Part shown: positions 1 through 42,968 of the stretch, piece after piece
Layout of the letters: every line of letters begins with the position of its first letter
Numbering within the stretch: position 1 is the first letter of the stretch
DNA from: Paracoccus sp. (in: a-proteobacteria)
GTDB taxonomy: Bacteria > Pseudomonadota > Alphaproteobacteria > Rhodobacterales > Rhodobacteraceae
Reading direction: 5' to 3'
Length of the DNA stretch: 42,968 nt
Assembly (NCBI GenBank): GCA_030538705.1
Contig: JAUNTL010000016.1
Location: 1 to 42,968 of the forward strand
Notes under the pieces: model-generated
Seen by the model: the letters and a program-made list of their open reading frames with translations, nothing else
Told to the model about the DNA's origin: nothing
Databases searched by the model: none
Program-made: the position numbers and the translations under genes

Positions 1-834
1 CTGGGCCGCGAGATCAAGGCGTCGTCTGGCGGCGCGGGCAAATATCGCGGCGGCTGCGGTTATCAGTCGCTGCGCATGGTCTGGAACGCCAAGGACTGGA
101 CGATGTTCTTTATGGGCAACGGCCATATCAGTTCCGACTGGGGGCTGATGGGCGGCTATCCCGCCGCATCCGGCTATCGGTTCGAGGCCCATGACACCGG
201 GCTGAAAGAGATCATAGCCTCGGGCGGAGAAATCCCCTCGGGCGGCGATCACGACCCGCAAAGCCCGGTCTGGGATGCGATGCTGCCCAAGGCCCGGATC
301 AAGCGCGACAAGCAGGCGATCACGACCGAGGCAATGTTCAAGGACTATGATCTTTACCTGAACTATATGCGCGGCGGGCCGGGCTTTGGCGATCCGCTGG
401 ACCGCGAGCCGCAATCCGTGGCCGATGATGTGAACGGCGGCTATCTGGTCGAACGCTTTGCGGCATCGGTTTACGGGGTGGCGCTGAAAATGGGCGAGAA
501 TGGGCTGTTCGGGGCCGATATGGCCGCGACCGAGGCGCTGCGCGCGCAGATTCGCAAGGAACGGCTGGCCCGTGCGGTGCCGACCCGCGACTGGATGGCC
601 AAAGAGCGCGCGCGCATCCTGGCCAAGGACGCCGGTTTGCAGGTGCAACAGATGTTCGCCGCCAGCTTCAAGCTTGGCCCGCGCTTTGAGCAGGACTTCC
701 GCAAGTTCTGGGATCTGCCCGACGATTGGAAGCTGATGGAGGCCGACCTGCCGATCCCGTCCTATGGCCGCGAATATTCGATGGACCTGTCCGAACTGCC
801 CGACGTGAAAACCGTCCAGTTCGTCGAGGAATAA
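1..834 (+). CDS. acxB: Acetone carboxylase alpha subunit (HyuB-type), 3' part
   Basis: This is the C-terminal 277 residues of a hydantoinase B/oxoprolinase-family protein; the frame is open from base 1, so the gene begins outside the window. The fragment opens with a glycine-rich GAGKYRGGCGYQSLR stretch typical of HyuB-type subunits. The next gene encodes an acetone carboxylase gamma subunit, which narrows the assignment from the broad hydantoinase/carboxylase family to acetone carboxylase, a cytoplasmic (alpha-beta-gamma)2 enzyme that carboxylates acetone to acetoacetate at the expense of ATP. The family alpha subunit is about 770 residues, so roughly two thirds are missing here. The gene letter follows the Xanthobacter acxABC order as I recall it. 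A related acetophenone or other ketone carboxylase cannot be excluded. The family call is firm; the exact ketone is inferred. Confidence 0.85.
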   Translation: MGREIKASSGGAGKYRGGCGYQSLRMVWNAKDWTMFFMGNGHISSDWGLMGGYPAASGYRFEAHDTGLKEIIASGGEIPSGGDHDPQSPVWDAMLPKARIKRDKQAITTEAMFKDYDLYLNYMRGGPGFGDPLDREPQSVADDVNGGYLVERFAASVYGVALKMGENGLFGADMAATEALRAQIRKERLARAVPTRDWMAKERARILAKDAGLQVQQMFAASFKLGPRFEQDFRKFWDLPDDWKLMEADLPIPSYGREYSMDLSELPDVKTVQFVEE

Positions 835-877
835 CGGCTGCGCCTTCGGGCGCGCCTCTGCAACAGGAGTTGAAACA

Positions 878-1378
878 ATGGCTTATACCAAGGCAAAGAT
901 CAAAGATCTGGTTGATGGCAATATCGACCGCGACACGCTGCAAACCATGCTGTCCACTCCCAAGGACAAGGAACGGTTTGAAATGTATCGGGACGTCTTG
1001 CAAGAACAGGTGCCGTGGGATGATCAGATCATCCTGCCGCTGGGGCCAAGGCTGTATATCGTTCAGCGCAAGGCGGATAACAAATGGATCGTCAAATCCC
1101 ACGCCGGGCACGAGTTCTGCGACTGGCGCGAAAACTGGAAACTGCATGCCGTCATGTATGTGCGTGAAACCGCCGAGGATATGGAACAGCTTTATCCCCG
1201 GCTGATGGCGCCGACCTCGGACTGGCAGGTGATCCGGGAATATTACTGCCCCAAATCCGGCGATCTGCTGGATGTCGAGGCGCCGACGCCGTGGTATCCG
1301 GTGATCCATGACTTTGAGCCGGACATCGACGCGTTTTATACGCAATGGCTGAATATTCCGGTCCCCGAACGCGCCTGA
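878..1378 (+). CDS. acxC: Acetone carboxylase gamma subunit
   Basis: This 166-residue protein matches the small acetone carboxylase gamma subunit in length (about 168 residues) and in recognisable segments: the N-terminal MAYTKAKIKDLVDGNID, the HEFCDWRENWKLHA block and the C-terminal EYYCPKSGDLLDVE-PTPWYPVIHDFEPD. The cysteines and histidines in the last two blocks are plausible metal ligands, consistent with a metal-dependent carboxylase. The gene lies 43 bp behind the alpha-subunit gene, with an AGGAG ribosome-binding site about 8 bp before its ATG, so it is translated in the same operon. A strong hairpin follows the stop codon. No beta subunit or regulator is visible because the operon extends to the left of the window. 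Confidence 0.88.
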   Translation: MAYTKAKIKDLVDGNIDRDTLQTMLSTPKDKERFEMYRDVLQEQVPWDDQIILPLGPRLYIVQRKADNKWIVKSHAGHEFCDWRENWKLHAVMYVRETAEDMEQLYPRLMAPTSDWQVIREYYCPKSGDLLDVEAPTPWYPVIHDFEPDIDAFYTQWLNIPVPERA

Positions 1379-1409
1379 CCGCGCGGGATATAGGCCAACC
1401 GGACAGAAA

Positions 1410-1435
1410 GGCTGGGCGCCCCGCGGCGCCCGGCC
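1410..1435 (+). terminator. GC-rich hairpin after acxC
   Basis: An 11-bp stem (GGCTGGGCGCC at 1410-1420 and GGCGCCCGGCC at 1425-1435, one G-T wobble, 4-nt loop CCGC) lies 32 bp after the acxC stop and before the convergent dehydroquinase gene. No run of T follows, so it may act as an mRNA 3' end stabiliser rather than a classical intrinsic terminator. Confidence 0.5.
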
Positions 1436-1521
1436 TGTCGGTTGGGCTGATGCGCGGGGGCGATGATCCGGGGGTGGTGCCAAAGGGGCTGTTAGCCCGC
1501 GCCCGGAACCCCCGGTGCGGT

Positions 1522-1977
1522 CTATGTGCCGGGTGACTGGCTGTCGCCGGTCAGTTCCGCCATCGCACGCACCGCGATGCCATAACCCTTTGGTCCCAGC
1601 CCGGCGATCACCGCGGTCGCCGCGGTCGAGACCAGCGAGTTGTGATAAATCGCCTCACGCCGGTGGATGTTCGAGATATGCAGCTCGATCACCGGTCCCG
1701 GAAATTGTTTGAGCGCATCCAGGATCGCGACCGATGTAAAGGTCAGGGCTGCCGGGTTGATGATGATCCCCGCGGCACCTGCGTCGATTGCCTCATGTAT
1801 CCAGTCGATCAGCTCATATTCGCGGTTCGACTGGCGAAAGACGACCTCGGCGCTGCCGGCGGCCCTGCGGCACATATCCTCGACCTCGGCGAGGGTGGTG
1901 TGGCCATAGATCTCTGGCTCGCGCCGGCCCAGCCGGTTCAGGTTCGGGCCGTTCAGGATGTAAAGTGGTCCGTTCAT
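1522..1977 (-). CDS. Type II 3-dehydroquinate dehydratase-like protein, divergent active site
   Basis: This 151-residue protein has the length and fold signatures of type II dehydroquinase (AroQ): [18 protein letters not shown] at residues 8-25, including the loop arginines and Tyr24, then Asn74-Pro75 and the ELHISNIH block at 98-105. The family reaction is dehydration of 3-dehydroquinate to 3-dehydroshikimate in aromatic synthesis or quinate breakdown. Two positions differ from the canonical enzyme: the THTS histidine is Phe80 (LTFTS) and the arginine of REEFRHHS is Tyr111 (REAIYHNS). It is the last gene of a TRAP transporter operon, 16 bp after dctM and with a GGGGG ribosome-binding site. 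It is therefore more likely a catabolic paralog with a changed substrate than the housekeeping AroQ. The fold assignment is secure; the activity is uncertain. Confidence 0.82.
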
Positions 1978-1993
1978 TGTGATACCCCCAGGA

Positions 1994-3295
1994 TCAGCCC
2001 GTATAGCCGAAAAGGCGCGGGACGAAGAGAACGAAATCCGGCAGGACGGTCACGATGAACAGCGCCGCCAGCAGCCCCAGCAGAAAGGGCAGCGTATCGC
2101 GCAGGATCGCCGACATGGACGCCCCGGAGATCCGCTGCACGACGAACAACAGCAGCCCATAGGGCGGCGTTACCAGACCCAGCATGACGTTGAACACGAC
2201 CACGACGCCGAAGTGAATCGGATCAATGCCAAGGGCCTGCGCGGTCGGCAGCAGCACCGGCACCACGATCAGGATGATGGTCGTGCCCTCCAGCAATGCG
2301 CCAAGCAGCAAGAGCAGGATATTGACCAGCAGCAGGAATGTCAGCGGTGTCAGATCAAAGGTCAGCAGGAAAGCGTTGATCGAGGTCGGGATGTTCTCGA
2401 CGGTAACGACATAGTTGAACACCATGGCCGCCGCGATCAGCATCCCGATCGAGGTCGTGGTCCGTGCCGCGCCGACAAGCGCGCCATAGAACTCGGCCAG
2501 CCCGACATCGCGGTAAAACAGGGTCGAGACCAGCAACGCATAAAGTGCGGCGACGGCTGCGGCCTCGGTCGGGGTCATGACCCCGCCGCGCAGACCGATG
2601 ATCAGCACGACCGGCAGCATCAGCGCGGGCAGGGCGCGGATGGTGATGCCGGGCAATGCGCGCAGCGGAACCGGCGGCTCGGTCGGAAAGTTCTGGCGCC
2701 GCGCGCTCCATCCCACGATCAGCATCTGGCTGAACGAGATCAGTAGACCCGGCAGGATGCCCGCCAGAAACAGAAACCCGATCGACGCATTCGAGACGAG
2801 CGCATAGATTACCATCGGGATCGACGGGGGCAAAATCGGCGCGACGACCGAGGTAACGGCGCTCAGCGCGGCGGCAAAGGACGGGGTATAGCGCCCGCCC
2901 TCGGTCATCATGCGCATCATCATCTTGCCCATCCCCGCCGCATCCGCGATCGCCGAGCCGGACATCCCCGCGAACAGCAGCGATTGCAGGACGTTGACCT
3001 GCGCCAGCCCGCCACGGAAGCGCCCGACCAGTGCATTGGCGAAATGCATGATGCGCATGGTCATCGAGCCGGAATTCATCAGCTCAGCCGCGAGGATGAA
3101 CAGCGGCACGGCCAGCATGGTATAGCTGGAATACATGGAGTTCAGCAGCTGCTCGGCCGCGGTGCCCATGTCCAGCCCGGCAAGGAACAGATAGACAATC
3201 GAGGCGACGATCATCGAATGCGCGACCGGCAGCCCCATCAGGGCAAGCGCGCAAAGGGTGATGATGCATAGCGTGAAGGGGTCGGACAGGCTCAT
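1994..3295 (-). CDS. dctM: TRAP transporter large permease, DctM family
   Basis: This is the large integral membrane subunit of a tripartite ATP-independent periplasmic (TRAP) transporter: 433 residues with about 12 hydrophobic segments. It carries typical DctM features such as [12 protein letters not shown] near the N-terminus, the [19 protein letters not shown] segment and [16 protein letters not shown]. It would use the sodium gradient to import the ligand delivered by DctP. The frame is open further upstream, but the true start is the ATG at 3295: it overlaps the dctQ stop codon in an ATGA of four bases, and the extra 66 upstream codons are antisense-like sequence inside dctQ. The dehydroquinase-like gene follows in the same operon. 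Confidence 0.93.
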
Positions 3296-3798
3296 TTCCT
3301 GCGGTCCCCGGCCGCGCCGCCGGCCGGCCCGCCTTTGCAAAGCGCCGCCCGGACCAGCCAGACATAGCGGATCACCACGGCGGCCGCGAAGATGATATAG
3401 ATCGAGAACAGCCAGTCGAACCTGATCTTGAGATAGGCCGTCGATTGCCGCTTCATAAAGGTCACATAATCCCAGGCCGCCGGCAGCGACCACAGATAGA
3501 CCCCGATCAGCACAAGGCCGCTGATGATCGCAAAGACCCGTGCGACCGGGCGCGCCACCGCGCCTGACAGCAGGTCAAAACGGATCTCCTCATCCTCGCG
3601 GGCGACAAAGGCGGCGCCCCACAGAACCAGCCACAGCCACATGATGACCGACAGTTCAGACGCCCAGCCGGTCGGCCAGTTCAGAAAATAGCGGAAAATG
3701 ATCTGGGCGACGAAAGCAAAGAACAGGACGCCCAGCATCAGGGCCTGAATATTCTCGGCCCGGCGCGCCAGCCAGCCGGCGATCTTGCGCGGATTCAT
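3292..3798 (-). CDS. dctQ: TRAP transporter small permease, DctQ family
   Basis: This 168-residue protein has four predicted membrane helices and the conserved DctQ core FRYFLNWPTGWASELSVIMW around residues 39-58, followed by REDEEIRFDLL. It is the small membrane subunit that pairs with DctM in TRAP importers. The start codon has an AAAGG ribosome-binding site, and the stop codon overlaps the dctM start by four bases, implying coupled translation. It lies 87 bp after dctP, separated by a hairpin-forming GC-rich sequence. Confidence 0.92.
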   Translation of the reverse strand: MNPRKIAGWLARRAENIQALMLGVLFFAFVAQIIFRYFLNWPTGWASELSVIMWLWLVLWGAAFVAREDEEIRFDLLSGAVARPVARVFAIISGLVLIGVYLWSLPAAWDYVTFMKRQSTAYLKIRFDWLFSIYIIFAAAVVIRYVWLVRAALCKGGPAGGAAGDRRK

Positions 3799-3841
3799 GA
3801 AGAACCTTTCCCGATAGCGGTCCTGTAGGCCAAGGCTGAAA

Positions 3842-3869
3842 GGGGCGCGGCCCGTGCCCGGCCGCCCCC
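3842..3869 (-). terminator. Hairpin between dctP and dctQ
   Basis: GGGGCGCGGCCC at 3842-3853 can pair imperfectly with the C-rich run ending at 3869, giving a GC stem with a small bulge between the binding-protein gene and the two permease genes. On the coding (minus) strand it is followed by TTTC only. Such elements often protect the binding-protein mRNA and lower read-through into the membrane genes; that role is inferred here. Confidence 0.4.
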
Positions 3870-3885
3870 GATCTGCGCGCGTGAC

Positions 3886-4872
3886 CTACATGCCGTTGAT
3901 CCGCTCCAGCATCCCCTCGGGCCAGTTGGCCGCCATGGGCGAGGCCGAATAGACCGTCTGCGCATGATCACGGAAGGCCGCGACATCAGGCTCATAGATC
4001 TCCAGCCCCTGCTCGCCAAAAAAGGTCGCAAGGCTTTCCTCGTTTTTCAGATGTTCGGCGGTGCTCCATGCGATTGCGGCATCTGCTGCGGCCTGAACGC
4101 GGGCCTGATCCTCGGGGCCGAGATCGTTCCAGACCCGGTTCGAGATGGTCAGCAGGTCAAAGCCGACCAGATGCGAGGTCAGCACGATCTGGTCCATGAC
4201 CTCATAGAACTTCATGTTCTGGACATTGGGCAAGGGGTTGTCCTGCCCGTCAATCGCCCCGGTCTGAAGCGCGGTATAAACCTCGGCATAGGCCACCGGG
4301 GTCGGGTTCGCGCCAAGCGCCTCGCCCAGAAACTGCCACGCCTCGCCGCCCGGCATGCGCAGGCGGATGCCGGACATATCCGCCGGGGTCGAGATCTTGC
4401 GATCGCCGCGCAACCCGACCTGACGGGTGCCGAAATAGGTCGGGCCGAGGATGTGAACGTCCAGACGGTCAGACGCCATCTGCCTCATTTCCTTGCCTGC
4501 ATCCGATTCGAAAAAGGCCAGCAGGTGATCGGCGTCGCGGAACAGATAGGCCGAGGTCAGGATCGACCATTCCGGCAGCTGCTCGGCAATATCCTGCGGC
4601 GCGATATTGCCCATTTCCAGATTGCCACGTTGCAGGGCGATCAGTTCGGTGCCCTGACGAAACAGCGTCCCGCCGTAAAAGCCCTGAAAGGCAAAGCCGT
4701 CTCCCAGCTCTTCGGTGAACCGTTTCATCATCTCGGCGCGGATGTCCTGATCCGAGAAAACGGCCGAAAAGCGAAGCGTGGTCTCGGCCTGCGCCGGACC
4801 GTGGGTTGCCCCCAGCATGACAAGCGCCGCGCCGGCGGCCATGACCATGCGGCGGGTCCATGAATGGGTCAT
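3886..4872 (-). CDS. dctP: TRAP transporter substrate-binding protein, DctP family
   Basis: This 328-residue periplasmic binding protein has a signal peptide (TRRMVMAAGAALVMLG, cleavage near AQAET). Its arginine pair leaves a Tat-type route possible. DctP features include GGTLFRQGTELIALQRGNLEMG at about residues 68-89, the R-R-M-P-G-like core IRLRMPGGEAWQFLGEALGANPTPVAYAEVYTALQTGAIDGQDNPLPNV at 171-219, and the arginine of LRLRMP, which in this family usually contacts the ligand carboxylate. A carboxylic acid is therefore the expected ligand. The dehydroquinase-like gene at the end of the operon suggests an alicyclic acid such as quinate or shikimate, but this is inference. The start has a GGGAGGAA ribosome-binding site, and the gene is the first of the operon. 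Confidence 0.93.
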   Translation of the reverse strand: MTHSWTRRMVMAAGAALVMLGATHGPAQAETTLRFSAVFSDQDIRAEMMKRFTEELGDGFAFQGFYGGTLFRQGTELIALQRGNLEMGNIAPQDIAEQLPEWSILTSAYLFRDADHLLAFFESDAGKEMRQMASDRLDVHILGPTYFGTRQVGLRGDRKISTPADMSGIRLRMPGGEAWQFLGEALGANPTPVAYAEVYTALQTGAIDGQDNPLPNVQNMKFYEVMDQIVLTSHLVGFDLLTISNRVWNDLGPEDQARVQAAADAAIAWSTAEHLKNEESLATFFGEQGLEIYEPDVAAFRDHAQTVYSASPMAANWPEGMLERINGM

Positions 4873-5130
4873 TTCGTTCCTCCCTTCCCTGAGGTTCTGC
4901 GGCGAGGCCGCATCCTTGGGAAATTATTGGCATGGTGCGAAATCTGCATCAATATTTGATTAAAAAATTCTCATATATTCCGAAAGATATCGGTTGTATG
5001 CTGTCTTTCCGGTTGTGACGCTGGCGACCGGCACGATCAGTTGATCGGTTGGCCGGGGTGCATTGCACCGCCGGCCGCTATCGGGAATAGTCCGGCCGCG
5101 CGCCAGAACACAGACAGCAAGGACAGGACG
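4873..5130 (+). promoter_or_regulatory. Divergent promoter region, TRAP operon / aldehyde dehydrogenase
   Basis: This 258-bp region separates the dctP start from the oppositely oriented dehydrogenase. Positions 4920-5010 are clearly AT-rich against a GC-rich background (ATATTTGATTAAAAAATTC and CATATATTCC runs), as expected for a shared promoter and operator zone. TTGTATGC at 4994-5001 resembles one arm of the palindromes near 24.8 kb, but no matching second arm is present. No individual promoter could be fixed with confidence. Confidence 0.5.
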
Positions 5131-6645
5131 ATGAGCTTTAATCCCCATGGCAACCACCTGATCGCCGGCGAATGGATCGGCACGGATATCAAGTTCCGCT
5201 CTGAGCCGGCGCATGGTCCGGCACATGAGTTCAGCACCGGCACGGCTGATCTGGTCGATCGCGCCGCCCGCGCGGCCGAGGAAGCGTTCTGGGAATACGG
5301 CTATCTCCCGCGCGAGGCCCGTGCCGGATTTCTGGATGCCATCGCCGACGAGATCGAGGCCCGCGCCGAGGCGATCACCGAAATCGGCACGCAGGAAACC
5401 GGCCTGCCCGCCGCCCGCCTGCAAGGCGAGAGGGGTCGCACGACCGGGCAACTGCGCCTGTTTGCCGATCATATCCGCAAGGGTGACTATCTGGACCGGC
5501 GCCATGATGCGGCCCTGCCGGATCGCCAGCCGCTGCCGCGCCCCGACCTGCGCATGATCCAACGCCCCATCGGCCCGGTCGCGGTGTTCGGTGCGTCGAA
5601 TTTTCCGCTGGCCTTTTCGACGGCGGGCGGGGATACCGCCGCCGCCCTTGCGGCCGGTTGCCCTGTGGTGGTCAAGGGCCATTCCGCCCACCCCGGCACC
5701 GGCGAGATCGTGGCCGAGGCCATTGCCGCCGCCATCACGCGGACCGGCATGCCCAGGGGCGTGTTCAGCCTGATTCAGGGCGGGCGTCGCGATGTCGGCG
5801 AGGCGCTTGTCCGGCATCCGCTGATCAGGGCGGTGGGCTTTACCGGCAGCCTTGCGGGGGGGCGTGCGCTGTTTGATCTCTGTGCCGCGCGGCCCGAGCC
5901 GATCCCCTTTTTCGGCGAGCTGGGCAGCGTCAATCCGATGTTCATCCTGCCAGCCGCCGCCACCGCGCGCGGCGCGGCGATCGGCAAGGGCTGGGCGGGG
6001 TCGCTGACCATGGGGGCAGGGCAGTTCTGCACCAATCCCGGCATCGCCGTGATCGACAGGGGCGCTGCCGGCGATGCGCTGATCGCGGCCGCAGTCGAGG
6101 CCCTGCGCGAGACCGCCCCGCAGGTCATGCTGACCGGTGGCATCGCACGGGCCTATCATGACGGCAAGGCGCGGTTCGATGCCCGCAACGCCGTCCGTCC
6201 GCTGCTGACCACCGACAGCGCCGGGCGCGAGGCCGGCCCGAACCTTTATGAAACCGATGCCGCCAGCTATCTTCAGGATCATTCTCTGGGTGAAGAGGTC
6301 TTTGGCCCGCTGGGTCTGGTCATCCGCACCGACGGGATCGAGGACATGCTGCGGCTGGCGCGCGGGTTCGAGGGGCAGTTGACCGCGACCCTGCACATGG
6401 ATGCCGGCGACGCTGATGACGCCCGCCGCCTGTTGCCGGTCCTTGAACGCAAGGCGGGCCGCGTGCTGGCCAATGGTTTCCCGACCGGGGTCGAGGTTGC
6501 TGACAGCATGGTCCACGGCGGCCCTTATCCGGCCAGCACGAATTTCGGCGCGACCTCGGTCGGGACGCTGGCCATCCGCCGCTTTCTGCGGCCGGTGTGT
6601 TATCAGAACATCCCTCAGGAGGTGCTGCCCGCCGATCTGACCTGA
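5131..6645 (+). CDS. NADP-type aldehyde dehydrogenase, possible 2-oxoglutarate semialdehyde dehydrogenase
   Basis: This 504-residue aldehyde dehydrogenase belongs to the branch containing alpha-ketoglutaric semialdehyde dehydrogenases. It shows the GASNFPLAFSTAGGDTAAALAAGCPVVVK cofactor region, a general-base Glu in FFGELGSVNP (about residue 263) and the catalytic Cys in GQFCTNPG (about residue 300). It would oxidise a dicarboxylate semialdehyde to the acid in the cytoplasm. The frame is open 30 codons upstream, but the ATG at 5131 has an AAGGACAGGA ribosome-binding sequence and starts the usual MSFNPHGNHLIAGEWI. It diverges from the TRAP operon. It could serve that operon or supply the last step of 4-hydroxyproline breakdown encoded at 19-21 kb. 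The family is certain; the substrate is inferred. Confidence 0.85.
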   Translation: MSFNPHGNHLIAGEWIGTDIKFRSEPAHGPAHEFSTGTADLVDRAARAAEEAFWEYGYLPREARAGFLDAIADEIEARAEAITEIGTQETGLPAARLQGERGRTTGQLRLFADHIRKGDYLDRRHDAALPDRQPLPRPDLRMIQRPIGPVAVFGASNFPLAFSTAGGDTAAALAAGCPVVVKGHSAHPGTGEIVAEAIAAAITRTGMPRGVFSLIQGGRRDVGEALVRHPLIRAVGFTGSLAGGRALFDLCAARPEPIPFFGELGSVNPMFILPAAATARGAAIGKGWAGSLTMGAGQFCTNPGIAVIDRGAAGDALIAAAVEALRETAPQVMLTGGIARAYHDGKARFDARNAVRPLLTTDSAGREAGPNLYETDAASYLQDHSLGEEVFGPLGLVIRTDGIEDMLRLARGFEGQLTATLHMDAGDADDARRLLPVLERKAGRVLANGFPTGVEVADSMVHGGPYPASTNFGATSVGTLAIRRFLRPVCYQNIPQEVLPADLT

Positions 6646-7328
6646 TCGCGCGGTCCGGTGCCGCGCAATGGGTGCGGCGGCGCGGCGCCTGCGCCCCGCG
6701 TTTGCATGGGCAGCCAGCAGCCGTCACGCGTTCCGCTGGGCGATCCCGCTGCGCCCCGCGCATGCATGGGGCAGCCGCTCCGCTCCAGCCGGCTTTCGGC
6801 AATATGGGCCGCCCGCCGCGCGCCCCGCGCATCCACGGACAGCCGGCGCCGGACAGCCTGTGCGGACAGGCCGGCCAGCATCATCGCGGCCACCGCCTCG
6901 CCACAAGGCGGTGGCGGTGGCAGAATGACCCGGGTGCGTTCGTTTTTGACCGCGCCTGCCCCGCGCATCCATGGACAGCCGGCACCGGACAGCGCACGCG
7001 GACGGGCCGGCCAGCATCATCGCGGCCACCGCCTCGCCACAGGCTGCGGCCTCGCCACAAGGCGGGGGCGGTGGCAGAATGACCCGGGTGCGTTCGTTTT
7101 TGACCGCGCCGGCCCCGCGCATCCACGGACAGCCGGCGCCGGACAGCCTGTGCGGACGGGCCGGCCAGCATCGGCGCGGTCACCGCCTCGCCACAGGCTG
7201 CGGCCTCGCCACAAGGCCGGGGCGGTGGCATACTGACCCCGGAGGCGTCCGTTCTTGACCGCGCGTGGCGGCGGGCGTAACGCGGCCCGGCCGGCGCCAT
7301 GGGCCGTCTGTTTCTGAAAGGTCACGAC
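6646..7328. other. Gene-free, repeat-bearing region
   Basis: No credible gene lies in these 683 bp. Long open frames exist in several phases only because the DNA is extremely GC-rich. The same translated motifs recur in different frames, which is what repeats of length not divisible by three produce. Besides the three long tandem units (6823-7266), shorter decayed copies of the unit's first 25 bp occur near 6690 (GCGCCCCGCGTTTGCATGGG) and near 6753 (GCGCCCCGCGCATGCATGGG). Confidence 0.75.
6823..7266. repeat. Three tandem imperfect repeats of 136, 154 and about 154 bp
   Basis: Units start with CCCCGCGCATCCA at 6823, 6959 and 7113 and end with a TTTTTGACCGCGCC-type sequence. Units two and three carry an extra 18 bp (CAGGCTGCGGCCTCGCCA), a local duplication of the CTCGCCACA motif. 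Each unit holds an inverted repeat: CCACCGCCT and AGGCGGTGG in unit one, with the arms largely kept in the others. Unit lengths of 136 and 154 are not multiples of three, arguing against a repeat-protein gene. Function is unknown. Confidence 0.85.
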
Positions 7329-8270
7329 ATGGATGGTCCGATCCGTGGCATCTTGCTGAAATGCGCCTCTGTCACCGTGTTCACGGTGATGGCCGCCATC
7401 GTCAAGGCAACCTCGGAGGGCGGGCTGGGCGTGCCGCCGGGTCAGCAGGTGTTCTTTCGCTCGTTCTTTGCGATTCCGGTGATCCTCGTCTGGCTGATCT
7501 GGGCGCGCCAGCTGGGCACGGGGCTGCGCACCTTTCGCCCGATGGGCCATGTCTGGCGCGGGCTGGTCGGCACGGCGGCGATGTTTCTGGGCTTTTGGTC
7601 GCTGGCCCTGATCCCCTTTCCCGAGGCGACGGCAATCGGCTATGCCGCGCCGCTGCTGGTCGTCATCTTTGCCGCGATGTTTCTGGGCGAGGATGTGCGC
7701 CTGTTCCGGCTGTCCATGGTCGGGCTGGGGCTGATCGGCGTGCTGATCGTGTTATCACCCAGCATCGGCACCCAGCCGGGCAATGACCGGCTGGCCGAGA
7801 TGCAGCGCAGCCTCGGCGCGGTTCTGGCACTGGGTGCTGCGGTCTGTGCGGCGCTGGCGCAGATCTTTGTGCGCAAGCTGGTTGCGGATGAACGCACCTC
7901 GGCCATCGTGTTCTGGTTCTCGGTCACAGCATCGGTGCTGGCGCTGCTGACGCTGCCCTCGGGCTGGGTCTGGCCGGAGCCGGCGACGGCGGCGCTGCTG
8001 GTTGCCACCGGGCTGCTGGGCGGGCTGGGGCAGATCCTGCTGACCTCGGCCTACCGGCATGGCGAGGCGTCGCTGGTCGCGCCGTTTGAATATGTCTCGA
8101 TCCTGCTGGCCATCGCCATCGGCTGGTTCCTGTTTGACGAGGCGGCGACATGGACGATGCTCGCGGGGGCATCACTGGTGATCGTGGCCGGGCTGCTGAT
8201 CATCTGGCGCGAGCGCCGTCTGGGGCTGGAACGCAACCGCCAGCGCAAGGCGATGACGCCGCAGGGCTAG
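7329..8270 (+). CDS. DMT-superfamily (EamA) membrane transporter
   Basis: This 313-residue inner-membrane protein has ten hydrophobic segments in two EamA repeats, the first ending near residue 140 and the second starting near SLGAVLALGAAVCAALAQIFVRKLV. PFPEATAIGYAAPLLVVIFAAMFLGE and EASLVAPFEYVSILLAIAIGWFLFDE are the typical repeat ends of drug/metabolite exporters. The substrate cannot be read from sequence. An ATG ten codons upstream (7299) is possible, but the ATG at 7329 has an AAAGG ribosome-binding site at 7 bp. The gene is alone on its strand and follows the tandem-repeat region, which may hold its promoter. A hairpin follows the stop. Confidence 0.88.
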   Translation: MDGPIRGILLKCASVTVFTVMAAIVKATSEGGLGVPPGQQVFFRSFFAIPVILVWLIWARQLGTGLRTFRPMGHVWRGLVGTAAMFLGFWSLALIPFPEATAIGYAAPLLVVIFAAMFLGEDVRLFRLSMVGLGLIGVLIVLSPSIGTQPGNDRLAEMQRSLGAVLALGAAVCAALAQIFVRKLVADERTSAIVFWFSVTASVLALLTLPSGWVWPEPATAALLVATGLLGGLGQILLTSAYRHGEASLVAPFEYVSILLAIAIGWFLFDEAATWTMLAGASLVIVAGLLIIWRERRLGLERNRQRKAMTPQG

Positions 8271-8285
8271 GGCGCAGGCCCGCCA

Positions 8286-8308
8286 GCCCATGCCGCAGCG
8301 GCGTGGGC
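8286..8308 (+). terminator. Hairpin between convergent genes
   Basis: GCCCATGCC (8286-8294) and GGCGTGGGC (8300-8308) form a 9-bp stem with one wobble and a 5-nt loop, flanked by further pairing GCCCGC/GCGGGC. It lies between the transporter stop (8270) and the convergent phospholipid operon end (8409). It could terminate transcription in both directions, although it lacks a T run. Confidence 0.5.
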
Positions 8309-8408
8309 CGCGGGCGGGGCGTGCTTTGGGGAATTGCCCGCGACCGGACAAACATACCGGCAAGCGGGCTGTCACATCCGGCGCGCCCGCCCGGTGAGCG
8401 GGCTACGA

Positions 8409-9056
8409 TCAGCCCGCCCCGCCCCGCAACCGGTGCAGCAGGCGCAGGCTGCGCCGCGCCGCGGTCAGCGCCGCGCCGAGTGTCACCACCCACAGCGCCG
8501 CGCGGATCACCATGCCCGGATCGCCCCGGACCGACCATATGGCGGCGAAAACGGCCGCCCCGGTCATCAGCGCCATACGGTGCTGTTTCGCCATCGGTCC
8601 GGCGAAATCCACGCCCTGACCAAGGTTTGCGCCCAGTTCGCGGATATAGGCGGTCAGAAAGGCAAAGCTGACCGCGGCCCAGCCCAGTCCCGGCACGCCG
8701 GCACCAAGTGCTGCGCCGATCAGGATCAGGCCGTCCGATACCCGGTCGGGGGCCTCGTTCCAGAAACCGCCATCGGGGCTGGCGCGGCCGGCCTCAATGG
8801 CGACCATGCCGTCGAACAGGTTGCAAAGCAGCCGGATCTGTATGAACCCCGCCGCCGCCAGCAGCAAAACCGCGCGCCACGCGCCATCTGCCCCGCCCGC
8901 GCCCCAGAGCGCCGCGCCGCCAAGGCCCGCCGCCACCATTCCGGCAATCGAGATCTGGTTCGGCGTGATCTGCGTTGCGGCCAGCCGGCGCGCGATGCGA
9001 CCGGCCCAGGCGGTCTGGCGGCTGGCAAGGGGGCGGCGGCCCGGGGTCTCAGCCAT
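8409..9056 (-). CDS. CDP-alcohol phosphatidyltransferase family protein
   Basis: This 215-residue polytopic membrane enzyme carries a CDP-alcohol phosphotransferase-type active-site block, CNLFDGMVAIEAG, followed by DGGFWNEAPDRVSDG (about residues 78-108). Against the textbook motif D-G-x2-A-R-x8-G-x3-D-x3-D, the Arg is Ile and the first of the late Asp residues is Asn. The YnbA-like subfamily has similar wording, so the enzyme is probably active on its own substrate. It would transfer a phosphatidyl group from CDP-diacylglycerol to an unidentified alcohol. It is the last gene of a four-gene operon, starts 8 bp inside the preceding gene and has a strong AAGGAG ribosome-binding site. Confidence 0.87.
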   Translation of the reverse strand: MAETPGRRPLASRQTAWAGRIARRLAATQITPNQISIAGMVAAGLGGAALWGAGGADGAWRAVLLLAAAGFIQIRLLCNLFDGMVAIEAGRASPDGGFWNEAPDRVSDGLILIGAALGAGVPGLGWAAVSFAFLTAYIRELGANLGQGVDFAGPMAKQHRMALMTGAAVFAAIWSVRGDPGMVIRAALWVVTLGAALTAARRSLRLLHRLRGGAG

Positions 9057-9426
9057 GGCGGGATCTCCTTAATGCGAGGGCATAGCCAGTTGCATAGATC
9101 GCCGTCACCGACAGCGGCACGGCAATGGTCCGGGCGATTTCTGGCGTGCCGGCAAGGCGGTGCAGCACTGTCAGCAGAGCGGCCGAGATCGCCACGGCGG
9201 CCACGGGCGGCCCGATCACCGCCGCCGCGCCCGGCAGCCGCGCCGCCACCCATTCGATCATCCGCTTTAACCCCAGCGTGATGAGGGCCGAGATGCTCCC
9301 CTGCATCACCCCGGCGATCAGCGGGCGCGGCATCGGATGGGACCAGTTGGCCAGAACCGCCCAGCCCCCCATGGCCACAAAGGCCACCGCCATATGCAGC
9401 AGGGGGCTGCGCAGCGCCGTTCTCAT
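9049..9426 (-). CDS. Small four-helix membrane protein of the phospholipid cassette
   Basis: This 125-residue protein has about four hydrophobic segments (residues 10-26, 36-52, 68-85 and 99-117) and no recognised catalytic motif. Its start overlaps the stop of the CdsA-like gene by four bases and its end overlaps the phosphatidyltransferase start by eight, so it is a translationally coupled part of the cassette. Similar small membrane proteins occur in such lipid-synthesis clusters, but I do not recognise a named family. A role as scaffold or as a transporter of the lipid product is possible and not supported by sequence alone. Confidence 0.8.
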   Translation of the reverse strand: MRTALRSPLLHMAVAFVAMGGWAVLANWSHPMPRPLIAGVMQGSISALITLGLKRMIEWVAARLPGAAAVIGPPVAAVAISAALLTVLHRLAGTPEIARTIAVPLSVTAIYATGYALALRRSRHG

Positions 9427-10373
9427 ACCGACCAGTAATAGCGGGTCAGGTGAAAGAAGAACGGCGCGGCGAACAGCACCGAATCAAGCCGGTCGATAAA
9501 CCCGCCATGCCCGGCGATGGTATGGCCCCAGTCCTTGACGCCGCGGTCGCGCTTGATCGCGGACATGACCAGACCGCCCAGAAACCCCATCAGCGTCACC
9601 ACCAGCCCCATCAGCGCGGCATGGAACGGCGAAAACGGGGTCATCCACCACAGCCCGGCGCCGATGGCGGTCGCCGACAGACAGCCGCCAAGGAAACCCT
9701 CGACGGTTTTCGATGGTGACAGGCGCGGGGCGATCTTGTGGCGGCCGGCCAGCTTGCCCCAGACATATTGCAGCACGTCCGAGATCTGCACCACGATCAC
9801 CAGCCATGCGATCAGCAGGACGCCGCGCCCCTCATATCCGGGGATCGACAGGTTCAGCAGCGCCGGCACATGCGACATGCAATAGACGCAGATCATCAGC
9901 GCCCATTGCATTTCGGCGACGCGGACAAGAAAGTTCCGCGTTTCGCCCGCCAGCGCCGAGATGATCGGCAGCAGCAGGAACACGTAAACCGGGATGAAGA
10001 TCGAGAACATCCCATACCACCCGTCCCAGACCAGCCAGAACTGGAACGGCAGCACGATAAAGAACGCCGCCGCCAGCGTGTTGTGATCGGCGCGCGAGGC
10101 ATTGGTCAGGGTCATGAATTCGCGCAGCGCCGCGAATGAGCAGATGGCGAACAGTGCCATGACCACCGCACGCCCGCCCAGCAGCGAGATCGAGATCGCA
10201 ATCGCCATGACCCACCAGGCGCGGATGCGGTCGTTCAGGTTCTCGATAACCGCGTTTTCACCGTTGGGTGACAGCCGCCGCGCCAGCGCCCAGCCTATTG
10301 CCGAGGCGACCAGCAAAACGCCCCCGATCCCCATGATGGTGGCGATCAGATCGGCCTGTACTGCGGTGTTCAT
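9423..10373 (-). CDS. Phosphatidate cytidylyltransferase, CdsA-like
   Basis: This 316-residue membrane protein ends with a recognisable CDP-diglyceride synthetase signature: MSAIKRDRGVKDWGHTIAGHGG and then FIDRLDS (about residues 264-292), preceded by SPSKTVEGFLGG. It makes CDP-diacylglycerol from phosphatidic acid and CTP. Eight or so hydrophobic segments fill the rest of the chain, and an N-terminal helix precedes a short hydrophilic loop. The start overlaps the acyltransferase stop by four bases. Within this cassette it would feed the phosphatidyltransferase. It is probably a dedicated second copy rather than the essential housekeeping cdsA, which normally sits elsewhere beside uppS and dxr. 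Confidence 0.9.
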   Translation of the reverse strand: MNTAVQADLIATIMGIGGVLLVASAIGWALARRLSPNGENAVIENLNDRIRAWWVMAIAISISLLGGRAVVMALFAICSFAALREFMTLTNASRADHNTLAAAFFIVLPFQFWLVWDGWYGMFSIFIPVYVFLLLPIISALAGETRNFLVRVAEMQWALMICVYCMSHVPALLNLSIPGYEGRGVLLIAWLVIVVQISDVLQYVWGKLAGRHKIAPRLSPSKTVEGFLGGCLSATAIGAGLWWMTPFSPFHAALMGLVVTLMGFLGGLVMSAIKRDRGVKDWGHTIAGHGGFIDRLDSVLFAAPFFFHLTRYYWSV

Positions 10374-11074
10374 GCCTCACCCCCGTTCGGTTTCAGCGCC
10401 AGCAGGGCCGCGCGGGCGCGGGTCAGGAACTCTGCCTTGCCCTCGTCGGGGGCCAGCTGTATCGGCGCGCCGAATACGACCTGACACATCAGCGGCACCG
10501 GGATGATCGCGCCCTTTGGCAGCACACGGTTCAGGTTCTCGATCCAGACCGGAACCAGCTCGACCTCGGGACGCTCCATCGCCAGCCGCCAGATGCCCGA
10601 GCGGAACTCCAGCAGATCGGCGTCGCTCAGGTTGCGCGTACCCTCGGGAAAGATGATCAGGGAATCGCCCTGATCAAGCGCGCCGGCCATCAGTGCGATG
10701 GGATCATCGCCGGTCTGTGCCGCGGTGTCGGGCGTCTCATCGGGCCTGCGTCGCGCGATCAGCAGGGCGCGAAAGACCTCGGCGCCGATAAAGCGGCGCA
10801 GCGCGCCGCGCAGCCAGTAATCCGCGCCGGCAACGGGCCGGGTGCGCCGGCGCTGGCGCGGCGGCAGAACGGTCCAGATCAGGATGAAATCGCCGTGGCT
10901 GACATGATTGGCGAAATAGACGCGCAGGCCGGGCCGTTCCGGGTCCAGCCCCTGCCAGACCGGGCGCACGGCGGTCAGCAGCCGCGCGAATGAGGTGATC
11001 GACCATGATACGAACTGCGCCATGGCCGCCCGCAGGGGGCGGCTGCCGGTCGGGGTATCTTGGGGTTCAGTCAT
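10370..11074 (-). CDS. 1-acylglycerol-3-phosphate acyltransferase-like protein (PlsC family)
   Basis: This 234-residue protein of the PlsC/LPLAT family carries the catalytic NHVSHGD (H-x4-D) motif near residues 56-62 and the FPEGTR substrate motif near residues 140-145. It would acylate lysophosphatidic acid to phosphatidic acid, the substrate of the CdsA-like enzyme encoded next. One hydrophobic N-terminal segment suggests membrane attachment. It is the first gene of the four-gene operon, with an AGGA ribosome-binding site at 4-5 bp. The order acyltransferase, cytidylyltransferase, small protein, phosphatidyltransferase gives a self-contained route from lysophosphatidate to a new phospholipid class. 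Confidence 0.88.
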   Translation of the reverse strand: MTEPQDTPTGSRPLRAAMAQFVSWSITSFARLLTAVRPVWQGLDPERPGLRVYFANHVSHGDFILIWTVLPPRQRRRTRPVAGADYWLRGALRRFIGAEVFRALLIARRRPDETPDTAAQTGDDPIALMAGALDQGDSLIIFPEGTRNLSDADLLEFRSGIWRLAMERPEVELVPVWIENLNRVLPKGAIIPVPLMCQVVFGAPIQLAPDEGKAEFLTRARAALLALKPNGGEA

Positions 11075-11244
11075 TCATCCTGCCGGGTCATGGGGTTTGC
11101 TGTCTGCCAGATTGGACCAGCCGTGCGGCGACGGCAAGCCCGGCCCCTTGCCGGTGCTGCCGGCCGCAGCGGCCAGAAGGTTGCAGCAGGCGCCCCTGTC
11201 CGCGATTTCCGGCGGCAATCACCCCTCATGGCGGAGGATGATGT

Positions 11245-11709
11245 TCAGATCTCGGTCCAGCTCTGATCGACGATGGCCTCCATCCCGACATAGCTGGTCG
11301 TCGCGTGAAGGTGCGGCAGAGACGAGATCCGGTCAGCCATCAGCTGCCGGAAATGACCCATATCGCGCGAGCGCACCTTCAGCAGATAGTCAAAGCCGCC
11401 GGCGATCATGTAACATTCCTCGACCTCGGTGATCGCGCGCACGGCGGTATTGAACTGCTCAAGTGCCTTTTGCCGGGTGTCGTTCAGCCGGGCCTCGACA
11501 TAGGTGACATGGGTCAGCCCCAGCGACAGCGGCGACAGGATTGCGCGATAGCCGGTGATCAGCCCGATCTCCTCCATCTGGCGGATCCGCTGGGCCACGG
11601 GGGTTTTCGACAGCCCGACCTTGCGCGCCAGTTCGCTGACCGGGATGCGGGCATTGGCGACCAGTTCAGCCAGAATGCGGCGATTGATTGCGTCCAGGTC
11701 CTTTATCAT
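11245..11709 (-). CDS. putR: Lrp/AsnC-family regulator, PutR-like
   Basis: This 154-residue regulator has an N-terminal helix-turn-helix (about residues 20-45, VSELARKVGLSKTPVAQRIRQME) and a C-terminal RAM/AsnC ligand domain (VEARLNDTRQKALEQF to SYVGMEAIV). It is divergent from putA across 110 bp, the arrangement known for PutR in Agrobacterium, Rhodobacter and Caulobacter, where it activates putA in response to proline. An AGGAGA ribosome-binding site precedes the ATG. Its target is very likely the putA promoter in the shared intergenic region. The assignment rests on both family and position. Confidence 0.9.
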   Translation of the reverse strand: MIKDLDAINRRILAELVANARIPVSELARKVGLSKTPVAQRIRQMEEIGLITGYRAILSPLSLGLTHVTYVEARLNDTRQKALEQFNTAVRAITEVEECYMIAGGFDYLLKVRSRDMGHFRQLMADRISSLPHLHATTSYVGMEAIVDQSWTEI

Positions 11710-11819
11710 CGTCTGAAACTCTCCTGATAAAAGGTCTGTATAACTGCGAATTCGCCCAAGAACAGACGCATCGACTGGCCAGTATCGGCTAGATTGCCGT
11801 AATCAACAAGGGGATTTCC

Positions 11820-14800
11820 ATGACCGCGCCCGACCTCGATTCCTTTACGCTGGATGCCAAATTCCGCCCTGCGCCGGATCTTCTGTCCGAACTGATCGCG
11901 ACAGCGGGCCTGTCGGATGACGACCGTGCCCGCATCTCGGCCCGTGGCGCCGATCTGGTGGCCCGCATCCGCGCCGAGGCCAAGCCTTCGCTGATGGAGC
12001 ATTTTCTGGCGGAATACGGGCTGTCGACCCGCGAGGGCGTCGCGCTGATGTGTCTGGCCGAGGCGATGCTGCGCGTCCCCGACCGCACCACCATCGACGC
12101 GCTGATCGAGGACAAGATCGCGCCTTCGGACTGGGGCCGGCATCTGGGCGAGGCGTCGTCCTCGCTGGTCAATGCCTCGACCTGGGCGCTGATGCTGACG
12201 GGCAAGGTTCTGGATGACGACCAGCCCGGTCTGGTCGGAACGCTGCGCGGTGCCATCCGCCGTCTGGGCGAGCCGGTGATCCGCAGTGCGGTGGGCCGCG
12301 CCATGCGCGAGATGGGGCGGCAGTTCGTGCTGGGTCAGACCATCGGTGCCGCGCTGGATCGCGCGCGCAAGCTGGAATCGCAGGGCTATTCCTATAGCTA
12401 TGACATGCTGGGCGAGGCCGCGATGACGCAGGCCGATGCCGACCGCTATGCCCGCGAATACGCCGCCGCGATCCGCGCCATCGCCGGGGCCTGTGACAAG
12501 GGTTCCGTGCGCGACAATCCCGGCATCTCGATCAAGCTGTCCGCGCTGCATCCGCGATACGAGGTCGCGCAACAGGACCGTGTCATGGCCGAACTGGTTC
12601 CGGTGGTGCTGGATCTGGCGCGTCAGGCGAGGGCGGCGGGCATGGGCATGAACATCGACGCCGAGGAGCAGGACCGGCTCGTCTTGTCGCTGCGCGTGAT
12701 CGAGGCGGTGCTGTCCGATCCCTCGCTGGCCGGCTGGGACGGGTTCGGTGTGGTGGTGCAGGCCTATGGCAAGCGCGCCGGCATGGCGATCGACTGGCTT
12801 TATGGTCTTGCCAGCCGGCTGGACCGCAAGATCATGGTGCGGCTGGTCAAGGGCGCCTATTGGGATACGGAAATCAAGCGCGCCCAGGTCGAGGGGCTGC
12901 CCGGATTTACCCTGTTCACCCGCAAGGCCGAAACCGATGTCAGCTATATCGCCAATGCCCGCCGGCTGATCGGTTATGCGGATCGCATCTATCCGCAATT
13001 TGCCACCCATAACGCCCATACCGTCGCCGCGATCATCGACATGGCGGGCGCTGTGGATTTCGAATTTCAGCGTCTGCACGGCATGGGCGAGCGGCTGCAT
13101 GATATCGTCATCCGTGACGAAAGCCGGTCGGGCAAGCGGCGCTGCCGTATCTATGCCCCGGTTGGCGCGCATCGCGACCTGCTGGCCTATCTGGTCCGCC
13201 GCCTGCTGGAGAACGGTGCCAACAGCAGCTTTGTTCACCAGATCGTTGACGAATCGGTGTCCCCGTCCGAGGTGGCGCGCGATCCCTTTGCCGCGCTGGA
13301 GGCCGACCACGCGCCTGCGGCCCTCGCCGTCCCGGCGGCGATCTTTGGCCGCGGCCGGGTCAACTCGGCGGGCTTTGATCTCAGCGATCAGGCCACGCTT
13401 GCGCGGATTGCGGCTGCCGCGCCAGCGCGCCTGACGGATGCCGGCCCGATCACCGTCAGCGCCGCCAGCGGCAAGGCGCGCCCGGTGATCAGCCCGGCCA
13501 CCGGCGCGGAACTGGCGCAGGTCACGGATGCTGATGCCGCCTGCACGGCCCGCGCAATTGCCGATGCGCGTGTCTGGGATGCCCCTGCGTCTGAACGCGC
13601 CGCCGTTTTGCGCCGTGCCGCCGATCTGTATGAAGAGAATTACGGCGAGATCTTTGCAACCCTGACGGCCGAGGCCGGCAAGACCCTGCCCGATGCCGTC
13701 GGCGAGCTGCGCGAGGCGGTCGATTTCCTGCGCTATTACGCAGCCGAGGGCGAGGCCCGCGAGGGCGCCGCGCCGCGTGGCATCATCACCGCGATCAGCC
13801 CGTGGAATTTTCCGCTGGCGATCTTCAGCGGTCAGATCGCGGCGGCGCTGATGGCCGGCAATGGCGTGCTGGCCAAACCCGCCGAACAGACGCCCCTGAT
13901 CGCCGCGGTTGCGGTGCGGCTGCTGCACCGCGCGGGCGTGCCGGTCCATGCGGCTCAACTGTTGCCGGGCGATGGCGGGACGGTCGGTGCGGCGCTGACG
14001 GCGGATGCGCGGATCTCGGGCGTCGTCTTTACCGGCTCGACCGAAACCGCGCAGCTGATCGCGCGCAGCATGGCCGCACATCTGGACCCCGGCGCGCCGC
14101 TGATTGCGGAGACCGGGGGGCTGAATGCGATGGTGGTCGACTCCACCGCCCTGCCGGAACAGGCGGTCCGCGATATCGTCGCTTCGGCCTTTCGTTCGGC
14201 GGGACAGCGCTGTTCGGCCCTGCGTTGCCTTTATGTGCAAGAGGACATCGCCGCGCCGCTGACCGAGATGCTGAAAGGCGCCATGGACCAGCTGCGCATC
14301 GGTGATCCGGCCGATCTGACGACCGATGTCGGCCCGGTGATCGACGCGGATGCGCTGGCGGATATCGCGGGATATGTTGATGCGCAGGGCGGTGCGATCC
14401 TGCACCGTATGGATGTGCCGGCAGATGGCCATTTCGCGGCGCCCGCACTGATCCGCGTGGATGGTATCGACGATCTCCCGCGCGAGATATTCGGCCCGGT
14501 CCTGCATGTCGCAAGCTTCCGTGCCGATGATCTGCCCGAGGTGATCGCGGCGATCAATGGCCGTGGTTTCGGGCTGACATTCGGGCTGCATACCCGCATC
14601 GATTCCCGCGTCCAGCAGATCGCCGATGCGGTCCACGCCGGCAATATCTATGTCAACCGCAACCAGATCGGTGCGGTGGTCGGCAGCCAGCCTTTCGGCG
14701 GCGAAGGGCTGTCAGGCACCGGACCCAAGGCGGGCGGACCGAACTATCTGCCGCGGTTCTATGCGCCCGAGCCGGCAGCGGCCGGCATGGCCGCAGACGC

Positions 14801-15224
14801 CGGCGGCGGGGACAATACCGCGCCGGCGCCGGACAGGAATATCTCGGAAACCCTGATGCCCGGTCCCACGGGTGAGCTGAACCGCCTGTTCACGCGCCCG
14901 CGCGGCCCGGTCCTGTGCCTTGGCCCCGGGGCGCAGGCGGCTGCCGCGCAGGTCGCGGCGGTGACACGGCTGGGCGGCATCGGCGTGACCGGTGCGGATG
15001 ATCTGACGCCCGGGGCCTTGGCCGGCCTGTCCGATCTGGCAGCGGTGATCTGGTGGGGCGATGCCGGGCGCGGGCGCGCATATGCGCAGGCGCTGGCGGG
15101 GCGCGCGGGCGCGATTGTCCCGCTTGTCACCGCGATGCCCGATGCGGCCCATGTCGCGCATGAGCGTCATCTTTGCGTCGACACCACCGCCGCCGGCGGC
15201 AACGCGGCGCTGCTGGCCGGCTGA
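11820..15224 (+). CDS. putA: Bifunctional proline dehydrogenase / L-glutamate-gamma-semialdehyde dehydrogenase
   Basis: This 1134-residue PutA oxidises L-proline to pyrroline-5-carboxylate (FAD, electrons to quinone) and then to glutamate (NAD). The N-terminal alpha domain is followed by the proline dehydrogenase barrel (about 180-480) with ISIKLSALHPRYE, MNIDAEEQDRL, VRLVKGAYWDTEIK and QFATHNAHT. The aldehyde dehydrogenase domain (about 560-980) has SPWNFPLAIF, the Glu of AETGG (about 763) and the Cys of GQRCSALR (about 797). A C-terminal tail of about 150 residues follows an Ala/Pro-rich linker. No ribbon-helix-helix domain is evident at the N-terminus, so repression by PutA itself is not expected, in keeping with PutR control. 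An AAGGGG ribosome-binding site precedes the ATG. It also serves as the sink for proline made from 3-hydroxyprolines. Confidence 0.96.
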   Translation: MTAPDLDSFTLDAKFRPAPDLLSELIATAGLSDDDRARISARGADLVARIRAEAKPSLMEHFLAEYGLSTREGVALMCLAEAMLRVPDRTTIDALIEDKIAPSDWGRHLGEASSSLVNASTWALMLTGKVLDDDQPGLVGTLRGAIRRLGEPVIRSAVGRAMREMGRQFVLGQTIGAALDRARKLESQGYSYSYDMLGEAAMTQADADRYAREYAAAIRAIAGACDKGSVRDNPGISIKLSALHPRYEVAQQDRVMAELVPVVLDLARQARAAGMGMNIDAEEQDRLVLSLRVIEAVLSDPSLAGWDGFGVVVQAYGKRAGMAIDWLYGLASRLDRKIMVRLVKGAYWDTEIKRAQVEGLPGFTLFTRKAETDVSYIANARRLIGYADRIYPQFATHNAHTVAAIIDMAGAVDFEFQRLHGMGERLHDIVIRDESRSGKRRCRIYAPVGAHRDLLAYLVRRLLENGANSSFVHQIVDESVSPSEVARDPFAALEADHAPAALAVPAAIFGRGRVNSAGFDLSDQATLARIAAAAPARLTDAGPITVSAASGKARPVISPATGAELAQVTDADAACTARAIADARVWDAPASERAAVLRRAADLYEENYGEIFATLTAEAGKTLPDAVGELREAVDFLRYYAAEGEAREGAAPRGIITAISPWNFPLAIFSGQIAAALMAGNGVLAKPAEQTPLIAAVAVRLLHRAGVPVHAAQLLPGDGGTVGAALTADARISGVVFTGSTETAQLIARSMAAHLDPGAPLIAETGGLNAMVVDSTALPEQAVRDIVASAFRSAGQRCSALRCLYVQEDIAAPLTEMLKGAMDQLRIGDPADLTTDVGPVIDADALADIAGYVDAQGGAILHRMDVPADGHFAAPALIRVDGIDDLPREIFGPVLHVASFRADDLPEVIAAINGRGFGLTFGLHTRIDSRVQQIADAVHAGNIYVNRNQIGAVVGSQPFGGEGLSGTGPKAGGPNYLPRFYAPEPAAAGMAADAGGGDNTAPAPDRNISETLMPGPTGELNRLFTRPRGPVLCLGPGAQAAAAQVAAVTRLGGIGVTGADDLTPGALAGLSDLAAVIWWGDAGRGRAYAQALAGRAGAIVPLVTAMPDAAHVAHERHLCVDTTAAGGNAALLAG

Positions 15225-15228
15225 GGAA

Positions 15229-15309
15229 GGGGCGCGCGGCGGGCGCGATGACCGCCCGCGCCGCGCCCCGTCCCCCGCGCCGCCCGTCCCGCCGGCCATG
15301 GCCGGCGGG
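15229..15309. terminator. Two strong hairpins between convergent putA and gntR
   Basis: The first hairpin pairs 15229-15244 with 15254-15269 (16-nt GC arms, three mismatches, 9-nt loop). The second is a perfect 22-bp self-complementary sequence at 15288-15309 centred on GGCCATGGCC. They lie just after putA and downstream of the convergent hydroxyproline operon end (15383). Neither has a T run, so they are probably Rho-assisted or 3'-end-protecting structures. Confidence 0.55.
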
Positions 15310-15382
15310 ATGGCCCATGCGACCTTGCGGCGCGGGCGCTGACGGTTGCGCGGCCCTTGCGGATCAGCAGGGCTTTGTGCCG

Positions 15383-16093
15383 CTAGAGCGGGATATGCTG
15401 GCGGCGGTCATGGGCGATCAGGCTTTGGATCTGGGTCACGATCTGGTCGGCATGGCGCCCGGCAAGGGCATCCGCACGCGCCACATCGCCATCCGCTACG
15501 GCTGCGATGATCGCCTCATGTTCTTCGACGACGGCGGCGGGCAACTGATCGTGAAATGACGAGTAATACACCCTCAGCAGCCGCCGCCCCTCGTCCAGAA
15601 GCCGGTTGAAAGTCCCGGTATAATAGGGATTTGCGCCCGCCTCGGCGATGGCGGCGTGAAAATCGCGGTTGGTCGCGATCATCGCCAGCGCATCCTGTGC
15701 CGCGACGGCGCGGGTAAAGGCCGCCTGATGGGCACGGATACGGGCAAGGTCGGCCCCGGTGCGGTTCTGTGCCGCAAGCCGCGTCGTCACCCGATACATC
15801 AGCGTCAGCGCGTCAAAGAAGTGATGCAGGTTCAGAAAGTCGATATTGGCAACGATGGTCGAGCGGTTGGGCAGCGTTGTTACCAGCCCCTCGCCGGCCA
15901 GCCTGACAAGTGCCTCGCGGATCGGGGTGCGCGACATGGCCAGCTGCGCGGCAAGGCTGACCTCGTCAATCGGGCTGCCGGGGGGGCGGGCCATGGTGAC
16001 GATATCGTCGCGCAGGATCTCATAGACCATCTGCACGCCCTGTCCGCGCCGGCGCAGGCCCGTCGCTGGCCGGTGGGGGCCTTCGATCCCCAT
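15383..16093 (-). CDS. GntR-family regulator with FCD domain
   Basis: This 236-residue FadR-type regulator has an N-terminal winged helix (VYEILRDDIVTMARPPGSPIDEVSLAAQLAMSRTPIREALVRLAGEGLV) and an FCD ligand domain. The FCD domain has metal-type residues Asp and His in RDFHAAI, then His in EEHEAI and GRHADQIV. The start is set at the ATG two bases past the preceding stop; a longer open frame upstream lies inside that gene. It is the last gene of the hydroxyproline operon and so is likely its local regulator. The palindromic ATACA/TGTAT sites at 24757-24839 are of a type often bound by this family. Effector candidates are hydroxyproline or pyrroline-2-carboxylate; this is inferred. Confidence 0.88.
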   Translation of the reverse strand: MGIEGPHRPATGLRRRGQGVQMVYEILRDDIVTMARPPGSPIDEVSLAAQLAMSRTPIREALVRLAGEGLVTTLPNRSTIVANIDFLNLHHFFDALTLMYRVTTRLAAQNRTGADLARIRAHQAAFTRAVAAQDALAMIATNRDFHAAIAEAGANPYYTGTFNRLLDEGRRLLRVYYSSFHDQLPAAVVEEHEAIIAAVADGDVARADALAGRHADQIVTQIQSLIAHDRRQHIPL

Positions 16094-16094
16094 T

Positions 16095-17123
16095 TCAGCC
16101 CGCGCCCCAGGTGTCCGACAACCGATAGCCGCGCGGCCATGGATCGTCGGGGTCCAGCATGTGCTGGTGAATCCCCGTGATCCAGCCACGGCCCGAGATT
16201 TCGGGCAGGATCGCCGCCGTGCCGGCCAGATCGCTCGTGCCAAGGATGCGGCCCGAAAAGGTCGATCCGATCAGCGACCGCGTTGTCAGCACCTCGCCCA
16301 CGGCCATCTCGCCGCGCGCATGCAGCACGGCCATACGCGCCGACAGCGCGGTCCCGGTGGGCGAGCGGTCAACCTTGCCCGGCTGAATGGCGACGGCGGC
16401 CCCGGCATGCAACCCGCCGGCGTCGCGGCTCACCGGTCCGGCGAACAGGCAGAAAGAGAAATGCCGCCAGTCGGGCAGGGTCGGGTGATGAAAGCTCAGC
16501 GCGGCATTGGCCGCATCGGTGATGCGCTTGCCCATCCGGGCGATGTCGCGGGCCTCGCTCTCGATCAGCGAAAAGCCCAGCCGGGCCGCGTCAACGATAA
16601 CGAAACTGTCCCCGCCAAAGGCGATATCCACCGTCAATCTGCCCAGACCCGCGACCTCGAGCGGCTGATCCAGCGGGCCGGCAAAGCTGGGCAGGTTCTG
16701 CACGAAAATGCGCTGCGCCTTGCCATTGGCGCATTCGGCGCGCACGCGGACCAGACCTCCGGGTGCCTCCAGCACCATATGGGTTTCCGGCTCGTGCATC
16801 GGGATCAGCCCGCCATCCAGAAGCACGGTCGAGACACAGATCGAATTCGACCCCGACATCGGGGGCGTATCCTCGGGTTCCATGATGATAAAGGCGGCAT
16901 CGGCCTGCGGATCCTTGGGCGGCACCAGCAGATTGACATGGCGGAAAACGCCGCCGCGCGGTTCGTTGAGAACGAAATCGCGCAAGGCCCCGTCGCGGGC
17001 GATCCAGCGGCTTTGTTCCCATATCGTTTCGCCGGGTGGCGGGGTGACGCCGCCGACGATGACATCGCCGACCTCGCCCTCGGCATGTGCGGAAATGACG
17101 TGGATGGTGCGGCTGGAACGCAT
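16095..17123 (-). CDS. Proline racemase-superfamily protein, probable trans-3-hydroxy-L-proline dehydratase
   Basis: This 342-residue protein of the proline racemase superfamily has Ser90 (MSGSNS) in place of the first catalytic Cys and Thr256 (DRSPTGT) in place of the second. Racemases and 4-hydroxyproline epimerases have Cys or Ser first and Cys second. The known trans-3-hydroxyproline dehydratases have Thr second, so a dehydratase giving delta1-pyrroline-2-carboxylate is the best call. The usual G-H after the first residue is G-S here, so the subgroup is not the standard one. It lies 8 bp after the aconitase X gene, with AGAGG before its ATG, and one base before the gntR start. The reductase needed for its product is encoded divergently at 24866. 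Confidence 0.82.
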
Positions 17124-17131
17124 GGATGCCT

Positions 17132-18868
17132 CTAACGCTCGGGGGGTGGGGATGACAGCCAGACCGGCCGCGCGGCCGGCGCCTGCCCGCTGATCGCGGC
17201 GCTGACGCAGTCGCGCAGGCTGCCCAGCCGCAGGCCGCAGCCCGACAGGCCGGGGCCGTAATGGGCGTATTTGCCCGAATTGGTCATGACGGCGCGGGCC
17301 TCGGGCGGAAAGACCGGCTGCGAGATCGAACACCAGCACAGATCCGCGATGACCTGCACGCCGCTGGCGATCAGCCGCCCCAGCGTGCCGTCAGCCCCGA
17401 TCTCTGCGATGATCTGGCGCCCGGCGGTGACGATGGTGGGAACCATAACCGTCGCCCCGCCAAGAGCCGCCGCCAGCGCGCGGCATTCCGCGGCCGAGGC
17501 ATGGGGGCTGCCGATGGCAATCAGATCAACCCTGACCGGGCCACGGTTCAGCTCGTCCCAGGCGGCGGCCAGATCGCCCGGCGTCAGGGCGATGCGCCCC
17601 GCCTGCGGATCGGCGGCGCCTGCGGCCTCGGGGGTGATGCCGGCGATATGCAGCATGGGCGCGGCCGAGGTGGTGCCAAAAGCCGCGCAGAGCGCCTTCA
17701 GATCATCATGGCCCGGCGCCAGCCCCTCAAGCCCGCGGATCAGCGGGATGCGGTCAGGGGATCGCAGCCCGGCGAGATAGCCGACCAGCGGCCACAGCAG
17801 GTCATCCGCGCCCGGCGGGATATCGAAATCCAGCACAATCTGCGCCTTGCGGCCGGCATCCAGATAGACCCCGCTCAGCGGTGCGCGGCCGGTCATGGCG
17901 ATGCACAGGTCCAGATAATCGGGATGTTTCGCCGTGCGCGCGCCGAGGACCGAATTGGCGAAAACGACGGCATTCGATTCCGCCCAGGCGATGCTCTCGC
18001 CCGGGGCGGGCCGGTCGTCCAGAAGATAGGGCGCACAGGTGAATGTCGGCCGACAACCCATCGCGACATAGGCATCCGCCAGCCGTGAGGCCCGGTCACC
18101 AAACAGCAACGGAACGCCCTGCGCCTGCCAGTTGCGGCGGTCGACCGAGATGGCATTGATCGTTGTCGGCACCCGCACCCGCGCGCCCATAAGGGCCATC
18201 TTCTCGGCGAAAATCAGATTGGCCATCTGGCTGAGCAGGCAGCCATCAATATGCCCGCGTGCGATATCGGTCAGCCGGGCGGCGTCCTGCTGGCGGGCCA
18301 TGGCGGTCACGATGCGCATCGCCAGCGCCGCCGCCTCACCGTCGCGGCCGTCGAGAATCTCGCGGTCCCGTTCCGACAGCTCCAGCCCGCCCCCGGGCGT
18401 TGCGGTGATCGGAATGCGGATGTCGCCGGCCTCGATCATCTGGTCTGTGATGGTGATCACCTCCTCATGCGAGAGGGCGGCGAGCATGTCGGGGGTCACC
18501 CGCAGGACGGGCATCGGTCTGGCAAACAGCTCGGCCGCGATCATGGCGCCGAGTGTCAGGATGTCCTCGGCCTCGGAAAAGATCAGCGCGGCGGGGGCGC
18601 GGTCATTCATCAACAGATCGAGGATGATGCCCGAGCCGGAACACGACCCCCGGCTGGTCGGCATCACCACCACCGCCCCGGCCAGTTCCGCCCCATGCGC
18701 CGGGTGATGGGTGTCGATGACGCGGGCGGTGGCGGGATCGACACCCCCCCAGAAGCTCAGCCCCTGCGCCATGGCGACGACCGGCCCGCGGGCGCGTCCG
18801 GGCAGGATCTGGCGCGCAGCCGCGCCCGCAGGCGGCCGGGCGGTGTGCGGCGGGCCTGTGGGTGTCAT
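17132..18868 (-). CDS. Aconitase X, probable cis-3-hydroxy-L-proline dehydratase
   Basis: This is a single-chain aconitase X protein with the small swivel domain (DUF126-like, about residues 30-120 from this start, with [11 protein letters not shown]) fused in front of the large DUF521 domain ([78 protein letters not shown]). Bacterial members next to hydroxyproline genes dehydrate cis-3-hydroxy-L-proline to delta1-pyrroline-2-carboxylate. From the ATG at 18868 the chain is 578 residues, a normal length. The frame stays open to an ATG at 19195, which overlaps the preceding stop by four bases and would add 109 Pro/Ser-rich residues. The position within a hydroxyproline operon supports the function. 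Confidence 0.85.
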
Positions 18869-19191
18869 GGCCGCGACCGGTGGCGGGTGGTCGCCGGATG
18901 ACTGCTCCGATGGGACGAAAGCGCTGCCAGAGGATGGCGCGACCGGTGCCGCAGGGGGGGTGTCAGGGTGGACAGCCAGGGGCGCCGCCGGCCTGCTTTG
19001 TCGGGACGGGGACGGGGACGGGGACGTATGCGATGGCGCGGCGTCCCGAAGGGCGGCGCCCGGCGCCCGGATCGCACCCGTCACCCCAGGCGCGCCAAAT
19101 GGCGCCGGGACCGGCCTGTCGCCGGACCATGGTGTTTCCGCGCCGCCCGCCGGATCGCGGCTGTGCATTCTGCCGGGACCGGGGACGCGGC
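18869..19191 (-). other. Low-complexity stretch, N-terminal extension or leader of aconitase X gene
   Basis: These 323 bp between the epimerase stop and the short start of aconitase X hold no independent gene. They can be read as a 109-residue extension rich in Pro, Ser, Ala and Gly that resembles no domain. The ATGA overlap at 19192-19195 favours coupled translation from the far start. The low-complexity composition and hexamer repeats favour an expanded spacer. Confidence 0.5.
19003..19026. repeat. Four tandem GGGACG hexamers
   Basis: GGGACG is repeated four times without interruption at 19003-19026. Read on the minus strand in the aconitase X frame it encodes alternating Ser and Pro. Hexamer units keep the frame whatever the copy number, so length variation by slippage would not break the open frame. 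Confidence 0.85.
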
Positions 19192-20193
19192 TCATCGGAC
19201 GACGAAGCCATGGGCAAAGGGGTCGCGGTCGTCGATGAAAATGGTGTTATAGCCGGTCATCCGCGCCCAGCCCGCGACCGAAGGGATGATGGCCGCGCGC
19301 CCGGCCAGATCGGCCGCCGCCTCGACGCGGCCCTTGAAGATGCTGCCGATGATGGATTCGTGCCAGAACTCGTCCCCCACGGCGAGCTTGTCCTTGGCCG
19401 CAAGCTGGGCCATCCGCGCCGAAGTGCCGGTGCCGCAGGGGCTGCGGTCGATGGCCTTGTCGCCATAGAAAACCGCGTTGCGGGCATGTGCGCCGGGTTG
19501 TATGGCCGCCCCGGTCCACAGGATATGTGACAGCCCGTTGATGCGGTCATCGAGCGGGTGGACGAACTGATATTTCTCGTTCAGCGCGGCGCGCAGGCGT
19601 GGCGAGAACCCGACCAGGTCGGTCGCGGTGAAATCGGCCATATCGCGGAAATTCGGCTGGCTCTCGACGATGGCATAGAAATTTCCGCCATAGGCGACAT
19701 CAACCGTGATCTCGCCCAGCCCGTCGACATATGCGCTCAGCCCTTCGGCATGAAGATAGGCCGGCACATTGGTCAGCCGGACCTCTTCGACAAAGCGGCC
19801 TTCCTGACGATAGGTGATCTCGACCCGGCCGGCAGGGGCGTCGATGGCCAGACGGCCCGGTTCGCGCGGGGTGATCAGACCGTTCTCGATCGCCATGGTG
19901 ATTGTGCCGATCGTGCCATGCCCGCACATCGGCAGGCAGCCCGAGGTTTCGATGAACAGCACGGCGACGTCGCAGTCATCGCGCGTCGGAGGATAGAGGA
20001 TGGCGCCCGACATCATGTCATGGCCGCGCGGCTCGAACATCAGGCCGGTGCGGATCCAGTCGAAATCACGCAGGAAATGGGCGCGCCGCGCCAGCATGTC
20101 GGCACCCTCAAGGCGCGGCGCGCCGCCCGAGACGAGGCGGACCGGATTGCCGCAAGTATGGCCGTCGATGCAGGAAAAAGTGTGGGTTGTCAT
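19192..20193 (-). CDS. lhpA: 4-hydroxyproline 2-epimerase (proline racemase family)
   Basis: This 333-residue proline racemase-family enzyme keeps both catalytic cysteines: Cys90 in PMCGHGTIG and Cys253 in [12 protein letters not shown]. With the His after Cys90-Gly this is the usual Cys/Cys type. It would interconvert trans-4-hydroxy-L-proline and cis-4-hydroxy-D-proline. The product would be the substrate of the FAD enzyme encoded just upstream in the operon (20306-21535). A proline racemase activity cannot be excluded from sequence, but the neighbours favour hydroxyproline. The stop codon overlaps a possible aconitase X start by four bases. Confidence 0.85.
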
Positions 20194-20305
20194 GGCGGGC
20201 CTTTGGGCAGGATGCGCGCGGAGATCGGACGCGGCGTGGTTGCTGATATCAGAGGGTGGCAGGTCAGGGGGCCGGCGGGCGCCCTGTCATGGGTCATCCC
20301 CGCGC

Positions 20306-21535
20306 CTAGAACCGCGCGGGGGAAAAGGCGGTGATGTCGATGGGCGGCGCGGTCTGCGTGACCAGATCGGCGACCAGCCGTGCGGTGCCCGCCGATTGCG
20401 TCAGCCCGAGATGGCCGTGACCAAATGCATAGGTCACGCGGCGCGCGCCCGGCGCCTGTCCGATCACCGGCAGCGTGTCGGGCAGCGACGGGCGAAAGCC
20501 CATCCATTGCGTTCCGCCTTCGGGGTTCAGGCCCGGAAAGAAGGATTGCGCATGTTTCAGCATGGCATCGGCACGGGCGTAATTGGGCGGCAGATCCAGC
20601 CCGCCCAGCTCGACCGCGCCGCCGATGCGGATGGCGTTATCCAGCCGTGTCATCATGAAACCATGCGCGCCAAAGCTCATCTGAACGCGCAGATCCAGTG
20701 CCGACAGCGGCAGGGTGGTGTTATATCCGCGTTCCGTTTCCAGCGGGATCCGGTCGCCGAGGCTGCGCGCGATACGGTGCGAGAACGCCCCCGCCGCGAC
20801 CACCGCCTGCGATGCGCGATGACCCTTGTCGGTCGCCACGCCGGTTTCGTCCGGGATCAGTGCTGCGATTTCGGCGCGCTCGATCACGCCGCCGCGTTCG
20901 GTAAAGCGCCCGGCGAGGGCGAGCGTGTAATCCTTTGGGTCCGAGATCGACCAATAGGCCGGCGTATAGGTGCCCTTGACAAAGCGCGGCGACAGGCCGG
21001 GCTGGATCTCGGCCATTTCTCCGGGCGTCAGGTGGCAGAACTCGAACCCGTGACGTGCCCGGGCCTCCCATGACGGGGCGGTCGCGCGGAATTCGGCCTC
21101 GGATTCGTAAACCTGAAGATTGCCGTATTTACGCAGCATATTGCCGTGACCATTGGCGGCCAGAAACGGCTCCAGCTCGGCGCGGGTCAGATCCATCAGC
21201 GCGGTCTGGGCATCGGTTGAATGGCGCATCCTGCCGGGCAGGCAGGCCATTGCGAACCGCGCCATCCACGGCGCGATCTTCAGCGCATAGCGCGGCGGCA
21301 CGCTGAGCGGTCCCAGCGGATCAAGCAGCCATTTCGGCGCCCGCATCAGCGTCGCCGGCGAGGCCAGCGGCATGATTTCCGAAAACGCAAAGCAGCTGGC
21401 ATTGCCGGCGGATGCCCCGGCAGCGGGGCCGATCCGGTCGATCACCACAACCGACAGCCCGCGCGCCTGCATCGCCAGCGCCGCGGACAGCCCGATAACC
21501 CCCGCACCGATCACCATGACATCAGGTTGTGACAT
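20306..21535 (-). CDS. FAD-dependent D-amino-acid dehydrogenase, probable D-hydroxyproline dehydrogenase
   Basis: This 409-residue DadA/DAO-family flavoprotein has an N-terminal dinucleotide-binding motif, VIGAGVIGLSAALAMQARG (residues 8-26), then AGASAGNASCFAFSE and the C-terminal GFRPSLPDTLPVIG and YAFGHGHLGLTQSAGTARLVADL blocks that complete the FAD site. It would oxidise cis-4-hydroxy-D-proline to delta1-pyrroline-4-hydroxy-2-carboxylate, passing electrons to the respiratory chain. It lies between the ABC ATPase gene (9 bp away) and the 4-hydroxyproline epimerase, matching the usual pathway order. General D-amino-acid dehydrogenase activity is the alternative. Confidence 0.87.
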   Translation of the reverse strand: MSQPDVMVIGAGVIGLSAALAMQARGLSVVVIDRIGPAAGASAGNASCFAFSEIMPLASPATLMRAPKWLLDPLGPLSVPPRYALKIAPWMARFAMACLPGRMRHSTDAQTALMDLTRAELEPFLAANGHGNMLRKYGNLQVYESEAEFRATAPSWEARARHGFEFCHLTPGEMAEIQPGLSPRFVKGTYTPAYWSISDPKDYTLALAGRFTERGGVIERAEIAALIPDETGVATDKGHRASQAVVAAGAFSHRIARSLGDRIPLETERGYNTTLPLSALDLRVQMSFGAHGFMMTRLDNAIRIGGAVELGGLDLPPNYARADAMLKHAQSFFPGLNPEGGTQWMGFRPSLPDTLPVIGQAPGARRVTYAFGHGHLGLTQSAGTARLVADLVTQTAPPIDITAFSPARF

Positions 21536-21544
21536 GGCTGTCCC

Positions 21545-22267
21545 CTATTCCGTGGCCGCAAGGAACTTGCGCAGTTCCGGGTCTTTGGGCGCGCCGAACA
21601 GTTCCGCCGGCGGCGCGATCTCGGCCATGACGCCCTTGTGGAAAAAGGCCACGCGGTCGGACACCTCGCGGGCGAATTTCATTTCATGGGTGACGCAGAT
21701 CATCGTCATCCCCTCGCTTGCGAGCATGCGCAGCGTGTCCAGCACCTCGCCGACAAGCTGTGGATCAAGCGCCGATGTCACTTCGTCAAACAGCATATAG
21801 GCCGGTGACATCGCCAGCGCGCGGGCAATGGCCATGCGCTGTTGCTGGCCACCCGACAGCCGGCCGGGATAGACCGCCAGCTTGTCGCCCAGCCCGACAT
21901 GGGTCAGCTGTTTTGTCGCGATCTCTTCGGCCTCGGCGCGGGACATGCCCTTGACCTTGCGCGGGGCGAGCATGACGTTTTCCAGCACCGTCAGATGCGG
22001 AAATGCGTTCCATTGCTGGAACACGATGCCGATGCGCTGGCGCAGCTTGTTCAGGTTGGTGCCTTTGGCATGGACCTCGGTTCCGTCGACGAGGATGCGG
22101 CCGGAATCAATCGGCTCCAGCCCGTTGATACAGGTCAGCAGCGTGGATTTCCCCGAACCCGAGCCGCCGATGACGGTCAGCACCTCGCCCTTGTCCACCG
22201 TCAGGTTGATGCCTTTGAGGACTTCGAGCGTGCCAAAGGACTTGCGGACGTTCTGGATCTCAATCAT
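21545..22267 (-). CDS. Polar amino-acid ABC transporter ATPase
   Basis: This 240-residue ATPase of the GlnQ/HisP type has a Walker A (GGSGSGKST, about 34-42), a signature (LSGGQQQR, about 137-144), a Walker B (YMLFDEVTSALD, about 157-168) and a switch His (VTHEM). It powers uptake by the two permeases encoded immediately upstream in the operon. Its start overlaps the preceding permease gene by 8 bp. Given the downstream enzymes, the transported ligand is probably hydroxyproline or proline. Confidence 0.94.
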   Translation of the reverse strand: MIEIQNVRKSFGTLEVLKGINLTVDKGEVLTVIGGSGSGKSTLLTCINGLEPIDSGRILVDGTEVHAKGTNLNKLRQRIGIVFQQWNAFPHLTVLENVMLAPRKVKGMSRAEAEEIATKQLTHVGLGDKLAVYPGRLSGGQQQRMAIARALAMSPAYMLFDEVTSALDPQLVGEVLDTLRMLASEGMTMICVTHEMKFAREVSDRVAFFHKGVMAEIAPPAELFGAPKDPELRKFLAATE

Positions 22268-22913
22268 TGGACCACCGTTTTTCCAGCCAGCCGCCGAAAC
22301 GCGCGACCGGGAAGCTGATGAGGAAATAAAAGGCGCCGCACAGTATGAGCAGGAACAGCGGCTCTTGCAGGCGGGTGATGATGCTCTGCGTGGTTTTCAG
22401 CAATTCATGCACCTGCACGACATAGACAAGCGCGCTGTCCTTCATCACCCCGAGCGCGAGGCCGATCCAGCTGGGCAGCGCGACACGGGTCGCCAGCGGC
22501 AGGACGATCTGGCGCATGTCCTGCCCCCAGGTCATCCCGAGCGAGCGCGAGGCCCGGCGCAGCGTCAGCGGCACCGCCTCGATCGCGCCGCGCACGATCT
22601 CGGCGCAATAGGCCGAGGTATAGAGCGTCAACACCAGACAGGCGACCGGAAACCCTGACATGCGGATTCCCAGCACGATGGTAATAAAGGCATAGCCCAG
22701 CGTTAACTGGATCAGCAGCGGGATCGAACGGAAGATGTCGAGAACGAACATCAGCGGCGCGGACCAATACGGGCCAAGCTGATAGCGGGCGACGCCGAAG
22801 ATGATCCCCAGCACCGTCCCGCAGGTGACAGATATGGCGGTGACCAGCAAGGTCATGCCGGCGCCTTTTGCCATCAGCATCAGGTCGCTCAGCTTTACTG
22901 CGGTATCAAACAT
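22260..22913 (-). CDS. Amino-acid ABC transporter permease (second membrane subunit)
   Basis: This protein of about 217 residues has five or six membrane segments and the HisM/GlnP-type inner-membrane permease pattern, including the EAA loop (EAVPLTLRRASRSLGMTWGQDMRQIVLP, about 130-157). Two adjacent ATG codons (22916 and 22913) follow a GGGGGG run; the second has the better spacing. A longer open frame reaching 22958 lacks a ribosome-binding site. It forms the membrane channel with the permease encoded at 23030-23695. Confidence 0.9.
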   Translation of the reverse strand: MFDTAVKLSDLMLMAKGAGMTLLVTAISVTCGTVLGIIFGVARYQLGPYWSAPLMFVLDIFRSIPLLIQLTLGYAFITIVLGIRMSGFPVACLVLTLYTSAYCAEIVRGAIEAVPLTLRRASRSLGMTWGQDMRQIVLPLATRVALPSWIGLALGVMKDSALVYVVQVHELLKTTQSIITRLQEPLFLLILCGAFYFLISFPVARFGGWLEKRWSND

Positions 22914-23029
22914 CATATCCCCCCAGAGTTGCGTGCGACCAGGGCAGGATTGCGACAAGGACCACCCGCAGCGCGGTAAGCAGGGCGGGGATCAGGTCGG
23001 GGGTCGTGACGGGTTCCATGCGCGCCCCC

Positions 23030-23695
23030 TCAATACCGGAACAGACGCCAGGCGATCAGCCTCGCGCCAAGCTGGATGATCTTGGTGATGCAGTAAAAGA
23101 TCACCGCGGCAATCGCGAACAGCTCGAACGTGCGGAAAGTCAGCGCGTTCAGATCCCAGGTGACGCCATAAAGGTCGGTGTTCATCCCCACCGCCACCCC
23201 CAGCGAGGTCATCAGCACCGCCCAGACCATCTGGTTCGACATCGGCAAAAAGGCGATGCGCAGCATCTGCGGCAGAACGACATGGCGGAACGCACTCAGT
23301 TCCGACATCCCCAGCGAGCGCGCAGAGCGGGTCTGCGTGTCGGGAATGGCCTTCAGCGCGCCACGGAAGTTTTCCGCCAGATAACCCGCGTTATTGAAGG
23401 TGATCCCGATCAGCAGCGAGGTGAAGGGGCTGAAATGAATGCCGAAACTGGCGACACCGAAATGGGCCATATAGATCTGGAACAGTGCCGGCGTGTTACG
23501 CGCCAGTTCGACCCAGGTTTGTGCGATGGCGGACAGCAGGCGGATGCCCGACAACCTGAACAGCGTCAGCATGACGGCCAATGCGATGCCGATCAGCATC
23601 GACAGCACCGCGACCTGCATTGTCACAAGGGCGCCGTCCAGCATCTGCGGCACGCGGGGCCAGACCTGACCCCATTGAAAGGTAAAGTTGAACAT
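23030..23695 (-). CDS. Amino-acid ABC transporter permease (first membrane subunit)
   Basis: This 221-residue HisQ/GlnP-type permease starts MFNFTFQWGQVWPRVPQMLDGALVTM and has the EAA loop KAIPDTQTRSARSLGMSELSAFRHVVLPQ. The ATG at 23695 is preceded by AGGGG at 9 bp; the open frame continues 34 codons further into low-complexity DNA that is not coding-like. The segment VELARNTPALFQIYMAHFG is the usual amino-acid permease family block. It acts with the neighbouring permease, ATPase and binding protein. Confidence 0.9.
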   Translation of the reverse strand: MFNFTFQWGQVWPRVPQMLDGALVTMQVAVLSMLIGIALAVMLTLFRLSGIRLLSAIAQTWVELARNTPALFQIYMAHFGVASFGIHFSPFTSLLIGITFNNAGYLAENFRGALKAIPDTQTRSARSLGMSELSAFRHVVLPQMLRIAFLPMSNQMVWAVLMTSLGVAVGMNTDLYGVTWDLNALTFRTFELFAIAAVIFYCITKIIQLGARLIAWRLFRY

Positions 23696-23826
23696 GACCG
23701 CGCGCCCCTGATGTTGCGGTGTCGTGGTCGCGGCGCGATGGCCGCATGCGGGCCGTGGCCGGGCGGTGGCGGGCGGGGCGGCCGGTGGCGGGCGCACTGG
23801 CGGCCCCCGCTCCGTTCCGCCTTATC

Positions 23827-23853
23827 GCCGGATTGCCGCCCGGTGTATCCGGC
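23827..23853 (-). terminator. Hairpin directly after the binding-protein gene
   Basis: GCCGGAT (23827-23833) and ATCCGGC (23847-23853) are perfect 7-bp inverted arms with a 13-nt loop, immediately past the stop codon of the binding-protein gene (23854) and before the permease genes. This is a likely RNA 3'-protecting or attenuating element that lets the binding protein exceed the permeases. There is no T run. Confidence 0.45.
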
Positions 23854-24663
23854 TCAGCGATAGACGCCGGGGATGGTCAGGTTCGCCGGCTCGCCCTCGC
23901 CGACCCATTTTTCATACAGTTCGGCATAACGGCCGGTGCGGACCTGCTGGTTGATGAACAGGTTAAGATAGTTGATCAGCCCCTGTTCGTTGCGCATGGT
24001 GATCATGGCGACGTAATCGGGGACCATGGGGGCCTTGTCGACGATGGTGATGCCGGGGAAGTTGCCCGATTTCACGTTGGCCTCGGCGACCTCGACGGTC
24101 GAGACGGTGGCGTCAAGCTGGCCCTGCGACAGCGCAAGGAACACGTCTGCCTGGCTCTGATAGGGGCGGAAGGTGCCCTCGCCCCATTCCTTGACCTGCC
24201 CTTCCAGCCAGATCGCCTCATAGGTGCCGGCGGTGGCGCCGACGGTCTTGCCCTTCATCCCTTCCCAGTCCGAAATATCGGCATTGTTGTTGATGACGAC
24301 CGCGTTTTCAAAGGCGTAATAGGGGACGGAGAAACCGACGGTCTTGGCGCGCTCCAGCGTGTCCGAGGTCGAGGCGAGGCCGATATCGACACGGCCCGAC
24401 ATCAGTGCGGGGATACGTTCGGGGAAAGTGGTCTCCACGATCTCGGCCTTGACGCCAAGCGCGGCGGCCAGATCGTTGCAGTAATCGACGTCAAAGCCCT
24501 GAGGGTTGTTCTGCGCGTCGCGCGACCCCATCGGCGGAAAGTCCAGAACGACCGCGCAGCGCAGCGTGCCCGAGGAAATGATGTCGTCCAGCTTGTCCGC
24601 CATGGCCGGGCCGGCAACTGCGGTTGCGGCCAGCGTGGCCAGCGTCAGAACCTTGCGTTTCAT
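23854..24663 (-). CDS. Amino-acid ABC transporter substrate-binding protein
   Basis: This 269-residue periplasmic binding protein (SBP_bac_3 family) has a cleavable signal peptide, MKRKVLTLATLAATAVAGPAMA. It also has the family segments GTLRCAVVLDFPPMGSRD, NPQGFDVDYCNDLAAALGVKAEIVET, GRVDIGLASTSDTLERAKTVGFSVPY and VGATAGTYEAI. The ATG at 24663 has a GGGAGAGAAAG ribosome-binding sequence; 33 extra upstream codons are not coding-like. It is the first gene of the nine-gene minus-strand operon, so its ligand is probably a hydroxyproline isomer. The divergent reductase gene starts 203 bp away. Confidence 0.93.
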   Translation of the reverse strand: MKRKVLTLATLAATAVAGPAMADKLDDIISSGTLRCAVVLDFPPMGSRDAQNNPQGFDVDYCNDLAAALGVKAEIVETTFPERIPALMSGRVDIGLASTSDTLERAKTVGFSVPYYAFENAVVINNNADISDWEGMKGKTVGATAGTYEAIWLEGQVKEWGEGTFRPYQSQADVFLALSQGQLDATVSTVEVAEANVKSGNFPGITIVDKAPMVPDYVAMITMRNEQGLINYLNLFINQQVRTGRYAELYEKWVGEGEPANLTIPGVYR

Positions 24664-24756
24664 GTCTTTCTCTCCCTGTTTGGTATCCAGCCACCCGTTT
24701 CGGCCGGGGGTCCATGAAAGTTTATCGGCACAGATTTGCCGAAAAGCAATTACAAA

Positions 24757-24769
24757 ATACAAATTGTAT
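24757..24769. promoter_or_regulatory. Palindrome ATACAA-A-TTGTAT, putative GntR operator 1
   Basis: This is a perfect 6-bp inverted repeat with one central base, in the AT-rich half of the intergenic region and 94 bp upstream of the binding-protein start. ATACAA/TTGTAT arms are a common operator style for FCD-type GntR regulators, and one is encoded at the end of this operon. Confidence 0.55.
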
Positions 24770-24820
24770 GCATGCCATCATCCGGCTGCCCTGAGCGGTT
24801 GCGCCCAAGATCATTTATTG

Positions 24821-24839
24821 TGCATACATTCTGTATGCA
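24821..24839. promoter_or_regulatory. Palindrome TGCATACA-TTC-TGTATGCA, putative GntR operator 2
   Basis: This is a perfect 8-bp inverted repeat with a 3-bp spacer, 26 bp before the reductase start codon, where a bound protein would block transcription or the ribosome-binding region. Its arms share TGTATGCA with the flank of operator 1 (TTGTATGCAT at 24764-24773), so one regulator probably binds both sites and controls both divergent units. Confidence 0.6.
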
Positions 24840-24865
24840 GAAATCCTGCCGCGAGGGAGATTACG

Positions 24866-25906
24866 ATGAGCGCGAATGACGAGCCGGCCACAACCGTAAC
24901 CATCCCGGATCTGAATGCCATGGTGTTCTCGATCTTTCGCCATGCCGGCGTCAGCGAGGCACAGGCCCGGTCTCTGGCCCGCATCATCGTCGCCGGCGAG
25001 CGGGATGGCTGTAAATCCCATGGTATCTACCGTATCGAGGGCCTGCTGCGCACGCTTGGCGCCGGCAAGGTCAATCCGCAGGCCGGGCCGCGGCTGACGG
25101 ATGACGGCTCTGGCGTGATCCGCATCGACGCCGACGGGGGGTTTTCGACCCACGCCTTTGAAATCGCCGCGCCGTTGCTGGCCGAACGTGCGCATCATCT
25201 GGGCATCGCGGCGCTGGCGATCAACAATTGCACGCATTTCTCGGCGCTCTGGCCCGAGATCGAGACGCTTTGCGCCCATGGGGTGGCGGCGCTGGCGATG
25301 TGTCCGAGCTATTCGACCGTCGCGCCCGCTGGTGGGCGCGAGGCGCTTTTGGGCACCAATCCTCTGGCATTCGGCTGGCCGCGCCCGGGTGGCGCGCCCT
25401 ATGTCTTTGACTTTGCGACCTCGACCGTCGCGCGGGGCGAGATCGAACTGCACCGCCGTTCCGGCACGCCGCTGCCCGAGGGCTGGGCGGTCGATGCCGG
25501 GGGGCGGCCGACAACTGACCCCGACGCCGCCCTCGCCGGCGCGCTGCTGCCCTTTGGCGGGCATAAGGGGTCGGCCATCTCGACCATGATCGAACTGCTG
25601 GCCGGCGCGATGATCGGTGATCTGACCAGCCCCGAGGCGCGGGACTATCTGGGCAGTATGGATCTGTTGCCCCATCACGGCGAACTGCTGATCGCCATGT
25701 CGCCTGAACGCTTTGCCGCCGGCCGTCCCGGCGATCCTTTCGCGCGTGCCGAGACCTTGCTCAATGCAATCGCCGGTCAGGGCGCGCGCCTGCCCTCGCA
25801 GCGCCGCTTTGCCGCACGCGCGGTGGCCGAACGCGATGGAATCACCCTCAGCGCCGATGAGATGGCGCGGCTGGACGATATGCTGAAGCAGGTCAGGAAC
25901 CGGTAA
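24866..25906 (+). CDS. dpkA: Delta1-piperideine-2-carboxylate / delta1-pyrroline-2-carboxylate reductase
   Basis: This 346-residue member of the malate/L-lactate dehydrogenase (Ldh_2) family closely follows the DpkA wording: GCKSHGIYRIEGLLRTL, ALAINNCTHFSALW, VAPAGGREALLGTNPLAFGWPRPG, FDFATSTVARGEIELHRRSG and LLPFGGHKGSAISTMIELLAG. It reduces delta1-pyrroline-2-carboxylate to L-proline with NAD(P)H. This is the step needed after the two 3-hydroxyproline dehydratases of the divergent operon, and the proline then goes to PutA. The ATG at 24866 has a GAGGGAGA ribosome-binding site; the open frame upstream runs back into the binding-protein gene and is not real. Confidence 0.92.
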   Translation: MSANDEPATTVTIPDLNAMVFSIFRHAGVSEAQARSLARIIVAGERDGCKSHGIYRIEGLLRTLGAGKVNPQAGPRLTDDGSGVIRIDADGGFSTHAFEIAAPLLAERAHHLGIAALAINNCTHFSALWPEIETLCAHGVAALAMCPSYSTVAPAGGREALLGTNPLAFGWPRPGGAPYVFDFATSTVARGEIELHRRSGTPLPEGWAVDAGGRPTTDPDAALAGALLPFGGHKGSAISTMIELLAGAMIGDLTSPEARDYLGSMDLLPHHGELLIAMSPERFAAGRPGDPFARAETLLNAIAGQGARLPSQRRFAARAVAERDGITLSADEMARLDDMLKQVRNR

Positions 25907-26276
25907 GTTCAGCCCGCGCCGGCCATGTGCCGGCCAAAGGATCGCAACAAGGCGGCAGGTTGCGCGCCCTGCCATGCGGATATCTGGGATCGTGATGCCG
26001 CAGCACCGAGGTTCGGGGCCTGATGCGGCGGCCAGAGGCAGCGCCGCCATCCCCCGCCCGTCATGCCTGCCTGCCATGTCCGCCCGCCCTGCCTGCGCGC
26101 CAAGCCGGACGGCCCTTGCCTGCCCGCCCTGCCTGCGTGCCACGCCCGCCCGCGCCAAATCATCCGCCCCGCCCCAGCTGGGGGCTGGTGCTGCGCCGCC
26201 CGTGGCCGGCCATGTTGCAATACCCGCCCCGCGATGCAAACCTGCGGCCATCCCCCTGCATGTAAAAGGCTATGCC
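25907..26276. other. Gene-free GC-rich spacer with short direct repeats
   Basis: No gene is seen in these 370 bp. Near the left end, GCCGGCCATGTGCCGGCC (25919-25936) can form a small hairpin after dpkA. Positions 26050-26150 carry degenerate direct repeats built on GCCCGCCCTGCCTGCG, best copies near 26082 and 26122 (40 bp apart). The open frames across it have no ribosome-binding site or family resemblance. Confidence 0.65.
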
Positions 26277-27602
26277 ATGTCCCGCATCCTTCACCGCATC
26301 ATTGGGCCTGACCTGCCCCATGCCGTTCATGCCCAAGGTGTCTGGATCACCGACAGCGCGGGGCGGCGCTATCTTGACGGCTCGGGCGGGGCTGCGGTCA
26401 GCAGTCTGGGGCATGGCAACCCCGAGGTGCTGGAGGCGATGCGCCGGCAGATGGAGGCCGTGGCCTATGCCCATACCTCGTTCTTTACCACCGATGCCGC
26501 CGAATCGCTGGCCGAGCGGCTGGTCGCGCTGGCGCCGGACGGGCTGGATTACGTCTATCCGGTCTCGGGCGGGTCCGAAGCGGTCGAGGCGGCGCTGAAG
26601 ATGGCGCGGCAATATTTCGTCGAGACCGGCCAGCCGCAGCGCCGCCATATCATTGCCCGGCGTCAGAGCTATCACGGCAATACGATCGGCGCGCTGGCCA
26701 CGGGCGGCAATGAGTGGCGGCGCGCCCAGTTCCGCCCGATCCTGCCCGAGACGCATCACGTCGCGCCCTGCTATGCCTATCGCGACATGCATGATGACGA
26801 GACGCCTGCGGCCTATGGCCAACGCCTCGCGGATGAGCTGGACGCGACGATCCGGGCACTTGGGTCCGATCAGGTCATCGCCTTTGTCGCCGAACCGGTC
26901 GTCGGCGCGACGCTGGGGGCGGTGGCCGCGGTGCCGGGATATTTTGCCGCGATCCGCGAGGTTTGCGACCGCCATGGTGTGCTGCTGATCCTCGACGAGG
27001 TCATGTGCGGCATGGGCCGGACCGGCACGATATTTGCCTGCGAACAAGAGGGCGTCGTCCCCGATATCCTGACCATCGCCAAGGGGCTGGGCGGGGGCTA
27101 TCAGCCGGTTGGCGCGGTCATGCTGTCGGCGCGCATCCGTGATGCCTTTGCCGACGGATCGGGCCTGTTTCAGCACGGGCACACCTATCTTGGTCATCCG
27201 GTTGCGATGGCGGCGGCCGATAAGGTGGTCGAGATCATGTCCCGGCCGGGGCTGATGGCGCATGTGGCTGATATGGGCGCGCGGCTGGATGGCGCGCTGC
27301 GTGACCTGCTGGGGGATCACCCCAATATCGGGGATATTCGCGGGCGCGGCCTGTTCCGGGGTGTCGAACTGGTCGCCGACCGCGCGCAGAAAACCCCGCT
27401 GGATGCGGATCTGAAAACCCATGCGCGGATCAAGCGGGCAGCGATGGCGCGCGGTCTGGCCTGCTATCCCATGGGCGGCACGATCGACGGAAGGCGCGGC
27501 GATCATATCCTGCTGGCGCCGCCCTATATCATCAGCGCCGCTGAAACTGACGAACTCGCCACCCGTCTGGCCGCTGCGATCCGCGATGTGCTGCCGGGAT
27601 AG
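26277..27602 (+). CDS. Class III PLP-dependent aminotransferase
   Basis: This 441-residue class III (ornithine/acetylornithine/omega-type) aminotransferase has VSGGSEAVEAALKMARQY at 96-113, RRQSYHGNTIGALATGG at 128-144, the cofactor Asp240 in LILDEVMCGMGRTG and the Schiff-base Lys269 in LTIAKGLGGGYQPVGAVMLS. The ATG at 26277 has AAAAGG upstream; the earlier open frame lies in repeats. It transfers an amino group between an amine or amino acid and an oxo acid, but the substrate is not readable. It lies behind dpkA with a 370-bp gap, so membership in the hydroxyproline regulon is uncertain. Confidence 0.87.
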   Translation: MSRILHRIIGPDLPHAVHAQGVWITDSAGRRYLDGSGGAAVSSLGHGNPEVLEAMRRQMEAVAYAHTSFFTTDAAESLAERLVALAPDGLDYVYPVSGGSEAVEAALKMARQYFVETGQPQRRHIIARRQSYHGNTIGALATGGNEWRRAQFRPILPETHHVAPCYAYRDMHDDETPAAYGQRLADELDATIRALGSDQVIAFVAEPVVGATLGAVAAVPGYFAAIREVCDRHGVLLILDEVMCGMGRTGTIFACEQEGVVPDILTIAKGLGGGYQPVGAVMLSARIRDAFADGSGLFQHGHTYLGHPVAMAAADKVVEIMSRPGLMAHVADMGARLDGALRDLLGDHPNIGDIRGRGLFRGVELVADRAQKTPLDADLKTHARIKRAAMARGLACYPMGGTIDGRRGDHILLAPPYIISAAETDELATRLAAAIRDVLPG

Positions 27603-27834
27603 GCCGTGATCCGTCGGATCGCGCCCTTGCCGTGGGGCCGGCATCCGGTCCCGCACGATCAGCGGTGATGCAGCGCGGGATAGCGGGGGGGCAAAGGCCA
27701 CGCGGCCCTTGCGCCCGCTGCCGGGGGCGTGCGGGTCGGGCGGGGTGTTGTCGCGGGTTCCCGGTTGGGGCAATGACGGCTTGACCGCACCAAATCATTC
27801 GATAATACATGAACTATCGAATTATGAGGTGGCC
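27603..27834 (+). promoter_or_regulatory. Intergenic region with arsR promoter
   Basis: This 232-bp gap lies between the aminotransferase and arsR. The left 180 bp are GC-rich with nothing recognisable beyond a small GATCC-GTC-GGATC hairpin. The right end (27790-27830) turns AT-rich and contains the arsR palindrome. Confidence 0.5.
27797..27822. promoter_or_regulatory. Palindrome upstream of arsR, putative ArsR operator
   Basis: ATTCGATA at 27797-27804 and TATCGAAT at 27815-27822 are perfect 8-bp arms with a 10-bp spacer, 13 bp before the arsR start codon. Position and symmetry fit an autoregulatory ArsR site overlapping the promoter, relieved by arsenite. Confidence 0.65.
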
Positions 27835-28200
27835 ATGGAAACGGCTCAGGCTCTGGACAGCTTTGCGGCCCTCTCTCACGAGGGGCGGCTGGCGGTGCTG
27901 CGGCTGCTGATCGCGGCTGAACCCGAAGGGATGGCGGCCGGCGACATCGCCGCCCGGCTGAAGGTTCTGCCCAATACCCTGTCGAACAATCTGGGCGTTC
28001 TGTCGCAGGCCCGGCTGGTGCGGTCGCGTCGTCAGGGGCGGCAGGTGGTCTATTTTGCGCGGATCGACACCGTGCAGGACATCGTCCGTTTCCTGATGCG
28101 TGACTGCTGCGGCGGCGCGGCCGCGATCTGCGGGCCGGTCGCCGCCGACCTGATCGCCTGCACGCAGCATGATAACCCCAAGGAGTGCCGTGATGGCTGA
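27835..28200 (+). CDS. arsR: ArsR-family arsenic-responsive repressor
   Basis: This 121-residue winged-helix repressor has the ArsR core FAALSHEGRLAVLRLLIAAEPEGMAAGDIAARLKVLPNTLSNNLGVLSQARLVRSRRQGRQVVYF. The metal site is not in the recognition helix. A Cys91-Cys92 pair and Cys99 lie in the last helix (RDCCGGAAAIC), as in the Acidithiobacillus ferrooxidans type that binds arsenite with C-terminal cysteines. It heads the arsR-arsC-acr3 operon, and its stop overlaps the arsC start. It should bind the palindrome at 27797-27822 and release it on arsenite binding. Confidence 0.92.
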   Translation: METAQALDSFAALSHEGRLAVLRLLIAAEPEGMAAGDIAARLKVLPNTLSNNLGVLSQARLVRSRRQGRQVVYFARIDTVQDIVRFLMRDCCGGAAAICGPVAADLIACTQHDNPKECRDG

Positions 28201-28693
28201 CACCGCGTTCAACGTTCTTTTCCTTTGCACCGGCAATTCCGCGCGTTCGCTGATCGCCGAAGCGGTGCTGAATGCCGAAGGCTCGGGCCGGTTCCGGGCA
28301 TGGTCGGCCGGCTCGCAACCTGCGGGCGCGCCGCATCCGGGCGCGCTGAACCTGCTGGAGCGTCTGGGTCACGATACCTCGGGCCTGCGGTCGAAATCAT
28401 GGGACGAGTTCACGCGGCCGGGCGCCCCTAAAATGGACTTTGTCTTTACGGTCTGCGATTCGGCTGCTGCCGAGACCTGCCCTGTCTGGCCCGGCCAGCC
28501 GATGACCGCCCATTGGGGCGTGCCCGATCCTGCCACCGCGACCGGGACCGCGGCCGAGCAGGGCGCGGCCTTTAACACGGCGCACCGGATGCTGGCGACG
28601 CGGATCGGGCTGTTCACCGCCCTGCCGCTGGAATCGCTGGAACGCCAGAGCCTGCGCGCGCGGCTGAACGAGATCGGAAAGGCGGGAATATGA
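28193..28693 (+). CDS. arsC: Arsenate reductase, low-molecular-weight phosphatase type
   Basis: This 166-residue LMW-phosphatase-fold protein has the C-x5-R loop CTGNSAR (Cys12-Arg18), a second and third Cys in [15 protein letters not shown] (Cys88 and Cys96) and the acid Asp112 in VPDPA. Three cysteines fit a thioredoxin-coupled arsenate reductase giving arsenite. The start at 28193 overlaps arsR by 8 bp and has an AAGGAG ribosome-binding site; the end overlaps acr3 by four bases. Its product is exported by the next protein. Confidence 0.9.
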
Positions 28694-29787
28694 GCGCGTC
28701 TGACGCCGCCCCGATGGGGGTGTTCGAGCGCTGGCTGACCCTTTGGATCGCATTGGCGATCATCGGGGGCATCGTGCTGGGCAATCTGGCGCCCGGTCTG
28801 GTCAGCGCGATCGCCGCCGCCGAACTCGCCGGGATCAATCTGGTCGTCGGCGCGCTGATCTGGGCCATGGTCTATCCGATGATGGTCGGTGTCGATCTGG
28901 GCGCGGTTTCGGGCGTGGCGCGCCAGCCGCGCGGCCTGATGGTGACGCTGGTCGTCAACTGGCTGATCAAGCCGTTCACCATGGCGGCGTTGGCCGTGCT
29001 GTTTTTTGATCATGTCTTCGCGCCATGGATCGCACCCGAGGATGCGGCGCAATATATTGCCGGGCTGATCCTTTTGGGCGCCGCGCCCTGCACGGCGATG
29101 GTCTTTGTCTGGGCGCAGCTCGTGCGCGGGGACGAGACCTATACGCTGGTGCAGATATCGGTGAATGACATCATCATGGTCTTTGCCTTTGCGCCGATTG
29201 TCGCGCTGCTTCTGGGTGTGACCGATATCGTGGTGCCCTGGCAGGTTCTGATCATGTCCACGGTGCTGTATATCGTGCTGCCGCTGCTGGCCGGATTGCT
29301 GACGCGGCGGGCTCTGGGCAGCGAGGCGGCGATTGCGGGCTTTCAGGCGCGGATCAAGCCGTGGTCGGTGGTCGGGCTGATTGCGACGGTGATGATCCTG
29401 TTTGGCATGCAGGGCAACGCGATACTGGAGCGCCCGCTGCTGATCGCGATGATCGCGGTGCCGATCCTGATCCAGTCTTACGGCATTTTCGTGCTGGCCT
29501 ATGGTGCGGCCTTTGCCCTGCGGGTGCCGCATCGTATCGCCGCGCCCTGTGCGCTGATCGGAACCTCGAATTTTTTCGAGCTTGCGGTGGCGGTGGCGAT
29601 CAGTCTTTTCGGGCTGAACTCGGGTGCGGCGCTGGCCACGGTGGTCGGCGTTCTGGTCGAGGTGCCGGTGATGCTGTCGCTGGTGGCCATCGCGAACCGC
29701 ACGCGGGGGCGTTTCGCCGGTGATGATCGCGCGGACCGGCCCGGCGGCGCGCCGCCGCGGACAGCGCCGCGCGCCGGTGCCCCCTAG
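28690..29787 (+). CDS. acr3: Arsenite efflux permease, ACR3 family
   Basis: This 365-residue inner-membrane protein has ten hydrophobic segments and the ACR3 landmarks [14 protein letters not shown], the conserved membrane Cys in [16 protein letters not shown] and [24 protein letters not shown]. It exports arsenite (and possibly antimonite) made by ArsC. It begins four bases inside arsC. Its stop codon overlaps the stop of the convergent SUMF1-type gene at 29784-29787, so the arsenic operon ends tail to tail with the putative secretion cassette with no terminator space. Confidence 0.93.
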
Positions 29788-30788
29788 CGCGGCAGTGGCG
29801 GCAGATCGACGGCTTCGAACGGGCCGGGCATCGCGGCGGGGATGGCTGCGCGGCGGATGCCGGCGGGCAGGGGATCGGGCAGATCGGCGGCGCAGCGCGC
29901 GCCGATCACGCCAGATCCCGCATGAACCGGGGCCGGCCAGACATGTTCCATCCGGGCCAGCAGATCCGCGGGGATGATGCTGCGCAATGTTTCCGAATCG
30001 GCGAGGGGTTCGGCCCTGCCACGCATCGGTATCGTCTCATACAGCGCATCGCTGAAGTTGCTGCCGCCCTTGAAGACGCGGAGATCCCCGGCATCTGACG
30101 GCGTGTGGTCACCGACCCATTCATAAAGCCCGCGCGCCATGTCGTGAAAGCCCATCGGGTTGGCGGGAAAGCTGGCAACCGGCGGGTTTTGCGATTCCGG
30201 TTCACCATAACGGGCGGCCGGCACATTCTGCCCGGCGCGATAGCTGCCGTCATCGGTGGCCCATGGCACCACCAGCCCGCCCGAACGCGCGGCATATTCC
30301 CATTCCGCCTCAGCGGGCAGACGCATCGGCAGCCCGACCTGCTGGCCCAGCCATGCGCAGTAATCCCGCGCCTCTTGCCACAACATTGCGGCCGGACGGT
30401 CAGGCAGGTTGGCGAAACTCGTGTGATCAGGGGCGGCCACCGGCAGGCCGAGGGCGTCCAGATAAAGGTCAAACTCGGCCTGCGAGACCTCGCGGTCCTG
30501 CAACAGGAAACCGGGCAGATCGACGGCGTGGGCGGCAAGCGCATTGGCCGGCGAATAGGCCGGGCGCGTCTGAACCGTGCCGTCGGCATCCAGAAACGGC
30601 ACGTCATAATTACCGGCCATAAAGCTGCCGCCCGGCACCGCGATCAATGTCGCCAGGGTGCGTTCGGCCAGACCTTCGCGCGGGGCGATGTGATCATCGC
30701 TGCCGCGCGCCGACAGCAGGGCCGCGCTTGCACCAAGGGCGGCAGCTGTTGCGGCACATGCCGCGACGAGGGTTGCGCGCCTAGGCAT
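29784..30788 (-). CDS. Exported SUMF1/FGE-fold protein lacking the catalytic cysteines
   Basis: This 334-residue protein has an N-terminal hydrophobic export signal (residues 6-26) followed by a formylglycine-generating-enzyme (SUMF1) domain. The domain includes [10 protein letters not shown] (51-60), [26 protein letters not shown] (157-170), [15 protein letters not shown] (213-227), FKGGSNFSD (239-247) and the tail [10 protein letters not shown] (293-302). The CxxxxC active-site region of true FGE is replaced by [13 protein letters not shown], with no Cys, so it is unlikely to make formylglycine. Non-catalytic SUMF1 proteins such as TagR work in the periplasm with type VI secretion. The start is 8 bp inside the preceding unknown gene, so it is operon-coupled. 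A protective or modulating partner for that protein is possible. Confidence 0.82.
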
Positions 30789-32631
30789 ATTGGACCTGTT
30801 GCACAAGCACCGGCGCGCCATAGGCCAATGTGCGCGACGGCAGGCGGTTGATCGCCTCATGCAGCCGCTGGAACTCGCGATATGAACCACCGTCGAGAAT
30901 ATAGCGCAGCCGCGCCAGCCCGGCGGCGGCGGTGGTCTTGGTCCCGGTGGGCGTGATCCGTTCCTGAACCTGCTCCCATTCGCGCTTGCTCTGCATGGTC
31001 GAGACGACGGCCAGAATCGCGGCCTCCTGATGTTCCTCGCGCGAGGACCAGAAGGTCTGGCTGAGGCGATACAGCACCGCGCCCTTGACCTCGGGGGGCG
31101 AGAAAATCAGTTCGAGCGGGCGCGCCTTGATGCGGCGGGCATAGGCTTCGGCCTCGGCGGCATTGGCGAAATCGGCGCGGATGGCGTTGACTGCGGCGCG
31201 GAAAGGTGCGGCCGCCAGCTGCGCAAGCTCGGTCCCGCGATCCAGCGCAAGCAGCAGCAGGCCGACGATCATGTTAAACGCCTCTTGCGCGATGAAATCG
31301 AGAAAGGCGAAATCATTGTCCTTGAGCTGATGATAGACATAGGCGACGAATTCGCGGATCGCGCCCAGCCCGACCTCGCCCTCGATCCCGCCCTTGGCAC
31401 CGATGCCCCAGACCAGTCTGGCCTCGCAGCGGAACATGAACTTGTCGCCTTCATAAGTGATGCGGAAATTTGCCTCGGCACCCGCGCCGGCACTGGCCAT
31501 GCCGGTCGCGCCGACCTTGAACAGTTCGCGCCAGCCGGCAGGCGTGATCTCCTGCTGGCTCTGGACGTCGATGATGCCGGGGTTTCTCCATTCCGCGGCA
31601 CCGGTGGCGCTGCCGCCGGCCTCGACCCCGGCGAATGCGCCGACGGCAATCTCGCCCTTTGCATCGGCGGCTGCCGGCATCACCGTCAGGATATTGCCGG
31701 CCTTTTTATATTCGATCCCGGCCGTTCCATAGATGCTGGCGCCCAGCATGGCGGACGCCTTGATCGTCAGCCGGCCACGGAAATAGCCGAAGTTCAGTTC
31801 CTGATAGCGCCCGGCATCGGAAGCGCGCGTGCTTTGGAACGGGATCATCGCATGCCAGCCATCGCGATGGGGGACATAGCCGTCGAATTGTGCCTTGGCC
31901 TCGCCCAGAATGGCGCGGGCCTCGGCATTTCCCGACAGGCCATAGGTGCTTTTCTTCGGGTCATAACCAAGCTGCGCGCCAAAGCCGGCATAGGCCCGCA
32001 TGAGCTGCGCGCCGGCCGACAGGTCATGATTGGCGCCCGCGTCGCTGAAGGTCAGGCTGTCGTTAACCGCATCAATCCATTGGGTAAAGCTGTTGTCCCA
32101 AAGATCCGAGACCGAGCCGCTGACCTGCCCCCGCGCCAGTTGTCCCTTGAAGGTGATGCCTTGCCCGAGATCGTCGCGGATCTTGCGCGAGGCGCTGGTG
32201 AAGGCGTTGCGCAGGCTGACCCGGTCAAGCTGGCTGCGGTCCCCGCGTTGCAGGGCGCGCAGCAGGGCGCGGTCGATCGGATAGCTGCGCCAGTGGTTGC
32301 GCATCTTGTCGCTGCGGATGCGGGTCCATTTCTTGCCGCTGAGCGAATAGGTCTGAACGACATGGCGCGTCGGCAGATGTTCGGAAGGGTCGATATAATC
32401 CTTGAGCATTTCGGCCAGATGGTTTTGCGCCTCGACCACCTGCTCGGGGTTGCCAGAGCTGGTTGCCCGATCCAATGCGCCAAAGGCCCGGTCCATCTCC
32501 AGAATTTCGCGTTTAAGCTCGCGCAGCTCGTTCCCGGAATAGAGCAGGATCTTGCTTTCACCGACGGCGCTGTCGCCACAGGCCAGAACGAAGAACAGCT
32601 CGACATCACCGCATTCAACGCAAGTGCTCAT
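30781..32631 (-). CDS. Uncharacterised protein, candidate type VI secretion effector
   Basis: I do not recognise a named family for these 616 residues. Residues 1-30 are Cys-rich and hydrophobic (CVECGDVELFFVLACG). Residues 35-160 are charged and helical. The centre (about 280-425) is Gly/Ala-rich with alternating short strands (GRLTIKASAMLGASIYGTAGIEYKK, GAKGGIEGEVGLGAI). A hydrophobic helix, FNMIVGLLLLALDRG, lies at 452-466. The C-terminal 140 residues are helical. It starts in a four-base overlap with a DUF4123 adaptor gene, and such adaptors load cargo onto VgrG spikes, so an effector role is inferred from position. The membrane-prone helix would suit a pore-forming or membrane-active toxin, but no catalytic motif is evident. 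Confidence 0.7.
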   Translation of the reverse strand: MSTCVECGDVELFFVLACGDSAVGESKILLYSGNELRELKREILEMDRAFGALDRATSSGNPEQVVEAQNHLAEMLKDYIDPSEHLPTRHVVQTYSLSGKKWTRIRSDKMRNHWRSYPIDRALLRALQRGDRSQLDRVSLRNAFTSASRKIRDDLGQGITFKGQLARGQVSGSVSDLWDNSFTQWIDAVNDSLTFSDAGANHDLSAGAQLMRAYAGFGAQLGYDPKKSTYGLSGNAEARAILGEAKAQFDGYVPHRDGWHAMIPFQSTRASDAGRYQELNFGYFRGRLTIKASAMLGASIYGTAGIEYKKAGNILTVMPAAADAKGEIAVGAFAGVEAGGSATGAAEWRNPGIIDVQSQQEITPAGWRELFKVGATGMASAGAGAEANFRITYEGDKFMFRCEARLVWGIGAKGGIEGEVGLGAIREFVAYVYHQLKDNDFAFLDFIAQEAFNMIVGLLLLALDRGTELAQLAAAPFRAAVNAIRADFANAAEAEAYARRIKARPLELIFSPPEVKGAVLYRLSQTFWSSREEHQEAAILAVVSTMQSKREWEQVQERITPTGTKTTAAAGLARLRYILDGGSYREFQRLHEAINRLPSRTLAYGAPVLVQQVQYA

Positions 32632-33596
32632 TGAAGAACTCCGTCAAGATCAAATTCTTTTACAAACTGGACAAGAATGAAACGCAGAGAATTTTCGCCG
32701 CTTTCGACCGTTGCCCAGAAATCCGGCCGGGCCTTTGGCGGCAGTTCGCGCACGACCATATAGGCCTCGGCGAAGGTTGGTTCGCCGTCAAAACCGGCAC
32801 AGTAGAGACGCAGATAGACATCGGCGCGGGCCGCGCGCTCGGCCGGGATATCCGTATGTGCCATGGCCATGTCGCGGGCCTGACGTTCGAACAGGGCTTC
32901 GCGCAGGCCGCGACGCTGGGCCGGGCCAAGCAGGGGAACCGGTGCCATATCCGGGTCGCTTTCGGGCAGACCAGGCGCGGGGGACGCGCAGAGAACCTCC
33001 CATTTTCCGTCAATCAGCGCGGGACGCCAGTGGATCAGCGCCGCGACCGGCCCGAAAAACGCCGAAATCTCGGCCGGCGAGCATTTGTCCAGCAATGCGG
33101 GCAGAAAGCCCGGCTCTTGCAGGCGGAAAATCTCGCGCACGCCGAATTCGTCCAGTAGCATCGTATAATGACGCAGATGATGGCGCAGGACGGGCAGGCT
33201 GACGGGCGCGTGCAGCACGATGCCCGGACGCCGGTCGAACAGATAGCGCGGGTTGTCATCCGCCCCGGCCGGTGTGAGCAATTCGCGCGTCAGGCGCGAT
33301 TCGGGCTGCAATTCGACCAGCCATGGCGCGGCGATGGACAGATCCTCGGCTGCATCATTGGAATAAAGACAGGCATGGGGAAGGCCCGACATGTCCAGCC
33401 GGTCCGACAGGAAGGTGACAATCGAGGAATCAAGTAGCGCATAGGTGCGGACCTGTTCTGTCCCGGCATCCGAGGCCGATTCAGCAGGAAACAATACCGA
33501 TTCGAGCGCCGGCAACAGGCTGGCTTTTCCGAGAAAAGGCTGATTGCCCTGAACCTCGGAATCGATCAACTCGGCACTGTGGTCAATCAGTTGCAT
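32628..33596 (-). CDS. DUF4123 protein, type VI secretion effector adaptor
   Basis: This 322-residue protein carries a DUF4123 domain: YALLDSSIVTFLSDRL (about 52-67), LYSNDAAEDLSIAAPWLVEL, GIVLHAPVSLPVLRHHLRHYTML, FRLQEPGFLPALL and FGPVAALIHW. The family (Tap/TEC) works as a cytoplasmic chaperone that couples effectors to VgrG tips. It is the first gene of a three-gene coupled operon with the 616-residue protein and the SUMF1-type protein. No vgrG, PAAR or structural gene lies in the window, so this is an orphan cassette. The start lacks a clear ribosome-binding sequence (GCAGCCCTATT precedes ATG), and the upstream 50 bp are unusually AT-rich. Confidence 0.85.
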   Translation of the reverse strand: MQLIDHSAELIDSEVQGNQPFLGKASLLPALESVLFPAESASDAGTEQVRTYALLDSSIVTFLSDRLDMSGLPHACLYSNDAAEDLSIAAPWLVELQPESRLTRELLTPAGADDNPRYLFDRRPGIVLHAPVSLPVLRHHLRHYTMLLDEFGVREIFRLQEPGFLPALLDKCSPAEISAFFGPVAALIHWRPALIDGKWEVLCASPAPGLPESDPDMAPVPLLGPAQRRGLREALFERQARDMAMAHTDIPAERAARADVYLRLYCAGFDGEPTFAEAYMVVRELPPKARPDFWATVESGENSLRFILVQFVKEFDLDGVLQ

Positions 33597-34434
33597 AATA
33601 GGGCTGCACGTGAAACGAAATCAAAAAGATGCCGGCGACCCTACGCCAAGCCCGAAGCGGAATCCAGCCCTGACAGAAGGCAAATGTTAGCGCAAATACT
33701 GTCCCGTCGCGCCCGGGGCTGTGCGGTGCGATTGCGTCTTGCCGATCTGCGCGCCGGCCACTGGCCCCCGCGCCCGCGCCCCCCCCCGCGCCCGCGCCTG
33801 GGGCTGTGCGCCGCGCACGGCACGGACCGGTGCGCGGTTCCGGGCGTGTTCCACCGGCCTTTGCCCCTCATGCCGGCCCGCGTCACGGATCGCCGGCTTG
33901 CCGCTCGCTGAACAGGCGACACGCCGGGAGGATCCCGGGCGGCGGGCGGACCCGCGCGCGTGTGCGAGGGTGGCCATCAGCCCCCATGCCATCAGCTGCA
34001 CCGGCGCCGGACGCGCGCGCGGGATATCGGCCAGTGGACGGACCTGACCAGCCGCGTGAACCGCCGGACCCGCGCGCGCGGGATATCGTCACGGCAGACC
34101 AGCCTTTGCCGGCGCGGGTGCCCGGCACCAGCCACGGCTTACGCGGTGGCCTTTTGCCTACTGCGGTCTGCTACGATAATGCCGCGCGACCTGCCCATCG
34201 GCAGGTGGCTGTGGCAAAGGCGTTTGGTGCGTTACGGGCGGCCTGTCTTGTCAGCCGTCCCGCGCCCGGGGTCACATTTTCACGCGCCCGGCCTGCCTTG
34301 CCCCGGCGCTTACATATCCGGTGAACCTGTCGCGCCGCACAGGCATGCGATGATCGGCGCCAGTCATCGAATGAGAGTATACACCATCAGACCTGACCGG
34401 CGGCCGGTGGGTGCGGTATTCGCCCTTAAGGCCG
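33597..34434. other. Gene-free region with simple-sequence and short repeats
   Basis: No convincing gene occurs in these 838 bp. Near the left end is an AT-rich stretch upstream of the DUF4123 gene; on the minus strand it has TTGATT, 18 bp, TATTAT, a promoter-like pair whose second box abuts the ATG. Positions 33760-33800 are nearly pure C/G simple sequence. GGACCCGCGCGCG-like repeats occur near 33947, 34009 and 34066, the last two continuing into GCGGGATATCG. CGATGA and TCATCG at 34348-34369 form a short inverted repeat. Confidence 0.6.
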
Positions 34435-34439
34435 CAAAA

Positions 34440-34464
34440 GCCCATCTTCCGCCGGAAGATGGGC
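34440..34464 (-). terminator. Rho-independent terminator of nrdJ
   Basis: GCCCATCTTCC (34440-34450) and GGAAGATGGGC (34454-34464) form a perfect 11-bp stem with a 3-nt loop. On the minus strand it is followed by TTTTGC, giving a classical intrinsic terminator 48 bp past the nrdJ stop. It is the clearest terminator in the window. Confidence 0.85.
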
Positions 34465-34511
34465 CTTGTGGATGCCGCCATATCACCCTGCCAACAGTCC
34501 CCCCGCCGCGC

Positions 34512-36776
34512 TCAGCTGCATTTGGAATGACCGCAAGAGGGGCAGGTCAGGCAGCCTTCGATCATGCGCATGCCGTATTGCCCGCAACTTGGGCAAGCGG
34601 GGCCGCGCGGGCGTGTGCCGATGGTCACGACCTCGGCCTGAGGATCGGATTTTGCGGCCATCCCCTCGCCGGCCAGAAATCCGGTCGAGATCATGTGACC
34701 CTCGATCACCCCGCCGATGGCCGCAAGGATCGAGGGGACATAGCGCCCGGACATCCACGCCCCCCCGCGCGGGTCGAACACGGCCTTGAGTTCCTCGACC
34801 ACAAAGGACACTTCGCCGCCGCGCCGGAACACGGCCGAAACCATGCGCGTCAGCGCTACCGTCCAGGCGTAATGCTCCATGTTCTTGGAGTTGATGAACA
34901 CCTCGAACGGGCGGCGGTGGCCGCCATGAAGGATATCATTGATCGTGATATAGATCGCATGCTCGCTGCCCGGCCATTTCAGCTTGTAGGTCGCGCCCTC
35001 CAGCGCGGCGGGGCGGTCCAGCGGTTCGGTCAGATAGACAACCTCTGCGCCCTGATCGGCCTCGGGGGTCTTTTCGCTGGTCTCGCTGACGCTCAGCACG
35101 CTGCCGGTGACGTCATTGGGACGATAGGTGGTGCAGCCCTTGCAGCCGAGATCCCATGCCGCGAGATAGACGTCCTTGAAATCCCCGAAGGAAATATCCT
35201 CGGGGCAGTTGATGGTTTTCGAAATCGAGCTGTCCACCCATTCCTGCGCCGCCGCCTGCATGGCCACATGATCGCGCGGGCTCAGCGTCTGGGCGTTCAC
35301 GAAATAATCGGGCAGGGGCGCATCGCCATGCAGGTCGCGCCACATCTGGACGGCGTAATCGACGACCTCTTCCTCGGTGCGGGAACCATCCTTTTGCAGG
35401 ACTTTGCGCGAATAGGCATAGGCAAAGACCGGCTCGATCCCCGAGCTGACATTGCCCGCATAAAGGCTGATCGTGCCGGTGGGCGCGATACTGGTCAGCA
35501 GCGCGTTGCGGATGCCGTGTTCGCGGATCGCGTCGCGGACATCGTCGTCCATCCGCATCATAAAGCCCGACTTCAGATATTCGTCGGCGTCGAACAGCGC
35601 AAATGCCCCCTTTTCCCGCGCCAGATCGACCGACGCCAGATAGGCCGCCCGCGCAATCGCCTTCATCCATTTGCGGGTCTGTTCCACCGCATCCGGCGCA
35701 CCGTAGCGCAGCCCCACCATCAGCAGCGCATCGGCCAGCCCGGTGACGCCCAGCCCGATGCGGCGCTTGGCCCCGGCCTCGGCCGCCTGTTTGTCGAGCG
35801 GGAATTTCGACGCATCGACAACGTTATCCATCATCCGCACGGCGGTCCGCACCAGATCGTCAAGCGCCCCCTCATCCAGCCGTGCCGCATCGGTGAACGG
35901 GTCCGCCACCAGCCGCGCAAGGTTGACCGACCCCAGCAGGCAGGCGCCATAGGGGGGCAGGGGCTGCTCGCCGCAGGGGTTCGTCGCGGCGATGGTTTCG
36001 GCATAACGCAGGTTGTTGGCGGCATTGATGCGGTCGATAAAGATCACGCCCGGCTCGGCATAATCATAGGTTGCGCGCATGATGCGGTTCCACAGATCGC
36101 GCGCCTGCACGGTGTGATAGACCTTGCCGCCAAAAACCAGATCCCAGGGCGCGTCATCGCGCATCGCCTGCATAAAGGCATCCGTGACCAGCACCGACAG
36201 GTTGAACATGCGCAGCCGCGCGCTGTCCTGCTTGGCGGCGATGAACGCCTCGATATCGGGGTGATCGCAGCGCATCGTCGCCATCATGGCGCCGCGCCGC
36301 GATCCCGCCGACATGATCGTGCGGCACATCGCATCCCAGACATCCATGAAGCTGAGCGGCCCCGAGGCATCCGCCGCCACCCCGGCCACCGGCGCCCCGC
36401 GCGGCCGGATGGTGCTGAAATCATAGCCGATGCCGCCGCCCTGCTGCATGGTCAGCGCCGCCTCTTTCAGCATGTCGAAAATGCCGGCCATGCTGTCGGG
36501 GATGGTTCCCATGACGAAGCAGTTGAACAGCGTCACCGCCCGCCCGGTGCCCGCGCCCGCCAGGATGCGCCCGGCCGGCAGGAATTTGAAATCCTCAAGC
36601 GCTGCATAGAATTTATTCTCCCATGCCTCCGGCTCTGTCTCGACCGCGGCCAGATCGCGCGCGACGCGGCGCCAGCTGTCTTCAACCGACAGGTCAAGCG
36701 GCTGGCCCTGCGGGTCACGCAGGCGGTATTTCATTTCCCAGATCTGTTCAGCGATGGGTGCGGCAAAGCGGGACAT
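34512..36776 (-). CDS. nrdJ: Adenosylcobalamin-dependent ribonucleotide reductase (class II)
   Basis: This 754-residue class II reductase converts ribonucleotides to deoxyribonucleotides using B12 and so works with or without oxygen. Visible features are LPAGRILAGAGTG, LFNCFVMGTI (first active-site Cys), the NPCGEQPLPPYGACLLGSVNL radical and catalytic region, and SIAPTGTISLYAGNVSSGIEP. The C-terminus ends in a Cys-rich tail (CPSCGQYGM, CLTCPSCGHSKC) that would bind metal or relay reducing equivalents. The ATG at 36776 has GAGGA at 7 bp and gives the usual family length; the open frame extends 16 codons further. NrdR-box-like sequences lie just upstream and a strong terminator downstream. It stands alone. 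Confidence 0.95.
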   Translation of the reverse strand: MSRFAAPIAEQIWEMKYRLRDPQGQPLDLSVEDSWRRVARDLAAVETEPEAWENKFYAALEDFKFLPAGRILAGAGTGRAVTLFNCFVMGTIPDSMAGIFDMLKEAALTMQQGGGIGYDFSTIRPRGAPVAGVAADASGPLSFMDVWDAMCRTIMSAGSRRGAMMATMRCDHPDIEAFIAAKQDSARLRMFNLSVLVTDAFMQAMRDDAPWDLVFGGKVYHTVQARDLWNRIMRATYDYAEPGVIFIDRINAANNLRYAETIAATNPCGEQPLPPYGACLLGSVNLARLVADPFTDAARLDEGALDDLVRTAVRMMDNVVDASKFPLDKQAAEAGAKRRIGLGVTGLADALLMVGLRYGAPDAVEQTRKWMKAIARAAYLASVDLAREKGAFALFDADEYLKSGFMMRMDDDVRDAIREHGIRNALLTSIAPTGTISLYAGNVSSGIEPVFAYAYSRKVLQKDGSRTEEEVVDYAVQMWRDLHGDAPLPDYFVNAQTLSPRDHVAMQAAAQEWVDSSISKTINCPEDISFGDFKDVYLAAWDLGCKGCTTYRPNDVTGSVLSVSETSEKTPEADQGAEVVYLTEPLDRPAALEGATYKLKWPGSEHAIYITINDILHGGHRRPFEVFINSKNMEHYAWTVALTRMVSAVFRRGGEVSFVVEELKAVFDPRGGAWMSGRYVPSILAAIGGVIEGHMISTGFLAGEGMAAKSDPQAEVVTIGTRPRGPACPSCGQYGMRMIEGCLTCPSCGHSKCS

Positions 36777-36789
36777 TTCATGATCCTCA

Positions 36790-36836
36790 ATGGCGTAATT
36801 TGTGGCAATCCGTGATGGCACCACTAAATATTGATG
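36790..36836 (-). promoter_or_regulatory. Possible pair of NrdR boxes upstream of nrdJ
   Basis: CCACTAAATATTGATG (36821-36836) matches the NrdR-box pattern ACACTATATATTGTGT at 11 of 16 positions. A weaker candidate, ATGGCGTAATTTGTGG (36790-36805), starts exactly 31 bp away, the usual three-turn spacing of paired boxes. The second box keeps only its right half well. Control by NrdR is therefore plausible but not proven by sequence. Confidence 0.4.
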
Positions 36837-36957
36837 CCACCGACAGGTTCAACTGGCCGCAGCATGGCGCGCGCTTTGGCCGCAGCCAGCCGCGCGCGCG
36901 TTTCGACAGCCTGTGCCCGGTCGGCGCGAAAATCAATGAAAAGCGGGGGCCTGCCCG

Positions 36958-37605
36958 TCAGCCGGTGGCGGTGGGACCGGTCAGATCCGCCAGCACCTCA
37001 TCAACGGTCTGCAACCGGCAATAACCGCCAAAGGCACGCAGCGCCCCGTCATGCCGTTCGGCGGTATAGGACGCGCAGGCGTCATGCGCGCAGACCATGT
37101 AAAAGCCCCGGTCCGCGCCGTCGCGCACCGCCATATCGACGCATTGATCGGTCAGAAAGCCGACGACGACGACATTTTCGGCGCCGAGATTGCGCAGAAG
37201 ATAATCCATATTGGTCGAGTTAAAGACCCCCGACGAGGTCTTTGGAACGACGATTTCGTCGCCCTGGGGTGCGACCTCGTCAATGACATGTGCCAGTGCC
37301 GAGCCGCGCGGGATATGCATGTTTGACAGCTTGTGATCGAGCGAGCGGTCGCGGCCGTCCAGCGTCAGCGATTCGATGACCGTATAGACGACCTCGGCGC
37401 CGCTGGCGCGCGCACCGCTCAGCAGGCGTTGCATCGCGGGCAGCGCCTCGTTGCGGAGGCGGGCATAGAAATCGGGGTGCAGGCGCTGCACCTCGGGCGT
37501 GATTTCGGCGTTCTGGGCATCGACCACCAGAATAGCGGTGCGGGCCGGGTCCAGCTTGCGGTCGCGGCCGCTGTAGCGGGCCAGCGTGGTTCCCTGATCG
37601 GTCAT
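36958..37605 (-). CDS. Isochorismatase-like cysteine hydrolase (copy 1)
   Basis: This 215-residue isochorismatase-fold hydrolase has an Asp29-Lys122-Cys155 triad (VVDAQN, VPKTSSG, LTDQCVD). The family cleaves amide-type or similar bonds in small molecules such as ureidoacrylate, nicotinamide or biuret, but the substrate is not readable here. It shares long blocks with the hydrolase at 41340-41975 (DGRDRSLD-KLS, KTSS--FNSTN, GFLTDQC, RDGADRGF), so the two are paralogs. The ATG at 37605 has a CAGGA ribosome-binding sequence. It follows the binding-protein gene by 61 bp across a strong hairpin and so belongs to the right-hand transporter locus. Confidence 0.87.
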   Translation of the reverse strand: MTDQGTTLARYSGRDRKLDPARTAILVVDAQNAEITPEVQRLHPDFYARLRNEALPAMQRLLSGARASGAEVVYTVIESLTLDGRDRSLDHKLSNMHIPRGSALAHVIDEVAPQGDEIVVPKTSSGVFNSTNMDYLLRNLGAENVVVVGFLTDQCVDMAVRDGADRGFYMVCAHDACASYTAERHDGALRAFGGYCRLQTVDEVLADLTGPTATG

Positions 37606-37632
37606 GTTCGGTCCTGGCGCAGGTTTGGGGAT

Positions 37633-37658
37633 GGCCGGCCCGCGCGACGGGGCCGGCC
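37633..37658 (-). terminator. Hairpin between binding-protein gene and hydrolase 1
   Basis: GGCCGGCCC (37633-37641) and GGGCCGGCC (37650-37658) are perfect 9-bp arms with an 8-nt loop, 9 bp after the binding-protein stop. No T run follows on the minus strand. It probably protects the abundant binding-protein mRNA and reduces read-through, like the element at 23827-23853. Confidence 0.5.
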
Positions 37659-37666
37659 GGGACGGA

Positions 37667-38809
37667 TCATTCGCCTTCGGGGCGCCAGATCTTTTCAACG
37701 TTGAACTCGCCACCCTGCACCGAGATGATCGAGATCGGCTTGGGCGGCACCATGGTGTCGCGCGTATAGCTGATCGTGCCGGTCACGGCGTCAAAGTCGC
37801 GCGTCTGCGCCAGTGCCTCGCGGATCGCCGCCGGATCGGCGGATTGCGCGCGCCCGATCGCATCGGCCAGCAGCATCACCGCATCATAACCCAGCGGCGC
37901 AAAGCTGTTTTCCGGGGGATGCCCGTATTCGGCGGTATAGTCCTCGATGAATTTGGCGACTTCGGGGCGGTCATCGGCCAGATAGGTATGGGTCGAGAAC
38001 CAGACGTCATTGGCCAGATCCGGTCCCGGCATGGTGGAAACCAGCTGCGTGTCGAATCCGTCACCCGAGACGATGGGCATGGTGATCCCGGCCTCGCGGA
38101 TCTGTTTGACGGTCAGCCCCGCCTCGGCCGGGATGGCCGAAATGAACACCGCATCCGGCGCCGGGCTGATCGCCGCCAGCCGCGCGATCTGGGCCGAAAA
38201 GTCGGTGTCCCCGATCATAAAGCTGTCCTCAGCGACGATGGTGCCGCCCTTTTCCCCGACGCGCTGCTTGAAAAAGGCTGTCAGCGCCTTGGTGAAATCC
38301 ATCGACTGGTCGGTCCAGACGGCAAAGCTCTGATAACCCAGATCATCCATCGCATAATCGGCAATGGCGAATGACTGGTCGTCATCGCCAAATGCGGTCA
38401 TGAACATGTTGTCCCCGACCCAGGCCGGCAGTTCGGGATGGGTCGCGCCCGAGGTCAGAAACGGAATGCCCGCGTCCTGAAACAGCGGCGCGCCGGCCAT
38501 GACAAAGGTCGTGTCAGACTGGCCAAAGCCGGCGACGATGCCTTCGGACAGCACGCGCTGCGCGTTGATCGCGGTTTCCTGCTGGTCGGTCTTGCCGTCG
38601 GGGGCGATGATTTCGACCTGACGGCCCAGCAGGCCGCCATCAGCGTTGATCTGTTTCACGGCCAGCTGGGCGCCGGCCAGCGACGGCCCGTCCAGCGAGG
38701 ACATGCCGCCCGTCAGATTGTAAAGCGCGCCCAGCTTGATCGGGCCTTCGGCCATCGCGGCCGGCGCCAAGCCCAGACTGATGGCAGAGGCGAGGAGGAT
38801 TTTTTTCAT
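37667..38809 (-). CDS. Branched-chain-type ABC transporter substrate-binding protein
   Basis: This 380-residue periplasmic binding protein of the Leu/Ile/Val/urea type (Peripla_BP_6) starts with a clear signal peptide, MKKILLASAISLGLAPAAMA, then IKLGALYNLTGGMSSLDGPSLAGAQLAVKQINADGGLLG. Later segments include AGFGQSDTTFVMAGAPLFQDAGIPFLTSGATHP and PENSFAPLGYDAVMLLADAI. It belongs with the LivM-type permease at the right edge, from which it is separated by the opposite-strand RpiR and ligase genes. The ligand is probably an amide, amino acid or urea-like compound, judging from the neighbouring hydrolases and the glutamine-synthetase-like ligase. The ATG at 38809 has a weak GGGA ribosome-binding sequence. 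Confidence 0.9.
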   Translation of the reverse strand: MKKILLASAISLGLAPAAMAEGPIKLGALYNLTGGMSSLDGPSLAGAQLAVKQINADGGLLGRQVEIIAPDGKTDQQETAINAQRVLSEGIVAGFGQSDTTFVMAGAPLFQDAGIPFLTSGATHPELPAWVGDNMFMTAFGDDDQSFAIADYAMDDLGYQSFAVWTDQSMDFTKALTAFFKQRVGEKGGTIVAEDSFMIGDTDFSAQIARLAAISPAPDAVFISAIPAEAGLTVKQIREAGITMPIVSGDGFDTQLVSTMPGPDLANDVWFSTHTYLADDRPEVAKFIEDYTAEYGHPPENSFAPLGYDAVMLLADAIGRAQSADPAAIREALAQTRDFDAVTGTISYTRDTMVPPKPISIISVQGGEFNVEKIWRPEGE

Positions 38810-39098
38810 TGGCTTTTCCCTGTTGCTGACAGCCGGTCGGTGACGGCCGGCCGCCGGTTTGGCCCGGCCTGCGCGGATCGGGGCGGGTCTGGTGCCCGCG
38901 CGCGTGCCCCGACAGGCATGGCGGCTGCGTGAATTGTGGCAGCAGCCCCCGGCAGGTGTCAAACGAAACATACATTTCTCTGGATGCGAATTGCTTTGTC
39001 TGATTTGATACATATGAACCGGATCGCAATGGCCGTGCATCAGCCGGTCGCGGGCGCGACAACGGGGTGGATGACGGGGTGATTTACGGGGGGCGGAA
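38810..39098 (+). promoter_or_regulatory. Divergent promoter region, binding protein / RpiR regulator
   Basis: This 289-bp region is GC-rich at the left and becomes AT-rich at 38960-39020 (AAACGAAACATACATTTC, TTTGATACATATGAACC), the likely promoter zone for both directions. It contains one candidate operator, listed separately, and no gene. Confidence 0.5.
38965..38978. promoter_or_regulatory. GAAA-CATACA-TTTC inverted repeat, possible RpiR operator
   Basis: This is a short symmetrical element in the AT-rich core of the divergent intergenic region. GAAA/TTTC half-sites are common in predicted operators of the RpiR family, whose member is encoded 120 bp away. The arms are only four bases long, so chance occurrence is possible. 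Confidence 0.35.
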
Positions 39099-39980
39099 AT
39101 GAAGGGCGAATGCGACGCGGCCGCAACCTGTGGCGAGGGCGATCTGCGCGAGGTGCTGCAAGCTCTGCTGCCCGATCTCAGCGCGCGCGAGGCCCGTGCG
39201 GCGCGCCATCTGATCGCGAATTTTCCGCTGGGCGGGCTGGTCACGGTGGCCGAGCTTGCCGCCGCCAGCGGGGTCAGCACAGCGACCGTGCTGCGGCTGG
39301 TCCGCCGCCTGGGGTTTGGCGGCTATGCACAGTTCCAGTCGGCGCTGAAATCCCAGCTCGAGATCCGGCTGCAATCGCCGCTGACCCGGCTGGACCGGCA
39401 GACCGGCACGGGCGGCGATTATATAGATGCCTATTTCGCCGGCCTCGCGCAGGATATGGAGCAGATGCGCGCCGGTCTGGACCGCGCTGCATTTGCCGAG
39501 GTGACGGCGCTTCTGGCTGATCCGAAACGGGATATTCATGTCATCGGCGGGCGCTATTCGGGCCATGTCGGGCGTTATTTCGCGGGGCTTCTCGGCTCGA
39601 TCAGGGGGCGGGTGCGTGCGGTCGATGCCGACCCGAACGAGCATCCGCCGCACCTGCTGGATATCGGGCGCAATTCGGTGATCGTCGTCTTTGACGTGCG
39701 CCGCTATCAGCCCGATGTCATCGCCTTTGCACTGGCGGCTGCGGCGCAAAAGGCGCGTGTCGTGTTGCTGACCGATCCGCTTTTGTCGCCGGCGGCGCGG
39801 GTGGCCAGCCATGTGCTGACATTCCCTGTCGCCTCGCCCTCGATCTTTGATGTGATGACGGGTGGCATGGCGATGGCCGATGCGCTGCTGGGTTCGGCGG
39901 CCCATACCTGCGCTGAAACCGGGCGGGCGCGTATGGCGCAGCTGGAATCCCTGCGTGACGCGCAGGCGGCGGGCAAGTGA
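39099..39980 (+). CDS. RpiR/MurR-family regulator with SIS domain
   Basis: This 293-residue regulator has an N-terminal HTH_6 domain (about 15-90; LSAREARAARHLIANF, VTVAELAAASGVSTATVLRLVRRLGFGGYAQFQSAL) and a C-terminal SIS domain (about 125-270; IHVIGGRYSGHVGRYFAGLL, NSVIVVFDVRRYQPDVI, ARVVLLTDP). SIS domains usually sense phosphosugars, but RpiR proteins next to amine or amide catabolic genes exist. It is followed after 39 bp by the ligase gene in the same direction and is divergent from the binding-protein gene. It probably controls both. A GGGGGGCGG stretch precedes the ATG. Confidence 0.9.
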   Translation: MKGECDAAATCGEGDLREVLQALLPDLSAREARAARHLIANFPLGGLVTVAELAAASGVSTATVLRLVRRLGFGGYAQFQSALKSQLEIRLQSPLTRLDRQTGTGGDYIDAYFAGLAQDMEQMRAGLDRAAFAEVTALLADPKRDIHVIGGRYSGHVGRYFAGLLGSIRGRVRAVDADPNEHPPHLLDIGRNSVIVVFDVRRYQPDVIAFALAAAAQKARVVLLTDPLLSPAARVASHVLTFPVASPSIFDVMTGGMAMADALLGSAAHTCAETGRARMAQLESLRDAQAAGK

Positions 39981-40019
39981 CTGCGGGACAGCGACAGGCA
40001 AAGAAACGGCGGGGAAAAT

Positions 40020-41333
40020 ATGGACGCGCAGGAAATTACCATCATCTGCACCTCGGATCTGGGCGGGCAGGTCCGCGGCAAGGGCTATCCGGCACGCGAC
40101 CGCGAATCACGGCTGAAAAAGGGTATAGGCTGGACACCGACGAATTCGATGATCACCGCGCTGGGGCCGATCGCGCCGTCGCCATGGGGACCGTTTGGCG
40201 ATCTCATCTTACGACCGGCGCCCGAGACCGGGACGCGCGTGGATTTCGGGGATGGCAGCGCGGTCGAAAGCTTTGTCATGGGGGATATCCTCCATCTGGA
40301 CGGAGCGCCGTGGGATGTGTGCCCGCGCGGTTTTCTGCGCCGCGTGCTTGATGCGCTGGATCAGCGTCATGGCCTGTCGGTGCGCGCCGCGTTTGAACAT
40401 GAGTTCGCCTATTTCGGCGCCGAGGAGAGGCCAAATTCACCCTATGCACTGGATTCCGTGCGCCGGCAGGACCGGTTTGGCGAAACCTATCTGGCCGCGC
40501 TTGATCAGGCCGGGGTCGGGCTGGATACGTTCATGGCCGAATACGGCCCGCATCAATATGAGATCACGGTTCAGCCCGCCATCGGGATGGCCGCCGCCGA
40601 TCAGGCGGTGATGGTGCGCGAACTGGCGCGTGCCACCGCCTGGCGCATGGGGCGCCAGCGCGTCAGCTTTGCGCCGCTTTTGCGTCCCGATGCGGTCGGC
40701 AATGGTGTTCATGTCCATTTCTCGCTGTTCGAGACCGCGACCGGCCGGCCCGTCAATCACGACCCGGCCCATTCTGCCGGGCTGTCGGCGACGGCCGGCG
40801 CCTTTCTGTCGGGCATGCTGGAACAGATGTCATCGCTGATCGCGCTGACGGCCTCGTCCCCAGTCAGCTATTACCGCCTGACCCCCAACCGCTGGAGCGC
40901 GGCCTATAATAACCTTGGCTATCGTGACCGCGAGGCAGGGGTGCGGATCTGCCCGGTGTTTGATCCCGCGCAGATCACCCGGCAATATCATTTCGAGTAT
41001 CGGGCCGCCGATGCCACGGCCAGCCCCTATATCATGCTGGGGGCGATCCTCGCCGCCGGGCTGTGGGGTCTGGATCATGCCCGCCCCTGCGCCCGCGTCT
41101 ATGAGGGCGCGCCCCAGGATTTTGACAGGGCGCATAACGATGCGCTCGGGGTTTACCGTCTGCCGCAATCGCTGGATGCGGCGCTTGACGCGTTTGAGGC
41201 GGGGACAGATCTGGACGACCTTGTGACCCCGGCGCTGAAAGCGGCGTTTCTGGCGCATAAACGGTTCGAGATCGGGCTGACCCGCGACATGGACGCCCAT
41301 GCCCGCTGTGCCCGCTATGCCGAGGTCTACTGA
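40020..41333 (+). CDS. Glutamine synthetase-family ligase
   Basis: This 437-residue protein of the glutamine synthetase superfamily has metal and substrate residues in AAFEHEFAYF (Glu126, Glu128), EYGPHQYEI (Glu174, Glu181), GNGVHVHFSLF (His231, His233), the Arg of LTPNRWSAAYNN and the Arg of FEYRAADATASPY. The N-terminal beta-grasp part (about 1-95) is divergent. Such short paralogs typically join glutamate to an amine, as gamma-glutamylputrescine or gamma-glutamylmethylamide synthetases do, rather than making glutamine. A GGGG ribosome-binding sequence lies 5 bp before the ATG. It is in operon with rpiR and converges on hydrolase 2 with a 6-bp gap. Confidence 0.88.
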   Translation: MDAQEITIICTSDLGGQVRGKGYPARDRESRLKKGIGWTPTNSMITALGPIAPSPWGPFGDLILRPAPETGTRVDFGDGSAVESFVMGDILHLDGAPWDVCPRGFLRRVLDALDQRHGLSVRAAFEHEFAYFGAEERPNSPYALDSVRRQDRFGETYLAALDQAGVGLDTFMAEYGPHQYEITVQPAIGMAAADQAVMVRELARATAWRMGRQRVSFAPLLRPDAVGNGVHVHFSLFETATGRPVNHDPAHSAGLSATAGAFLSGMLEQMSSLIALTASSPVSYYRLTPNRWSAAYNNLGYRDREAGVRICPVFDPAQITRQYHFEYRAADATASPYIMLGAILAAGLWGLDHARPCARVYEGAPQDFDRAHNDALGVYRLPQSLDAALDAFEAGTDLDDLVTPALKAAFLAHKRFEIGLTRDMDAHARCARYAEVY

Positions 41334-41339
41334 GCGCGT

Positions 41340-41975
41340 TCAGCCCCCGGCGGTGATGCGGGCGATCAGGCTGTCTGTGGTTTCGGTCACGCAATAGCCG
41401 CCAAAGGCGCGCAGCGCGGCCGCGTGCCGGGCGCGGGTGTCGGTGGCGCATCCGTCGCTGACGCAGATCATGTGAAAACCCCGGTCGGCCCCGTCGCGGA
41501 TCGTATGATCGCAGCATTGATCGGTCAGAAAGCCGGTGACGATCACCGTGTCGATCCCGATGTTACGCATCAGATATTCGAAATTTGTCGAGTTGAACAA
41601 CGAGGACGAGGTTTTCGGGATGATCATCTCGTCCTCGCCGGGGGTCAGCTCGGCGATGACACGTGCATCGGCCGAGCCGCGCGCGATAAAGAAATCCGAC
41701 AGCTTATAGTCAAGCGAACGGTCGCGCCCGTCGCGGGTGGCATTTTCCATCACGGTGAACACGACCTCGATCCCACGGGCGCGGGCTGTCGCGATCAGGC
41801 GGGCGATGTTGGGAATGACAATGCCGCGCGCATCCTCATAGAATTCGGGGCGCGGCTGGCGGTTGACCTCGTCCATGACCCAGTTCTGGGCGTCGATGAC
41901 CAGCAGCGCCATGCGCGCCGGTGTGAGCGGCTGCGCACGGGTTGCAAAGATATCCTGCGGGCGGGGCTGGTTCAT
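41340..41975 (-). CDS. Isochorismatase-like cysteine hydrolase (copy 2)
   Basis: This 211-residue hydrolase has an Asp29-Lys121-Cys154 triad (VIDAQN, IPKTSSS, LTDQCCD). It is a paralog of the protein at 36958-37605, with the same DGRDRSLD, FNSTN and DRGF blocks but a different N-terminus and a Cys-Cys in place of Cys-Val at the nucleophile. It starts four bases inside the LivM-type permease gene, so it is co-transcribed with the transporter. Its job is probably to split a bond in the imported compound or in a product of it. The specific substrate is unknown. Confidence 0.87.
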   Translation of the reverse strand: MNQPRPQDIFATRAQPLTPARMALLVIDAQNWVMDEVNRQPRPEFYEDARGIVIPNIARLIATARARGIEVVFTVMENATRDGRDRSLDYKLSDFFIARGSADARVIAELTPGEDEMIIPKTSSSLFNSTNFEYLMRNIGIDTVIVTGFLTDQCCDHTIRDGADRGFHMICVSDGCATDTRARHAAALRAFGGYCVTETTDSLIARITAGG

Positions 41976-42968
41976 GGCGGTGCCTTTGGTGAGAAAAAGC
42001 GCGTGATCCAGCGCGGCTCCGCGCTGCCGAACAGGCCGTCGGGCCGGAATCGCAGCACCAGCACCAGCGCCAGCGCGACGCTCATCTGCGACAGACCATA
42101 AAGCGCCATGCGCTCCTCGACCGGCTTCATCGCCTCGCCGGTCAGGGTGATGATGACCGCCGCGATGACCGCCCCAGTGATCGAGCCGGTGCCGCCCATC
42201 ACCACCATCACGACCAGATTAAAGGCCAGAACGATGCCATAGCTGCGCGGCGTGACCACGGTGATCAGATGCGCCATCAGCGCGCCGGCAAGGGCTGCGA
42301 TCACCGCGCCAAGGACAAAGGCCGTCAGCTTGATCCGCGCGCTGTTGACGCCGATGGATTCCGCGGCAAGCTGGTTTTCCCGCACTGCCATCATGGCCCG
42401 CCCCAGCGACGAGAACTTGATCCGCCACACGAGGATCAGCGCCAGGATCATCAGCCCGGCGCACCACCAGATATTGGTCATGCGCGGGATGCCCGACAGG
42501 CCCGATCCGCCGCGCGTCAGCCCCTGCCAGTTGATGGCCAGCCCCTGCACGATGACGATCAGCCCCAGCGTCGCCACCGCCAGATAATGCCCCTGAAGCC
42601 GCAACACGATCAGCCCGATCAGCGTGGCCACCATCGCGACCGCCAGCGCCGCCGCGACCAGCGTCAGGGGAAAGGGCATCTGCCATGACACCAATGGCTC
42701 GGGCAGCGCCGACAGCATGACCGCCTTGCGCGCGACGGGATAGCCCAGCACCGCCGCCACATAGGCCCCGATCATCATAAAGGCCGGATGCCCCAGCGAA
42801 AACATCCCCGGCAGCCCGTTGGTCAGCTGCATCGACACCGCAAGCGTCACGTTCAGCATCACCAGCGAGGCCAGCGTCAGCCCATAAGCGCTGAGATTGC
42901 CGCCGATCAGCCAAAGCGCCGCCAGCAACAGCGCGACCGCCACGGCCAGCCGGGGCGCGGCGGCGGCG
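41972..42968 (-). CDS. Branched-chain-type ABC transporter permease, LivM-like (5' end outside window)
   Basis: This polytopic permease of the LivM/UrtC type has NVTLAVSMQLTNGLPGMFSLGHPAFMMIGAY near the N-terminus and the cytoplasmic loop SSLGRAMMAVRENQLAAESIGVN that contacts the ATPase. The frame is open to the window edge, so the true start may lie beyond base 42968; a GTG at 42943 is a possible internal start. It would act with the binding protein at 37667-38809. The LivH-type permease and ATPases are presumably to the right of the window. Confidence 0.9.
   Translation of the reverse strand, partial: AAAAPRLAVAVALLLAALWLIGGNLSAYGLTLASLVMLNVTLAVSMQLTNGLPGMFSLGHPAFMMIGAYVAAVLGYPVARKAVMLSALPEPLVSWQMPFPLTLVAAALAVAMVATLIGLIVLRLQGHYLAVATLGLIVIVQGLAINWQGLTRGGSGLSGIPRMTNIWWCAGLMILALILVWRIKFSSLGRAMMAVRENQLAAESIGVNSARIKLTAFVLGAVIAALAGALMAHLITVVTPRSYGIVLAFNLVVMVVMGGTGSITGAVIAAVIITLTGEAMKPVEERMALYGLSQMSVALALVLVLRFRPDGLFGSAEPRWITRFFSPKAPP

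What the first reader, a model, noticed from the sequence alone, without database searches (positions are those of the whole stretch)
29784..33596. Orphan cassette: DUF4123 adaptor, unrecognised 616-residue protein, and an exported SUMF1-fold protein
Seen: three minus-strand genes linked by 4-bp and 8-bp overlaps. The first is a clear DUF4123 protein, the second matches no family I know and has a membrane-prone helix at 452-466, and the third is exported with a SUMF1 fold. Known: DUF4123 proteins load effectors onto VgrG, and SUMF1-fold TagR acts with type VI secretion in the periplasm. Inferred: the middle protein is a new type VI effector class and the SUMF1 protein is its periplasmic immunity or modulator. 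No vgrG, PAAR or tss gene is in the window, so it would have to be served by a secretion system elsewhere in the genome.
Basis: partly seen in the sequence, partly recalled or inferred. Interest (0 to 1): 0.75.

Follow-up and report, generated by a model that had tools for sequence, protein, structure and literature searches.

The report
T6SS effector with SUMF1-type immunity protein
Three linked genes in this bacterium look like a portable type VI weapon cassette (a loader, an unclassified toxin that probably damages the cell envelope, and an exported inactive-enzyme lookalike that protects its owner), and related toxin-protector pairs occur in other bacteria.

Summary
In detail: three minus-strand genes (DUF4123; 616 aa, no family; FGE/SUMF1) with 4-bp and 8-bp overlaps. 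The effector-immunity reading is well supported. The genome has two TssC loci, three VgrG matches above cut-off and nine DUF4123 matches. Relatives of the 616-aa protein lie beside vgrG and/or DUF4123 genes in gamma- and betaproteobacteria. Of 39 relative loci read, 31 have an FGE gene next door; 4 have a Sel1/TPR-like gene instead, 1 has neither, 3 are cut by contig ends. Thirty FGE proteins aligned all lack cysteines where FGE has its catalytic pair: a binding scaffold, not an enzyme. FGE-type T6SS immunity is already published (Lopez 2021; title seen, text not held); the toxin domain is what is unclassified. It matches no library searched and is not VasX-like by profile. A beta-periodic Gly/Ala-rich core and exported immunity favour envelope damage (inferred). 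Kinship with A. baumannii Tse3 could not be tested.

The parts
32628..33596 (-). P0001, DUF4123 adaptor (Tap-like), 322 aa; DUF4123 domain at 33063-33443
   Evidence: PF13503 E 4.9e-16; domain coordinates; 4-bp overlap with the next gene, kept in 5 of 6 relatives checked
30781..32631 (-). P0002, 616-aa predicted T6SS effector
   Evidence: No match over cut-off in Pfam/NCBIfam, none in PHROGs/PADLOC; homologues beside vgrG/DUF4123/FGE
32359..32631 (-). P0002 residues 1-91: N-terminal region; cysteines C4 and C7 (CxxC) kept in all 7 Rhodobacteraceae rows of A4; candidate adaptor-binding part
   Evidence: Alignment A4; role inferred
30826..32358 (-). P0002 residues 92-602: toxin domain shared by the family
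   Evidence: Alignments A2, A4, A5; profile searches
31372..32034 (-). P0002 residues 200-420: Gly/Ala-rich, beta-periodic core
   Evidence: 94 of 222 overlapping windows starting at 200-430 are beta-periodic above the 95% level of column shuffles
30832..31344 (-). P0002 residues 430-600: alpha-periodic C-terminal part
   Evidence: 33 of 171 windows alpha-periodic, 0 beta-periodic
29784..30788 (-). P0003, 334-aa predicted exported FGE/SUMF1-fold protein, predicted immunity; FGE domain at 30045-30653
   Evidence: PF03781 E 1.8e-26; coordinates and only FGE match in the genome; no Cys between the YCxWL and final RC motifs; export signal judged by eye

Best explanation
The three genes are a self-contained type VI secretion cargo module: the DUF4123 protein loads the 616-aa effector onto a VgrG spike made elsewhere in the genome; a T6SS delivers it into a rival cell, where its beta-rich toxin domain attacks the envelope from the periplasm, most likely by permeabilising the inner membrane; the exported, catalytically dead FGE/SUMF1-fold protein binds the toxin in the producer's own periplasm and neutralises it. 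Shown by sequence: gene order, domain identities, T6SS genes in the genome, recurrence of the toxin-FGE pair, absence of the FGE cysteine pair. Inferred: loading, delivery, toxicity, neutralisation, and (about 0.45) membrane damage rather than an enzymatic attack. The confidence below is for effector plus immunity, not for the membrane step.
For: Own genome: TssC x2, VgrG x3 over cut-off (one cut by its contig end) plus one weak fragment, DUF4123 x9. FGE next to the toxin in 31 of 39 loci. FGE genes in arrays of 2-5 copies in several loci, as for immunity genes. Export: lipobox pattern in 22 of the 30 FGE proteins aligned (not counting a spurious hit in an over-long reading of the window protein), hydrophobic N-terminus by eye in the Rhodobacteraceae ones. 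In the reciprocal FGE search of 398 genomes the six top genomes (G1024, G803, G1034, G901, G868, G951) all carry the toxin beside the FGE gene. LysM in some homologues fits a periplasmic site. Membrane step: beta periodicity; of 30 positions kept in at least 90% of the rows present (32 rows) the polar or charged ones are only S205, R212, E514 and K516.
Against: No experiment. No VgrG or PAAR gene was recognised in the window, and in the Rhodobacteraceae-type loci tblastn with two gammaproteobacterial VgrGs finds a vgrG only in L026 and L138. No conserved transmembrane helix, so an alpha-helical pore like Tke5 or Ssp4 is not indicated, and beta periodicity also fits an ordinary beta-sandwich. 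One homologue locus (L040) reads 2.4 kb on without an FGE gene; the Sel1 clade shows that FGE is not obligatory. FGE genes occur without this toxin in the stretches read of Acinetobacter plasmid L060 and V. campbellii L062, and beside a different effector (sub-threshold VasX_N match, E 4.8e-5) in L108.
Confidence: 0.87

Rival explanations
1. Same module, but the toxin is an enzyme acting on peptidoglycan, lipid or an envelope protein rather than a pore former.
For: LysM domains in Vibrionaceae homologues, LysM-like start by eye in the Marinobacter and Tamilnaduibacter ones; S205, R212 and E514 are almost invariant.
Against: No hydrolase family match over a cut-off; no His, Asp or Cys among the 30 positions kept at 90%.
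Confidence: 0.33
2. The effector belongs to the already named A. baumannii Tse3 family, whose immunity Tsi3 is FGE-like, so effector and immunity are both known kinds.
For: Tse3AB is 1001 aa with no conserved domain; four of the five distant members met here are about 1000-1265 aa frames, the fifth 702 aa; an Acinetobacter plasmid FGE is 45% identical to the FGE beside a family member in G1024. That Tsi3 is the FGE-like immunity of Tse3 is recalled from Lopez 2021.
Against: No Acinetobacter toxin of this family was met, but no Acinetobacter chromosome was knowingly searched; the long distant members whose next gene could be read (L080, L082, L109) have no FGE there.
Confidence: 0.5
3. The SUMF1 protein is not immunity but a modulator or activator (TagR-like, or a working FGE/EgtB-type enzyme).
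For: Best PDB match is the enzyme PvdO, and human-type FGE structures are among the other hits.
Against: Catalytic cysteine region empty in 30 of 30 aligned; probably exported; multi-copy arrays and copies without the toxin; the window genes beside it that were scanned are metabolic or ars-like, with no tag or ppkA gene recognised.
Confidence: 0.06
4. A decayed relic: the genes are no longer used.
For: Present in 1 of 125 congener genomes, the own one; no vgrG nearby.
Against: All three frames intact with tight overlaps; two TssC loci in the genome.
Confidence: 0.07

Closest known systems
Tse3-Tsi3 of Acinetobacter baumannii (Lopez et al. 2021, J Bacteriol 203:e00281-21; title seen in reference lists, full text not held, content recalled)
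   Same: FGE-fold immunity beside a T6SS effector of unknown function; FGE used as scaffold
   Different: Tse3AB is 1001 aa against 616 aa here; sequence kinship of the effectors untested
BTH_I2691/VasX family (Tke5, Ptx2; PMC12909789, passages read)
   Same: Delivered with a DUF4123 adaptor; periplasm-side action proposed
   Different: No VasX_N or BTH_I2691 match in P0002; hhalign probability 0.2% against this genome's own VasX_N protein (one side is a single sequence); no alpha-helical membrane region
Ssp4 family of Serratia (PMC12669606, passages read)
   Same: Envelope-acting T6SS effector without known relatives when found
   Different: Ssp4 has helices predicted transmembrane and its immunity Sip4 is an integral membrane protein; here the immunity is FGE-fold and no TM helix is conserved
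Working FGE/SUMF1, PvdO, EgtB enzymes
   Same: Fold
   Different: Cysteine pair of FGE absent

Membership tests
T6SS DUF4123-dependent cargo effector module | DUF4123 adaptor gene directly upstream of the effector | tested here: met
T6SS DUF4123-dependent cargo effector module | T6SS core and VgrG in the genome | tested here: met
   TssC x2, VgrG x3 over cut-off; other tss genes in L054/L055 recognised by eye
T6SS DUF4123-dependent cargo effector module | vgrG beside effector homologues | tested here: met
   in the close Rhodobacteraceae relatives only in L026 and L138
T6SS DUF4123-dependent cargo effector module | T6SS-dependent secretion and toxicity | not testable with these tools
   Needs bench work
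FGE-type T6SS immunity (Tsi3-like) | FGE domain | tested here: met
   PF03781 E 1.8e-26
FGE-type T6SS immunity (Tsi3-like) | Encoded next to the effector across the family | tested here: met
   31 of 39 loci; exceptions listed in the report
FGE-type T6SS immunity (Tsi3-like) | Exported to the periplasm | tested here: inconclusive
   Hydrophobic N-terminus by eye in P0003; lipobox pattern in 22 of 30 FGE proteins aligned; no signal-peptide predictor at hand
FGE-type T6SS immunity (Tsi3-like) | Binds and neutralises its effector | not testable with these tools
   Needs bench work
A. baumannii Tse3 effector family | Sequence kinship with Tse3AB | not tested
BTH_I2691/VasX effectors | VasX_N or BTH_I2691 profile match | tested here: not met
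BTH_I2691/VasX effectors | Hydrophobic transmembrane helices in the toxic region | tested here: not met
Ssp4 pore-forming effectors | Predicted TM helices plus integral-membrane immunity | tested here: not met
   no direct sequence comparison with Ssp4
Catalytic formylglycine-generating enzyme | Active-site cysteine pair before the final FRC-type motif | tested here: not met
   0 of 30; position of the pair recalled

The most novel reading that the evidence does not exclude
The 510-residue domain is an unclassified superfamily of T6SS toxins that perforates membranes by a Gly/Ala-rich beta structure, unlike the alpha-helical T6SS pore formers compared here, and that is carried by at least four delivery formats (DUF4123 alone, LysM with DUF4123, long N-terminal extension, directly after VgrG). 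It is countered by two unrelated immunity scaffolds that follow its tree: FGE folds in most branches and Sel1/TPR repeats in one clade.
Probability: 0.3. Interest if true: 0.72.

Novelty: new member of a known kind. Interest (0 to 1): 0.5.

Why it matters
It ties an unclassified toxin domain with members in alpha-, beta- and gammaproteobacteria to a specific immunity scaffold, so SUMF1/FGE genes beside vgrG or DUF4123 genes, annotated in the plasmid records read here as nonheme iron enzymes, can be re-read as immunity markers. It gives a minimal 616-aa version without LysM or MIX that is convenient for structure and electrophysiology, and a natural comparison (FGE clade against Sel1 clade) for how immunity scaffolds are exchanged.

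Tried and rejected
Rejected: BTH_I2691/VasX membership; sub-threshold Pfam hits SPOR (E 0.0033) and Imm49 (0.015) as chance; PDB profile hit at E 1.6 as chance; conserved TM helix at 452-466; TagR-like role (neighbours only; no direct TagR comparison). Led nowhere: genome-contig scan with P0002 alone, 0 relatives among 21 pattern matches; alignment A1 too diverse for a scan; structure prediction switched off, so no fold search; Rfam 0 hits; PHROGs and PADLOC 0 hits for P0001 and P0002, PHROGs one for P0003 (a family described as kinase, E 2.1e-18, taken as the FGE fold), PADLOC none; relatives, class and genus searches found only the own genome (1 of 148, 1 of 385, 1 of 125). Papers: Lopez 2021 not held; the nine paper searches listed no paper whose title or abstract start describes this toxin domain, but the lists are capped and I read only passages of eight papers; PMC10210955 matched 'FGE' through FgenesB. 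Rows and labels: one search aligned 30 FGE proteins from 21 loci, not every FGE copy found; one search dropped L043, L063 and L082 by a coverage filter, left out window duplicates and one identical row, and counts conservation on 32 rows without L080 and L081; one search added L082, L109 and L110. In that tree L040 and L041 carry the label FGE by default although L040 lacks FGE and L041 is cut by its contig end, and L081 carries SEL1 although its contig ends.
Full report
WHAT IS THERE. Three minus-strand genes lie between an arsenic-resistance-like set (arsR-like 27709-28200, LMW phosphatase-like 28169-28693, SBF/ACR3-type 28690-29787; Pfam, the arsenic assignment is mine) and a ribonucleotide reductase (34512-36824). 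They are P0001 (32628-33596, DUF4123, E 4.9e-16), P0002 (30781-32631, 616 aa, no family) and P0003 (29784-30788, 334 aa, FGE-sulfatase, E 1.8e-26); overlaps 4 and 8 bp. Cassette G+C is 0.638 against 0.656 for the window. I took the nrdJ region of 12 of the congeners with nrdJ; tblastn found neither the cassette nor the ars genes there in any. One of the 12 (L124) ends 60 bases past nrdJ and is not readable; two more (L125, L127) give only 1.4 and 3.1 kb on that side. The toxin domain is in 1 of 125 congener genomes, the own one. This fits a gained cassette.

THE GENOME HAS THE MACHINE. TssC (PF05943) occurs on two contigs and VgrG (TIGR03361) at four places, three over cut-off, one of them cut by its contig end. 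The surroundings of both TssC genes look like tss clusters (apart from TssC read by eye). DUF4123 has nine matches, all over cut-off. Near other DUF4123 genes lie a VasX_N protein (L048), a Tle1-like lipase (L053, convergent), a C39-peptidase-like protein (L051) and a 463-aa protein with a hydrophobic C-terminus (L050) followed by a hydrophobic protein by eye; an Rhs-PAAR-AHH protein lies in a VgrG locus (L057). The window cassette is therefore one of several adaptor-effector modules. It holds the only FGE-family match in the genome (the assembly is 86.6% complete).

RELATIVES. tblastn in plasmid records found 8 records. Annotated or readable neighbours: hcp-vgrG-DUF4123-effector with convergent SUMF1 (Aliivibrio), vgrG-DUF4123-effector with convergent SUMF1 (Vibrio campbellii), tssH-vgrG-effector-SUMF1(x2)-PAAR (Cronobacter; one record has a lipoprotein gene before vgrG), a similar order with one SUMF1 (Citrobacter), vgrG, other genes, a truncated effector and four SUMF1 frames (Klebsiella), and SUMF1 in convergent orientation (Pseudoalteromonas). 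A scan of genome contigs with the P0002/L010 alignment gave 18 loci, seven of them Rhodobacteraceae-type at 49-60% identity. Profile searches gave 10 of 398 genomes in the phylum, 3 of 248 in the family, 1 of 385 in the class (each tally includes the own genome).

FORWARD TEST. Starting from the toxin, 39 loci were read: L010-L017, L026-L043, L074-L082, L109-L110, L137-L138 (L029 and L030 come from one genome; the window itself is not counted). FGE is next door in 31. Of the other 8: in L109 and L110 the next gene is annotated sel1 repeat; in L082 it has a sub-threshold Sel1 match, and in L080 no Pfam match and a TPR-like look by eye; L040 reads 2.4 kb on with a PtuA-like ATPase and an HNH protein by eye instead; L041, L043 and L081 end too soon. 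L080-L082, L109 and L110 form one clade (local support 0.991; L081 by tree only). They match the profile built from the FGE branch at E 1e-26 to 1e-34, so they are true relatives with another neighbour type.

REVERSE TEST. Starting from FGE: in 398 phylum genomes searched with an Acinetobacter plasmid FGE, 30 match at E 1e-20 or better. The best six (E 2.3e-59 to 5e-34) are exactly the six sampled ones with an FGE-branch toxin, not counting the own genome. Next comes G1076, where FGE lies near a vgrG and a different effector with a sub-threshold VasX_N match, then the own genome; the remaining 22 are weaker (E 3.6e-25 and above) and were not inspected. In plasmids, the Cupriavidus FGE at E 1e-20 finds 17 records, of which 10 also hold the toxin; the rest are four 1,209-bp Klebsiella records, Acinetobacter L060, V. 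campbellii L062 and a Spirosoma record.

THE FGE PROTEIN IS A SCAFFOLD. In 30 FGE proteins from 21 of these loci the only shared cysteines are in the YCxWL motif and the final RC motif; none lies between, where FGE carries its catalytic pair (the position of the pair is recalled). 22 of 30 carry a lipobox-like pattern; the Rhodobacteraceae ones start with a hydrophobic stretch by eye. [quoted passage not shown] passage).

THE TOXIN DOMAIN. Residues 92-602 are shared. Column-mean hydrophobicity of 17 rows shows beta periodicity in 94 of 222 overlapping windows between 200 and 430, and alpha periodicity in 33 of 171 between 430 and 602, against about 5% by construction in column shuffles (windows overlap and are not independent). 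No transmembrane helix is conserved. Of 30 positions kept in at least 90% of the rows present (32 rows), about a dozen are glycine and only S205, R212, E514 and K516 are polar or charged. P0002 matches nothing over cut-off in Pfam or NCBIfam and nothing in PHROGs, PADLOC or, by profile, the PDB; relatives add LysM and one weak match of an N-terminal extension to a Vibrio effector model. I infer a structural, membrane-directed toxin as somewhat more likely than an enzyme (0.45 to 0.33).

WHAT IS KNOWN. FGE-like proteins as widespread T6SS immunity are the title claim of Lopez et al. 2021 (seen in reference lists; text not held; details recalled). A 2026 Stenotrophomonas study mentions an FGE-fold protein in the immunity cluster of a BTH_I2691 effector (passage). 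So immunity by FGE is an existing kind. The toxin domain is unclassified in the libraries searched; whether A. baumannii Tse3 belongs to it is the main open question for novelty. Hence the rating 'new member of a known kind'.

Noticed in passing
L048 (C16) 2249-8257; L053 (C95); L051 (C106); L050 (C129); L052 (C75), all own genome: Further DUF4123-linked effector candidates: VasX_N-type 1000-aa protein, Tle1-like lipase, C39-peptidase-like protein, a 463-aa protein with hydrophobic C-terminus, and two DUF4123 matches on C75, one with an in-frame TGA.
   Followed up: partly
L109 7559-9970, L110 7331-8413, L082 5823-6797: A sister clade of the toxin carries Sel1/TPR-type neighbours instead of FGE, suggesting an exchange of immunity scaffold during toxin evolution.
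   Followed up: partly
L040 9551-11855: A Pseudoalteromonas copy ends slightly short and is followed by a PtuA-like ATPase and an HNH protein (Septu-like by eye) in place of the FGE gene.
   Followed up: no
L062 7493-13712: Array of five FGE genes in Vibrio campbellii with no matching toxin in the 18.7 kb read: possible orphan immunity island.
   Followed up: no
plasmid records H23-H26 (NZ_CP079144.1, NZ_CP079171.1, NZ_CP079162.1, NZ_CP079681.1): Four 1,209-bp Klebsiella records carry an FGE-type gene over about half or more of their length; they may be circularised fragments of an immunity array. Seen in the hit list only.
   Followed up: no
window 32608-32631: N-terminal CxxC (C4, C7) of P0002 is kept in all seven Rhodobacteraceae rows of A4 and not seen at the N-termini of the six gammaproteobacterial members in A1; a possible metal site at the adaptor-binding end.
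   Followed up: no
L027 DUF4123 frame: The DUF4123 gene of this MAG locus has an in-frame stop before the toxin start, unlike the other five relatives checked.
   Followed up: no
window 11709-14636 (-) and 11820-15224 (+): Two long overlapping opposite frames; the minus-strand one (976 aa) has no Pfam match at 1e-5. Which is the gene was not settled.
   Followed up: no
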